From a virus: DNA of 45,516 bases. The translations under genes and the position numbers were made by a program. This document shows positions 1-45,516 of the stretch, one piece after another (positions within the stretch are counted from its first letter, which is position 1; the number at the start of each line of letters is the position of its first letter). The stretch spans positions 1 through 45,516 of the IMG/VR virus record IMGVR_UViG_3300034072_000779; one strand, given 5' to 3'. The notes beneath the pieces are model-generated. The model was not told where the DNA came from, searched no databases, and was given only the letters and a program-made list of their open reading frames with translations.

Positions 1-127
1 TCGCCGACCTCTGTGCCCCGACGTGGTTCCCGCGCGGCAAGATGATCTACGTCGAGAGCCGCGAAGAGATCATCAAGCGCATCGGCCGCAGCCCTGACTA
101 CGGCACAGCCGTGATCCTCGCACTGAT
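1..127. repeat. Left copy of 127-bp end overlap (assembly circularisation repeat)
   Basis: Bases 1-127 are identical to 45390-45516. The repeat lies inside the large terminase reading frame and is in frame across the junction, so it is best read as the k-mer overlap of a circular or circularly permuted genome, not as a biological terminal repeat. Its length, 127, equals a common maximum assembler k-mer size, which supports this. A true short direct terminal repeat would normally not sit inside terL. Confidence 0.93.
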
Positions 128-212
128 GAACACGCCGCGGCTCACCGACATCCCCGGTACGCATAACGCTCCGCAGCGCGAGCACAATCCGTACGCCAAC
201 CTGAGAAGGTGA
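1..212 (+). CDS. terL: Terminase large subunit, C-terminal end (continues from window end)
   Basis: This is the last part of the large terminase that begins at 42965. Reading frame starts at base 3 and ends at TGA 210-212. The conserved C-terminal nuclease segment containing SPDYGTAVILAL is here; its Asp is likely the third metal-binding acid of the RuvC-like nuclease. Joined across the circle the precursor is 878 aa: 368 aa of intein and about 510 aa of mature terminase, a normal size for the family. The stop codon overlaps the next gene's ATG (TGATG). A late-motif copy (156-168) lies inside this coding end. Confidence 0.93.
   Translation, partial: ADLCAPTWFPRGKMIYVESREEIIKRIGRSPDYGTAVILALMNTPRLTDIPGTHNAPQREHNPYANLRR
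156..168 (+). promoter_or_regulatory. Late-module motif copy 1 (GGTACGCATAACG)
   Basis: One of five + strand copies of a 12-13 bp motif. This one lies within the 3' end of terL, 43 bp before the ATG of the GNAT-fold gene that opens the portal module. Its conservation and position just ahead of late modules suggest a promoter element or binding site; there is no direct proof of transcription initiation. Confidence 0.5.
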
Positions 213-652
213 TGAACCTCAAGCAGCTCGACATTCGCGATCAGCGCGTGCAGCAGTTCCTGTGGGAGCACATCGAGCCCACAGACGTACGCTGGGACTA
301 CACGAAGCTCGACGCGATGAAGCTGCTGGAGGTTCAGGTGTACGACGGCACGGTGCAGTTGTGGGGCGATCTGGACTTGGGCTTCGTGTTCAAAGCGACG
401 CAGCGCAACCTGAAGGTGCTGGAGCCGCACATCATGGGCAATGGCGTCTACCTGCGCAGTGCGATGAAGCAGGGCGTGGCGATCGCATGGGGGCTGGGGT
501 ACGAGAAGCTTGCGATCTGGACGCAGCACGAGAAGATCGTGCGCATCGCGACGAAGTGCGGGTTCTCGCTCGAAGCGCGAATCCCGAAGATTCATGAAGG
601 CCCGAGAGGTGAACTGCTCGACCTGTACGTGTTGACGAGGGAGAAGGACTGA
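212..652 (+). CDS. GNAT-fold protein resembling T7 gp13 (internal virion / head assembly)
   Basis: 146 aa. The C-terminal half reads like a degenerate GNAT acetyltransferase core: a glycine-containing loop (GNGVYLRSA), then AWGLGYEKLAIWT and a terminal KCGFSLEAR pattern. T7-like phages carry a similar protein (gp13 family) between DNA packaging and portal genes, where it assists virion assembly and need not acetylate anything. ATG at 212 overlaps the terL stop (TGATG), with AGAAGG just upstream; a GTG at 209 is an alternative start. It is the first of several overlapping genes ending in portal. The function is inferred from fold-like pattern and position. Confidence 0.7.
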   Translation: MNLKQLDIRDQRVQQFLWEHIEPTDVRWDYTKLDAMKLLEVQVYDGTVQLWGDLDLGFVFKATQRNLKVLEPHIMGNGVYLRSAMKQGVAIAWGLGYEKLAIWTQHEKIVRIATKCGFSLEARIPKIHEGPRGELLDLYVLTREKD

Positions 653-969
653 TGCGCTACGACCTGCTGACCATGCTGCCCGAGATGGCTTTCAATGCTA
701 TCGGCAAACGGATGACTCTCGAAGGCGGCGGTGGTGGCGGCAAGGCCCCGCCTGCTCCCCCGCCCCCGGAGCCGGTCAAGCCGCCCGAGAGCATCTCGCA
801 AACTCCGAAGGCACCGGCCCGTGATCCGTTCGTCGCGGCCAACAAGACCGCCGCAGCCACTCAAGGTCCGCAGAGCACGATGCTCACGGGCACTGGGGGC
901 GTTGCCCCGTCCAGCCTGTCGCTGGGCCGTGCGAGCACCCTGTACGACAAGAGCAAACTCGGCGAATGA
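652..969 (+). CDS. Small Gly/Pro-rich protein upstream of portal
   Basis: 105 aa, starting at an ATG that overlaps the previous stop (TGATG) and ending four bases inside portal (ATGA). The N-terminus is amphipathic, followed by a run of six glycines and a proline-rich stretch (about residues 25-50), then a low-complexity Ala/Thr/Ser tail with the motif STLYDKSKLGE. It looks unstructured. Proteins of this size and composition are common just before podoviral portal genes, but I do not recognise a named family. It could be a minor head component or an assembly linker. Confidence 0.72.
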   Translation: MRYDLLTMLPEMAFNAIGKRMTLEGGGGGGKAPPAPPPPEPVKPPESISQTPKAPARDPFVAANKTAAATQGPQSTMLTGTGGVAPSSLSLGRASTLYDKSKLGE

Positions 970-2666
970 CCGACTCGCGCCGCCAGCAGTACCTTCGCCG
1001 ATGGGGCGCGCTCAAGAACGAGCGCGCAGATTGGTACGACCACTGGAAGGAAATTTCCGAGTACATGCTGCCCCGCTCGGGCCGTTTCTTCACCACGGAT
1101 CGCAACAAGGGCGACAAGCGCTACAACGACATCATCGACTCCACGGGCACGCGGGCACTTCGTGTACTTGCTGCCGGGATGATGGCGGGGATGACGAGCC
1201 CCGCGCGTCCGTGGTTCCGGCTCGCGACACCCGACCCTGACCTGATGGAGTACGCCCCGGTCAAGCTGTGGCTGGAGCGTGTCACGGAACTCATGCGTCA
1301 CGCGTTCGCGAAGTCGAACACGTACCGCGCGCTGCACTCGGTCTACGAGGAACTCGGCGCCTTCGGCACGGCGGCCGACATCATTCAGAAGAACTACGAC
1401 AACATCCTGCACCACATGCCTCTGACTGTGGGTGAGTATGCGATCAGCACCAACAACCTCGGCGATGTGCACACCCTGGCCCGCGAGTTCGATATGACGG
1501 TCGGCCAGATGGTCGAGGAGTTCGGCCGCGACAAGCTCTCGAACGCGGTGAAGAACATGTACGACCGCGGTGCGGTCGACGACTGGGTGCCGGTGATCCA
1601 CCTGATCCAGCCTCGCACGGCGCGCGACTACTCGCGACGCGATCCGCTCAACATGCCGTACGCCTCGTGCTACCTCGAAGCGGGTGGCGACGGTGACGAC
1701 CTGCTGCGCGAGTCAGGCTTCAACCGGTTCCCCGCACTGTGCCCGCGCTGGCACGCGAGCGGTGGCGACATCTACGGCAACTCGCCGGGCATGGAAGCGC
1801 TGGGCGACGTCAAGCAACTGCAGCACCAGCAGATGCGCAAGGGCCAGGCGATCGACTACATGGTCAAGCCGCCCCTGCAAATACCGGCCGCACTGAAGGA
1901 GCAGCAGTTGTCGACGCTGCCCGGCGGCACTGCGTTCGTCGACATGGTCGGCCCGCAGAACAAGATTCAGTCGATGTTCGATGTGCGTCTCGAACTGCAG
2001 CCCCTGCTGCTCGACATTCAGGACGTGCGCGAGCGCATCCAGAAGACGTTCTACGCGGACCTCTTCATGATGATCGCGAACGACCAGCGCTCGAACATCA
2101 CGGCACGCGAGATCGCGGAGCGGCACGAAGAGAAGCTGCTCATGCTCGGTCCGGTGCTGGAGAGGCTGCACAACGAACTGCTCAAGCCGAAGATCGACGT
2201 GACCTTTGACTTCATCCTCGAAGCCGGCCTGCTGCGCGGTGAACTTGCCCCGCCGCAGGAACTGCAGGGCCAAGACCTGAACGTCGAGTTCGTCTCGATG
2301 CTGGCACAGGCGCAACGCGCTGTCGGCACGCAAGCCGTCGACAGGCTCGTCGGCACGATCGGGTCACTGGCGATGTTGCAGGCGAACAGCGGACAGCCGG
2401 TGACGGCGATGGACAAGCTCGACGTCGACCAGGCCATCGACAAGTACGCCGACATGCTCGGCATCGACCCCGACCTGATCGTTGCTGACGACGAGGTCGC
2501 GATTGTGCGTGACAACCGCGCCAAGATGGCAGCGATGCAAGCGCAGGCGCAGGCCGCGCAGCAGATGGCCGAGACGGCGAAGACGGCGAGCGAAGTGGAT
2601 CAAGAGAGCCCGGTCGCGCAAGCGCTCGGACAGTTCAGCGGATACAGCGTGCCAGGCACGCTCTAA
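966..2666 (+). CDS. Portal protein (podoviral head-tail connector)
   Basis: 566 aa, within the usual range for the podovirus head-tail connector family (T7 gp8-like, Pfam Head-tail_con). Forms the dodecameric ring at one capsid vertex through which DNA is packed and ejected. Characteristic segments are an N-terminal RRWxALKNERADWYDHWKEI region, STGTRALRVLAAGMMAGMTSPARPWF (about residues 60-85 region), and a middle DIYGNSPGMEALGDVKQLQ segment. The C-terminus is a Gln/Ala-rich likely coiled coil (MAAMQAQAQAAQQMAE), typical of portals. The start overlaps the upstream gene by ATGA. The terL-portal neighbourhood supports the call. Confidence 0.95.
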   Translation: MTDSRRQQYLRRWGALKNERADWYDHWKEISEYMLPRSGRFFTTDRNKGDKRYNDIIDSTGTRALRVLAAGMMAGMTSPARPWFRLATPDPDLMEYAPVKLWLERVTELMRHAFAKSNTYRALHSVYEELGAFGTAADIIQKNYDNILHHMPLTVGEYAISTNNLGDVHTLAREFDMTVGQMVEEFGRDKLSNAVKNMYDRGAVDDWVPVIHLIQPRTARDYSRRDPLNMPYASCYLEAGGDGDDLLRESGFNRFPALCPRWHASGGDIYGNSPGMEALGDVKQLQHQQMRKGQAIDYMVKPPLQIPAALKEQQLSTLPGGTAFVDMVGPQNKIQSMFDVRLELQPLLLDIQDVRERIQKTFYADLFMMIANDQRSNITAREIAERHEEKLLMLGPVLERLHNELLKPKIDVTFDFILEAGLLRGELAPPQELQGQDLNVEFVSMLAQAQRAVGTQAVDRLVGTIGSLAMLQANSGQPVTAMDKLDVDQAIDKYADMLGIDPDLIVADDEVAIVRDNRAKMAAMQAQAQAAQQMAETAKTASEVDQESPVAQALGQFSGYSVPGTL

Positions 2667-2678
2667 GAGGAGAAGAAC

Positions 2679-3098
2679 ATGGCTGATGCAGTCACCACCA
2701 AAACCGTATGGGAGAACGACTCCCACATCAAAGTCCACTGCACCTGCATCTCTGACGGCACCGGCGAGACCGACGTCGTCAAGGTCGACAAGTCTGCGCT
2801 GGTCGCACCCGACGGCGCGGAGCCGGCGAGCCTCGAGATCGAGGAGCTGCGTTGGAACGTGCAGGGCTTCTCGAGCGTGCGCATCGAGTGGGACTACACC
2901 ACCGACGAGGTTGCTGCCGTTTTGAGCGGCAACGGCTACGACGACTTCCGTGGCCGCTTCGAAGAGAAGTGCGAGACGGGCGGACTGCTGGCCGGCGACG
3001 GTGCTGGCGGCACGGGTGACATCGTGGTGACGACCGCGGGCGCGGTCAGTGGTGCGACCTACGACTTCACGATCCTGGTCAAGAAGGCTTCGGACTAA
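2679..3098 (+). CDS. Hypothetical structural protein after portal
   Basis: 139 aa, preceded by a clear ribosome site (AGAGGAGAAG). The sequence is rich in beta-prone Thr/Val segments, has a DYTTDEVAAVLSGNGYDDFRG stretch in the middle and ends in ATYDFTILVKK, consistent with a small all-beta virion or accessory protein. It contains three Cys (two in the early HCTCIS). Similar-sized proteins lie between portal and capsid genes in several podoviruses; I cannot name the family. Base composition matches the rest of the late region, unlike the gene that follows. Confidence 0.7.
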   Translation: MADAVTTKTVWENDSHIKVHCTCISDGTGETDVVKVDKSALVAPDGAEPASLEIEELRWNVQGFSSVRIEWDYTTDEVAAVLSGNGYDDFRGRFEEKCETGGLLAGDGAGGTGDIVVTTAGAVSGATYDFTILVKKASD

Positions 3099-3101
3099 AC
3101 G

Positions 3102-4451
3102 ATGGACATGAGCGTGCAGCAGCACCTGCGCCGGAGCTTGGTGGCGAACAACGTCAGCAGCGCGTTGGGATTGCTGCTGGATACTGGCCGCACGTTCTAC
3201 GCCCCCCTCGCGGATAAAGGTAGCGGAGAGGTCTCGCTCGTCGCCAGCGGCGCAGGCGCGTCACAAACTCCAACCTTCACCAGGGCGACGACCGCGACGA
3301 CGGTGGATTCGACGGGTCAGATAATCAGCGTGGCGTCGGGTGTGCCGCGTTCGTATTACGACCCGACGACGCTGGAGTATCTGGGGTATCTCGCGGAGGG
3401 GGCGCGGACGAATCTGCTGACGTATTCGGAGCAGTTTGATAATGCTGCTTGGAGCAAATTTCAGTGTTCAGTAACTGCGGACGCTACTACGTCGCCTGAT
3501 GGGACAGCAACCGCTGACAAGTTGGTTGAAGACACATCGACTAGTGTTCACTCAACTGGGCAGTCCATTTCGTTTACTTCTGGAACTACTTATACGTTAA
3601 GTGTTTGGGCGAAGTCCGACGGGTCGAACAGGGGTATATCCCTTAACTTTCCTGCTGCTGCTTTTACGCCAGACATGAACGATGTTTTTGATATTTCTGA
3701 TGGAACGATTTTAAGTAATCAAACGGGTTTCGCGACAATAAAGCCTTACCCTAACGGCTGGTATCGTTGCACATCAACAAGAACGGCAACCGCAACGGTC
3801 GCTGGGTTTTTTCAGTTAAGGATTTTCAATCCCTCTGCTGGCAATCAGCTTACTTATCTTGGTGACGGAACATCTGGGCCATTCTTTTACGGCGCTCAAC
3901 TAGAAGCCGGTGAATTTCCCTCCAGCTACATCCCGACGACCACGGCGAGTGTTACACGCAATTTAGACAACCTCAACTACAGTTCTTCTGGAAATATTAG
4001 TGAAACGTCCGGTTCCTTTTATGCAGAAGTTTCTGCGCTTTGGGGAACCACCGCGGGCACTGGAACTTTCCCGGTTTTTGTTACCGCGAATGACAACACA
4101 ACCAACAACACAACAAGCCTTTTGGTACGTGGAACTGACGCTTACGGCTACATGACAATGTTTTCAGGTGGCGTTAATCAAGGAGCACCGGGCGACTATG
4201 TTAATCCGGTAACGTCTGCGACGGCACCAGACAAGCTTGCGTCATCGTGGCAGTTAAATAAACTGCTGTTTTCCAAAAATGGTGCCGGCCCCGCAGCCGA
4301 TACGGTAGCAACTATGCCTGTAGGACTTTCAAAAATTTATATAGGCGGGACTCTCGGGGTAAGCAACAGTTCTGCTAACGCTGCGATTAAGAATGTGCGC
4401 GGCTATCAAGCTGCATTTACCGCAGAACAACTAAACGCAATCACCGCATGA
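3102..4451 (+). CDS. Fibre-like protein with carbohydrate-binding-type domains
   Basis: 449 aa. Contains two hallmarks of phage sugar-binding jelly-roll modules: GARTNLLTYSEQFDNAAW (about residues 100-118) and, near residue 270, LEAGEFPSSYIPTTT. The C-terminal part resembles a concanavalin-like/LamG fold. Likely a fibre or decoration protein that binds glycans on the host surface or on host mucus. The first about 110 codons share the phage's GC-rich codon use, whereas from about 3430 onward the DNA becomes clearly AT-richer, a likely module swap inside the gene. Its place in the head gene block suggests a head fibre or a relocated tail fibre. Overlaps the next ORF by ATGA. Confidence 0.8.
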   Translation: MDMSVQQHLRRSLVANNVSSALGLLLDTGRTFYAPLADKGSGEVSLVASGAGASQTPTFTRATTATTVDSTGQIISVASGVPRSYYDPTTLEYLGYLAEGARTNLLTYSEQFDNAAWSKFQCSVTADATTSPDGTATADKLVEDTSTSVHSTGQSISFTSGTTYTLSVWAKSDGSNRGISLNFPAAAFTPDMNDVFDISDGTILSNQTGFATIKPYPNGWYRCTSTRTATATVAGFFQLRIFNPSAGNQLTYLGDGTSGPFFYGAQLEAGEFPSSYIPTTTASVTRNLDNLNYSSSGNISETSGSFYAEVSALWGTTAGTGTFPVFVTANDNTTNNTTSLLVRGTDAYGYMTMFSGGVNQGAPGDYVNPVTSATAPDKLASSWQLNKLLFSKNGAGPAADTVATMPVGLSKIYIGGTLGVSNSSANAAIKNVRGYQAAFTAEQLNAITA

Positions 4452-4711
4452 ACAAGTCAAACCTAGTCCATGCTATTTACGCTGTTCTGATGCAACTTCC
4501 CTTCGGGCTGAACGGCTACTGGTGGACAGGGGCGGCTTTCTCGATAGCGTTTTTCCTTGGTCGAGAAGTCGCGCAGTATGAATACAAGATTGGCGACCCG
4601 TCGAAACTGAAGCCGTGGGAAGGGTTCCAAGTCTGGAAGTGGAGTAAGGATGCCCAGCTTGATCTTATTTTTCCTGTAGTTGCTGTTTTAACCATTGCGG
4701 GGCTTCAATGA
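4448..4711 (+). CDS. Small membrane protein in AT-rich island
   Basis: 87 aa. Two hydrophobic segments are visible, about residues 5-37 (interrupted by the NGYWW turn) and 70-86, separated by a soluble linker (REVAQYEYKIGDPSKLKPWEGF). Codon use is AT-rich like the 3' part of the upstream fibre gene. The gene is coupled to both neighbours by four-base overlaps (ATGA each side), so the three form a cassette. Function unknown; it could act at the host envelope, for example in receptor masking or superinfection exclusion, but nothing in the sequence proves this. Confidence 0.7.
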   Translation: MNKSNLVHAIYAVLMQLPFGLNGYWWTGAAFSIAFFLGREVAQYEYKIGDPSKLKPWEGFQVWKWSKDAQLDLIFPVVAVLTIAGLQ

Positions 4712-4974
4712 AACAGATATTCCTTAAATTCCCTGACGAAAAGACTGGACGTGCTTGGTTAAGTGATTATTTTGACGAGGAAGGCGAACCGAAAGACCCC
4801 GTGAACTACTCAATAGACGTAATCGGAGATATTAACAGCATCAGCGGTGAGTTTCCGAAACTGATAGTTACGAAGCTCGATGGCTGGCATGTAAACATGC
4901 TGGTGCCTGACGACTTCACCAGTAAATACCAGATACAGCCAACCAGCCCTCGGCGTATTTTCGCGGGGTGGTAA
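4708..4974 (+). CDS. Hypothetical protein, last gene of AT-rich island
   Basis: 88 aa, soluble, acidic. Starts FLKFPDEKTGRAWL, and the middle DGWHVNML pattern is often seen in small proteins encoded next to phage tail fibres. No enzymatic motif is visible. The start overlaps the upstream stop (ATGA). Base composition is AT-richer than the genome average, like the two genes before it. The island ends here, directly followed by late motif copy 2 and the GC-rich capsid module. Confidence 0.7.
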   Translation: MKQIFLKFPDEKTGRAWLSDYFDEEGEPKDPVNYSIDVIGDINSISGEFPKLIVTKLDGWHVNMLVPDDFTSKYQIQPTSPRRIFAGW

Positions 4975-4982
4975 CCCTACCC

Positions 4983-4995
4983 GGTACGCATAACG
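4983..4995 (+). promoter_or_regulatory. Late-module motif copy 2 (GGTACGCATAACG)
   Basis: Perfect copy of the 13-bp motif, in the short gap between the AT-rich cassette and the capsid module, 27 bp before the GTG start at 5023. With the strong terminator at 7755 it would bound a capsid transcription unit (Bbp19-like protein, scaffold, capsid, cement, small protein). Confidence 0.55.
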
Positions 4996-5022
4996 TGAAA
5001 CCTCAGAGTTACATTCGCGCCA

Positions 5023-5367
5023 GTGAGTGAAAAGAAGGAATTCAACCCGCTCGACACCCGTGCCCAAGAGGCGGCCATCAAGAAGCAGGCCGAGTCTCGC
5101 AGGCTGGAGCAAGAGCAGGAAGTCGAAGACCTCAAGTACCTCATGGGGGTGCCAGTCTTCCGCCGGTTCGTGTGGCGACAACTGGATAAGGCGGGAGTGT
5201 TCCGCACGAGCTTTTCGACGAACGGCCTGGAGATGGCGTTCAAGGAAGGCAACCGCAATCTCGGCGTACAGCTACTGGCCGAGATCAACGAACACTGCCC
5301 CGAACGCTACGTGCAGATGACAAAGGAGCAGAAGAAATCGCATGAGCACCGAAGTGGAAAGCGGTAA
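5023..5367 (+). CDS. Bbp19-like phage protein
   Basis: 114 aa beginning at GTG. The core from about residue 37 (DLKYLMGVPVFRRFVWRQLDKAGVF, then TSFSTNGLEMAFKEGNRNLGVQLLAEI and PERYVQM) matches the pattern of the Bbp19 family found beside capsid genes of BPP-1-like phages. The role is unknown, presumably in head assembly. The N-terminal 35 residues form a charged, probable coiled coil. It overlaps the scaffold gene by 26 bp. No good Shine-Dalgarno is visible before the GTG, which is unusual for the first gene of a unit; an internal ATG would cut the domain. Confidence 0.8.
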   Translation: MSEKKEFNPLDTRAQEAAIKKQAESRRLEQEQEVEDLKYLMGVPVFRRFVWRQLDKAGVFRTSFSTNGLEMAFKEGNRNLGVQLLAEINEHCPERYVQMTKEQKKSHEHRSGKR

Positions 5368-5968
5368 CAACCAACAGCCCGCAGCACAGGTGCCGTCCTC
5401 CGAGAAGCCCGCGGAGGCGCAGACGCAGGAACAGAAACCCGCGGAGCAACAGCCGGCAGAACAAAAACCGGCCGAGCAAAAACCCGCGGAGCAGAAGCCG
5501 GCGGATTACACCGACTTCAAACTGCCGGATGGCGCGAAGGTGTCCGACGCTGTACTGAGTGAGTTCAAGGTACTGGCGAAGGAAGGCAACCTCTCCCAAG
5601 AGGCGGCGCAGAAGATGGTCGACAAGATCGCACCGCTGCTTGCGAAGGAGAACACTGAAGCGTTTCACGCCACGCTCGCCGAAGCCCGCAAGGGTTGGAT
5701 CGAGCAGACGAAGGTCGACAAGGAGATCGGGGGCGAAAAGCTCAACGAGAACCTGGCGACCGCGAAAGGCGTATTCGACAAGTTTGGCACTCCTGCGTTG
5801 AAGGAACTGCTCGACACGAGCGGCATTGGCGACCATCCCGAGATGGTGCGCTGGGCCGCGAAGATCGGCAAAGCAATGGGCGAGGACAAGGTCATTCAAG
5901 GCCGACTGTCCAGCGACACCCCGACGGACGCCGCAAGCGTGATGTACGGGGAATCGAAAGCTGCGTAA
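5342..5968 (+). CDS. Capsid scaffolding protein
   Basis: 208 aa, acidic and helical, immediately before the capsid gene, the standard place of scaffold genes. Residues 10-55 are disordered with five QKPAE-type pentapeptide repeats. Residues about 56-150 hold a helical DFKLPDGAKVSD...EFKVLAKEGNLSQEAAQKMVD segment seen in many podoviral and N4-like scaffold proteins. The last segment (DHPEMVRWAAKIGKAMGED) is the likely capsid-binding end. No protease motif is seen. Predicted to guide prohead assembly inside the shell and leave before DNA filling. Confidence 0.85.
   Translation: MSTEVESGNNQQPAAQVPSSEKPAEAQTQEQKPAEQQPAEQKPAEQKPAEQKPADYTDFKLPDGAKVSDAVLSEFKVLAKEGNLSQEAAQKMVDKIAPLLAKENTEAFHATLAEARKGWIEQTKVDKEIGGEKLNENLATAKGVFDKFGTPALKELLDTSGIGDHPEMVRWAAKIGKAMGEDKVIQGRLSSDTPTDAASVMYGESKAA
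5432..5506 (+). repeat. Five tandem 15-bp repeats in scaffold gene
   Basis: Five in-frame 15-bp units encode QKPAE, QQPAE, QKPAE, QKPAE, QKPAD (scaffold residues 31-55). The units differ at third codon positions, so the array is old enough to have diverged while keeping the peptide, which suggests selection for a flexible Pro/Glu linker more than recent slippage. Confidence 0.85.
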
Positions 5969-5999
5969 GACAAAAACTTTCCACTAAGGAGAAACAAGC

Positions 6000-6989
6000 A
6001 TGACCACCCTGACCGCAACGAACCCGACCCTCGTCGACGTCGCCAAACGGCTTGACCCGAATGGCAAGGTCGACAAGATCGTCGAACTGCTGAACCAGAC
6101 CAACGAGATCATCACCGACGCGACCTTCGTCGAAGGCAACCTGCCGACCGGCCACCGCACCACGGTGCGCACCGGCCTGCCGACCCCGACCTGGCGCAAA
6201 CTGTACGGTGGTGTCCAGCCGACCAAGTCGCGCACCGCGCAAGTCACCGACAACTGCGGTATGCTCGAAGCATACGCCGAAGTCGACAAAGCGCTCGCCG
6301 ACCTGAACGGCAACACCGCTGCCTTCCGCCTGTCGGAAGACCGCGCGCACCTCGAAGGCATGAACCAAGAGTTCGCCTCGACGCTGTTCTACGGCAACGA
6401 GGGCACCGAGCCTGAAGCCTTCACTGGCCTGGCCGCGCGCTACAACAGCCTGTCCGCCGAGAACGCCGACAACATCGTCGACGCCGCTGGTGCCTCCGGC
6501 AACACCTCCCTGTGGCTGGTCGTGTGGAGCGAGAACACCGCCCACTGCATCTACCCGAAAGGCAGCAAGGGTGGCCTGCAGATGACCGACAAGGGCCAGG
6601 TGACCATCGAGGACGTGGACGGCAACGGTGGCCGGATGGAAGCCTACCGCTCGCACTACCGCTGGGACTGCGGCTTCTCGCTGCGTGACTGGCGCTACGT
6701 TGCCCGCGTGGCGAACGTCGAGGTGTCCGCGCTGACCACGCTGGCGAACACCAAGAACCTCATCACCTGGATGATCCAGGCTGCCGAGCGCATCCCCGCC
6801 TTCGGCATGGGCCGCCCGGTGTGGTACGTCAACCGCAACATCCGCGAGAAGCTGCGTCTCGGCATCATCGAGAAAGTCAGCTCGAACCTGACCTACGAAA
6901 CCGTGGCAGGCAAGCGCGTGATGATGTTCGACGGCATCCCCGTCCATCGCTGCGACGCGATCAACAGCAACGAAGCCGCGGTGGCGTAA
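6000..6989 (+). CDS. Major capsid protein (BPP-1 type)
   Basis: 329 aa, close to the length known for the BPP-1 major capsid protein. Strong ribosome site (AAGGAG) 9 bases before ATG. Recognisable segments are TRxGLPTPTWRKLYGGVQPTKS, FASTLFYGN, the SLWLVVWSENTAHCIYPKG segment and a C-terminal GIPVHRCDAI. In BPP-1 this protein adopts a rearranged HK97-like fold and forms the icosahedral shell together with a separate cement protein. The scaffold upstream and the cement gene downstream match that arrangement. No prohead protease gene is evident nearby and no obvious propeptide is present. Confidence 0.95.
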   Translation: MTTLTATNPTLVDVAKRLDPNGKVDKIVELLNQTNEIITDATFVEGNLPTGHRTTVRTGLPTPTWRKLYGGVQPTKSRTAQVTDNCGMLEAYAEVDKALADLNGNTAAFRLSEDRAHLEGMNQEFASTLFYGNEGTEPEAFTGLAARYNSLSAENADNIVDAAGASGNTSLWLVVWSENTAHCIYPKGSKGGLQMTDKGQVTIEDVDGNGGRMEAYRSHYRWDCGFSLRDWRYVARVANVEVSALTTLANTKNLITWMIQAAERIPAFGMGRPVWYVNRNIREKLRLGIIEKVSSNLTYETVAGKRVMMFDGIPVHRCDAINSNEAAVA

Positions 6990-7017
6990 CCGAGACAGAA
7001 GACAAGGAGAAAAGAAC

Positions 7018-7497
7018 ATGATCCTCGACGAGAAACTGGAACTGTGCGACGCCGTCTCGGTGGCGCTGACCGCGGGCGCAACCCCGCAGAATGTGGGCGC
7101 CATCATCGACTTCGATGCCGCTCGCGAACTGGGCAACGGTGAACCGCTGTACCTGGTGATCAACGTCGACACGTCGATCATCACGGGCGGCGCGGCCGGC
7201 ACCATCGCCTTCCGGCTGGTGTCCGACAGCACCGACACCATCGCGACCGACGGTTCCGAGAGCCTGCACTGGCAATCGGACACCTTCGTGACCGATGACG
7301 CCGCGCTGAACGACCTCGACGCTGGCGACACCGTCGCGGTGGTCCCGCTGCCCCTCGGCGCCTCGAAGGAATACGAGCGCTATCTGGCCTTGCAAGTTGT
7401 CGTGCTCACCACCGACACGACTGCCGGCAAGATCAACGCGTTCATCACCAAAGACCCGACGGGCTGGAAAGCCTACCCGAACGCGACCAACGCGTAA
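7018..7497 (+). CDS. Capsid cement/decoration protein, Bbp16-like
   Basis: 159 aa, with a strong AAGGAG site before ATG. The pattern MILDEKLELCDAVSV followed by an all-beta body and ending in INAFITKDPTGWKAYPN fits the Bbp16-family capsid cement proteins, which form jelly-roll dimers between capsomers of BPP-1-like phages and stabilise the full head. The gene lies directly after the capsid gene, as expected. Acidic and Asp/Thr-rich, with a single Cys. Confidence 0.9.
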   Translation: MILDEKLELCDAVSVALTAGATPQNVGAIIDFDAARELGNGEPLYLVINVDTSIITGGAAGTIAFRLVSDSTDTIATDGSESLHWQSDTFVTDDAALNDLDAGDTVAVVPLPLGASKEYERYLALQVVVLTTDTTAGKINAFITKDPTGWKAYPNATNA

Positions 7498-7510
7498 CGG
7501 GTGACCGACG

Positions 7511-7732
7511 ATGGCTAAGTTCAAAGTCATCGACCCGGCTGGCGGTTTCTACATCGGCCGCCGCCGGTTCGGTCAGGTCTTCGACGCACCGGATGACTTC
7601 CCCGAGAAGTGGTGCGAGAAGGTCGAAGAAGACACGCCGGCACAACCGGCGCAGGAAAAGCCCAAGCCAGTGACCCTGGCTGAAGGCGGAAAAGAAGTGG
7701 GCGTGGATCACGGCGAAGTTGACTTCGCCTGA
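7511..7732 (+). CDS. Small hypothetical protein after cement gene
   Basis: 73 aa. N-terminal MAKFKVIDPAGGFYIGRRRFGQVF looks like a small beta-barrel; the C-terminal half is charged and Pro-rich and probably disordered. Last gene before the strong terminator at 7755-7783, hence co-transcribed with capsid and cement genes. Similar small proteins follow capsid genes in many phages and may be a head completion or decoration accessory; the function is not established. Confidence 0.7.
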   Translation: MAKFKVIDPAGGFYIGRRRFGQVFDAPDDFPEKWCEKVEEDTPAQPAQEKPKPVTLAEGGKEVGVDHGEVDFA

Positions 7733-7754
7733 TCGCCCCGACGCAGTAGAACTC

Positions 7755-7783
7755 ACGGGGGCCACTGCGCCCCCGTCTTTTTT
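7755..7783 (+). terminator. Rho-independent terminator closing capsid module
   Basis: Perfect 8-bp stem ACGGGGGC / GCCCCCGT (7755-7762 with 7769-7776), 6-base loop, followed by C and six T residues (7778-7783). It sits 22 bp after the last capsid-module stop and 12 bp before the tail tubular protein A start. It would reduce read-through from the abundant capsid transcript into tail genes. Confidence 0.92.
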
Positions 7784-7794
7784 AGAGGCGCACG

Positions 7795-8418
7795 ATGGCG
7801 AGCGAAGTTTCTGTGTGCAATCTCGCGCTGAGCCACCTCGGCGACGAGGCGACGGTTACGGCGATAGACCCGCCGGAGGGCAGCGAGCAGGCCGAGCGCT
7901 GCGCGACCTTTTACCCGATCGCACGCAACACCGTGCTCGAATCCCATGCCTGGGGCTGCGCCACGACCCGCGAATCGCTGGTCGTGCTGGCTGACGTCGA
8001 TCCGCCGGATAGCTGGGCCTACGCCTACGCGTACCCGAACGGGTGCCTGCGTCCGCTGGTCGTGCTGATGCCGGGGGCGACAGATGATGACGACGGCAAG
8101 GAGTTCGTCGTCGAGGAGACGTCCGACGGCACACGCGTCATCTACACGAACGTCGAAGACGCCGAGCTGCGCTACATCTTCCTACAGGACGACACCACGC
8201 GATACAGCATGTTCATGGTGAACGCGATTGCACGCCTGCTCGCGAGCTACCTGGCCGGGCCGATCATCAAGGGCAGCGAGGGCATGAAGATCGCGCAAGG
8301 CCAGCTTGAGATGTACGAGAAGGTCGACCTGCCGCGAGCGAAAGCCGTTGACGGCAACGGCCGCAGGAAAGACCAGTACAGCAAGTTCACTGCAAGCTCG
8401 ATCGCTGCACGGGCATGA
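7795..8418 (+). CDS. Tail tubular protein A (head-tail adaptor)
   Basis: 207 aa. Begins with the signature SEVSVCNLALSHLGDEATVTAIDPPEGSE-type segment of T7 gp11-like tail tubular A / adaptor proteins, followed by ERCATFYPIARNTVLESHAWGCATTRE, which fits the family closely. Forms a dodecameric ring below the portal that joins the tail nozzle. Overlaps the next gene, tail tubular protein B, by ATGA, as in many podoviruses. Lies just after a terminator, and no copy of the late motif precedes it, so it probably depends on read-through or an unseen promoter. Confidence 0.92.
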   Translation: MASEVSVCNLALSHLGDEATVTAIDPPEGSEQAERCATFYPIARNTVLESHAWGCATTRESLVVLADVDPPDSWAYAYAYPNGCLRPLVVLMPGATDDDDGKEFVVEETSDGTRVIYTNVEDAELRYIFLQDDTTRYSMFMVNAIARLLASYLAGPIIKGSEGMKIAQGQLEMYEKVDLPRAKAVDGNGRRKDQYSKFTASSIAARA

Positions 8419-10970
8419 CCGCACGCACCTATCTCCGATCCTTCGCGGGCGGTGAGATCACGCCGGAGATGTTCGGCCGGCTTGACCTGCGCCAGTTCCA
8501 GACCGGCGCATCACGGGTGCGCAACTTCCGGACACTGCCGCACGGGCCGCTGGAGAACCGCGCCGGCCTGCTCTTTGTGAACGAGACGAAGACATCGAGC
8601 AGCAAGTCCGTGCTGCTGCCGTTCATCTATTCGAGCGACCAGTCGATCGTGCTGGAGTTCGGCGATCAGTACATCCGCTTCCACACTCTCGGCGGCACGG
8701 TGCTCGAAGCCTCGCAGAACATCGTGGCGGTGTCGAACGCGAACCCCGGCGTGCTGGAGTATGCCGGTGCTGACAACTACGCAAACGGCGACTGGGTATT
8801 CGTGTCGGACGCTGGCGGCATGACCGAACTGAACGGCCGGTACTTCCGGGTGAAGAACGTCAACGTGGGCGCGAACACCTTCGAGCTGGCCGACGCGGAC
8901 GGCACCGACGTCAACACTTCGGCGTTCGGCACCTACACCAGCGGCGGCACGATCGCCGAGGTTTACACGATCTCCAGCCCCTACCTCGAAGCCGATCTCT
9001 ACGACCTGCACTTCACGCAATCCGCGGACGTGCTGACCATCACGCACCCGACCTACCAGCAGCGCGAACTGCGCCGCCTGGGCGCGACGAACTGGACGCT
9101 GGCGACGCTGTCGTTCTCGCCGTCCCAAGCCGCGCCGACCGGCGTGACTATCTCGCCGAGCGCTGCCGGTGGCGTGAGCTACACCTACGCCGTCACCGCG
9201 ATCGCTACGGACGGACAGGAGGAGTCGGTCGTCGCGACCGCAACCAACGCGGCGTGCACGACGCTGTCCTCGACGGTGTCCAACACGATCACCTGGTCGA
9301 ACGCAGCGGGCGCGGTGCGATACAACGTCTACCGGCTGCTGAACGGCGTTTACGGCTACGTCGGGCAATCTGGTGACGGCACGTCAGGCTTCCTTGACGA
9401 CAACATCTCGCCTGACTTCTCGCAGACCCCGCCGATCCCGTACGACCCCTTCGCGGGCGCGGGTGACTACCCCGGCGCAGTCGGCTACCACCGTGGCCGT
9501 CGCTGGTTCGCGGGCACGACCAACAAGCCGCAGAACGCGTGGGGCACGCGCTCGGGCACCGAGAAGAACCTGAACTACTCGATCCCGTCTCGCGACGACG
9601 ACTCGATCAACGTGCGGCTAACGAGCCGGCAGGCGAACACGATCCGCCACCTGGTGCCTCTCAACGACCTGCTGCTCCTGACCAGCGGCGCGGAGTGGCT
9701 GGTGACGACGGCGAACTCGGATATCCTCTCGCCGACGACCATCGACTACAAGGTGCAAGGTTACACGGGCGCCAACAACGCGCAGCCGATCGCGACCAGC
9801 GAGTCCGTGCTGTTCGCGCAGGCACAGGGCGGGCGCATCTACGAACTGAAGTACGACGCCGTGGAGACGCTGAAGTACCGCGCTCGCGACGCGTCGATCA
9901 TGGCCCCGCACCTCTTCGACAAGTACACCATCAAGCAGATGACGTGGCAGCGCGCACCGTACCCGACCGCGTGGTTCGTGCGCTCTGACGGCATCCTGCT
10001 CGGCTTGACCTACATGCCCGACCAGCAGGTCGCGGCGTGGCACTGGCACGACACGGACGGCGAGTTCGAGTCCGTGTGCGCGGTGCCGGAGTCGGGCGTC
10101 GATGTGGTCTACGTCGTCGTCAAGCGCACGATCAACGGCCGCACGGTGCGCACGATCGAGCGGCAGGACGAGCGGCAGATCACTCGCCTCAAGGACTCGT
10201 TCTTCGTCGACTGCGGTGCGACGCTGGACAACTCGATCGCGGCGACGCTCACACCAGGCACCGGAGCGAATGTCGACGGCACCGAGGCTGTGGTGTTCAC
10301 CGCCGGGTCGAGCGTGTTCACCGCTGGCGACGTCGGGCAGTTCATCCACTACGACTACGAAGAGATCGACGACGAAGGCGTGCGCCAGTACAAGACCGCG
10401 ATGGCCGAGATCACGGCCTACACCAGCGGCACCATCGTCGAGGCGACGATCCTCGAACCGTGGCCCGATACGACGGCCATCGCTTCTGACGGCTGGCGGC
10501 TCACGACGGACACCGTCGGCGGGTTGTGGCACCTCGAAGGTGAAACGGTGAAGGTGCTCGCCGACGGGGCGGTGCACCCCGACGAGACGGTGGCCAACGG
10601 CACGATCACGCTCGACAACCCGGCAGCCGTCGTACACGTCGGCCTCGGATATAAGGCGGACTTTCGGTCCCTGCCGATGGTCATGGAGGTCGCGGCTTTC
10701 GGACAGACCGTCAAGAAGAACGTCAACCGCGTGCACCTGCGCGTGTACGCCAGCTCGGGCATCCAGGCCGGGCCGACCTTCAGCAAGTTGCGCGAGGTCA
10801 AGCAGCGCACGGACGAGGTCTACGGCGAACCGCCGCGATTGGCGACAGGCCGATACAACCTGCTGGTCACCCCGACGTGGGACGACGACGCGCCGATCTG
10901 CGTGCGCCAGGACGACCCCCTGCCGCTGACTCTGGTCGCCCTCGCACCGGAAGCTGCGTATGGCGGGTGA
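8415..10970 (+). CDS. Tail tubular protein B (nozzle)
   Basis: 851 aa. N-terminal SFAGGEITPEMFGRLDLRQFQTGASRVRNFRTLPHGPLENR is characteristic of podoviral nozzle proteins (T7 gp12-like) that form the hexameric end of the short tail. About residues 237-325 look like an inserted fibronectin-III/Ig-type beta domain (VSYTYAVTAIATDGQEESV, RYNVYRLLNG). The remainder contains the propeller-like repeats typical of the family, and the C-terminal part has VHPDETVANGTITL followed by VHVGLGYKADFRSLPM, also typical. The start overlaps tail tubular A. The stop is directly followed by late motif copy 3. Confidence 0.9.
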   Translation: MTARTYLRSFAGGEITPEMFGRLDLRQFQTGASRVRNFRTLPHGPLENRAGLLFVNETKTSSSKSVLLPFIYSSDQSIVLEFGDQYIRFHTLGGTVLEASQNIVAVSNANPGVLEYAGADNYANGDWVFVSDAGGMTELNGRYFRVKNVNVGANTFELADADGTDVNTSAFGTYTSGGTIAEVYTISSPYLEADLYDLHFTQSADVLTITHPTYQQRELRRLGATNWTLATLSFSPSQAAPTGVTISPSAAGGVSYTYAVTAIATDGQEESVVATATNAACTTLSSTVSNTITWSNAAGAVRYNVYRLLNGVYGYVGQSGDGTSGFLDDNISPDFSQTPPIPYDPFAGAGDYPGAVGYHRGRRWFAGTTNKPQNAWGTRSGTEKNLNYSIPSRDDDSINVRLTSRQANTIRHLVPLNDLLLLTSGAEWLVTTANSDILSPTTIDYKVQGYTGANNAQPIATSESVLFAQAQGGRIYELKYDAVETLKYRARDASIMAPHLFDKYTIKQMTWQRAPYPTAWFVRSDGILLGLTYMPDQQVAAWHWHDTDGEFESVCAVPESGVDVVYVVVKRTINGRTVRTIERQDERQITRLKDSFFVDCGATLDNSIAATLTPGTGANVDGTEAVVFTAGSSVFTAGDVGQFIHYDYEEIDDEGVRQYKTAMAEITAYTSGTIVEATILEPWPDTTAIASDGWRLTTDTVGGLWHLEGETVKVLADGAVHPDETVANGTITLDNPAAVVHVGLGYKADFRSLPMVMEVAAFGQTVKKNVNRVHLRVYASSGIQAGPTFSKLREVKQRTDEVYGEPPRLATGRYNLLVTPTWDDDAPICVRQDDPLPLTLVALAPEAAYGG

Positions 10971-10983
10971 GGTACGCATGACC
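10971..10983 (+). promoter_or_regulatory. Late-module motif copy 3 (GGTACGCATGACC, one variant base)
   Basis: Begins immediately after the nozzle stop codon, 43 bp before the ATG of the first ejection protein gene. It differs from the other copies at the A/G position near the end. It would head the unit of three internal virion proteins (11027-21993). Confidence 0.48.
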
Positions 10984-11026
10984 CGAACCTTCGCGGCGAA
11001 AATCAACGATAAACCAGGAGCGAAGA

Positions 11027-11572
11027 ATGGGCGCTGAAGTAGCTATCGCCTCAATGATCGCAGGCACCGTTGCGCAGGCTTACGGTGCGCGTCAAGCTGC
11101 GAAAGCGCAGAAGAACGCCGCGAACTACCAGGCCGCCGTCGCGCGCAACAACGCGAAGGTCGCCGAGTGGCAGGCCGAGGACGCGCTGCGCCGGGGTGAG
11201 ATGGCGAAGCAGCAGACCCAGCTCAACACCGCCGCGCTAAAGGGCCGGCAGCGGGCGATGCTCGCCGAGCGCGGCATCGACTTGGGTGAGGGCAGCGCGC
11301 TCAACCTTCTGACCGACACCGATCAGTTCGGCGCGATCGACGCGAACACCGTCATCGACAACGCGAACCGCGAAGCCTACGGCTTCCGCGTTGGTGCACA
11401 GAACAACAACGCGAACGCGGACCTCCTGCAGTACAAAGCGGACACCACGAACCCCGACGCCGCTGCAGCGGGCACCCTGCTCACGGGCGCCGGGCAAGTC
11501 GCGTCGAGCTGGTACACCTTCAGCTCGAAGGGCAAAGACCCGTTCGGCCTGAAGTTCCCCGGAAGCCGGTAA
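11027..11572 (+). CDS. Internal virion/ejection protein, gp14-like
   Basis: 181 aa, with AGGAG 7 bases before ATG. The N-terminus is a hydrophobic Ala/Gly segment (residues 1-25), then a long Ala/Gln/Lys-rich helix (about 25-85) and RAMLAERGIDLGEGSALNLL, the pattern of T7 gp14-like proteins. In podoviruses this small protein is ejected first and forms a pore in the outer membrane for the DNA conduit. It is first in a run of three ejection proteins of increasing size (181, 621, 2851 aa), as in T7 gp14-gp15-gp16. Confidence 0.82.
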   Translation: MGAEVAIASMIAGTVAQAYGARQAAKAQKNAANYQAAVARNNAKVAEWQAEDALRRGEMAKQQTQLNTAALKGRQRAMLAERGIDLGEGSALNLLTDTDQFGAIDANTVIDNANREAYGFRVGAQNNNANADLLQYKADTTNPDAAAAGTLLTGAGQVASSWYTFSSKGKDPFGLKFPGSR

Positions 11573-11575
11573 CCG

Positions 11576-13441
11576 ATGCCGCGCATCCCGCAGTACGACC
11601 AGCAAGCCGAGCTTCGACCGCTCCCCAACGCGCGGCAGGATACGATCGCATCGCCCGCGCTGCTGAGTGGCAACGCTGACGCGACGAACGCACTCGGCCG
11701 CGGGCTGATGAACTTCGGCGGCGCGGTGGGCGACATCGCGGCGAAGATGCAGGACCGCGAGAACGCGGACCTGATCTTCCAGGCTGAGACAGTCTTCAAC
11801 GAAGGCGCGAACAAGACCGTCGTCGAAGCACGGCAGCGGCGGGGCGCCAACGCCAAGAACGTCGCGAACGACGTCGACACCGCGCTGCTCGACATCGCTA
11901 CGAAGAGCAGCGAGGGCCTGACCAACGATGTGCAGCGCAAGCTGTTCGAGCAGCAGGTCACCAAGTCGCGCGGGCGCATCCGCGGCGCGATGGGCGAGTT
12001 CGAGTGGAACGAGCGGCGCCAGTCTGTTGTGGAATCGACGACGGCTGTCATCGGCACCACTGTGCAAAGCGCGGCCGCGGCTGCCGCGTTGGGCTTCCTC
12101 AATACGACGCCGGCCAGCGGGGGCGCCCAAGCCGGCGAGGCCAAGCAGACTCTCGACGAGAACGGCAACCCGGTCGCCACGACGCCTCCTGTCGACGTCA
12201 TGGGTGGCGCGCACATTGGCGCGTTCAAGAAGGACATTCAGGCTCACCTGGCCGTGCTCGCCGACGTCAACGGCTGGACACCCTCGAAGCTCGCGTTCGA
12301 GGAAGCGAAGTTCGTGTCGCAGATGCACGAGAGCGTGCTGCGCAATCTCGTCGACACGAACCCCAAAGCCGCGAAGCAGTACTTCGACAACTTCAAGACC
12401 GAGATCGACGGCACGAAGCTCGGCAACCTCGACAAGCTCGTCAAGACCGGCACCTCGGTCATGGTCGGTCAGACCATCCGCGACGAGATCATCGCGAAGG
12501 GACTGACGGAGGACCAAGCCCTAGCGTATGTCCGCGAGAAGTACGAAGGCGAAGACGAGAAGAACGGGCGCTCGGCTGTCGTCGAGTACTTCGGCGACAT
12601 CAACCGCGGCAGCCAACGCAAGCAACTCAATGCCGGCGACGAGGCGTGGCGCATCTACAACGAGCGAGGCACGCTCAGTGCGATACCCGCCAGCGTGCGC
12701 AACGACATGGACCCGAAGGCGTGGGCCGCGCTGCGTGACCACGCCGAGAACAAAGCGAAGGGCCGGGACACGAAGACGGACACCGCGACCTGGCTCGACG
12801 TGCAGAGCAAGATTCTGAGCGGCGCGATCAAAGACCCGAAGGAGTTGCTGCAGTACTCGAACAAGCTCTCCGCTGGTGACATTAAATCCTTCTCGACGCT
12901 GATCGGCAAACCCGACAAGGTCATCGAGGCGAAGATCGACACCGACGACTTCAACGGCATCGCGGACTCCGTCGGCCTCAAGCCGTTCGAGCCCAAGAAG
13001 AGCGAGGACGACCGTCGCAACCTGGGCCTCCTCAAGCAGCGCGTCGAACAGGTGATCGACGTTGAACAGAGGAACCGCGGCCGGCAGCTCACGCGCAGCG
13101 AGAAGCAGGAACTCATGCGCCGTGAGGTCAACAACAAGGTGATGCTGGATACGTTCGGCCGCGACCCGGAGGTGCCTGTCGGGATGGTGCCGGCAGATCA
13201 GGTGGACAAGGCGTACGTCAACGTGAACGGTGAAGAGGTGCGCCTGTCCGCTATCCCCCCTGATGTTCGCGCGGAAATCCAGCAGGAGATCAACGCGTAC
13301 AACAGCAAGGCGGCGCGAGAAGGAAGGCCCGGCCTCCCTGTCACGGAGAGCCTGATAGCGACGATGTGGACACGGGCCGGCAAACCGAAGACTTCTAAGG
13401 CCGCAAGTAAACCGTCGCTCGTGGACGCCATACCTAAATGA
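11576..13441 (+). CDS. Internal virion/ejection protein, gp15-like
   Basis: 621 aa. Mostly helical and charged, beginning MPRIPQYDQQAELRPLPNAR. The order and size correspond to T7 gp15, which builds the periplasmic tunnel. An Ala-rich stretch near residues 160-180 and many heptad-like segments suggest extended helices. No catalytic motif is visible. It starts three bases after the previous stop and overlaps the giant gene by ATGA. The function is inferred from position and general pattern; sequence identity with T7 is not evident. Confidence 0.78.
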   Translation: MPRIPQYDQQAELRPLPNARQDTIASPALLSGNADATNALGRGLMNFGGAVGDIAAKMQDRENADLIFQAETVFNEGANKTVVEARQRRGANAKNVANDVDTALLDIATKSSEGLTNDVQRKLFEQQVTKSRGRIRGAMGEFEWNERRQSVVESTTAVIGTTVQSAAAAAALGFLNTTPASGGAQAGEAKQTLDENGNPVATTPPVDVMGGAHIGAFKKDIQAHLAVLADVNGWTPSKLAFEEAKFVSQMHESVLRNLVDTNPKAAKQYFDNFKTEIDGTKLGNLDKLVKTGTSVMVGQTIRDEIIAKGLTEDQALAYVREKYEGEDEKNGRSAVVEYFGDINRGSQRKQLNAGDEAWRIYNERGTLSAIPASVRNDMDPKAWAALRDHAENKAKGRDTKTDTATWLDVQSKILSGAIKDPKELLQYSNKLSAGDIKSFSTLIGKPDKVIEAKIDTDDFNGIADSVGLKPFEPKKSEDDRRNLGLLKQRVEQVIDVEQRNRGRQLTRSEKQELMRREVNNKVMLDTFGRDPEVPVGMVPADQVDKAYVNVNGEEVRLSAIPPDVRAEIQQEINAYNSKAAREGRPGLPVTESLIATMWTRAGKPKTSKAASKPSLVDAIPK

Positions 13442-16400
13442 CAAACATATATCAAGGGCTGCTCGCTGAAGAAGAACAGCGGATGCAGAACAACGCGACT
13501 CCGAACCAGAGCAGCCCCGCAGCGCCGATTCAGCAGAGCAGCCCCTACGCCGCGCTGCTCGATGAGGAAGCGCAGCAGGCGACCACTCGACGCCAGCAGG
13601 TGTTGAACGCAGCCGTACGCGAGAACCCCGACACCGTAGCAAAGCAAGTGCAGCTCTCCAACAAGAGCGGCGTGCCGTTGTCCGTCGTGCGGGATGAAGA
13701 AGCCGAGGTCGCTGCGCGCCAGCGCGCACGAGAACTCGAAACACTCGCCGCGCAATCCCCGGTCCTCGCCCGCCAACTGCAAGACCCGAAGTTTGCATCG
13801 CTCGCGCACGACGACGCCGAGAACCTCTCGCTGCTAGAGCAAGCGGTGCGCGCGACGTGGGGCGCCGTCAGGGCCACGGCCTCCGGTGTGCCTGCCCTCG
13901 CTGGCGGCCTGTACGGTGTGGGGGCAGCCGGATTCGAGTTGGCTTCCCGTTATGTAGGGCAACCCCTAGCAGGCCGGCTGCTGCCGGAAGACATCTTCGG
14001 CAGAGTCGGCGAGGGTCTGCGGCGCGCCAGCGGCACGTTGGCAAACACGGCGGCCGAAGTCGCAAGCATAGACAAGAGCGCCGGGATAGTCGAGCGGAGC
14101 ATCTACTCCGGGTTCCAGTCACTGGGCCAAAACCTTCCGCCCCTTGTGGCCGCGTTGGTCACCCGCAACCCGAGCCTCGCGCTCAGTATTATGTCCGCGG
14201 GTGCTGGCGGACAGTCCTACACCAAAGCTCGCGAGAAGGGGCTCGATCCCTTCCGCTCAGCGGCCTACGGCACCACGGACGCCGCGATCGAAGCGGTGAC
14301 CGAAGCGTTCCCGCTGTTCAAGCTGTTCAACGACCTCGGTGTTGGGACGCCCTTTGTGAAGGCGTTTATCACCAATCAGATTAGTGAGCAGCTCGGGGAA
14401 CAAGCTGCTACAGCGCTGCAGGACTTCAACGAGTGGGCGACGCTCCACCCGGAGAGGCCGTTCACCTCCTACCTTGAAGAGCGGCCGTCCGCGGCGCTGC
14501 AGACAGCGATCGCCACAGTCATTGGGTCAGGGGGTCAGGTCGCCATCCTGAAAGCAGTGGAGAAGGCGACGCAATCGCTGTCGTCTATGCAGTCCGGTGC
14601 GAACGCCGCGCAAGACGGGCTGCGTCAGATGGAAGGGCTGATGACGCAGGTCGAACAGGCGCAACTGCGCACGCGAGACTTGCCAACCCTTCAGGGCTTC
14701 CTGCAGGAGTCCGGGGCGGAAGACGTGTACCTCGATCCGCGCGCCCTGCAGCAGGCGGGTGTCGACGTCAACGTGCTCGCGCAAACGCTGCCGAGCGTAG
14801 CTGAACAGCTCGCCGAAGACGGGGCGGGCACCAGGGACTTCGTGATCCCTGGTGCTGAACTGCTGGCTCGTTTACCTGGAACGGGGCTCGAACAGAGCCT
14901 ACTACCCCACATCCGTATGGACCTCGAATCGCCGAGCGCGTTCGAGGCCGAGCAACAGCTCACCGAGGCTGCGACTTTCTTCCAGCAGGAAGCGGAGCGC
15001 GTACTCCAGACGCAGCAGATCGACGACCTCGCACGGCAGTCGCAGGACCGCGTCGAGCAAGACTTGGTTCGCCAGTTGAAGGAGGCGAACCGCTTCACGG
15101 ACGACGTGAACACGGCCTACGCGAAGCTCGTGTCGTCGTTCTTCGGCACGCTCTCCAGTCGACTGACGAAGGCCGGTCAGGCTACGACAGCCGAGGAGAT
15201 GTATCAGCGATTCGCGTTGCGAGTGAACGCGCAGAGCGTTGCCGGTGAGCAGCAGCTCGATCAAGACTTCAGCGACTGGCAGGTAATCTCACAGGAGGAC
15301 GACCCTAATCCTTTCCCTGAGGGGATGAAGTTCGCAGTCTCTGCGGGCGCGCAAGGCACCCTTGAGTTCTTCGCGACGCGGAGGGAAGCGCAGGAGTGGT
15401 TGAACCAGGAGATCGAGTTCCAGAAGTCATTTCGGCAGCAGCAGTTGGATCAAAACATCCCTGATCGTCCGCTGCTTCGCGAGGCAGACCTAGAAGGGAT
15501 GATGCCCCCCGAACGCACTCTTGTGGCCGCCGAAAACGGGGTCGAGTACTACGCGGCGGGCGAGGGTTTCTACGCGACCGTGGACGGAAAAGAAGTAGGG
15601 TTTGTGCTCCCCCTGTCTGAAGACCCGGTGCAAGGGTTTGACGTCACGGTAGCCGAAGAACGCCAGCGTCAGGGCATCGGCGGGAAGTTGTTCACCCTGT
15701 ACAGGGGAGCCCATCCTGGGGCGCCGACAGGTGGTTTGACGAAGGCAGGGGAAGGGATGGCTCGAAAGACGGGGGCCGATCTCTCAACACTATTCCAGTC
15801 GGCGTCGCTGCGCCGGGGCACGGAGACGCTGAAGCGCTTCGGGCTCGACCCGACGAAGAAGCACACGACCCGCCAAGTGGCAGCCGCGCTCGAGGCTCGC
15901 CAACGCGAGCGCTACGGCAGCATCGGCCGCGACGATCGCAGCCCGGAGACGGCTCGCAAGATCGCGAAGTGGATGGTCGAGGAAGTGCTGTTCGAGATGC
16001 AGAACCCCGGCATGTCCGGTGTCGGCTGGTACAGCACGAAGTTCCAGGCCGCCCTCGACACAATGGCCGAGGCTTTCCCCGAACTCGCCACCGACAAGAA
16101 CGCCCGCGACCTGATGACGGCGTTGATCGCCGTCACGTCGGACGGGCAGAAGGTGAACGAGAACTTCCTGATGGCGATGGAGGTTTACGGCGAGTTCAAG
16201 GACAGCGGCAAGTTTGCTTCGAAGCGCGGTCACTCGCGCGACTCGTCGATCAAGGGCAACCTCGAGAAAATCCAGAAGCTGCACGACGAGCTTGGCGCAG
16301 AAGGGATGCGCAAGTTCCTGATGCGCGAGATCACCATCGCCGAGATCAACGCGATGGCACGCATCGCTGGCGAGAAGACCACGTCGGACTACACTGCCGA

Positions 16401-19400
16401 CACAAAGATGCCGGTGGCCGCCACCGTGTTCGGCCCGAAGCTCGGAGCCTTCTACGCGAACCTGATGGGCTCGTCGGGTTACCTGACGATGGACCGCTGG
16501 TGGTCGCGCACCTTCAACCGCTACCGCGGCAACCTGATCGCGCAGCCGACGCGCCCAGGCCTTGATCGTTTCAAGCAGTTGATCGGCAAGCCGGAACTGA
16601 GCGACGACCAGGCTATCGCTGAGACGGTGCCGTATCGCAAGGCCTACGAGGCGCGGAACTACAAGGACGGCACCGAGACCGAGAAGGCGGCGAACACGTT
16701 GTACAAAGCTGCGTTCGAGAACATCGAGGACTCACCGTTCAACGCGACTGATCGCAAGTTCATGGTGCAGGCCGTCAAGTACGCGCAGCAGAATTTGAAA
16801 CGCCGCGGGGCGGAGATGTCGATCGCCGACATCCAGGCCGTTCTGTGGTACTACGAGAAGAGGCTTTATGGAGAACTCGGTGCAAGACAATCCGCAGACG
16901 TCAGCTATGAAGAAGCAGCCCGCCGAGCCGTCGCAGCCCGATCCGGTGATGGTGTTGCCGGAGCAACCATTCCCGAGGGTACCGCTGGAGATGCTGTTGG
17001 CATCCAACCCGGGGACGAGGTCTTCAACGACCCCGCCCCAGGAGCCGAAGCCTTCACCCTCAACCAGTCAGCGATCCCCGAACCCCTCCGTGTAATCGGC
17101 AACGCGCAGCGCGCATCACTGAAGACCGACTTCTCGAAGTCGGGCATCAAGGACATCCTCAAGCGCAGCGACTGGACGATCCTCACGGCCGAGAACCCTG
17201 AAGGCGTGCAGCTCGACGAGGCCGCGAACAAGGCCCGCATGGACGAGCTGCGTGCGCGGTTGAAGGAGATGGGCCTGGAGTTCATCGACGTGCGCGGCAA
17301 GTACGGCAACGACGAGAACTCCATCGTCGTGATCGGCGTGGGCCGCGATCAGGCGATGGCGCTGGGCAAGCAGTTCTTGCAGCAGTCGGTGCTGACCAAC
17401 GCGGGGCTCGTGTTCCGCGATGGCACGATCAAGCCGTCGCGCAAGCTGAACGTACTCGACCGCGCGGCTGACGATTACTACACAGAGCTGCCCGACGGCA
17501 CCAAGTTCTCGATCGAGTTCGACAACCTCGACTTCGACAGCCGCTGGCCGAAGCAGGACGGCCGTGTGGGTGAAGTATCTGTGGCTGGTGTGCACTTCAG
17601 CAAGGAAGAACGCAGCCTGCTCTCTGCGGCGTCTTACGGCCGCGGCGCGAAGGGTGCTGAAGCGGAACGCATCAAGAACGCCGACGACAAGCGGCTCGCG
17701 AAGCGCGTTCACTTCTACGTGAACACCGGCAACGGTGTGCGCGCTGAACGTGATGTCGGCAGCGTCGCGCACGCTACCCGACTCGCGAACCTCTACGACG
17801 CGGACGGCGATCCGCTGGGCCTGTTCCGCCCCTTCGAGATTGTGGAAGGCCCGGACGGCAAGAAGACGGAGCGCAAGCGTGATCTGAACGAGCGGGAGTC
17901 CGCGGTCATCGACGCCGGCTTCTCGGGTTACCTGTCGCGCAACGCGGTCGGCGGCAGCGCTGTCGTGTTCGAGGACGTGAAGGTCACGCCGGTCGGCACG
18001 GAGGCAGATGCGAACGCGATGGTGCAGGGTATCGTGCCGCCTCCGCCGCAGATGACGGAACTCCGCAAGAAGGCGATGGAGATCATGCAGGACCAGCGCA
18101 TGTCTGCGGGCGCACGCCTGCCGATCGAATGGGCGGCCGAGTTCAAGAAGTACGGCTACGACGTCCCGATCGACACGGCCGGCAATGACCCGGTTTACAA
18201 GGACGAGTTGCTGAAGAAGCTCTACCAGGGCGACCAAGCTCGCGGCCAGATCACGTTCGGCAACGTCGCCGAGACGCCGAGCACAATCACGCTGCTGAAG
18301 AACGCGGACCTCTCAACCTTCCTGCACGAGGCCGGGCACTTCTACCTCGAAGTGTTGAACAGCATCGCGACCCAGCCGAACGCGCCGCAGGAGATCGTCG
18401 ACGACATGAACGCGGCTCTCGCTTGGATGGGTGTGAAGGGCGGCCTCGCGCAGTGGAACGCCATGTCCCTCGAAGAGAAGCGACCCTACCACGAGCAGTG
18501 GGCGCGCGGCTTCGAGGCGTACCTGTTCGAGGGCAAGGCACCGAGCGTCGAGCTGCGCGGCGTGTTTTCCCGGTTCAGCGCGTGGCTGAAGAATGTCTAC
18601 CGGCAACTCGCTTCGCTCAACGTCGAACTGACTGACGAAGTGCGCGGCGTGTTCGACCGGATGCTCGCCACCGAAGAGCAGATCAAGGAAGCCGAAGCGC
18701 TGCGCGGATACGCGCCGCTGTTCAAGTCGGCCGAGGAGATGGGCGCGCAGCCTGATGAATGGGCGCGTTATCAGAACCTGCACGCCGACGCCACGGAATC
18801 CGCGAACGAGAAGCTGCAGACCCGCAGCCTGCGCGACATGCGCTACCTCTCCAACGCACGCAGCCGCGCGATCCGCCAATTGCAGAAGGACGTCGAGGCG
18901 AAGCGCAAAGTCGTCGAGGCCGAAGTCAAGGCCGAGGTCAGCCAGCAGCCGATCTACGCTGTGCAGCGGTGGCTCAAGTACGGCGAGATGCCCGACGGCA
19001 CGCAGACCGTCGGCGCCAAGCTCGATCTGAAAGCGCTGAAGGAGATGTACGGTGAAGGCCCGGCCGCACCGTGGCGCTACTTCGCCACCGGCACGAACGG
19101 CCTGGCCGGCAACGAAGGGTTGCACCCGGACGTGGTGGCCGAGATGTTCGGCTTCTCGTCGGGCGACGCGATGGTCCGCCAGATTCTCGCCGCTGATCCG
19201 GAGAACGACGTCGTCGAAGGCATGACCGACCAGCGGATGCTGGAGCGCTATGGCGACGTGCAGAACCCCGCCGCGATTGAGCGTGCCGCGGATGAGGCCG
19301 TGCACAACACGGCCCGCGCCAAGTTCATCGCGACCGAACTCGCGGCTCTGCAGAACGCGATGTCGGTGCGCCAGGACACCGGCCGCACGGTGACCGACAG

Positions 19401-21993
19401 CCGTGGCCGCACGCGCAAGATCACCGACAACGTGCTCACCAAAGCGGCGAAGGACTTCGCCACGACGCTCGTCGAGCGCAAGAAGATCAAGGACATCAAG
19501 CCGGCGCAATTCGCTGCCGCTGAAGGGCGTGCCGCGAAGGCAGCCGAGCGCACCTCGAACTTCACCGAGAAGGTGACCGAGAAGCGCAACCAACTGGTGA
19601 ACCACTACGCGGCCCGCGCTGCGAACGACGCCGTCGACTACATCGAGAAGCAGGTCGCCTACCTACGCGAGGTCGGCAACCGGGAGTCGATCGACCCCGA
19701 GTACCGTGACCAGATCAACGCCATCCTCGAAGGCTACGAGCTTCGCCGCATCACGCAGCGCGAAGAGGCGAAGCGCGCGTCGCTGCTGGAGTGGATCGAG
19801 AGCCAGGAAGCGATGGGCCTCGACCCGGTGATCGACCAGAAGCTGATCGACGCCGCCAACCGCACGAACTACCGCAACCTGCCGCTGGAAGACTTCCGCG
19901 GGCTGGTCGACTCGATCCGCAACATCGAGCACTTGGGTCGCCTCAAGAAGAAGCTGCTCACCGCGAAGGACAACCGCGAGCTGGCCGAAGTCGTAGAGGA
20001 AGTGCGCGCGTCGATCGACGAGAACCACAATCGCGAAGCGAAGGTGCGCATCGAGACGGGCAGGGGTGTTGCGCGCATCGGCAAGATGGCGCGCGGCTTC
20101 GTCGCCATGCACCGCAAGTTCGCCAGCATCGCTCGCGAGATGGACGGCGGCGTAGACGGCGGGTCGATGTGGGAGCGCTTGGTGCGCCCCATGAACGAGG
20201 CCGGTGACAACGAGATCACGATGCGCGCCGAGGCGACCGACAAACTCGCCGGCATCTTCAAGCTCCTCGACGGCATCAAGCTGACCCGCAAGAGCGAAGT
20301 GCTGCCGGGCGTGTCGATGACCCGCGAAGCGCAGATCATGCTCGCGCTCAACTGGGGCAACGAGGGCAACCGGCAGCGCGTCATCGACGGCGGGCTGGAC
20401 GGACGGCGTCGCCTCACCCAGGCCGAGGCCGAGCAGATCGTGTTCAGCCTGTCGAGCAAGGAGTGGGACTTCGTCGAAGCGATGTGGGACTTCGTCGGCA
20501 GTTACCGGCCGATGATCGCCGAGCAGGAGAAGCGCTTGACCGGTGTCGAACCGAAGTGGGTCGAGCCCGCTCCGTTCACGCTGCCCAACGGCCGGCAGAT
20601 CAAGGGCGGCTACTTCCCGGCGAAGTACGACGGCGACCTGTCCACGCGCTCCAACGAACTCGAAGCCGTGACCGACTTGCGCCAGCAGATGCGCGGCGCT
20701 GCGGGCCGCGCGGCCACGCGCAACGGCTACACGAAGGAGCGCTCGCAGGAGGTCAAGGATCGCCCGCTGCGCAAAGACTTCGGCGTCATCATGCAGCACG
20801 TCGGCGAGGTGACTCACCGGCTCGCGTGGCAGGACTGGCTGATCGACGCCCGGCGCGTGCTGAACGCGAGGCCGGTCGATGCTGCGATCCGTGAGTTCTA
20901 CGGGCCGGAGATTCTGCGCGAGATGAAGGAGCACATCAAGGACATCGCAGCCGGTGACCTCGGTGCGCAGTCGGACCTCGACCGCATCCTCGGCCACATT
21001 CGCAGCGGCGTGACGATCGCCGGCATGGGCTGGAACCTCGCGACAGGCCTGATGCAGCCGCTGGGTATCACGCAGTCGACCGTGCGCGTCGGCGCCGACT
21101 GGATGGCGAAGGGGCTCGCGCACTTCGCGGCCAACCCGGTCAAGGCTACGCAGATCGCGCAGGAGAAGTCGAAGTTCATGGCGAGCCGTTCGATCTCGCT
21201 GAACCGCGACCTGAACGACATCCTGAACAAGATCGACAAGGACAAACTCTCCACCGTCGAGAACTCGTACTTCTGGTTCATCTACAAGCTGCAGACGGCG
21301 ATCGACGTGCCGACGTGGTGGGGTGCCTACGAGCGCGCCATCGCCGAGGGCAACGACGAAGCACGTTCGATCGCACTCGCCGACCAGGCCGTCATCGACG
21401 CGCAGGGCGGCGGCACGTTGAAAGATCAGGCGCGCATCCAGCGCGGCGGTGCGGGCCAGAAGCTCTTCACGGCCTTCTACTCGTACTTCAACACGACCTA
21501 CAACCTGGCGGTCGAGCAGGGCCGCACGGCGCGCGTGAAGGGTGGCATGGCGGTGCCGAAGCTCGTGTCCGACTACGCGCTGCTGTTCGTCATCCCGGCG
21601 ATGGCGGGCGCGCTGCTGAAGATGCTGCTGAAGGGTGAGGACTTCGACGACGAAGAGAAGCTCGCACGCAAGCTCGCGGCCGAGCAGTTGAACTACCTGT
21701 TCGGCACGATGGTGCTGACCCGCGAGATCGGCGGCGGCATTGCGGCGGCGCTGGACGGCTTCAACTACAACGGCCCGGCCGCGCTGCGGCTCTTCGGCGA
21801 GATGTCTAAACTAGCCAAACAGGTCGACCAGGGCGAGGTCGACGCTGCGGCGCTGAAGGCCGCGAACAACGTCGCCGGCATCCTGCTGCATTACCCGTCC
21901 GGGCAGGTGCAGCGCACCGTCGAAGGCATGGTCGCGCTGTCCGAAGGCGAGACGGAGAACCCGGCGTCCGTGCTGTTCGGCCCGCCCCGGTGA
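13438..21993 (+). CDS. Giant internal virion/ejection protein (2851 aa, polyvalent type)
   Basis: 2851 aa, almost one fifth of the genome. Analogous in order to T7 gp16, which crosses the inner membrane during DNA entry. Modules seen: two N-terminal YxxLLxEE motifs (IYQGLLAEEE, PYAALLDEEA); hydrophobic segments about residues 150-175 and 235-265; a GNAT-like stretch near 735-755 (VAEERQRQGIGGKLFTLYR); a DUF3293-like segment from about 1244 (DWTILTAENPEG); a VAGVHFSKEERSLL segment near 1382; a zincin-like HEAGH (H1630, E1631, H1634) with a downstream FE near 1692; and a conserved C-terminal region with FYSYFNTTYNLA and a membrane segment near 2710-2735. Such fusions are typical of polyvalent phage proteins, thought to enter the cell with the DNA. 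No lytic transglycosylase motif was clear to me. Confidence 0.88.
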   Translation: MTNIYQGLLAEEEQRMQNNATPNQSSPAAPIQQSSPYAALLDEEAQQATTRRQQVLNAAVRENPDTVAKQVQLSNKSGVPLSVVRDEEAEVAARQRARELETLAAQSPVLARQLQDPKFASLAHDDAENLSLLEQAVRATWGAVRATASGVPALAGGLYGVGAAGFELASRYVGQPLAGRLLPEDIFGRVGEGLRRASGTLANTAAEVASIDKSAGIVERSIYSGFQSLGQNLPPLVAALVTRNPSLALSIMSAGAGGQSYTKAREKGLDPFRSAAYGTTDAAIEAVTEAFPLFKLFNDLGVGTPFVKAFITNQISEQLGEQAATALQDFNEWATLHPERPFTSYLEERPSAALQTAIATVIGSGGQVAILKAVEKATQSLSSMQSGANAAQDGLRQMEGLMTQVEQAQLRTRDLPTLQGFLQESGAEDVYLDPRALQQAGVDVNVLAQTLPSVAEQLAEDGAGTRDFVIPGAELLARLPGTGLEQSLLPHIRMDLESPSAFEAEQQLTEAATFFQQEAERVLQTQQIDDLARQSQDRVEQDLVRQLKEANRFTDDVNTAYAKLVSSFFGTLSSRLTKAGQATTAEEMYQRFALRVNAQSVAGEQQLDQDFSDWQVISQEDDPNPFPEGMKFAVSAGAQGTLEFFATRREAQEWLNQEIEFQKSFRQQQLDQNIPDRPLLREADLEGMMPPERTLVAAENGVEYYAAGEGFYATVDGKEVGFVLPLSEDPVQGFDVTVAEERQRQGIGGKLFTLYRGAHPGAPTGGLTKAGEGMARKTGADLSTLFQSASLRRGTETLKRFGLDPTKKHTTRQVAAALEARQRERYGSIGRDDRSPETARKIAKWMVEEVLFEMQNPGMSGVGWYSTKFQAALDTMAEAFPELATDKNARDLMTALIAVTSDGQKVNENFLMAMEVYGEFKDSGKFASKRGHSRDSSIKGNLEKIQKLHDELGAEGMRKFLMREITIAEINAMARIAGEKTTSDYTADTKMPVAATVFGPKLGAFYANLMGSSGYLTMDRWWSRTFNRYRGNLIAQPTRPGLDRFKQLIGKPELSDDQAIAETVPYRKAYEARNYKDGTETEKAANTLYKAAFENIEDSPFNATDRKFMVQAVKYAQQNLKRRGAEMSIADIQAVLWYYEKRLYGELGARQSADVSYEEAARRAVAARSGDGVAGATIPEGTAGDAVGIQPGDEVFNDPAPGAEAFTLNQSAIPEPLRVIGNAQRASLKTDFSKSGIKDILKRSDWTILTAENPEGVQLDEAANKARMDELRARLKEMGLEFIDVRGKYGNDENSIVVIGVGRDQAMALGKQFLQQSVLTNAGLVFRDGTIKPSRKLNVLDRAADDYYTELPDGTKFSIEFDNLDFDSRWPKQDGRVGEVSVAGVHFSKEERSLLSAASYGRGAKGAEAERIKNADDKRLAKRVHFYVNTGNGVRAERDVGSVAHATRLANLYDADGDPLGLFRPFEIVEGPDGKKTERKRDLNERESAVIDAGFSGYLSRNAVGGSAVVFEDVKVTPVGTEADANAMVQGIVPPPPQMTELRKKAMEIMQDQRMSAGARLPIEWAAEFKKYGYDVPIDTAGNDPVYKDELLKKLYQGDQARGQITFGNVAETPSTITLLKNADLSTFLHEAGHFYLEVLNSIATQPNAPQEIVDDMNAALAWMGVKGGLAQWNAMSLEEKRPYHEQWARGFEAYLFEGKAPSVELRGVFSRFSAWLKNVYRQLASLNVELTDEVRGVFDRMLATEEQIKEAEALRGYAPLFKSAEEMGAQPDEWARYQNLHADATESANEKLQTRSLRDMRYLSNARSRAIRQLQKDVEAKRKVVEAEVKAEVSQQPIYAVQRWLKYGEMPDGTQTVGAKLDLKALKEMYGEGPAAPWRYFATGTNGLAGNEGLHPDVVAEMFGFSSGDAMVRQILAADPENDVVEGMTDQRMLERYGDVQNPAAIERAADEAVHNTARAKFIATELAALQNAMSVRQDTGRTVTDSRGRTRKITDNVLTKAAKDFATTLVERKKIKDIKPAQFAAAEGRAAKAAERTSNFTEKVTEKRNQLVNHYAARAANDAVDYIEKQVAYLREVGNRESIDPEYRDQINAILEGYELRRITQREEAKRASLLEWIESQEAMGLDPVIDQKLIDAANRTNYRNLPLEDFRGLVDSIRNIEHLGRLKKKLLTAKDNRELAEVVEEVRASIDENHNREAKVRIETGRGVARIGKMARGFVAMHRKFASIAREMDGGVDGGSMWERLVRPMNEAGDNEITMRAEATDKLAGIFKLLDGIKLTRKSEVLPGVSMTREAQIMLALNWGNEGNRQRVIDGGLDGRRRLTQAEAEQIVFSLSSKEWDFVEAMWDFVGSYRPMIAEQEKRLTGVEPKWVEPAPFTLPNGRQIKGGYFPAKYDGDLSTRSNELEAVTDLRQQMRGAAGRAATRNGYTKERSQEVKDRPLRKDFGVIMQHVGEVTHRLAWQDWLIDARRVLNARPVDAAIREFYGPEILREMKEHIKDIAAGDLGAQSDLDRILGHIRSGVTIAGMGWNLATGLMQPLGITQSTVRVGADWMAKGLAHFAANPVKATQIAQEKSKFMASRSISLNRDLNDILNKIDKDKLSTVENSYFWFIYKLQTAIDVPTWWGAYERAIAEGNDEARSIALADQAVIDAQGGGTLKDQARIQRGGAGQKLFTAFYSYFNTTYNLAVEQGRTARVKGGMAVPKLVSDYALLFVIPAMAGALLKMLLKGEDFDDEEKLARKLAAEQLNYLFGTMVLTREIGGGIAAALDGFNYNGPAALRLFGEMSKLAKQVDQGEVDAAALKAANNVAGILLHYPSGQVQRTVEGMVALSEGETENPASVLFGPPR

Positions 21994-22006
21994 GGTACGC
22001 ATAACC
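21994..22006 (+). promoter_or_regulatory. Late-module motif copy 4 (GGTACGCATAACC)
   Basis: Starts directly after the stop codon of the giant ejection gene, 41 bp before the tail fibre ATG. The context TGA-GGTACGC is the same as copy 3. It would head the fibre/lysis unit (22048-25216). Confidence 0.55.
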
Positions 22007-22047
22007 GCGCCCTGACCATTGACAATTCACGATAATTCGAGGCCGAT

Positions 22048-23451
22048 ATGACCCTACCCGTCACCACCCGTCGAGATGGTCCCTACTCCTGCAATGGTGT
22101 GCTGCAGGACTTTGACTTCAATTTCAAAGTCTTCGCCGAGAGCGACATCCAGGTCATCCTCACGGACTCCGATGCCGCGGAGACGACCCTCACGATCACG
22201 ACCGGCTACACGGTCGCGCTCAACGCCGACCAGGAGAGCAACCCTGGCGGCACGATCACGACGGTCGCGACCTACGCTACCGGCAACAAGATCACGATCA
22301 TCGGTGCGCTTGATTACGGCCAGCCGACGCAACTCACGAATCGCGGCGGCTTCTTCCCGAAGGTGATCGAGCGCGCGATGGACCGCCTCGGCATCCTGAT
22401 CCAGCAGTTGAAGGAGCAGGTCGATCGCAGCGTGAAGGTCGACGCCTCCAGCACCACAGACCCTGACACGTTGATCGACGACCTGGTTGCCGCTGCTGCT
22501 GACGCGGAAGCCGCAGCGACCGCCGCGGCTGCCAGCTACGACGCCTTCGACGACCGCTACCTCGGCAGCAAGACCAGCGACCCGGCACTCGACAATGACG
22601 GTGCCGCGCTCATCACGGGCGCGCTGTACTGGAACTCGGTGGCCGAAGAGATTCGCGTCTACAACGGCACGTCGTGGGAAGCCATCACTGAGACGTCGAA
22701 CTACTCGCCGGAGAGCTTCTCGGGTGACGGTTCGGATGTCACCTTCACCCTGACGAACCCGCCGGTCGGAGCGGCCAACCTGTTCGTGTACCTCAGCGGT
22801 GTACGGCAAGTGCCGACGACCGACTACACGCTCTCGGGCAGCACGCTCACTTTCACCTCTGCACCGCCGCTGGGCACGAACAACATCTTCACCCTGGCCG
22901 CGAGCACGCAGGACATCGGTGTGCCGAGTGACGACACGGTGAGCACGGCGAAGCTGCAGGACGGTGCGGTGACCGCAAGCAAACTAGGCGCCGGGTTAGC
23001 TGTGCCGACAGGCGCAATCCTCGACTTTGCCGGAACGTCCGCACCTACCGGCTATCTAGGGTGCGACGGTTCAAACATCAGCCGCGCAACTTATGCCGCA
23101 CTGTTCAGTGCGATCGGCACGACTTGGGGGGCGGGCGACGGCAGCACGACGTTCACCTTGCCCGATTTTCGACGTCGTGTTGCTGTCGGCTCTGGCGGCA
23201 CTGGCACCGCTACGCTCGGAAATGCGGTGGGCAACACTGGTGGCGCGGAGACGCACACGCTGGTCACAGCCGAAATGCCGTCGCACACGCACCCGAATGG
23301 CGGCTCGGCGACTCTCGCTAATCCGAGCGCAGGCGCGGCGTCGTCCAATGCTGTTCAGGATGATGGCACGACAACCGGCTCGACTGGTGGAGACGGTGCG
23401 CACAACAACATGCAACCGTCCGCTGTCGTGTTGAAAATCATCAAGACGTAA
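22048..23451 (+). CDS. Tail fibre with N-terminal virion-binding domain and collar domain
   Basis: 467 aa. Residues 1-130 match the pattern of podoviral fibre N-termini: FKVFAESDIQVIL, GGTITTV, QPTQLTNRGGFFPKVIERAMDRLGILIQQLKEQVDRSVK; this part attaches to the tail. A short Ala-rich coiled coil follows (about 150-170), then repeats ending in a phage tail collar domain from about residue 325 (PTGAILDFAGTSAPTGYLGCDG, and PSHTHPNGG near 410), with the usual NNMQPSAVVLKIIK end. Recognises the host surface. No reverse transcriptase or template repeat is present, so it is not diversified as in BPP-1. Confidence 0.9.
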   Translation: MTLPVTTRRDGPYSCNGVLQDFDFNFKVFAESDIQVILTDSDAAETTLTITTGYTVALNADQESNPGGTITTVATYATGNKITIIGALDYGQPTQLTNRGGFFPKVIERAMDRLGILIQQLKEQVDRSVKVDASSTTDPDTLIDDLVAAAADAEAAATAAAASYDAFDDRYLGSKTSDPALDNDGAALITGALYWNSVAEEIRVYNGTSWEAITETSNYSPESFSGDGSDVTFTLTNPPVGAANLFVYLSGVRQVPTTDYTLSGSTLTFTSAPPLGTNNIFTLAASTQDIGVPSDDTVSTAKLQDGAVTASKLGAGLAVPTGAILDFAGTSAPTGYLGCDGSNISRATYAALFSAIGTTWGAGDGSTTFTLPDFRRRVAVGSGGTGTATLGNAVGNTGGAETHTLVTAEMPSHTHPNGGSATLANPSAGAASSNAVQDDGTTTGSTGGDGAHNNMQPSAVVLKIIKT

Positions 23452-23460
23452 GGAGCCGAA

Positions 23461-23832
23461 ATGTTACTCCAGAAAACCCAGCTTCCCTGCCCGGAACCGG
23501 AGTTTAGGGAAAAGCTGTCTGACTATCTCGCGGCGCGGGAGGCGCATAAGCTCACAGTCGGGATGCCGGCACCGCTGCCGGAGTTTGAAGTATTCAGAAC
23601 CATTGCCGACAAAGGGGGCGAGTTCGCAGTTGTTGAAAACGAGGGCGAGGCGCCTGAGCCATCTGAACCGAGGGACTATAGGGCGCTTCGCCTGCTGGCG
23701 TATCGACAGCGCGGCGCAACGGAAACCGCCTGCATCGAGGCCATCATCGAGTACATGGCGGGCAGGCCGGAGAAGATGAACGAACTCGCGCAGATTCGTG
23801 ACGGCGTGAAGCGGGACTTCCCGAAGCTATGA
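23461..23832 (+). CDS. Hypothetical protein downstream of tail fibre
   Basis: 123 aa, with AAGGAG 6 bases before ATG. The C-terminal pattern DYRALRLLAYRQRGATETACIEAIIEYMAGRPEKMNEL... ending VKRDFPKL is common among small proteins encoded just after collar-domain fibres. It may assist fibre folding or assembly, but this rests on position only. Overlaps the next gene by ATGA. Confidence 0.7.
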   Translation: MLLQKTQLPCPEPEFREKLSDYLAAREAHKLTVGMPAPLPEFEVFRTIADKGGEFAVVENEGEAPEPSEPRDYRALRLLAYRQRGATETACIEAIIEYMAGRPEKMNELAQIRDGVKRDFPKL

Positions 23833-24164
23833 CCGCTGCGCTTTTCGTCGCCGGCTTCTACGTCCTGTTCCTTGTGACGTGGCTGTTTTACCTCGCCATC
23901 ATGAACCTGGCCGAGCATCGCGATGCGCTGCACCCGTTCGCTAAGATCAACGCTTACATCCTGCTCGCGATCGGCTACCCGCTCGACGCGCTGTTCAATG
24001 CTGTCGCAAGCGTGGTGTTGTTCTGGCGACTGCCGAAGGCGTGGCTCTTTACCGGCACGCTCAAGTACTGGATTGCGTCGAATGACAACAAGCGTGCCGC
24101 GCTGGCCGCTTGGGTATGCACGCACCTACTGAACCAATTCGACCCGAAAGGAAGGCACTGCTGA
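23829..24164 (+). CDS. Membrane protein of the lysis region
   Basis: 111 aa with two strong hydrophobic segments, about residues 3-27 and 42-66, then a basic, Trp-containing tail (KAWLFTGTLKYW). Located in the fibre-lysis interval, coupled to both neighbours (ATGA and TGATG overlaps). It could be an antiholin, a second holin or an envelope accessory. I do not recognise a defined family. Confidence 0.68.
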   Translation: MTAALFVAGFYVLFLVTWLFYLAIMNLAEHRDALHPFAKINAYILLAIGYPLDALFNAVASVVLFWRLPKAWLFTGTLKYWIASNDNKRAALAAWVCTHLLNQFDPKGRHC

Positions 24165-24457
24165 TGGCCACCCCCACCGACGAGACGTCCTTCCTCTCCC
24201 AAGTTCTTGCATGGATCGCTGCCGCGATTGCCGCGGTGGGCGCATGGTTGTGGACGACGACGATGGGGCGGATCGCAAAGCTCGAAGAGGGCAAAGTGAA
24301 CCAGAAGACTTTTGATGAGTACGTGGCCCGCGCAGACAGGGACCGCAGTGAACGTCGGCAGACCGAGATCAACCTGTTCGAGAAAGTCGACGACCTGCGC
24401 GACCACGTTGACACGAAGCTCGATCGCATCGTCGCCTTGATACAGGGAAAGAAATGA
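24164..24457 (+). CDS. Membrane-anchored coiled-coil protein (possible spanin or holin partner)
   Basis: 97 aa. One N-terminal transmembrane helix (about residues 11-32, ending WTTTMG) followed by a highly charged coiled coil to the end. This topology resembles inner-membrane spanins or XhlA-type holin partners. ATG at 24164 is chosen because it overlaps the previous stop (TGATG) and follows a GAAAGGAAGG site; a longer in-frame ORF starts at 24110 but would overlap the upstream gene heavily. No lipoprotein (outer spanin) gene was found embedded in it. Confidence 0.7.
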   Translation: MATPTDETSFLSQVLAWIAAAIAAVGAWLWTTTMGRIAKLEEGKVNQKTFDEYVARADRDRSERRQTEINLFEKVDDLRDHVDTKLDRIVALIQGKK

Positions 24458-24813
24458 CGCCCCACTTCAGCCGCGAAGAACTCGCCTGCAAGTGTGGCTG
24501 CGGTTTCCTGCCGCAGCAGGGTTTCATGGACAAGGTCGAGCAGCTTCGTCTGTCCGTAGGCTTCCCGCTCCCGGTGTCCTCGGCCGCCCGGTGCCCGGAC
24601 CACAACGCGCGGGTGTCAGGCACCGGGCGTAGCGGGCCGCACACCACGGGTCGTGCGATCGACCTAGCAGTGAGCCACGACAAGGCGTACATGGTGCTCG
24701 CGACAGCGCTCCGCATGGGCTTCACCGGCATCGGTGTGCAGCAAAAGGGCGGCGGCAGATTCATCCACCTCGATGACCTGGCCGACGGCAGGCCGACGGT
24801 CTGGAGCTATTAA
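24454..24813 (+). CDS. Endolysin, peptidase M15A type
   Basis: 119 aa, single catalytic domain as usual for this family (Peptidase_M15_3), with no signal peptide or cell-wall binding domain. Zinc ligands are visible: H63 and D70 in GPHTTGRAIDLA, and H105 in FIHLD, with D107 next to it. The preceding SSAARCPDHNARV segment and the N-terminal CKCGC motif (residues 12-16) are typical. Predicted to cut peptide cross-links of peptidoglycan after export through the holin. ATGA overlap with the previous gene; the holin follows directly. Confidence 0.93.
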   Translation: MTPHFSREELACKCGCGFLPQQGFMDKVEQLRLSVGFPLPVSSAARCPDHNARVSGTGRSGPHTTGRAIDLAVSHDKAYMVLATALRMGFTGIGVQQKGGGRFIHLDDLADGRPTVWSY

Positions 24814-24814
24814 C

Positions 24815-25216
24815 ATGAACCCTCTCATTCTTGGTCCCGTACTGGAACTCGGCAAGAGTCTCATCGGCCGCTTCTTCCCCGACGAGGAGAAGCGGCGCGA
24901 AGCTGAAGCTGACTTCCTCAAGCAGGCGATGGACGGGGAGCTTAAGCAGGTCATCGCGCAGCTTGAGATCAACGCCCGCGAAGCACAGCACCCGAGCATA
25001 TGGGTCGCTGGCTGGCGGCCCTTCTTCGGCTGGGTCGGGGGCTGCGCCTTCGCCTACGTCACCATTGTGCAGCCGCTGCTCTCGTGGTACGGCACGGCGA
25101 AGGGCTGGCCCATGCCGCCGGAGCTGAACCTCGATCTGCTGTGGGTGGTCGTGACCGGGATGCTCGGCATCGGCGGCCTGCGCACCTTCGAGAAATCCAA
25201 AGGCGTCGCCAAGTAG
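24815..25216 (+). CDS. Holin, GTA three-TM type
   Basis: 133 aa. Contains the family signature INAREAQHPSIWVAGWRPFFGW (about residues 53-74) followed by two hydrophobic helices (75-92 and 108-122) of the GTA_holin_3TM family. The first about 50 residues are amphipathic/charged. Forms inner-membrane lesions that release the M15 endolysin encoded one base upstream. ATG at 24815 gives the normal family N-terminus (MNPLILGPVLELGKSLIGRFFPD); the longer upstream extension is out of context. Last gene of the late region; the gap 25217-25326 shows no clear terminator. Confidence 0.9.
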   Translation: MNPLILGPVLELGKSLIGRFFPDEEKRREAEADFLKQAMDGELKQVIAQLEINAREAQHPSIWVAGWRPFFGWVGGCAFAYVTIVQPLLSWYGTAKGWPMPPELNLDLLWVVVTGMLGIGGLRTFEKSKGVAK

Positions 25217-25326
25217 AGGAAAGGCAGGGACGGACGATTACCACCACAGTGCAACCGGAGCTTCTCTCCTGGCCGATCTCAGCGATCAGACCGGCGGCTT
25301 CGCGTCGAGCCTGCACCTAGCGGCGC

Positions 25327-25590
25327 TCACGGACGTTTAGCATAAAGTTCCGGGCGGCAGGTTTTGCAGAAGCCTCTAGGCCGCTGAATCCCAACGAAAT
25401 AGCTGCTGCCGCATCCACCACATCGGGGAGGCTCCGACGGGGGGCGCAGCGCAATCTCTTCAACCCGTTGGGAAAGTTCTTGCAGCAGCGGCTTGACCTG
25501 ATCGTTTAACATAGAGTCATTGTCCGTGAGCGATTGCTGTGGGTCAAGGGCTTTATTCTGCGCATAATCTATCAGATGTCGCGTGCGCAT
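25327..25590 (-). CDS. Small zinc-ribbon-like protein
   Basis: 87 aa. The C-terminus has two Cys pairs, CGGC and CKTC, 19 residues apart (PPRCGGCGSSYFVGIQ ... GFCKTCRPELYA), a likely four-Cys zinc ribbon. The N-terminal half is helical and Gln/Leu-rich. Last gene of the leftward early operon. ATG at 25590 is preferred; an inner ATG (MLND) is possible. It could bind nucleic acid or a host protein; unknown family. Confidence 0.62.
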   Translation of the reverse strand: MRTRHLIDYAQNKALDPQQSLTDNDSMLNDQVKPLLQELSQRVEEIALRPPSEPPRCGGCGSSYFVGIQRPRGFCKTCRPELYAKRP

Positions 25591-25628
25591 AGGCTGCTCG
25601 CGTGAAGGGTTGGAACGAGCATTATGCG

Positions 25629-25865
25629 CTAACCATTCGCTAACGCCAGTGCACGCTCCAGCGACGCAGCCGCCACAGCGCAGAAGCCGACCGGAGTGTC
25701 GGGGTACCACTGCACGACCCACACCTCGCCCGTCGTCAACATCTCCGCGCGATCCTCCGGCGTCACGTCGGCGAAGTCAGTCGACAGCCACTCCTCCACC
25801 GTCTCGTACACCGCAAGGTGGGGTTGGTGCGATATGTTCAGGGTGACGTGCTTCGGTAGCTTCAC
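25629..25865 (-). CDS. Small hypothetical early protein
   Basis: 78 aa from a GTG start with a strong AGGAGG 5 bases upstream, which decides against the longer ORF. The start overlaps the end of the zinc-finger gene upstream. The sequence (KLPKHVTLNISHQPHLAVYETVEEWL ... EVWVVQWYPDTPVGF) suggests a small alpha/beta fold. No known motif. Its acidic middle and position in the early operon are compatible with a host-interaction protein, but this is speculation. Confidence 0.68.
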   Translation of the reverse strand: MKLPKHVTLNISHQPHLAVYETVEEWLSTDFADVTPEDRAEMLTTGEVWVVQWYPDTPVGFCAVAAASLERALALANG

Positions 25866-26047
25866 GGCAACCTCCTGCGATCCCGACACGGTGCGCACAC
25901 CCCCCGTACCAGCCGAGCACTCCACTCGCCGCACAGCTCGCACTCTCCAGGGTACCCCTCGGGAATCTCGTAGCCGCGCACGGCCTTGAGACGCAGCTCG
26001 GTTTCCTGTTCGATGTGCTCGTTCGCAAGGTCGATTTCATCGGCCAT
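25862..26047 (-). CDS. TraR/DksA-family C4 zinc finger protein
   Basis: 61 aa. N-terminal MADEIDLANEHIEQETELRLKAV helix followed by CELCGEWSARLVRGVCAPCRDRR, a four-Cys zinc finger (C-x2-C ... C-x2-C) of the TraR/DksA type. Truncated relatives of DksA on phages and plasmids bind in the RNA polymerase secondary channel and change host promoter activity without needing ppGpp. It may therefore help redirect host RNA polymerase here, of interest because the phage has no RNA polymerase of its own. Overlaps genes on both sides. Confidence 0.85.
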   Translation of the reverse strand: MADEIDLANEHIEQETELRLKAVRGYEIPEGYPGECELCGEWSARLVRGVCAPCRDRRRLP

Positions 26048-26366
26048 TGGACACCGCCCGCTGCTCGTTTGTCTCGGTGCGCTCGATCTCCTTTTCGAGA
26101 TTCGCCAACGCGCGCCACGCCACCTTCGCGCTGTGCCGCACGCCGTCGGTGTCGATGGTGCCGGCCTCCAGCAAGTGCCGGGTCAGTGCGTCCAGCTCGT
26201 CACCGGACTTGCTGCGGTCCCAGTGTAGTGGCTTGCCGGGGTTGTGCTGATCGTTGCCGACGCGCGAAAGTTCGGCTACGGCAGCCAGCGCGCGGGGGAA
26301 GTACTTCAGCACCCCGCTATAGATCGGTACGGCTTTGCGTTCTTTTGGGTCAGTGGGTAAGGTCAT
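26037..26366 (-). CDS. DUF5664 protein (dATP/dGTP diphosphohydrolase-like, N-terminal domain type)
   Basis: 109 aa. The pattern ...KAVPIYSGVLKYFPRALAAVAELSRVGNDQHNPGKPLHWDRSKSGDELDALTRHLLEAG... ending VAWRALANLEKEIER matches DUF5664. The D-x-x-x-RH and H-x-x-x-x-AW residues are compatible with an all-alpha nucleotide-hydrolase (MazG/HD-like) metal site. Likely acts on nucleotide pools during replication. ATG at 26366 chosen with AAAGGT upstream. Confidence 0.8.
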   Translation of the reverse strand: MTLPTDPKERKAVPIYSGVLKYFPRALAAVAELSRVGNDQHNPGKPLHWDRSKSGDELDALTRHLLEAGTIDTDGVRHSAKVAWRALANLEKEIERTETNEQRAVSNGR

Positions 26367-26371
26367 GGGTG

Positions 26372-26629
26372 TTACCTTTCTGCCGCTGCAAAAGTTTCGG
26401 CTGCGCGCTGCGACAAGCGGTGCAACCGGGCGTTGAACCATCGGCGGATGATGTAGCTCCGCGCGATGCTGATGATGGTGAACACAAGGCCGATACCGAA
26501 AGCCTGCCCCGCGGATACCGCGAAGCCGAACAGCGGCAAGACCAGGATGTTCGCCACGAAGTTGATACTGAAGCCGAGGACCACGTTGGCGATGGCCTCA
26601 ATCAGCGAACCGAGTTTGGTTTGTGTCAT
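26372..26629 (-). CDS. DUF7220-like phage membrane protein
   Basis: 85 aa. Two hydrophobic helices (about residues 13-37 and 42-62) followed by a basic cytosolic tail RSYIIRRWFNARLH. The pattern MTQTKLGSLIEAIANVV...LVLPLFG...FTIISIARSYIIRRWFN is shared by small membrane proteins in many proteobacterial phage early operons. Function unknown. ATG at 26629 preceded by GGAGAAG; overlaps the end of the endonuclease gene (ATGA). Confidence 0.78.
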   Translation of the reverse strand: MTQTKLGSLIEAIANVVLGFSINFVANILVLPLFGFAVSAGQAFGIGLVFTIISIARSYIIRRWFNARLHRLSQRAAETFAAAER

Positions 26630-27129
26630 CGGTGCTTCTCCAAGTAAGCCGCAGCTTTGCGTAGAAGCGCTGGATCGTCCCTGAACTTCCCAAGAGCCGT
26701 GTTGCACGTCTGACACAGAATGCCTCGTGGCGCGCCCGTGCGATGGCAGTGGTCCGCGTGCACCTGCTGCTGTTTTAACTGACCGAGGTGCGCGAGGCAT
26801 ATAGCACAGCGGTGTCTTTGCTGCCGGAGCGCGGCCGCGAACTTGTCCGCAGAAAACCCCGTAGACTTCTCGCGTCTGCGTTCGGCCAACCGGTTGCGGT
26901 TACGTTCTTTATATTCGCGCTGCTTCTGCATTAGCACATCTCGGTTCTCAGCGTAGTACCTTCTGTTCGCTGCGATCGCTTTCTCACGGTTCGCCTTGTG
27001 GTAAACCTTTTGGGCCGATCGGACGCATGTTTTGCATATCGTGGTTCTGCCGTCCCTCGTCGCGCAGTTACGGTGGAAACCGGTCAATAGAAAACGCTTG
27101 TCGCATCTGTTGCACTTTTTGGTAATCAC
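26626..27129 (-). CDS. Endonuclease VII-type HNH nuclease
   Basis: 167 aa. N-terminal Cys motif (CNRC ... CKTC, residues 6-35) as in many phage HNH proteins, a charged helical linker of repeated Arg/Asn/Glu residues, and a C-terminal endonuclease VII domain: CAIC, HADHCHRTGAPRGILCQTCNTALGKFRDD. The DHCH residues are the catalytic core and the four Cys bind zinc. Either a Holliday-junction resolvase that debranches DNA before packaging, as T4 gp49, or a free-standing homing endonuclease. Its DNA is AT-richer than the flanking helicase gene, which favours recent acquisition. Confidence 0.88.
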   Translation of the reverse strand: MITKKCNRCDKRFLLTGFHRNCATRDGRTTICKTCVRSAQKVYHKANREKAIAANRRYYAENRDVLMQKQREYKERNRNRLAERRREKSTGFSADKFAAALRQQRHRCAICLAHLGQLKQQQVHADHCHRTGAPRGILCQTCNTALGKFRDDPALLRKAAAYLEKHR

Positions 27130-28574
27130 GCGTAGCCCCTTCGTTTCATCGCTTCAAGCAGCACCTCTTGCACCTCGCGCTTGGACTCGATGCGGTCGAG
27201 CACTACTTCATCAACGGTGTCTCGTGCCAGGATTCGATACACCCACACGTTACGATCGTGCCCGGCCTGCTTCTGCCGCATCGGGCCTATCCGCTCGAGG
27301 ATTTGCTGGTGCTCCTCGAGGTTCCAGTTGACGCTGAAGTAGACAAGGATGTTGCCGCCGTCTTGAAGGTTAAGACCGTGGCCTGCCGATGCAGGATGTG
27401 CAAAGAGGATCGGAACCTTCCCGGCGTTCCAGTCTCGAATTGTTGCTGGATCAGCATCCAGTTGCCGACCTTTAGGAAACGCTCTCTGTAACCGGGCCAG
27501 GTCACTTTTGAAATGGTAGGCCACCAGAACGGGGGCGCCGTTCGCCTCCGCCACCACAGATTCGAGCGCTTGTATCTTCTCATCGTGCACCTCTTTCCAG
27601 TTGCCCTTGTCATCGGTATAGACGGCACCGTTCGCAAACTGCAAACACTTCATCGTACGGGCCGCTGCGTTGAACGCCTCGATGTCGTGCTCTTCCAACT
27701 GCGTGAACATCTCTTTCTCCATCTCGCGGTACTTCACGCGAACCGCGGCCGGCAAGTCGACGTACACGTTGCGCACGATCGGCTCGTCGAGATCGAACCA
27801 GTCCTTCGCGTCGACCGTCAGACACAGGTCGCGCAGCCTGTCGTGGATTTCCTGTTCAGCAAACGGGAGCAGCTTCTGCGACACTGCGTACCGCTGGTCC
27901 GGGTCGGCGTTGGGGTCGCGAACGTAAGCGAACCAGCGTTGCTCGAAAGCGCTGAAAGTTCGGCCCAGCCGCTGACCTGCGTCGAGGAACCACAACTGCC
28001 CCCACAGGTCAATCAGACTGTTCGGGGCTGGCGTTCCGGTTAGTTGGATGAACCGCTTGATCTTGGTGTGCGCGACTCTGCCTAGAGCTTTCGCCCGAAC
28101 GCCGCCCCCGGCCGTGCCTTTCGGCGTGCCGTCCTTCTTGTAACCCCCCAGCCGAAACGACTTCAACCGCGTGGCCTCGTCAGCGACGAAAGTCTTGAAA
28201 GGCCAGCGCTCGCCGAAGTGCTCGACCAGCCACGGGATGTTCTCGTAGTTCACCGTGAACACGTTCGCGTCGTGGCGCAACGCGAGTCGCCGCTCATCAA
28301 CACCGCCGACGATCGGCATGACGTTGACGTTCGTCAGGTGCGACCACTTGCGCGCTTCCTCCGGCCACGTCGTGCGGGCCACGCGCAGCGGTGCGGCGAT
28401 CAGCGCCGGGTAGACGTCCTCGACCATGCTCAGGTCTTCGAGCGCGGTGAGCGTGCTCACGGTCTTGCCCATACCCATGCCAGCCCAGGCAGCGCAACGT
28501 GGCAGCGCGTGGAGGTGCTCACGGATCAACTGCTGGTAGGGGTGCGGGGTGAAGTCTTTACGCGAGGAGGTCAT
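27126..28574 (-). CDS. SNF2-family DNA helicase/translocase
   Basis: 482 aa. Walker A GMGMGKT at residues 32-38 after the PYQQ Q-motif-like region, a DEAT box (FVADEATRLKS) near 140, a TGTPAPNSLIDLWGQLWFLD motif III segment, and a C-terminal helicase domain with HPASAGHGLNLQDGGN and QILERIGPMRQ (motifs V and VI; here ERIGPMRQ where QxxGRxxR is usual). Single polypeptide of the phage SNF2 type, thought to remodel DNA or replication forks. Overlaps the VRR-NUC gene upstream by 17 bp, a pairing seen in many phages. Confidence 0.92.
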   Translation of the reverse strand: MTSSRKDFTPHPYQQLIREHLHALPRCAAWAGMGMGKTVSTLTALEDLSMVEDVYPALIAAPLRVARTTWPEEARKWSHLTNVNVMPIVGGVDERRLALRHDANVFTVNYENIPWLVEHFGERWPFKTFVADEATRLKSFRLGGYKKDGTPKGTAGGGVRAKALGRVAHTKIKRFIQLTGTPAPNSLIDLWGQLWFLDAGQRLGRTFSAFEQRWFAYVRDPNADPDQRYAVSQKLLPFAEQEIHDRLRDLCLTVDAKDWFDLDEPIVRNVYVDLPAAVRVKYREMEKEMFTQLEEHDIEAFNAAARTMKCLQFANGAVYTDDKGNWKEVHDEKIQALESVVAEANGAPVLVAYHFKSDLARLQRAFPKGRQLDADPATIRDWNAGKVPILFAHPASAGHGLNLQDGGNILVYFSVNWNLEEHQQILERIGPMRQKQAGHDRNVWVYRILARDTVDEVVLDRIESKREVQEVLLEAMKRRGYA

Positions 28575-28881
28575 CGACGCCTTTCAATGAATCGATCACC
28601 TCAACCCGCTGCCCCATGCGCCGCATCCGCTCGTGCTCGCGCAACTGACCGGGCCGCGGCTTCTCGCCTGGCGCTTTGAGTTCGACCCAAATCACCGGCT
28701 GGTGAAGGGGGTAGCCGAGGGGCATCTCGGTCCCGCGGGTCGTCTCCACGCAGCCGTTAGTTGGCAGCATCACCACGCGATCCGGGGCGTGCGCACGGCC
28801 AAGCCACTTGACCTTGCGCACCTCGCCGCCAAGCTCTTTGACGCGCTTCACGAGGTAGCGCTCGATGTCGCGTTCTCTCAC
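28558..28881 (-). CDS. VRR-NUC domain nuclease
   Basis: 107 aa. Starts MRERDIERYLVKRVKELGGEVRKVKWLGRAHAPDRVV, then WVELKAPGEKPRPGQLREHERMR; the D of PDRV and the ExK of VELK are the PD-(D/E)XK catalytic residues of stand-alone VRR-NUC proteins. Such single-domain nucleases act on branched DNA structures. Partner gene of the SNF2-type helicase, with overlapping reading frames. Confidence 0.92.
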   Translation of the reverse strand: MRERDIERYLVKRVKELGGEVRKVKWLGRAHAPDRVVMLPTNGCVETTRGTEMPLGYPLHQPVIWVELKAPGEKPRPGQLREHERMRRMGQRVEVIDSLKGVDDLLA

Positions 28882-29210
28882 TTGTTCTGCTCCTTAAACG
28901 CGGCGAGGGCTTCAAATACTTTGGTCGTTGCCTGCTCGGTGTGATACCGGCCCTTACAATCGCGCATGTTCTCCGCCGCCTCCATCAGCCGGATAAAGTC
29001 TTGGGCGTGGTTGCGGAGGTAAGCGATTAGCTCGGCGTCGTCTTTGGGTTCTTTGTAGCGAGTTCCGTTCACTTTCGGCGCATCTGTATCAATATAGACA
29101 TCACCAAGCCATGCCAAGGCATGACCATCAGGCTTATCCATTGAACCTACATACCAGACGCCTTCCGTCGCCTTCGCCAATAGCGCGGACAGCTTATCTA
29201 TGAAGTTCAT
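28878..29210 (-). CDS. Hypothetical protein, Ea22-like pattern
   Basis: 110 aa. The arrangement LSALLAKATEGVWYVG ... DDAELIAYLRNHAQDFIRLMEAAENM ... EALAAFKEQ resembles the accessory Ea22-type proteins common in lambdoid and other phage early regions. No catalytic residues identified. Noticeably AT-richer than the replication genes, part of the island 28.9-29.7 kb. ATGA overlaps at both ends. Confidence 0.68.
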   Translation of the reverse strand: MNFIDKLSALLAKATEGVWYVGSMDKPDGHALAWLGDVYIDTDAPKVNGTRYKEPKDDAELIAYLRNHAQDFIRLMEAAENMRDCKGRYHTEQATTKVFEALAAFKEQNK

Positions 29211-29398
29211 TTATCGTGCCCCCATGACTGCCAGCAATAAATATTTCCAGCGACATATCCTCGGCCACCTTGCGAGTCTGTATCGAAATATTCCCAAGGC
29301 AAACCATTTTCTCGGCAAAACCCTTTGTTCCATTCCCTGCGCTCTATTGAGGATGCGAACAGACCGCCAATCAGCATAATCAGCAATACTATTTCCAT
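29207..29398 (-). CDS. Small membrane-anchored protein
   Basis: 63 aa. One N-terminal hydrophobic helix (residues 2-17) followed by a polar segment with Trp and Cys residues (FCRENGLPWEYFD ... YCWQSWGH). Could be an inner-membrane peptide with a periplasmic tail. AT-rich codon use. No family recognised. Shares one base with the previous gene's end. Confidence 0.62.
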   Translation of the reverse strand: MEIVLLIMLIGGLFASSIERREWNKGFCRENGLPWEYFDTDSQGGRGYVAGNIYCWQSWGHDK

Positions 29399-29907
29399 TA
29401 TTTCCCCTCCTGCGCGGCGCGGAGCATGGCCTCAACCTCTTGAGCAGTCGGCGCACCACAGCTAGGGAAAACCATTCGATGAGATTCCGTGTAATGCCTC
29501 AAAATCCGCAGAGTTTCCACCGGCACCATCACATGCGTCTGCGGCAGCTTCTCGGCTTCGGCGCGGAGGGCATCAACAAGCATGTCCCTAGCTTTAATTG
29601 CTTGCTTTACAGCATCGTCGTATTCCGCGTCCTGCTGACCTAATCCCATGTTAAGGGCTGTCAAGGCTTCATTTGCAGCCGCCAGCAGCATCCCCTCGCG
29701 CACGCCGGAGGGTGGGGTGGAATCTTTTGTAGGCCACGGCGTTGAGCAAACTTGGCAGCCGAGAACCAACGGCATCCCGCACTTTTCGCAGGCCGGCTCC
29801 TGCTGCGCGGTGAGGGCTTCCAGTCGGTCAGCCAGCTCCATGATCGTCTCAGCGCGCAGCGGCGTGCCGAACCGGGCGCTGTTCCTCAGTTGTTCAGGTG
29901 TAATCAT
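29398..29907 (-). CDS. Hypothetical protein with Cys pairs
   Basis: 169 aa from ATG at 29907, chosen because AAAAGGAGA lies 6 bases upstream. Begins with MITPEQLRNSARFGTPLRAETIMELADRLEAL, followed by CEKCG ... CQVC (about residues 38-53), a possible zinc knuckle, and helical segments. Looks like accessory early proteins whose length and N-terminal pattern vary between phages. Function unknown. Confidence 0.65.
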   Translation of the reverse strand: MITPEQLRNSARFGTPLRAETIMELADRLEALTAQQEPACEKCGMPLVLGCQVCSTPWPTKDSTPPSGVREGMLLAAANEALTALNMGLGQQDAEYDDAVKQAIKARDMLVDALRAEAEKLPQTHVMVPVETLRILRHYTESHRMVFPSCGAPTAQEVEAMLRAAQEGK

Positions 29908-29908
29908 C

Positions 29909-30940
29909 TCAATCTCCTTTTCTGTATCTGCTGCACTCGAACCCGGCCGCCGCGAGCGGCAGGTCAAGAGCCCAGCCAGGCGAGTCGGACATGATTTCGC
30001 GCAGCCAGTCGATGCTGAACTCAGGCCGGTCGGGCGCCTCAGTCACCAGCTCGTCGTGCACGGTCAGGATCACTTCAAAGCCGACGCCCTCTGCGTGCAC
30101 CATGCCGAACGCCAGCACGTCACGCGAACTCGCTTGCGTGATGTTCTCGAGCAGCTTGCCGCCGTAGGTCTTGATGCGCTGCCACTTGCGCGAGTACTGG
30201 TTGATACCCATGTAGGACAGCGTGCCGTCACCACCGACGCGCGGGCTGGGGTAGCACAGCAGCCGGCCGCTGGGCAGCTTGATCTTCAGCCACAGGCCGT
30301 CGACGCGGAAGCTCACGCGACGCACGTCGAACCACTGGCCGGGTGTCTCGCACACCAACTTCCACGCGTCGCGCAGTTCCTTCCAGTAACTCGAGATTGC
30401 CGGGTGCGCGCGACGCCACAAGCGCTTCAGCGCGTCGCAGCACATGAACGTCTCATCACTCAAGCCGAACGTGCTGCGCTTTTTCTTGATCATCCACTCG
30501 AGGAACCCGCGCGCTTCGGCCTTGATCTCTTCGGGGATCGCCGGCCAGGCGAGGCGGGTCATCTCATCCAAGTCAATGCGGTAGGTCGCAGCGCCCGTCA
30601 GGAACGCGCCGACACCACCCTCGTATTGCAGCATCAGTTCCATCACCTTGCCGATCTGGCGCTGCGACTTGGTGACTTCCTCGACGACGACCTTGAACGC
30701 TTCCGCGTATGCCTTCACATACAGGTCAGGGCCTTTGCGAATCGGTTCACCTTTAGCGTCGTAACCGAGGATCGTGTCGTAGTCACGGAACGCCTGCAGC
30801 TTCCAGTCTTCGCCGGCAAGCCACGCTGCCTTGCGACCTTCGATGTTCGCCAGATCACACACCACCAGCTTCTTGCCGGGCGGCGCGATGATCGTGCTGC
30901 GGATGGCGCTCGACGCCAGCTCCATGATGTCGCTGCTCAT
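29909..30940 (-). CDS. DNA polymerase family A, C-terminal (palm/fingers) part
   Basis: 343 aa. Contains motif A (VVCDLANIEGR, about residues 31-41), motif B (QIGKVMELMLQYEGGVGAF) and motif C (LTVHDELVTEAP), so all catalytic residues of the polymerase active site are in this ORF. The start ATG overlaps the stop of the N-terminal ORF (GTATGA); no clear Shine-Dalgarno precedes it, so it is probably translated by reinitiation. The exonuclease and TGR region are in the upstream ORF. The split lies between the TGR motif and motif A. It may be a natural two-subunit polymerase or the result of an indel or assembly error. Confidence 0.88.
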   Translation of the reverse strand: MSSDIMELASSAIRSTIIAPPGKKLVVCDLANIEGRKAAWLAGEDWKLQAFRDYDTILGYDAKGEPIRKGPDLYVKAYAEAFKVVVEEVTKSQRQIGKVMELMLQYEGGVGAFLTGAATYRIDLDEMTRLAWPAIPEEIKAEARGFLEWMIKKKRSTFGLSDETFMCCDALKRLWRRAHPAISSYWKELRDAWKLVCETPGQWFDVRRVSFRVDGLWLKIKLPSGRLLCYPSPRVGGDGTLSYMGINQYSRKWQRIKTYGGKLLENITQASSRDVLAFGMVHAEGVGFEVILTVHDELVTEAPDRPEFSIDWLREIMSDSPGWALDLPLAAAGFECSRYRKGD

Positions 30941-32004
30941 ACGAGGTCCGCGCAACCTGCCTTCACGGCTTCGATGAACCGGCACACCTCGTCGAAGTCA
31001 CGCGACGGGCGGGGCATGTTGCCGGGCTGCACGGTGCGGTGCGCCCAGCGGCCGGTGCGGGCGGCGCCACAGAACTGCGCCGTGCCACGCACGCGGCCGT
31101 CGCCATTCACGCTGCCGACGAACCGGCGGTACTTCGCCGTCGACGTGGTCGCCGAATCGAGCCGGAGCATGAGCAGTTCGCGCAGCTCGATCGGCAGGTC
31201 GGGGTCGTTCGCACGACGCTCGATCGTGGCGGCCGTCATGTCGGGCAGGTCGACGCCGTACTCGGCGAGGATGTGTCCGAGCAGCGCGTCGCGCTGCGTG
31301 GCTGACTGCACCGCGCCTTCGGTATGATCCTGCACGGCTGTGTTCAACCGCTTCTGCTCACGCGCCACTGCTCCGATCGCGCCCTTCGCGAACTCGACGT
31401 CGATGCACATGCCGCGGTCGTTGATCTTCTGGTCGAGGTGCCAGAGGTCCAGCTCGAAGCCGGTGTAATTCCACTCCGGCATCTTCTTGTGGACGGCGCG
31501 CATCGCCTCGACGTCGAGCCGTGCATACTCGACGAACTCGGCCCACTCCTTCGGGTGCGTGTGGCGAGTCGCGCGGCGCAGCTTCATGTTCTTCGGCCGG
31601 GGCTTGCAGAAAAGCTGCACGAGTTCCTTGCCGCGCTTCGCTTTCTGCTTGTCGTCGTCGATCTTGAAAATCTCGCCGAGCTTCTCCAGGCCGCCGGGCA
31701 GCGAGTGCGCGAGAGCCTGCGCCATCGTGCAGCGCCAGCGCTTGATCGGGATGTCGATCTTCAGGTTCCCGAGTCGCAGCGCGTTGCGGTCGAACATTGC
31801 GTTGTGCGCGGTGAGCAGGTGCGTGCCGAGGGTCAGCTCCGTGAAGATGTGCGCAGCGTGTGCGCTGGCCGTCAGGTCAAGCACCCGTGCCGGCCCGTCG
31901 TCGATCGCGTAGGCGAGCAGCATCACTTCGCAGTTCGCCGCATAGCGATAAGTCCCGACGTTGATCGGGACTTCGGAGAAGGTTTCGAGGTCCAGAAAAA
32001 TCAC
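30937..32004 (-). CDS. DNA polymerase family A, N-terminal part (3'-5' exonuclease and thumb)
   Basis: 355 aa from GTG 32004, coupled to the gene before it (GTGA). Exonuclease motifs: Exo I FLDLETFSEV (residues 3-12), Exo II HNAMFDR (about 90-96) and Exo III YARLDVEAMRAVH (about 160). The thumb region and FCGAARTGRWAHRTVQPGNMPRP (TGR motif) follow, then the ORF stops at VKAGCADLV, exactly where intact relatives continue into motif A. The downstream ORF starts in the -1 frame on the same ATGA. No X-XXY-YYZ slippery heptamer is visible at the overlap, so frameshifting is less likely than coupled translation. Confidence 0.88.
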   Translation of the reverse strand: MIFLDLETFSEVPINVGTYRYAANCEVMLLAYAIDDGPARVLDLTASAHAAHIFTELTLGTHLLTAHNAMFDRNALRLGNLKIDIPIKRWRCTMAQALAHSLPGGLEKLGEIFKIDDDKQKAKRGKELVQLFCKPRPKNMKLRRATRHTHPKEWAEFVEYARLDVEAMRAVHKKMPEWNYTGFELDLWHLDQKINDRGMCIDVEFAKGAIGAVAREQKRLNTAVQDHTEGAVQSATQRDALLGHILAEYGVDLPDMTAATIERRANDPDLPIELRELLMLRLDSATTSTAKYRRFVGSVNGDGRVRGTAQFCGAARTGRWAHRTVQPGNMPRPSRDFDEVCRFIEAVKAGCADLV

Positions 32005-32141
32005 AGCGTGTTCCGCTGACCGCTCGGCGTCAGTTGCGCGCTGCCGTTCTGCAGCCGCCTCAGTAGCTCGGCGAGTATTAAAGGCGTAGGGTTGGTCTCG
32101 ACCTGCTTCTGCAGTTCTTCGTTCGTCAAGTGCCGATACAT
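32001..32141 (-). CDS. Small hypothetical protein before DNA polymerase
   Basis: 46 aa from ATG 32141, which has a good AAGGAG 6 bases upstream. An in-frame ATG at 32240 would give 79 aa but has no ribosome site. The peptide MYRHLTNEELQKQVET...LAELLRRLQN is helical. Its stop overlaps the polymerase GTG, so it may serve mainly to couple translation of the polymerase. Unknown family. Confidence 0.6.
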   Translation of the reverse strand: MYRHLTNEELQKQVETNPTPLILAELLRRLQNGSAQLTPSGQRNTL

Positions 32142-32335
32142 CTCCGTCTCCTTGGGTAAGTAGCTATTGCCAGCTTCACGACTCATTCCGTTTAAGGAGC
32201 CCATCGTGTTGACTTCTGCATCGCTGAATGTCTTGCGCATGTGCGCCGGGTGGCAGCGATGGTAAGCAGCGTGGCCTTCGTCCCAGGTAGCAACCCCGAG
32301 TGGTAGGATCGGGCTCCCCCGTTCAGCAGGTGTTC

Positions 32336-32432
32336 GCTCTTCGGTGAGGGTGGTGCGGCTGGTTTCTGTCAGTGGGTAGGCGGACCTAACCGCCCCACAC
32401 CGCCCTCACCGAAGAGCCCTGCACGCAGGGCT
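32336..32432 (-). other. Long imperfect inverted repeat with adjoining hairpin
   Basis: Arms 32336-32358 and 32395-32417 (23 nt each, 21 complementary; the outer 15 are perfect). The 36-nt loop holds an inner GGCGG / CCGCC hairpin. A second palindrome, AGCCCTGC-AC-GCAGGGCT (32415-32432), overlaps the base of the right arm. The region lies in the untranslated gap between the ssDNA-binding protein gene and the small gene before DNA polymerase. On the leftward transcript it would fold into a stable structure. No T run follows on either strand, so it is not a classical terminator. Candidates: structured RNA/attenuator, processing site, or replication origin. Confidence 0.72.
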
Positions 32433-32440
32433 ACCCGTGT

Positions 32441-33007
32441 TTACGCCAGGCTCTCCTCCTGCTCGACGCCCAAGTCCTCGAAGGCGTCAGCGCTGACCGG
32501 CGCACCGCTGCCGAACGCGTCACCGTCCTTGACGAACTGCACGGCCTTCAGCTCGGCATTGACGCGCTTGCCGTTGCTGTTGTCCTGCGCCCACACCTCG
32601 ATGACGGCGTTGACGTAGCAGCCGGCGTAGGGCTTGCCGTCCTGCTCGGTCAGCGGCTGCTTGACGCGGTCGACGACGAGCACGCGGCCCTTGTCCTCGC
32701 GCCGGCTGGCGTTCAGGCTGTACATGTCCTGGAAGCCGTCGTAGACGTCGCCCTCGGCACTCTTGAGCGGCTTCAGCTTGTAGCCGATGTCGCCCTTCTC
32801 GCGGATCGTCGACAGGATGCCGGCGGCCTTCGCGCCCCACTTTTCCTTCGCGACAGCTTCAATCGCCGCCGTCAGGGCCTTGTGGTTCTCGGACTTCGGA
32901 TCGATCGGGAACGCAGCCGAGTAGTACTTGCTGTCGCCGTTGCCGACGGCTTTGGCTTCCCACAGCTTCGGGAACGCGAGGCGCACTTCTTTCAAAGTCA
33001 CTTGCAT
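32441..33007 (-). CDS. ssDNA-binding protein, Enc34/DUF2815 type
   Basis: 188 aa. Starts MQVTLKEVRLAFPKLWEAKAV; further segments KYYSAAFPID, WGAKAAGILSTIREKGDIGYKLKPLKSAEGDVYDGFQDMYSLNASR and YAGCYVNAVIEVWAQDN are characteristic of this phage OB-fold family. The C-terminus is acidic (EDLGVEQEESLA), as in other SSBs, for protein contacts. ATG 33007 chosen with AGAAGGAG upstream. Next to the DUF2800 nuclease, its usual partner, and upstream of DNA polymerase. Confidence 0.92.
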   Translation of the reverse strand: MQVTLKEVRLAFPKLWEAKAVGNGDSKYYSAAFPIDPKSENHKALTAAIEAVAKEKWGAKAAGILSTIREKGDIGYKLKPLKSAEGDVYDGFQDMYSLNASRREDKGRVLVVDRVKQPLTEQDGKPYAGCYVNAVIEVWAQDNSNGKRVNAELKAVQFVKDGDAFGSGAPVSADAFEDLGVEQEESLA

Positions 33008-33012
33008 GTTTG

Positions 33013-33222
33013 CTACTCCTTCTCGTTGTTGAATAAACCAGGGCACTCGCGCCGGGCCAGATTGATTGCGGCCTCGACTGCTTGTGTTCTTGCACGGCTC
33101 TCGCCGGGCGGGTGCTGCCTCTCGGTGCGCGCCGCGTTGATGAGCGCTTCGCGCACCATCCTCGGGAAGAGCCGCGCCACCGGCTTCGCCTTCGGGTTGG
33201 TGAAACTCGGGACGTCGATCAT
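33013..33222 (-). CDS. Small basic hypothetical protein
   Basis: 69 aa, basic (many Arg/Lys) and helical: MIDVPSFTNPKAKPVARLFPRMVREALINAARTERQ... The ATGA overlap with DUF2800 upstream and short spacing to the SSB gene place it in the recombination/replication block. Possibly a DNA-binding accessory. No family recognised. Confidence 0.65.
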   Translation of the reverse strand: MIDVPSFTNPKAKPVARLFPRMVREALINAARTERQHPPGESRARTQAVEAAINLARRECPGLFNNEKE

Positions 33223-34448
33223 GCGATCACCTCGAATGAGTCGATGACGGGTTTGACCTCGATCGCCGGGCGCTTGTCCGTTGCCGGCGCGACGCTGGGC
33301 TTCGGCTCGCTACGCGTGATGAGCGTCTCCAGCTTCTGCCACTGCTTCGGCTTGATCTCGCCAGCCTTCACGAGCTTCTCGGCCGTCGTCGGGCTGATGA
33401 GCTTCATGTCGTAGGCTTGCTCGACCTTCAGCCGCACGGTCTTGCGCAGATACTCCTCGGCCTCGGTAGCGTCCGACCACGCACGCGCACCGGCACGGCC
33501 CTGCACCAGCTTGTAGCCGGGCACCGGGGTGCCGGCCAGCAGTCGGCGTTCGACCTCGGCGCGCACGGCCTTGCACCAGTCTTCGATCAGGTCGATCGCG
33601 GCCATCTTGCGGGCGAGGTCGGCGTCGTCCTTGCTGCCGACTTCGAGGTCGGTCACGTCGAGGTTATCGAGGCTCGCGCCGACGTCCTGCTCGACCTTCG
33701 CGGACAGCGCAGGGCAGGTCGCTTTCGCCTTGCAGAAGCGGCACTGCTTCTCGCCGGGGTTGAGGTCTGCCTGCTCTTGCGAGCACGCCCTAGCGGCTTT
33801 CTCGGCGCGCAACCCGAACTCCTGCAGCACCTCGATCGTGCAGTCCCACTCGCTCGGCGCGCTGGTGAGGCGCGGCTGGTGGATCACCATGCGCACGCGC
33901 TTGGGCTCGACGCCGAGCGGTGCCACGAGTTCGAGAGCGCCGAGCGCGTAGAGCATGAGCTGCTCGTTCTCGAACGCGTCGACCTCGACACCGCGCCCGA
34001 ACTTCAGGTCGTGCACCTGCAGCTCCTCGCCGCCGTCGGTGATGATGATCGCGTCAGCCGTGCCGGTCGCGCCTTCCTCGCCCGTGATGTGTCCGATCGG
34101 CACCTGCTGCTCGACGAGGAGGTCGACCGGGAGCAGGCCGAACTCGGGCGCCTGGCACTCGCCCGGCCCCGTGTAGGACCGGATGTTGTCGAGATACACC
34201 TGCACGCCTTCCGCCATGTCGGTTGTGACCTCGAACGTCTCGTGAGTGCTGACCTCGACGCGCCGGCCGATGTAGGCTGAAGCGGGCCTGCCTTCGGTCA
34301 GCGCCATCGCGGCCACAGCGTGCGCAGCCGTGCCTTCCTTCGAGTAGGCGTTGCTGTTGTCAGGCTTGTCGGCTTCGAGCACTACGCTGCCCGCACATCG
34401 CATCCAGCGGTGCGCGCCGGAGGGAGACAACTTTGCGTGGTAGGTCAT
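33219..34448 (-). CDS. DUF2800 protein, Cas4/RecB-like nuclease
   Basis: 409 aa, full length for the family. N-terminal SPSGAHRWMRCAGSVVLE and SKEGTAAHAVAAMAL are the CRISPR-Cas4/RecB-nuclease-like opening; GTADAIII...VHDLKFGRGVEVDAFEN gives the D and the xxK of the PD-(D/E)XK core. A Cys cluster, CRFCKAKATCPAL near residue 240, with the early Cys at 18, could bind an iron-sulfur cluster or zinc. Predicted ssDNA exonuclease for recombination. It commonly pairs with the Enc34-type SSB, as here. Confidence 0.92.
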   Translation of the reverse strand: MTYHAKLSPSGAHRWMRCAGSVVLEADKPDNSNAYSKEGTAAHAVAAMALTEGRPASAYIGRRVEVSTHETFEVTTDMAEGVQVYLDNIRSYTGPGECQAPEFGLLPVDLLVEQQVPIGHITGEEGATGTADAIIITDGGEELQVHDLKFGRGVEVDAFENEQLMLYALGALELVAPLGVEPKRVRMVIHQPRLTSAPSEWDCTIEVLQEFGLRAEKAARACSQEQADLNPGEKQCRFCKAKATCPALSAKVEQDVGASLDNLDVTDLEVGSKDDADLARKMAAIDLIEDWCKAVRAEVERRLLAGTPVPGYKLVQGRAGARAWSDATEAEEYLRKTVRLKVEQAYDMKLISPTTAEKLVKAGEIKPKQWQKLETLITRSEPKPSVAPATDKRPAIEVKPVIDSFEVIA

Positions 34449-34597
34449 AGGGCCCCCGCAACGAAAACCAGCGCGACAGCGAACAGGCCGAGGCTCCAGT
34501 GGAAGCCGTCAGCACCGACACGATGCGCGTCATCCACCACCATCAGGCCCAGCGCGAACCCGGCGACGAGCATCATCACCTTCGCGACGAGGATCAC
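34445..34597 (-). CDS. Small two-helix membrane protein
   Basis: 50 aa from a GTG start at 34597 that overlaps the stop of the upstream gene (GTGA) and ends in an ATGA overlap with the DUF2800 start. Two hydrophobic segments: about residues 1-21 (ILVAKVMMLVAGFALGLMVV) and 34-50. The perfect four-base coupling at both ends is strong evidence that this short frame is translated. Unknown function. Confidence 0.75.
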   Translation of the reverse strand: MILVAKVMMLVAGFALGLMVVDDAHRVGADGFHWSLGLFAVALVFVAGAL

Positions 34598-34938
34598 TTG
34601 AGGGCCTCATCGCAAGCCGAGATGATCGCCGGCCATTGCTCGGGCTTCGCTTCCTTCGCCGACTTGAGCCCCAGGTCCGCCAGGAGCTTCCGCGCAGTGT
34701 CCGGGCCCTTCACGCTCGACACCTTGAGCACCTTCGGCTGCACGTCCTTGACGTAGTCGAGCGGCTGCTCTGCGGGTGCCTCTGCCGGGGCCGTCTTCTC
34801 GACGGTCTTCTCCGGCTTGGGCGCAGCGGCTTGCTCGACGCGCGGCTGCTCGCCGAGTGACTGGCCGACGTGCTCGAACTTCGCGAGCAGCTTCTCCAGC
34901 AGTTCGTTGGTGCGGTCGATCTTGGATTCGATGGTCAT
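34594..34938 (-). CDS. Hypothetical early protein with coiled coil and Ala/Pro/Glu linker
   Basis: 114 aa from ATG 34938 with AAGGAG upstream. N-terminal helix MTIESKIDRTNELLEKLLAKFEHV, a disordered Ala/Pro/Glu/Lys linker (residues 35-65), then a small C-terminal helical domain (KGPDTARKLLADLGLKSAKEAKPEQWPAIISACDEAL). The same three-part layout is seen in proteins near DUF2800 and SSB genes of other phages. It may be a recombination accessory. No catalytic motif. Confidence 0.7.
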   Translation of the reverse strand: MTIESKIDRTNELLEKLLAKFEHVGQSLGEQPRVEQAAAPKPEKTVEKTAPAEAPAEQPLDYVKDVQPKVLKVSSVKGPDTARKLLADLGLKSAKEAKPEQWPAIISACDEALK

Positions 34939-35189
34939 TGCGTGTTGCTCCTTTTGGTTTGTTGGTATTGCTTCAAAATCTTCAGCGGGTTCACCCAGGT
35001 GCCGCGACGCAGCGGTTTCGCCGCTGGCACGACAAGGACTCGTTCGCCTAGCATCCCGCACGCGGCGTAGACATCCTCTGCGCACGCCTTGAGGCCCCCG
35101 AGGTCGGGGTTCAGCACCCGCCACGCGCCTCTCTTGCCTCGGAATGTGCCGACGTCGGGGTGATACGTGAGTGCGACGCGGTAGGTCAT
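34935..35189 (-). CDS. Hypothetical basic protein
   Basis: 84 aa from ATG 35189. Small, basic (MTYRVALTYHPDVGTFRGKRGAWRVLNPDLGGLKACAEDVYAACGM...), with a basic C-terminus. Overlaps both neighbouring genes by four bases. No family recognised. Confidence 0.65.
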   Translation of the reverse strand: MTYRVALTYHPDVGTFRGKRGAWRVLNPDLGGLKACAEDVYAACGMLGERVLVVPAAKPLRRGTWVNPLKILKQYQQTKRSNTQ

Positions 35190-35347
35190 CTCGGCACCGC
35201 TCGGAGCGCTTGCAGATCGGGCGGCAGATACGTGCGCGTGGCCTGCTGGATCGCGCCTAGTGCTGTGTATGCGCGGAACACGCCGATACCCGTCCATCGG
35301 CCGCCGTCGACCTGCTGGAAACTCACAATAAAATCTTTAGACTTCAT
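35186..35347 (-). CDS. Small hypothetical protein
   Basis: 53 aa from ATG 35347, preceded by GAGGAG. The sequence MKSKDFIVSFQQVDGGRWTG ... YTALGAIQQATRTYLPPDL looks like a compact alpha/beta peptide. Ends in an ATGA overlap with the next gene, which supports real translation despite its length. Confidence 0.68.
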   Translation of the reverse strand: MKSKDFIVSFQQVDGGRWTGIGVFRAYTALGAIQQATRTYLPPDLQALRAVPR

Positions 35348-35357
35348 GTTCGACTCC

Positions 35358-35546
35358 TCAGTAGAGCCACTCGCCGCCGAGCTTCTCGGCCGGCACGAGT
35401 TGGCAGTAGCGTTCTGAATAGATCAACCTGTCCTGGTTGATCGTCCGTTGCACTTCCTCCCACTGGTAACTGCGGCGCCACCAGTAGGTGCCCTGCTGCA
35501 CGGGCGGCTCTTTGTGCCACGCCTTGCCTCTGTATTCAAGACGCAC
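35358..35546 (-). CDS. Small hypothetical protein, aromatic-rich
   Basis: 62 aa from GTG 35546, overlapping the end of the upstream gene by 11 bp. Rich in Trp, Tyr and Arg (AWHKEPPVQQGTYWWRRSYQWEEVQRT ... GGEWLY). No motif or membrane segment. Function unknown. Confidence 0.6.
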   Translation of the reverse strand: MRLEYRGKAWHKEPPVQQGTYWWRRSYQWEEVQRTINQDRLIYSERYCQLVPAEKLGGEWLY

Positions 35547-35868
35547 GGGGCACCTCCACGCTCACGAGCCGGCCGGTGTGGTCCTGCCAGTAGACCCGGC
35601 GCGATCCGAGATACCACCGGCCGTGATCGCGCCGGCACTTCTCCGGCAGCAGGCGCGAGTTCGACGGGCCGGCGAACTGCAGCCCCGCCGTCCAGTAGAA
35701 GGCTTCGAGGTGCCCGTCAGGCCACCGGCAGTCGCGCGACGTGTCCTCGGGCGTCTGCAGCAGGAACGCGAGGAGCTTGTGCTCCGGCACTTCGAGGTTC
35801 GACACCACGATGCGCGTGCGCCCGCCCGTGGTGGTCTTCTTGCGGCTCTCGACGTCGATGACGGTCAT
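35536..35868 (-). CDS. Hypothetical early protein
   Basis: 110 aa from ATG 35868 (ATGA overlap with the upstream gene). A Thr/Lys-rich start, then VSNLEVPEHKLLAFLLQTPEDTSRDCRWPDGHLEAFYWTAGLQFAG. Conserved-looking but with no domain I can name. Confidence 0.65.
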   Translation of the reverse strand: MTVIDVESRKKTTTGGRTRIVVSNLEVPEHKLLAFLLQTPEDTSRDCRWPDGHLEAFYWTAGLQFAGPSNSRLLPEKCRRDHGRWYLGSRRVYWQDHTGRLVSVEVPRAS

Positions 35869-36134
35869 GACAACACCACCCCGATCCCGATGATCGCGAG
35901 CACCGCGATCGTGATGACGGCCGCGTAGGCGAGCTTGCCCGCCGGGCTGGGTTCGTCGTAGGCCGCGCAGTTGCATCCGCTGCCTTGCCGGCACGCGTCG
36001 GTGCACAGCGCTGCGCGCTGCCGGTAGAACTGCACCAGTTCGTTGATCGCCCGCTCGTTGCGCGCTGCGCGCTCGCTGCCGGGCTTCGTGTTGCTCACGC
36101 CGTGCTTGCCGGCGAGGATTTGGTATCGGTTCAT
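35865..36134 (-). CDS. Small Cys-rich protein with C-terminal membrane anchor
   Basis: 89 aa from ATG 36134 with GGGGAGGTG upstream. The cytosolic part contains CTDACRQGSGCNC (four Cys, about residues 44-56); the C-terminus is a transmembrane helix (about 69-88). It is therefore a tail-anchored protein with a possible metal-binding head. Early operon, function unknown. Confidence 0.66.
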   Translation of the reverse strand: MNRYQILAGKHGVSNTKPGSERAARNERAINELVQFYRQRAALCTDACRQGSGCNCAAYDEPSPAGKLAYAAVITIAVLAIIGIGVVLS

Positions 36135-36136
36135 GT

Positions 36137-36316
36137 TCACCTCCCCGCCGGCTGGCACTGCCCGGCGTCGATCAGTGTTGCGGCCGTGCGGCCGAAGGTG
36201 CCCTGCAGTTGCCAGCAGAGGCCCGTGTCGATCAGGTGCTGCCACGCTTCGAGCACCTCGTCTTCGTCGGCGGGCTCAACGCCCTCCGCGATTTGCACTG
36301 CTTGGAAGTTATTCAT
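36137..36316 (-). CDS. Small acidic hypothetical protein
   Basis: 59 aa from ATG 36316 with GAAGGAG 7 bases upstream, inside the end of the gene before it. Sequence MNNFQAVQIAEGVEPADEDEVLEAWQHLIDTGLCWQLQGTFGRTAATLIDAG resembles a family of short phage proteins with the pattern EAWQxLIDTGLxWxLQGxFGRxA that is widespread in phage early regions. No function assigned. Confidence 0.75.
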   Translation of the reverse strand: MNNFQAVQIAEGVEPADEDEVLEAWQHLIDTGLCWQLQGTFGRTAATLIDAGQCQPAGR

Positions 36317-36494
36317 GACAGGCTCCTTCGGTCCTGGCGCGGAGCGCCCTGATCTCGCGGAGGAGTTGTTCGGCCGAAGCGATCGTTGCGTTGCTGATCG
36401 CGGCGCTGAGATACTGCCGGGTGAGTTCGCAAGCGGTCTGCTCGTAAAGGGCTCTGAGGTTCGCGGCTGCGGTGAGGTAGTCTTGGCTGTTCAT
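36309..36494 (-). CDS. First gene of leftward early operon, hypothetical
   Basis: 61 aa, preceded by AGGAG and the candidate promoter 36536-36564. All-helical (MNSQDYLTAAANLRALYEQTACELTRQYLSAAISNATIASAEQLLREIRALRAR). Being first in the operon it would be expressed earliest. Function unknown. Confidence 0.7.
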   Translation of the reverse strand: MNSQDYLTAAANLRALYEQTACELTRQYLSAAISNATIASAEQLLREIRALRARTEGACHE

Positions 36495-36535
36495 CGTGAT
36501 CTCCTAGTGCGTTAAGTTGTTGTGCTACGGTTCGC

Positions 36536-36564
36536 ACTTTGAGCCTTCGCTAAACACCCGTCAA
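36536..36564 (-). promoter_or_regulatory. Candidate leftward early promoter
   Basis: On the - strand, TTGACG (-35; 36559-36564), a 17-base spacer and CAAAGT (-10; 36536-36541), about 40 bp upstream of the first leftward gene. The -35 is good and the -10 weak. It is the best candidate in this gap for the long early operon. Confidence 0.42.
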
Positions 36565-36596
36565 CTGAAAAGAACTAATCCGAGCAGCAAATTTTT

Positions 36597-36677
36597 CTAA
36601 TCCGTAAACATGTAGGCATAAAAAAGCCACCCGCCCTGGGCGGCCAGCAGCCGCAGGTTCTTGCGTCGCGTGTCCAT
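36597..36677 (-). CDS. Possible 26-aa leader-type peptide
   Basis: A 26-codon frame from ATG 36677 to TAG 36597, MDTRRKNLRLLAAQ... ending GWLFYAYMFTD: basic N-terminus, aromatic C-terminus. The region from its Ala-Ala codons to the Leu-Phe codons forms the terminator-like hairpin and U run at 36620-36644. It could be a leader peptide controlling termination or simply a chance frame; the ribosome site is weak. Confidence 0.25.
   Translation of the reverse strand: MDTRRKNLRLLAAQGGWLFYAYMFTD
36620..36644 (-). terminator. Rho-independent terminator-like hairpin on - strand
   Basis: On the - strand, a 7-bp stem (GCCGCCC with GGGTGGC, one G-U pair) with a 5-base loop is followed by six T. It lies between the rightward promoter region and the leftward early operon, so it would block leftward transcription coming from beyond 36645 into the operon, or act as an attenuator. 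Confidence 0.65.
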
Positions 36678-36734
36678 CGAAACAGCCTATCATCTTTTGC
36701 TGGCCGATGCGCTGTGCCTATGAACCAAGTATTT

Positions 36735-36762
36735 TTGACAAGCCTTCAGCAGCCGCTAAACT
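36735..36762 (+). promoter_or_regulatory. Near-consensus sigma-70 promoter, rightward early
   Basis: TTGACA (36735-36740), 16-base spacer, TAAACT (36757-36762), 38 bp before the ATG of the gene at 36801. The perfect -35 box argues for strong host RNA polymerase recognition. Drives the cluster ending with the primase-helicase. Confidence 0.72.
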
Positions 36763-36800
36763 CCGGGCTGTCTGTTCGATAACCCACACAAGGAGCCGCC

Positions 36801-37199
36801 ATGACAACTGAAGCTACCAACATCATCGCCGACAAGCTCGGCAACAAGGCACTGGAGTACCTCGCCAGCTTCGAGGAACTCACGAAGCAATACGCGCCTG
36901 ATGCGCTCGAAGCTGCGCTGACGGTGGTGATGTTGGGCGGTGTGCAGAACGTCGTGTTCGGCGTAATGGGCCTCGCCGCGTTGGCGAGCGGCGCGTGGTT
37001 GATACACAAGGGGTACACGCGGGGTATCCAACACCACAATTTTGACGCGGGCGCGGGTTTCTTCGCCCCCGGCGGGGCTCTCGTGGTTTTGGGTGTAGTA
37101 ACTATCTTGGCTAGTGGTCTGCTCTCCCTCTGGACGTACGTCGCGATCTTCGAGCCGAAGCTCTACATCGCCTACAAACTTTTCGGAAGGCTCCTGTGA
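36801..37199 (+). CDS. Membrane protein, first gene of rightward early cluster
   Basis: 132 aa, with AAGGAG before ATG. A soluble helical N-terminus (residues 1-38) is followed by hydrophobic helices at about 40-68 and 87-112. Contains HKGYTRGIQHHNFD between the helices. Produced from the strong promoter at 36735, so it is probably abundant early. Could act on the host envelope (for example superinfection exclusion), but this is inference. Confidence 0.68.
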   Translation: MTTEATNIIADKLGNKALEYLASFEELTKQYAPDALEAALTVVMLGGVQNVVFGVMGLAALASGAWLIHKGYTRGIQHHNFDAGAGFFAPGGALVVLGVVTILASGLLSLWTYVAIFEPKLYIAYKLFGRLL

Positions 37200-37456
37200 A
37201 CGCTTTCAAAGAATGGATGAACGCAGCGCGAGCTGAAGAGAAGAAACAGCTCGCCGAACTGGCCGACACCACAATCGGCACGCTCTATCAGATCGCCGGC
37301 AGTTACCGAACGAAGGGCGTGCCGCGAGTCGAACCCTCACTCGCTGCGCGCATCGAGCTGGCGACGAAGATGATGAAGCGCAAAGGGCTGCCGGTGGTGC
37401 TGCGCACGCAGTTGTCCCCGGTCTGTGCGGCGTGTGAATTCGCCAAGCGCAGATGA
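37196..37456 (+). CDS. Cro-like/YdaS-type DNA-binding protein
   Basis: 86 aa from GTG (GTGA overlap). Pattern FKEWMNAARAEEKKQLAELADTTIGTLYQIAGSYRTKGVPRVEPSLAARIELATKMM matches small Cro-type helix-turn-helix regulators (YdaS-like), with the recognition helix at about residues 26-36. C-terminal CAAC is a possible redox/metal pair. Candidate early regulator of the divergent promoters just upstream. Confidence 0.75.
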   Translation: MNAFKEWMNAARAEEKKQLAELADTTIGTLYQIAGSYRTKGVPRVEPSLAARIELATKMMKRKGLPVVLRTQLSPVCAACEFAKRR

Positions 37457-37665
37457 GCCCCGCGCTCGCCACGATCGTCGCGGCGTTGCGCGCTGAAGGC
37501 TTTCACGCACTGGCCGACGAGATCACCGCCAACGAGCACCACGCGCACCGCTACCGCGCCATGCGGTTCTGCTACCTCAAGGACTGCGGCGCCGATGAGC
37601 GGGTCGCTGAATACGACGAAGGTGCCGACAAGTTCGTGCACCGCTATGAAATCGAAAGGCATTGA
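37453..37665 (+). CDS. Small hypothetical protein
   Basis: 70 aa: MSPALATIVAALRAEGFHALADEITANEHHAHRYRAMRFCY... Helical, His-rich middle, and an acidic C-terminal half. Coupled to the genes before and after (ATGA and TGATG). No known family. Confidence 0.68.
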   Translation: MSPALATIVAALRAEGFHALADEITANEHHAHRYRAMRFCYLKDCGADERVAEYDEGADKFVHRYEIERH

Positions 37666-39659
37666 TGAACCGACAAGAACGCGTCGACGCGCTGTGGCCG
37701 CTCGTGGACCGCTGCCACCTCGGTCACTGCTGGATACGCACCAACAACGGCCCGCGTCTCATTCGCGAAACCTTCACACCGGGCTTCCTCAACGAGCACA
37801 CCACGGGCGCCAACGTCTACGGCCTGTGCCCGATCGCGCCGGGCTCCAACATCACGCGCGTCGCCTGTCTCGACTTCGACTCGCACAAAGGCGAGACGCC
37901 CTGGGCCGACATGATGCGCGTCGTCGATACCGTCGTTTTCGCGCTCGAAACGGAAGGCTATTCGCCCGTCGTGTTCCGCTCATCCGGCGGGAGCGGGGTG
38001 CACCTCTATCTGGTGTGGGACGACCCGCAGGACGCGCACAGTGCTCGCGAGATGCTCCGCACCATCCTCGACGCGTGCGGCCTCGCCCCCGGCACCGCTG
38101 GCGTGTCGAAGGGTCAGGTCGAGGTCTTCCCGAAGCAGGATGAAGTGCCGGCCGATGGCTTCGGCAGCATGTTCGTGCTGCCCCTCTCGCCGGCCACGAA
38201 GTCCGAACTGCTCTCGGGCGAGCTGTGGATCGCTTCGCCCGACGTGCCTTTCTCGATTCGCGAATCGAGAATTGAACGACCACAGTCGATCGTTTCACCG
38301 GATTTTGAACGGCTGAAGTCAGCGCTCGACGCGATCCCTAACTCAGGAGACAAGGAGTTAAGCTATGACGAATGGTTCAGAGTTGTCTGCGCAGTCCATC
38401 ACGAGACTGAAGGGAGCGCTGAAGGGCTTCATCAAGTCCACGAATTCTCGCAGCGTGCATCCAAGTATGACGGTGACTTCATCGATAACCGTGTTTGGCC
38501 TTACGTACGAAGTGACCGTCGAGGCGAAGTTGTCACAGGGCGGTCCCTGTTCACTCTTGCAGGACGTTATGGATGGCATGACCCGCAACTCATCGACAGC
38601 TTCCCCGATCTCGGCGATGAAACCTCGGACGTTGTCGGAGGGGTTCTGCCGGCTGGTTCCCATCGGTTCCAAGTCAAAGGCGCCGCCGAAGCGCGCACGC
38701 AAAAGCCGCTCTCGTGGTTCGTCAAAGGGGTAATCCCCCGTGCAGAACTCATCATGGTCTTCGGAGAATCAGGAAGTGGAAAAACTTTCCTCATCACCGA
38801 TATCGCTGCCGCAATCGCCCGCGGTATCGATTGGCGTGGACACCGCGTCAGGCAAGGACGGGTCGTATATGTCGCGGCTGAGGGTGCAGCAGGGTTCGGG
38901 GGTCGCATCAGCGCGTATTGCGAATCTCACCGCTGTCAGCTTGATGGCCCGGCGTTCGGTTATGTTGGGACGGCTCCGAATCTGCTTCGTAACGATGACG
39001 TCACCGACCTCATCAACGCCCTCAAAGCCTGGGGCGGTGTCGACCTCATCGTCATCGACACCTTCGCCCGAGTCATGCCCGGCGGCAACGAGAACGCCTC
39101 CGAAGACGTAGGCAAAGCGCTCGCCCACTGCAAGACCATCCACGAGGTGACCGGCGCGAGCGTCGTGCTCGTGCACCACAGCGGCAAGGACAGTGCCAAA
39201 GGAGCCCGCGGCTGGTCGGGCATACGTGCGGCCGTCGATGCCGAGCTGGAGGTGGTCAGGAGCGGTGAGGATCGCGCTGTGACCGTCTCCAAGCTCAAGG
39301 ACGGCCAGGATGGTGCTCAGTTCGGCTTCAAGCTGCTTACGGTGCCTCTCGGCCTCGATGACGACGGCGATGTGGTGTCGAGCTGTGTGATCGAGCACAC
39401 CGAGGGCGGCGTCAAGCAGAAGGCGAAGCTGAGTGCGAACGAGCAGGCGATTCTCGAAGCGCTTCCAGATGTGCAGGGGCTCGATGGTGTGGGCGCCCAA
39501 GTCGACGAGGTCATCACCAGGGCGGTCGATTTGGTGCCCTTCGATAAGGGGTCAGGGAAGCGCGACCCCCGCAGGATGCAGCTCCTCAAGGCGGTGCAGT
39601 CCCTCAACATGAAGGGCCACATCCGCCTGGAGGAGGGGAGGGTGTTGCCTTGCGACTAG
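37665..39659 (+). CDS. Primase-helicase (AEP primase, PriCT-2, RecA-like ATPase)
   Basis: 664 aa. Residues 1-195: archaeo-eukaryotic-type primase domain with CLDFDSH (catalytic acids) and VFRSSGGSGVHLYLVWD, as in TOTE/primase-polymerase proteins. Residues about 225-310: PriCT-2-like domain (LSYDEWFRVVCAVHHETEGSAEGLHQVHEFSQRASKYD). Residues about 355-580: RepA-like RecA ATPase with Walker A GESGSGKT (367-374) and Walker B LIVIDT near 461, then VLVHHSGKDSAKGARGWSG. Combines priming and fork unwinding. ATG 37665 overlaps the preceding stop. DNA at about 38250-38700 is somewhat AT-richer than both flanks, so the central domain may have been exchanged. Confidence 0.92.
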   Translation: MNRQERVDALWPLVDRCHLGHCWIRTNNGPRLIRETFTPGFLNEHTTGANVYGLCPIAPGSNITRVACLDFDSHKGETPWADMMRVVDTVVFALETEGYSPVVFRSSGGSGVHLYLVWDDPQDAHSAREMLRTILDACGLAPGTAGVSKGQVEVFPKQDEVPADGFGSMFVLPLSPATKSELLSGELWIASPDVPFSIRESRIERPQSIVSPDFERLKSALDAIPNSGDKELSYDEWFRVVCAVHHETEGSAEGLHQVHEFSQRASKYDGDFIDNRVWPYVRSDRRGEVVTGRSLFTLAGRYGWHDPQLIDSFPDLGDETSDVVGGVLPAGSHRFQVKGAAEARTQKPLSWFVKGVIPRAELIMVFGESGSGKTFLITDIAAAIARGIDWRGHRVRQGRVVYVAAEGAAGFGGRISAYCESHRCQLDGPAFGYVGTAPNLLRNDDVTDLINALKAWGGVDLIVIDTFARVMPGGNENASEDVGKALAHCKTIHEVTGASVVLVHHSGKDSAKGARGWSGIRAAVDAELEVVRSGEDRAVTVSKLKDGQDGAQFGFKLLTVPLGLDDDGDVVSSCVIEHTEGGVKQKAKLSANEQAILEALPDVQGLDGVGAQVDEVITRAVDLVPFDKGSGKRDPRRMQLLKAVQSLNMKGHIRLEEGRVLPCD

Positions 39660-40234
39660 GGCTTCGGCTTGGGGCCGAGGCGCAGCGCGCGGCCCTGGCT
39701 AACGAGATGGACCCGGCCCTTCTTGACCAACTGGACCAACGCCCGCATCGCTCTCCACCGCCTAGTGTCGCGTTTGGTGTCTTCGTGCGCCATGCCGTTC
39801 TCCACCGTGTAATCCAGCACCGCGCCGACCTCCGGTGCGTCCTCGATCAACAACAGTGCCTCCGCAGCTTCGAGGACCGTGCGCTCGACAGGCCCGAGCC
39901 GGTTGCGCATCGCTTCGTTGTGCGCAGCGCTTTCCCTCCAGCGCTTCAGACCGGCCTGCTGGGCCGCTTTGGCTTCCGGGCTGAGTTTCCGCCAGCCGCC
40001 TTTCGTCTTCGGGGCGTGCTCGTCGCAATACCGGCGGGGCTCGAAGCGGGCCCAGTCCTGCGGCCGGTCGGTCGCTGTTCGGACCACGACCACGTTGCTG
40101 CACCCAGCGACCCCGCAGGTCGTTTGCCAGGTCCTCAACACTATGTCCCGGCCGTCGCGGGTGGTGTGGGGCACGTCTCCCGTGTAGTTGAAAACACGCC
40201 CATCGGAGTGCGTGAAGTGATTCTGGATGCTCAT
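39656..40234 (-). CDS. Hypothetical protein with Cys/His zinc-type motif
   Basis: 192 aa, with TAGGAGAAAA before ATG. Residues 38-72 contain CGVAGCSNVVVVR ... YCDEHAPKTKGGWRK, a C-C-C-H zinc-finger-like arrangement similar to short proteins found beside phage primases and HNH proteins. The C-terminal half is helical and basic. Faces the primase-helicase gene tail to tail with a 4-bp overlap of the coding ends. Confidence 0.68.
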   Translation of the reverse strand: MSIQNHFTHSDGRVFNYTGDVPHTTRDGRDIVLRTWQTTCGVAGCSNVVVVRTATDRPQDWARFEPRRYCDEHAPKTKGGWRKLSPEAKAAQQAGLKRWRESAAHNEAMRNRLGPVERTVLEAAEALLLIEDAPEVGAVLDYTVENGMAHEDTKRDTRRWRAMRALVQLVKKGRVHLVSQGRALRLGPKPKP

Positions 40235-40255
40235 CTTTTTTCTCCTAAGAAAATT

Positions 40256-40407
40256 TGCAACACGACAATAACCCTAATAGGCAGGGTACGGTGTGAAAAG
40301 AGCTGTCACACCGCAATCCATAAGCCTATACGCCATGAGCATAATCGAAAAAACGTGCAACACCAAACTTATTTTCGTCGCAGCCCTTATTCAGAAGAAT
40401 GCAACAC
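40256..40407. repeat. Three TGCAACAC direct repeats
   Basis: TGCAACAC at 40256-40263, 40356-40363 and 40400-40407; the first two are exactly 100 bp apart and the last two 44 bp apart. The last two extend to TGCAACACCA. They occupy the AT-rich divergent gap between the leftward gene (start 40234) and the HTH gene at 40495. They could be operators for that HTH protein, or iterons. Confidence 0.6.
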
Positions 40408-40445
40408 CACTCTCACTCTCTCTTGAGAGTGGTGCTGTCTTCTGA
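40391..40445. other. Hairpin with 10-bp perfect stem upstream of HTH gene
   Basis: CACCACTCTC (40405-40414) pairs with GAGAGTGGTG (40425-40434) around a 10-base CT-rich loop. An outer pairing TCAGAAG / CTTCTGA (40391-40397, 40439-40445) extends it past a bulge that contains part of the third TGCAACAC repeat. No T tract follows. Possibly a regulatory RNA structure or an operator before the late switch gene. Confidence 0.65.
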
Positions 40446-40494
40446 AGGGTGGGGTTGGTTGAAGAGCAACTTGAAGAAAATAACAGGAGGGAAG

Positions 40495-40731
40495 ATGCAA
40501 AAAACTGTGGGAATAAACGAACGAGGCCGAAGGGTCGGCGAGTCGCACCCGAAGGCCCGACTCACGGACCACGAGGTCGATCTGCTGTTCGAGTTGTACG
40601 AGGGTGGCATGACGATCGTGGAGATCGCCAGGAAGTTCGAGCTGCGCAAGAGCACGGTCAACGACATCCTCAAAGGCCGTCGTCGAACCGAGCACGCGGT
40701 GCGCTGGAAAGTGGTACGCATAACGAACTGA
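40495..40731 (+). CDS. Small helix-turn-helix protein before terminase
   Basis: 78 aa from ATG 40495 with a near-perfect AGGAGG 4 bases upstream; longer in-frame starts lack this. Residues about 22-60 (ARLTDHEVDLLFELYEGGMTIVEIARKFELRKSTVNDILKGRRR) form a resolvase/sigma-region-4-like helix-turn-helix. It could be a late gene activator binding the TGCAACAC repeats or the GGTACGCATAAC motif, one copy of which lies inside its own 3' end. That role is inference. Confidence 0.78.
   Translation: MQKTVGINERGRRVGESHPKARLTDHEVDLLFELYEGGMTIVEIARKFELRKSTVNDILKGRRRTEHAVRWKVVRITN
40713..40725 (+). promoter_or_regulatory. Late-module motif copy 5 (GGTACGCATAACG)
   Basis: Perfect copy inside the last codons of the HTH gene, 26 bp before the terminase small subunit ATG. 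It would head the packaging unit (TerS to TerL). Confidence 0.55.
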
Positions 40732-40751
40732 AGTTGCGGAACAATCCACGC

Positions 40752-41159
40752 ATGGCACGTCCCTCGAAATACGATCCGGCCTTCTGCGAGCGCGTTGTCG
40801 AACTCGGCAAGCAAGGCAAGAGCAAGGCGCAGATCGCTGCCGACCTTGATGTGCATCGCGAAACGATCGATGAGTGGGCGAAAGTACACCCCGAGTTTTC
40901 CGACGCTGTCTTACGCGCGAGACTCCATGCGCAAGCATGGTGGGAAGCCGAGGTGCAGAAGGGCATATGGTCGCGTGAGTTCAACGCAGCGGCATGGGCG
41001 AAGAGCATGAGCGCACGCTTCCCAGGTGAGTACAGCGATCGCTCGAAGCTCGAACTCACTGGCAAAGACGGCGGAGCCGTGAAGATCGAAGACGGCACCG
41101 CACCCGCGAAGCTCGCTGCGATCCTTGCCGCAGCACAGGAGCGCAAGGAACTCGCGTGA
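40752..41159 (+). CDS. terS: Terminase small subunit
   Basis: 135 aa from ATG 40752 (MARPSKYDPAFCERVVELGKQGKSKAQIAADLDVHRETIDEWAKVHPEF), an N-terminal helix-turn-helix typical of small terminase proteins that bind the packaging site. The middle AWWEAEVQKGIWSREFNAAAWAKSMSARFPGEYSDR and the tail KLELTGKDGGAVKIE are also typical of this group. Found three genes before TerL. Longer upstream frames overlap the HTH gene and are not supported. Confidence 0.92.
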   Translation: MARPSKYDPAFCERVVELGKQGKSKAQIAADLDVHRETIDEWAKVHPEFSDAVLRARLHAQAWWEAEVQKGIWSREFNAAAWAKSMSARFPGEYSDRSKLELTGKDGGAVKIEDGTAPAKLAAILAAAQERKELA

Positions 41160-41599
41160 CGTACCGAGTGCGCCGTGCGGACATCACGGACGCACTGGTC
41201 GTGCAGTGCATACGCTTGTTGATCGACGACTGTTTCCCACCGGGCACACTCGCTGACAACGCAAGGACGCCGAAGGACGGCGTGTGGTGGCTCGTGTGGC
41301 GCGGCTCCGAGGCTGTAGCGTTCACCGGCATCAAGGAGAGCACGGTTTACCCTGGCAACGGGTACATAGCACTGCAGGGCGTCGTACCGAAACACCGAGG
41401 GCAGCAGCTACAGCTCCGCATGATCAGGGTAGCTCAACGTTATGCGCAGTCTCAAGGATGGGCAGAGCTGATCACTGAAACGATCCACGACAACGCACGC
41501 AGCGGCAACACCATGATCCGAGCCGGCTTCAAGATGTTCGCACCTGTTCACCCTTGGAACAACGCGCCAGTGTGCTACTGGAGAAAGGTCGTGCAGTGA
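41156..41599 (+). CDS. GNAT-family acetyltransferase
   Basis: 147 aa from GTG (GTGA overlap). VRRADITDALVV start, core GYIALQGVVPKHRGQQLQLRMIRVAQRYAQSQGWAELITETIHDNARSGNTMIRAGFKMF: the RGQQLQ replaces the usual R-G-x-G-x-G/A acetyl-CoA loop, so acetyl-CoA binding may be altered. GNATs next to terminase genes are found in a number of podoviruses; substrate unknown. Confidence 0.82.
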   Translation: MTYRVRRADITDALVVQCIRLLIDDCFPPGTLADNARTPKDGVWWLVWRGSEAVAFTGIKESTVYPGNGYIALQGVVPKHRGQQLQLRMIRVAQRYAQSQGWAELITETIHDNARSGNTMIRAGFKMFAPVHPWNNAPVCYWRKVVQ

Positions 41600-42753
41600 T
41601 CGACCCTCGACTCAAAGAGTGGGCTACGCCGAAGCAGTGCGAGTACATCGACAAGGTCAACGAACTCGGCAGCCATAAGAAAGCTGCGAGGCACTTCGGC
41701 GTCAGATCACAGACTGTCGACGAGGTCGTCAAGGTCGTCAAGCGCAAGGCCGCACGCGCAGGCTACGCGCCCGAGGCCGACATGCACCGCGCGACGGTTG
41801 CACCGTTCGTCGTCAAAGGCACGAGCACGCTCTACGACAAAGACGGCAACATGGCCGCGCAGTGGGTCAAGACCACGGTCGATCGCGAGCAGGTCGAGCG
41901 GGCCGTGCGTGCTGCGGTCGATGCGCTGATGCTCGATGTGCCACGAACGAATCCGCTGCCCTCACCCAAGTCGACACTCGCTGACCTGTGCAATCTCTAC
42001 ACGATCACCGACTACCACGTCGGGATGCGAGCATGGGCGCCGGAGACAGGCGAGGATTGGGACTTGGACATCGCAGAGCGCGTGCTGCTCTCCGCGTTCA
42101 CGCACGCAGTCAAGAACTCACCGAAAGCAGGTACCGCAGTCGTCAACCAGTTGGGTGACTTCCTGCACTTCGATTCGCTGTCACCAGTGACACCGATGTC
42201 AGGCCACCTGCTCGATGCCGACTCGCGATACGCGAAGGTGATTCAGGTGGCGACACGGTTGCTCCGACGCATCATCACGATGGCGCTGGAGACGCACGAG
42301 CACGTCGTCGTGCTGCTCGCCGAGGGCAACCACGACACCGCATCGAGCGTGTGGCTGCGCCACCTCTTCGGCCTGCTCTACGAGAACGAGCCGCGCGTGA
42401 AGGTCATCGACAGCGAGTTGCCGTACTACGTGCACCAGCACGGCAAGACGATGCTCGCCTTCCATCACGGCCACCTCGCGAAGAACGCACAACTGCCGCT
42501 GCTCTTCGCGGCTCGCTTCCCCGAGGTGTGGGGCACGAGCACGAAGCGCTACGTGCACGTCGGCCATTGGCACCACGTCGAGGAGAAGGAGCACGCCGGC
42601 ATGAAGGTCGTGCAGCACGCGACCCTCGCAGCAGCCGACGCCTACGCATCGCGGCACGGCTACCTCTCGCAGCGCGAGTTGACGGTCATCACCTACCACA
42701 AGCAGTTCGGCCAGGTCGCACGCACCACGGTGTGCCCTGAGATGTTCGAGTAA
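41596..42753 (+). CDS. HTH-metallophosphoesterase
   Basis: 385 aa from GTG 41596 (GTGA overlap, GAGAAAGG upstream). N-terminal helix-turn-helix (TPKQCEYIDKVNELGSHKKAARHFGVRSQTVDEVV) then a calcineurin-type phosphoesterase with all blocks: TDYHVG (D139, H141), QLGDFLH, EGNHD (G244-D247), FHHGH and GHWHH. Encoded between TerS and TerL, as in several podoviruses; it may process DNA or nucleotides during packaging. The fusion with HTH suggests it acts on DNA. Confidence 0.88.
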   Translation: MIDPRLKEWATPKQCEYIDKVNELGSHKKAARHFGVRSQTVDEVVKVVKRKAARAGYAPEADMHRATVAPFVVKGTSTLYDKDGNMAAQWVKTTVDREQVERAVRAAVDALMLDVPRTNPLPSPKSTLADLCNLYTITDYHVGMRAWAPETGEDWDLDIAERVLLSAFTHAVKNSPKAGTAVVNQLGDFLHFDSLSPVTPMSGHLLDADSRYAKVIQVATRLLRRIITMALETHEHVVVLLAEGNHDTASSVWLRHLFGLLYENEPRVKVIDSELPYYVHQHGKTMLAFHHGHLAKNAQLPLLFAARFPEVWGTSTKRYVHVGHWHHVEEKEHAGMKVVQHATLAAADAYASRHGYLSQRELTVITYHKQFGQVARTTVCPEMFE

Positions 42754-42770
42754 CCACGAAAGGGCATGAC

Positions 42771-42968
42771 ATGAACACGTTTCTCTTGGTGGCGATGCTG
42801 GTATCCGCGCACGGCTACGAGATGATCGGTGCGGCTCCCGCGAAGACGCAGGCCGAGTGCGAGGCCGTTCGACAGGCCATCCTCTCGGACACGTACGGCA
42901 AGATGGTGCCGGGGCAGCAGTTCGTCGTCTCGTGCGTGCCGATCATCACTGCGGGCTCGGGTGTGTGA
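42771..42968 (+). CDS. Small exported or membrane-linked protein
   Basis: 65 aa. Short hydrophobic start (MNTFLLVAMLVSAHG) that could be a signal or anchor, then CEAVRQAILSDTYG and FVVSCVPI with two Cys suited to a disulfide in the periplasm. Precedes TerL and overlaps its GTG start (GTGTGA). AAAGGGCATGAC upstream provides a modest ribosome site. Unknown function. Confidence 0.68.
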   Translation: MNTFLLVAMLVSAHGYEMIGAAPAKTQAECEAVRQAILSDTYGKMVPGQQFVVSCVPIITAGSGV

Positions 42969-45516
42969 CGTATACCGCAGCGCAAATCGCGGAACTGCTG
43001 CCCTACCTGACGGAAGACGAGAAGCGCACAGTCAACCGCATCCTCGCAGTGGCGCCGGTATGGGCACCGCTGCCGGGGCCGCAGACCGCGGCGTACTACG
43101 CAACGGCTGACGTCGTCGGGTACGGCGGCGCGGCCGGTGGTGGAAAAGGCTTAGGTACCGATACCGAGATCGCCACGCCGCGCGGGTGGACGACGATGGG
43201 CGACGTGCAGCCGGGCGACAAGGTCTTCGACGAACAGGGCGAGCCGTGCAACGTCTTGGCCGTCAGCGAGGTACATAACCGACCGTGCTATCGCCTGACG
43301 TTCGACGACGACACACAGGTCGTCACCGACGACATGCACAGGTGGTTGACCTACGACTCGAAAGAACTCGCCGCACTCACGAGGCGCGATCCTGAGTGGC
43401 GCGCGGCTCGCAGGGCTAGACGACCGTCGAATGCGAAGGGCAACAAGTCCGCGGCGTTCGTCGCAGCGATCAGCAAAGCCAATGCAACACGGGTCGCTAC
43501 CCAGCCCGCGCCGACAGGTACCGTGCGCACCACGCCGCAGATATGCGACACGGTCAAGGTAAGAGGGCGAGCCAACCACGCCGTGCCTGTAACGCGACCG
43601 TTGTTCCTTCCCAGCGCGGACCTGCCGATCCCGCCTTACGTGCTCGGCGTGTGGCTTGGCGATGGTTCGCAAAACAGTGGCAGGGTTGCGGGCATAGACG
43701 ATGAGGTGTGGCATTGCGTAGAGGCGCACGGCTATAAGGTGTCTCACCATAAGGCGAAGGTGTCGCACTGCGTTCTTGGCTTGCAGACACAGCTACGAGC
43801 GGCGGGCCTGCTCGACAACAAGCACGTACCAGAAGCGTACATGCACGCCTCCATCCCGCAACGCCTGGCCCTGCTGCAGGGCCTTATGGACACGGACGGG
43901 CACGCTGCAGAGGACGGAGGCTGCGAGTTCGTCAACACGCGAAAGCACCTGTCTGAAGCTGTCTACGACTTGGTGGTGAGCCTCGGCGTGAAGGCGACGA
44001 TACGCGAGGGCCTCGCGAAGTTGAACGGCAGGGACTGCGGCTCGAAGTGGTCGGTGCGTTTCACCACGAACCTGCCGGTGTTTCGCCTCCCGCGCAAGGT
44101 GGCGCGCTTGAAGCAGCGGACCCGGCGGACGCAGAAGATGCGCTACATCGTGGCGTGCGAGCCCGTCCCTAGCGTCCCTACGAAGTGCATCGAGGTGGAC
44201 AGCCCTTCTCGGCTCTTCCTGATAACCCGAGCGCTGATCCCTACCCACAACAGCGATCTCGGCATCGGCAAGGCACTGACACAGCACCAGAGGAGCGCGA
44301 TCTTCCGACGTGAGGCCACACAGCTCACCGGCATCATCGACAGGCTGGCCGAGATACTCGGGGATCGTGACGGCTACAACGGGCAGGAGCGCATCTGGCG
44401 CGCTGCCGGCCCGCGCAAGGTGCAGCTTGAGTTCGGCTCGGTGCCGAACGCAGGAGACGAGCGCAAGTATCAGGGACGACCGAAGGACTTCCTGATGCTC
44501 GACGAGACGACGAACTTCCTGGAGCAGCAGGTCCGCTTCCTGATGGGTTGGGTGCGAACCACTGACCCGAAGCAGCGCTGCCAAGTGTTCATGCCTTTCA
44601 ACCCGCCGACGAACGCGGAAGGCCGGTGGGTGATCCCGTTCTTCGCACCGTGGCTGGATAAGAACCATCCGGTACCCGCAGCACCGGGCGAGGAACGCTA
44701 CTTCGTGGTGATGGATGGCGTCGAGCGTGAGTGGTATGACGGCACGCCGTTCACGTACAAGGGCGAACTCATCACGCCGCAGTCGCGCACCTTCATCGCG
44801 TCACGCGTGACCGATAACCCATTCCTAGTTGGGACAGGCTATATGGCGACACTGCAAGCACTACCCGAACCACTGCGCAGCCAGATGCTGTATGGCGACT
44901 TCACTGCCGGCATGGAGGACTCACCGTGGCAGGTGATCCCGACGGCCTGGGTCGAGGAGGCGATGCGCCGATGGGAGAAGAAGGTCACCAAGCCGCGCAT
45001 GGACTCGATGGGCATCGACGTCGCGCGGGGAGGGCAGGACAACACAGTCATCGCCAAGAGGCACGGCGACTGGTTCGATGAGTTGCTCGCGTACCCCGCA
45101 ACGCAGACACCGGACGGCCCGACGGTGGCCGCGCTCGCACTGGCCAACCGCCGGGACAAGGCGCCGATACACATCGACGTCATCGGTGTCGGTGCGAGCC
45201 CGTACGACTTCCTTCGCGCCGCGCCTGCACAGGTGATCGGTGTGAACTTCGCCAACAGCGCGAGCGAGTCGGACAAGTCGGGCACGCTGCAGTTCGCGAA
45301 CATGCGGGCGCAGTGTTGGTGGAAGTTGCGCGAAGCGCTGGACCCGGCCAACAACCGCGCGATCGCGCTGCCGCCTGACAGCCGGCTACTCGCCGACCTC
45401 TGTGCCCCGACGTGGTTCCCGCGCGGCAAGATGATCTACGTCGAGAGCCGCGAAGAGATCATCAAGCGCATCGGCCGCAGCCCTGACTACGGCACAGCCG
45501 TGATCCTCGCACTGAT
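42965..45516 (+). CDS. terL: Terminase large subunit precursor interrupted by an intein (runs into position 1)
   Basis: Frame from GTG 42965 through the window end and on to 212. The N-terminal extein ends GYGGAAGGGK (Walker A lysine 61); the intein occupies 43148-44251; then SDLGIGKALTQHQRS completes the P-loop. Walker B is DFLMLDE (near precursor residue 508); the nuclease begins GIDVARGGQDNTV (near 682) with IHIDVIGVGAS further on. The mature protein of about 510 aa is the ATP-driven packaging motor and headful or site-specific nuclease. GTG overlaps the preceding stop; no ATG fits. The P-loop is split, so ATP hydrolysis should be impossible before splicing. Confidence 0.94.
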   Translation, partial: MTYTAAQIAELLPYLTEDEKRTVNRILAVAPVWAPLPGPQTAAYYATADVVGYGGAAGGGKGLGTDTEIATPRGWTTMGDVQPGDKVFDEQGEPCNVLAVSEVHNRPCYRLTFDDDTQVVTDDMHRWLTYDSKELAALTRRDPEWRAARRARRPSNAKGNKSAAFVAAISKANATRVATQPAPTGTVRTTPQICDTVKVRGRANHAVPVTRPLFLPSADLPIPPYVLGVWLGDGSQNSGRVAGIDDEVWHCVEAHGYKVSHHKAKVSHCVLGLQTQLRAAGLLDNKHVPEAYMHASIPQRLALLQGLMDTDGHAAEDGGCEFVNTRKHLSEAVYDLVVSLGVKATIREGLAKLNGRDCGSKWSVRFTTNLPVFRLPRKVARLKQRTRRTQKMRYIVACEPVPSVPTKCIEVDSPSRLFLITRALIPTHNSDLGIGKALTQHQRSAIFRREATQLTGIIDRLAEILGDRDGYNGQERIWRAAGPRKVQLEFGSVPNAGDERKYQGRPKDFLMLDETTNFLEQQVRFLMGWVRTTDPKQRCQVFMPFNPPTNAEGRWVIPFFAPWLDKNHPVPAAPGEERYFVVMDGVEREWYDGTPFTYKGELITPQSRTFIASRVTDNPFLVGTGYMATLQALPEPLRSQMLYGDFTAGMEDSPWQVIPTAWVEEAMRRWEKKVTKPRMDSMGIDVARGGQDNTVIAKRHGDWFDELLAYPATQTPDGPTVAALALANRRDKAPIHIDVIGVGASPYDFLRAAPAQVIGVNFANSASESDKSGTLQFANMRAQCWWKLREALDPANNRAIALPPDSRLLADLCAPTWFPRGKMIYVESREEIIKRIGRSPDYGTAVILAL
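43148..44251 (+). mobile_element. Class 3-type intein with LAGLIDADG endonuclease in TerL
   Basis: 368 aa. Starts with Gly, not Cys/Ser: GLGTDTEIATPRGWTTMGDVQPGD (block A). Block B is TDDMHRWLT with H64 and W66. Block F has C347 (TKCIEVDSPSRLFLI). Block G is PTHN with T366, H367 and N368, followed by Ser +1. W66-C347-T366 is the triplet that defines class 3 inteins, which lack the N-terminal nucleophile and use the block F Cys. Two LAGLIDADG motifs, VLGVWLGDG (165-173) and LLQGLMDTDG (242-251), mark a homing endonuclease. Flanking joins GGGK/S are the terminase P-loop. Confidence 0.9.
45390..45516. repeat. Right copy of 127-bp end overlap
   Basis: Identical to 1-127 and part of the same TerL frame. 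See the left copy: closes the genome to a circle of about 45,389 bp. Confidence 0.93.

Follow-up and report, generated by a model that had tools for sequence, protein, structure and literature searches.

A LAGLIDADG-bearing class 3 intein, almost certainly of the homing type, at the large terminase P-loop of a BPP-1-like phage

The terminase large subunit (TerL) of the phage described here is almost certainly interrupted by a full-length class 3 intein of the homing type, which lies at the classic P-loop site of a BPP-1-like terminase, between the Lys and the Ser/Thr of the motif. We analyzed the IMG/VR virus record IMGVR_UViG_3300034072_000779 from position 1 to 45,516; these 45,516 nt, the whole record, are the window referred to below. 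We infer that the intein copy in the window both splices and cleaves. A preliminary description of the same DNA had proposed a class 3 intein with an endonuclease inside the terminase ATP-binding loop, and that proposal is borne out by sequence, profile, structural and comparative tests.

Since the record carries an exact 127-bp direct terminal repeat (positions 1-127 and 45390-45516), it is a circular phage genome with a unit of 45,389 bp. The GTG start codon of terL, at position 42965, shares a GTGA with the stop of the small ORF that precedes it. Its N-extein (42965-43147, plus strand) encodes 61 amino acids ending in ...GYGGAAGGGK and was delimited by blastp against the N termini of intein-free TerLs. 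The C-extein occupies 44252-45516 on the plus strand, beginning with Ser+1, and continues after circularization over positions 1-212 (plus strand), the first 127 bases of which repeat the last 127 of the record. Because the repeat closes the circle, TerL is complete and ends at position 212, giving a precursor of 878 aa and a spliced protein of 510 aa; truncation of the gene at the window end was thus ruled out. The 421 aa of the C-extein encoded up to the window end match PHROG terminases phrog_979 (2e-24) and phrog_2 (7e-22). In tblastn searches, the C-extein shows 63.8% identity with Limnohabitans phage DC33, 62.6% with phage zth2-2, 55.8% with Bbp25 of Bordetella phage BPP-1, and about 55% with Caulobacter Rauchvirus-like phages. 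Judged by the sequence of its large terminase, the host phage of the intein is BPP-1-like (Rauchvirus-related).

The intein itself lies at 43148-44251 on the plus strand. These 1104 nt make 368 codons without a stop, in frame with the flanks GYGGAAGGGK and SDLGIGKALTQ, and the protein reads across the junctions as ...GYGGAAGGGK, then GLGTDTEIATPRGW...TKCIEVDSPSRLFLITRALIPTHN, then SDLGIGKALTQ. The two halves of the Hint domain cover about residues 1-72 and 333-368, with a linker and the endonuclease between them. Within the Walker A motif of TerL, the intein separates the Lys from the Ser (GGAAGGGK, intein, S). The motif is therefore interrupted after its Lys until splicing occurs, in agreement with the earlier suggestion that the ATP-binding loop is intact only in the spliced protein, and Ser+1, the splicing nucleophile, doubles as the Ser of the Walker A motif. 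We found 29 intein-free TerL relatives in which this bond is unbroken, from six named phages (L034-L039) and 23 IMG/VR contigs (L046-L068); at the exact position of the window intein they read GG[AS]AGGGK joined directly to T or S. The IMG/VR count is 23 of 24 TerL relatives, the remaining contig (L069) being without this region, and one of the 23 (L050) starts inside the motif and displays only AGGGK-S. The 23 nearest TerLs checked at the junction, with 52-73% identity, are all intein-free. Homologous insertions at the same Lys-Ser/Thr bond were found in eleven IMG/VR contigs (L002-L012) and in a Methylobacillus MAG contig (L070). Since both empty and occupied alleles place the same bond, the intein boundary is fixed, and the coordinates and insertion point first proposed from the reading frame prove exact.

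Class 3 inteins are recognized by a signature of Trp at B:12, Cys at F:4, and Thr at G:5 (PMC5222942; PMC7664689). The window intein has all three, on the plus strand: block B (DDMHRWL) holds the catalytic H64 (43337-43339) and W66 (43343-43345), block F (TKCIEVDS) holds the nucleophile C347 (44186-44188), and block G consists of T366, H367, and N368 (44243-44251) followed by Ser+1. W66, H64, C347, T366, H367, and N368 do not change across the 24 distinct inteins aligned. The C terminus is PTHN with Ser at +1, in line with the His-Asn end and the Cys, Ser, or Thr at +1 of class 3 inteins. Residue 1, in contrast, varies: it is Gly here and G, A, L, M, C, D, or P among the 24 inteins. The numbering of Gly1, W66, C347, and T366 given in the preliminary description is correct throughout. 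H64, C347, and T366 correspond to the H65, C124, and T143 triad reported for MchDnaB1 (PMC7664689). The best solved matches by phmmer are the class 3 DnaB inteins of Mycobacterium smegmatis (6bs8, 5e-22) and M. chimaera (6rix, 4e-22). A profile search, the check proposed earlier, gave 2e-43 for 6bs8 and 5e-43 for 6rix, compared to 0.19 for a DnaE intein and 2e-14 (6e-4 by phmmer) for the class 1 intein gp41-1 in 6riz, a variant engineered with a WCT motif; wild-type gp41-1 (6qaz) scored 1e-11 by profile and 0.012 by phmmer. An AlphaFold model of the intein (pLDDT 89, pTM 0.85) comprises a Hint domain and a LAGLIDADG endonuclease; its fold matches PI-SceI over the full length, and 6bs8 and 6rix over the splicing domain with a target TM of 0.85-0.89. 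The class 3 profile match of 2e-43 together with the pLDDT of 89 excludes a chance origin.

We also considered whether the element could belong to class 1, with its N terminus elsewhere and a Cys or Ser as its real first residue. The probability of this is close to nil, and the assignment was rejected: nothing spoke for it, the sequence around the junction (...AAGGGKGLGTDTEIAT...) contains neither Cys nor Ser, the 29 empty-site relatives and the same-site inteins fix the boundary, and the WCT signature is complete. Alignment with the empty sites puts neither Cys nor Ser at the true first position, in keeping with the non-nucleophilic start that had been noted.

Splicing of the class 3 intein would proceed as follows. 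TerL would be translated as the 878-aa precursor, and C347 in block F, helped by H64 and T366, would attack the Lys-Gly1 bond directly. The N-extein would then move from C347 to Ser+1, Asn368 would cyclize, and an acyl shift would restore GGAAGGGKS, leaving a TerL of 510 aa whose ATP site is functional.

Both LAGLIDADG motifs of the endonuclease are readable. The first, at 43634-43669 (plus strand), ends in the ...VLGVWLGDGS region and reads LGVWLGDGS, with Asp172 at 43661-43663; the second, at 43877-43900 (plus strand, LQGLMDTDG region), reads LLQGLMDTDGH, with Asp248 at 43889-43891 and Asp250 at 43895-43897. The acidic residues are retained across the inteins (D172 and D248 in 23 of 24 each, D250 in 24 of 24), and the intein matches PF14528 with an E value of 6.9e-7. 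With the PI-SceI fold match, these results support the endonuclease inferred earlier from the two motifs. The LAGLIDADG domain would cut intein-free terL alleles at the empty site, and the intein would therefore spread by the gene conversion that follows cleavage.

The distribution of the intein is patchy, and the TerLs nearest to that of the window (up to 73% identity) are empty. Inteins that are 51-58% identical to the window copy lie in TerLs that are only 30-62% identical; in L010, intein identity is 57% and extein identity 41%. Intein and extein similarity are thus uncoupled, indicating mobility, so that the patchy occurrence and this uncoupling in relatives agree with the proposal that the intein may move. 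In a trio of relatives (L004, L005, and L007), dN/dS in the endonuclease region is about 0.1, and dS is lower in the intein (0.18-0.31) than in the extein (0.44-0.49), the pattern expected if exchange of the inteins postdates that of the gene around them. These observations on relatives are indirect signs of present or past endonuclease activity. The searches turned up no close relative of the copy in the window, and selection on its own endonuclease was therefore not measurable. In the phage collection, 736 records match the intein, all below 60% identity. Base composition was uninformative as a sign of recent import, since GC and GC3 of the intein equal those of the host gene.

The same composition is consistent with long residence, and endonuclease decay is a common end of homing cycles. 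The intein might accordingly be a class 3 element that still splices, with an endonuclease that is inactive or has no target left, and that is kept only because exact loss is rare. The empty close relatives of the extein would fit this as well. We regard such a state as unlikely, although it is the most credible of the alternatives, because the acidic residues are retained in both LAGLIDADG motifs, strong purifying selection acts on the endonuclease of the relatives L004, L005, and L007, and the window copy has no frameshift or stop. An intein with a functional endonuclease remains the preferred reading.

A further possibility is that splicing is regulated; the preliminary description had raised the idea that packaging could depend on the splicing rate or on the redox state of C347. 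In MsmDnaBi1, a class 3 P-loop intein, oxidation forms a Cys48-Cys118 disulfide that blocks splicing (PMC6195587). By phmmer alignment, Cys47 of the window intein (43286-43288, plus strand) corresponds to Cys48 of MsmDnaBi1, the redox partner of the catalytic Cys118, and the position is Cys in 19 of 24 relatives. By analogy, the element could be a redox- or metal-gated intein in which a C47-C347 disulfide halts splicing and gates packaging until the cell is reducing. We consider this reading improbable. The catalytic Cys is present in any class 3 intein, MsmDnaBi1 requires Cys48 for the splicing reaction itself, so that the position may be conserved for structural reasons, and the sporadic occurrence of the intein speaks against a required switch. 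Moreover, C47 is replaced by Thr or Ala in three of nine same-site inteins aligned (L008, L010, and L012); a disulfide gate is possible in the window intein, but for this reason would not be general across the same-site inteins. Less probable still is a true packaging checkpoint, in which a C47-C347 disulfide or a metal would hold TerL as an ATPase-dead precursor under oxidation and delay packaging.

Class 3 P-loop inteins of TerL have well-described precedents. Among mycobacteriophage proteins, TerL hosts inteins most often (Kelley et al. 2016, PMC5050341). The TerL1-a inteins of these phages lie between the P-loop Lys and Thr, with classes 1 and 3 reported; splicing has been demonstrated in the laboratory for five terminase inteins and cleavage of intein-free alleles for two, and regulatory roles have already been proposed (PMC5050341). 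The window intein occupies the same Lys-Ser/Thr site of TerL as the TerL1-a group. Both the kind of element and its site are thus already documented, and the window intein adds a divergent representative. The TerL intein of JeTaime (L044), which we read as an example at the K-T bond, shares the W-C-T signature and a LAGLIDADG endonuclease and is 36% identical over its full length, but it belongs to another terminase lineage and host and has Ala1 and Thr+1. The inteins of Clavibacter phage CMP1 (TerL, L042) and Stenotrophomonas phage SOVA965 (terminase, L043) are class 3 as well and sit at a GK-T or GK-S bond, although their annotation says terminase only and identity is about 37%. CMP1, like JeTaime, thus has a class 3 intein at the K-T bond of TerL. 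Closest are the same-site TerL inteins of L002-L012 and the Methylobacillus MAG contig L070, all class 3 and 367-373 aa long, with 51-58% intein identity; they differ in having mostly Thr+1 and an extein identity of 30-62% that does not parallel intein identity. MsmDnaBi1 (6bs8) and MchDnaB1 (6rix) have the WCT triplet and the Cys-His-Thr triad in common with the window intein (PMC6195587; PMC7664689), and MsmDnaBi1 is likewise a P-loop insertion with Ser+1; both, however, are mini-inteins without an endonuclease and reside in a replicative helicase. As a separate observation, the TerL of Aphanizomenon phage CL131 (L040) has a much more divergent insertion (26%) at the same GGGK motif, with an unusual N-terminal stretch and HLW in block B.

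The mechanism adds nothing beyond what is already described. Class 3 P-loop TerL inteins now extend to the BPP-1-like terminase lineage, and this family, in which some alleles are occupied and others empty, allows the invasion of an essential packaging motor to be studied.

It had been suggested that simple intein searches would miss an intein starting with Gly. Indeed, TIGR01445 (intein N-terminal) and PF14890 (intein splicing) gave no match to the intein protein at E values up to 0.1, while a class 1 control, the N-half of NpuDnaE, matched them with 57 and 23 bits, respectively, which shows that the models work. The intein protein was flagged only by LAGLIDADG models, by weak NCBIfam matches to other proteins that contain inteins, and by PHROG terminase profiles. 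Inteins of this type are thus overlooked by these standard models.

In at least six contigs met among the relatives (L079:2689-5920, L082:2689-5965, and L025:1782-5076; also L026, L030, L031, and L080), including those of Thalassobius and Paradonghicola, two overlapping ORFs in different reading frames share a class 3 intein located at the GK-T P-loop bond of a GpA-type terminase. The first ORF encodes a 99-aa IntN ending in ...DDPPGGPDDEGDC before the stop; the second has an ATG 44 nt ahead of this stop and encodes the LAGLIDADG domain, IntC, and the C-extein. Diverged loci of several genera, with many synonymous differences between them, share the position of the break, which makes a sequencing error unlikely. 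These are candidates for a naturally split class 3 intein with a retained endonuclease or for programmed frameshifting. Split class 3 inteins have been described as very rare, AceL NrdHF being the first reported (PMC7891396).

In the rest of the phage genome, head-tail adaptor, head, and tail genes run from the window start. Upstream of terL is a small-terminase-like ORF (40449-41159), and the interval between the two terminase genes encodes a GNAT-like acetyltransferase (41156-41599) and a protein resembling DNA repair exonucleases (phrog_704, 41554-42753; E value, 1e-124). Two genes are on the strand opposite to the structural genes: a SNF2-related helicase (27126-28574, minus strand) and a DUF2800/PD-(D/E)XK nuclease (33219-34448, minus strand; 3.6e-86). 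A single 2851-aa ORF spans 13438-21993; its initial part matches the uncharacterized phrog_9880, and its product is possibly an internal virion protein. A tail collar/fiber gene follows at 22048-23448; the terminase of the phage is related to that of BPP-1, a phage with a diversity-generating retroelement.
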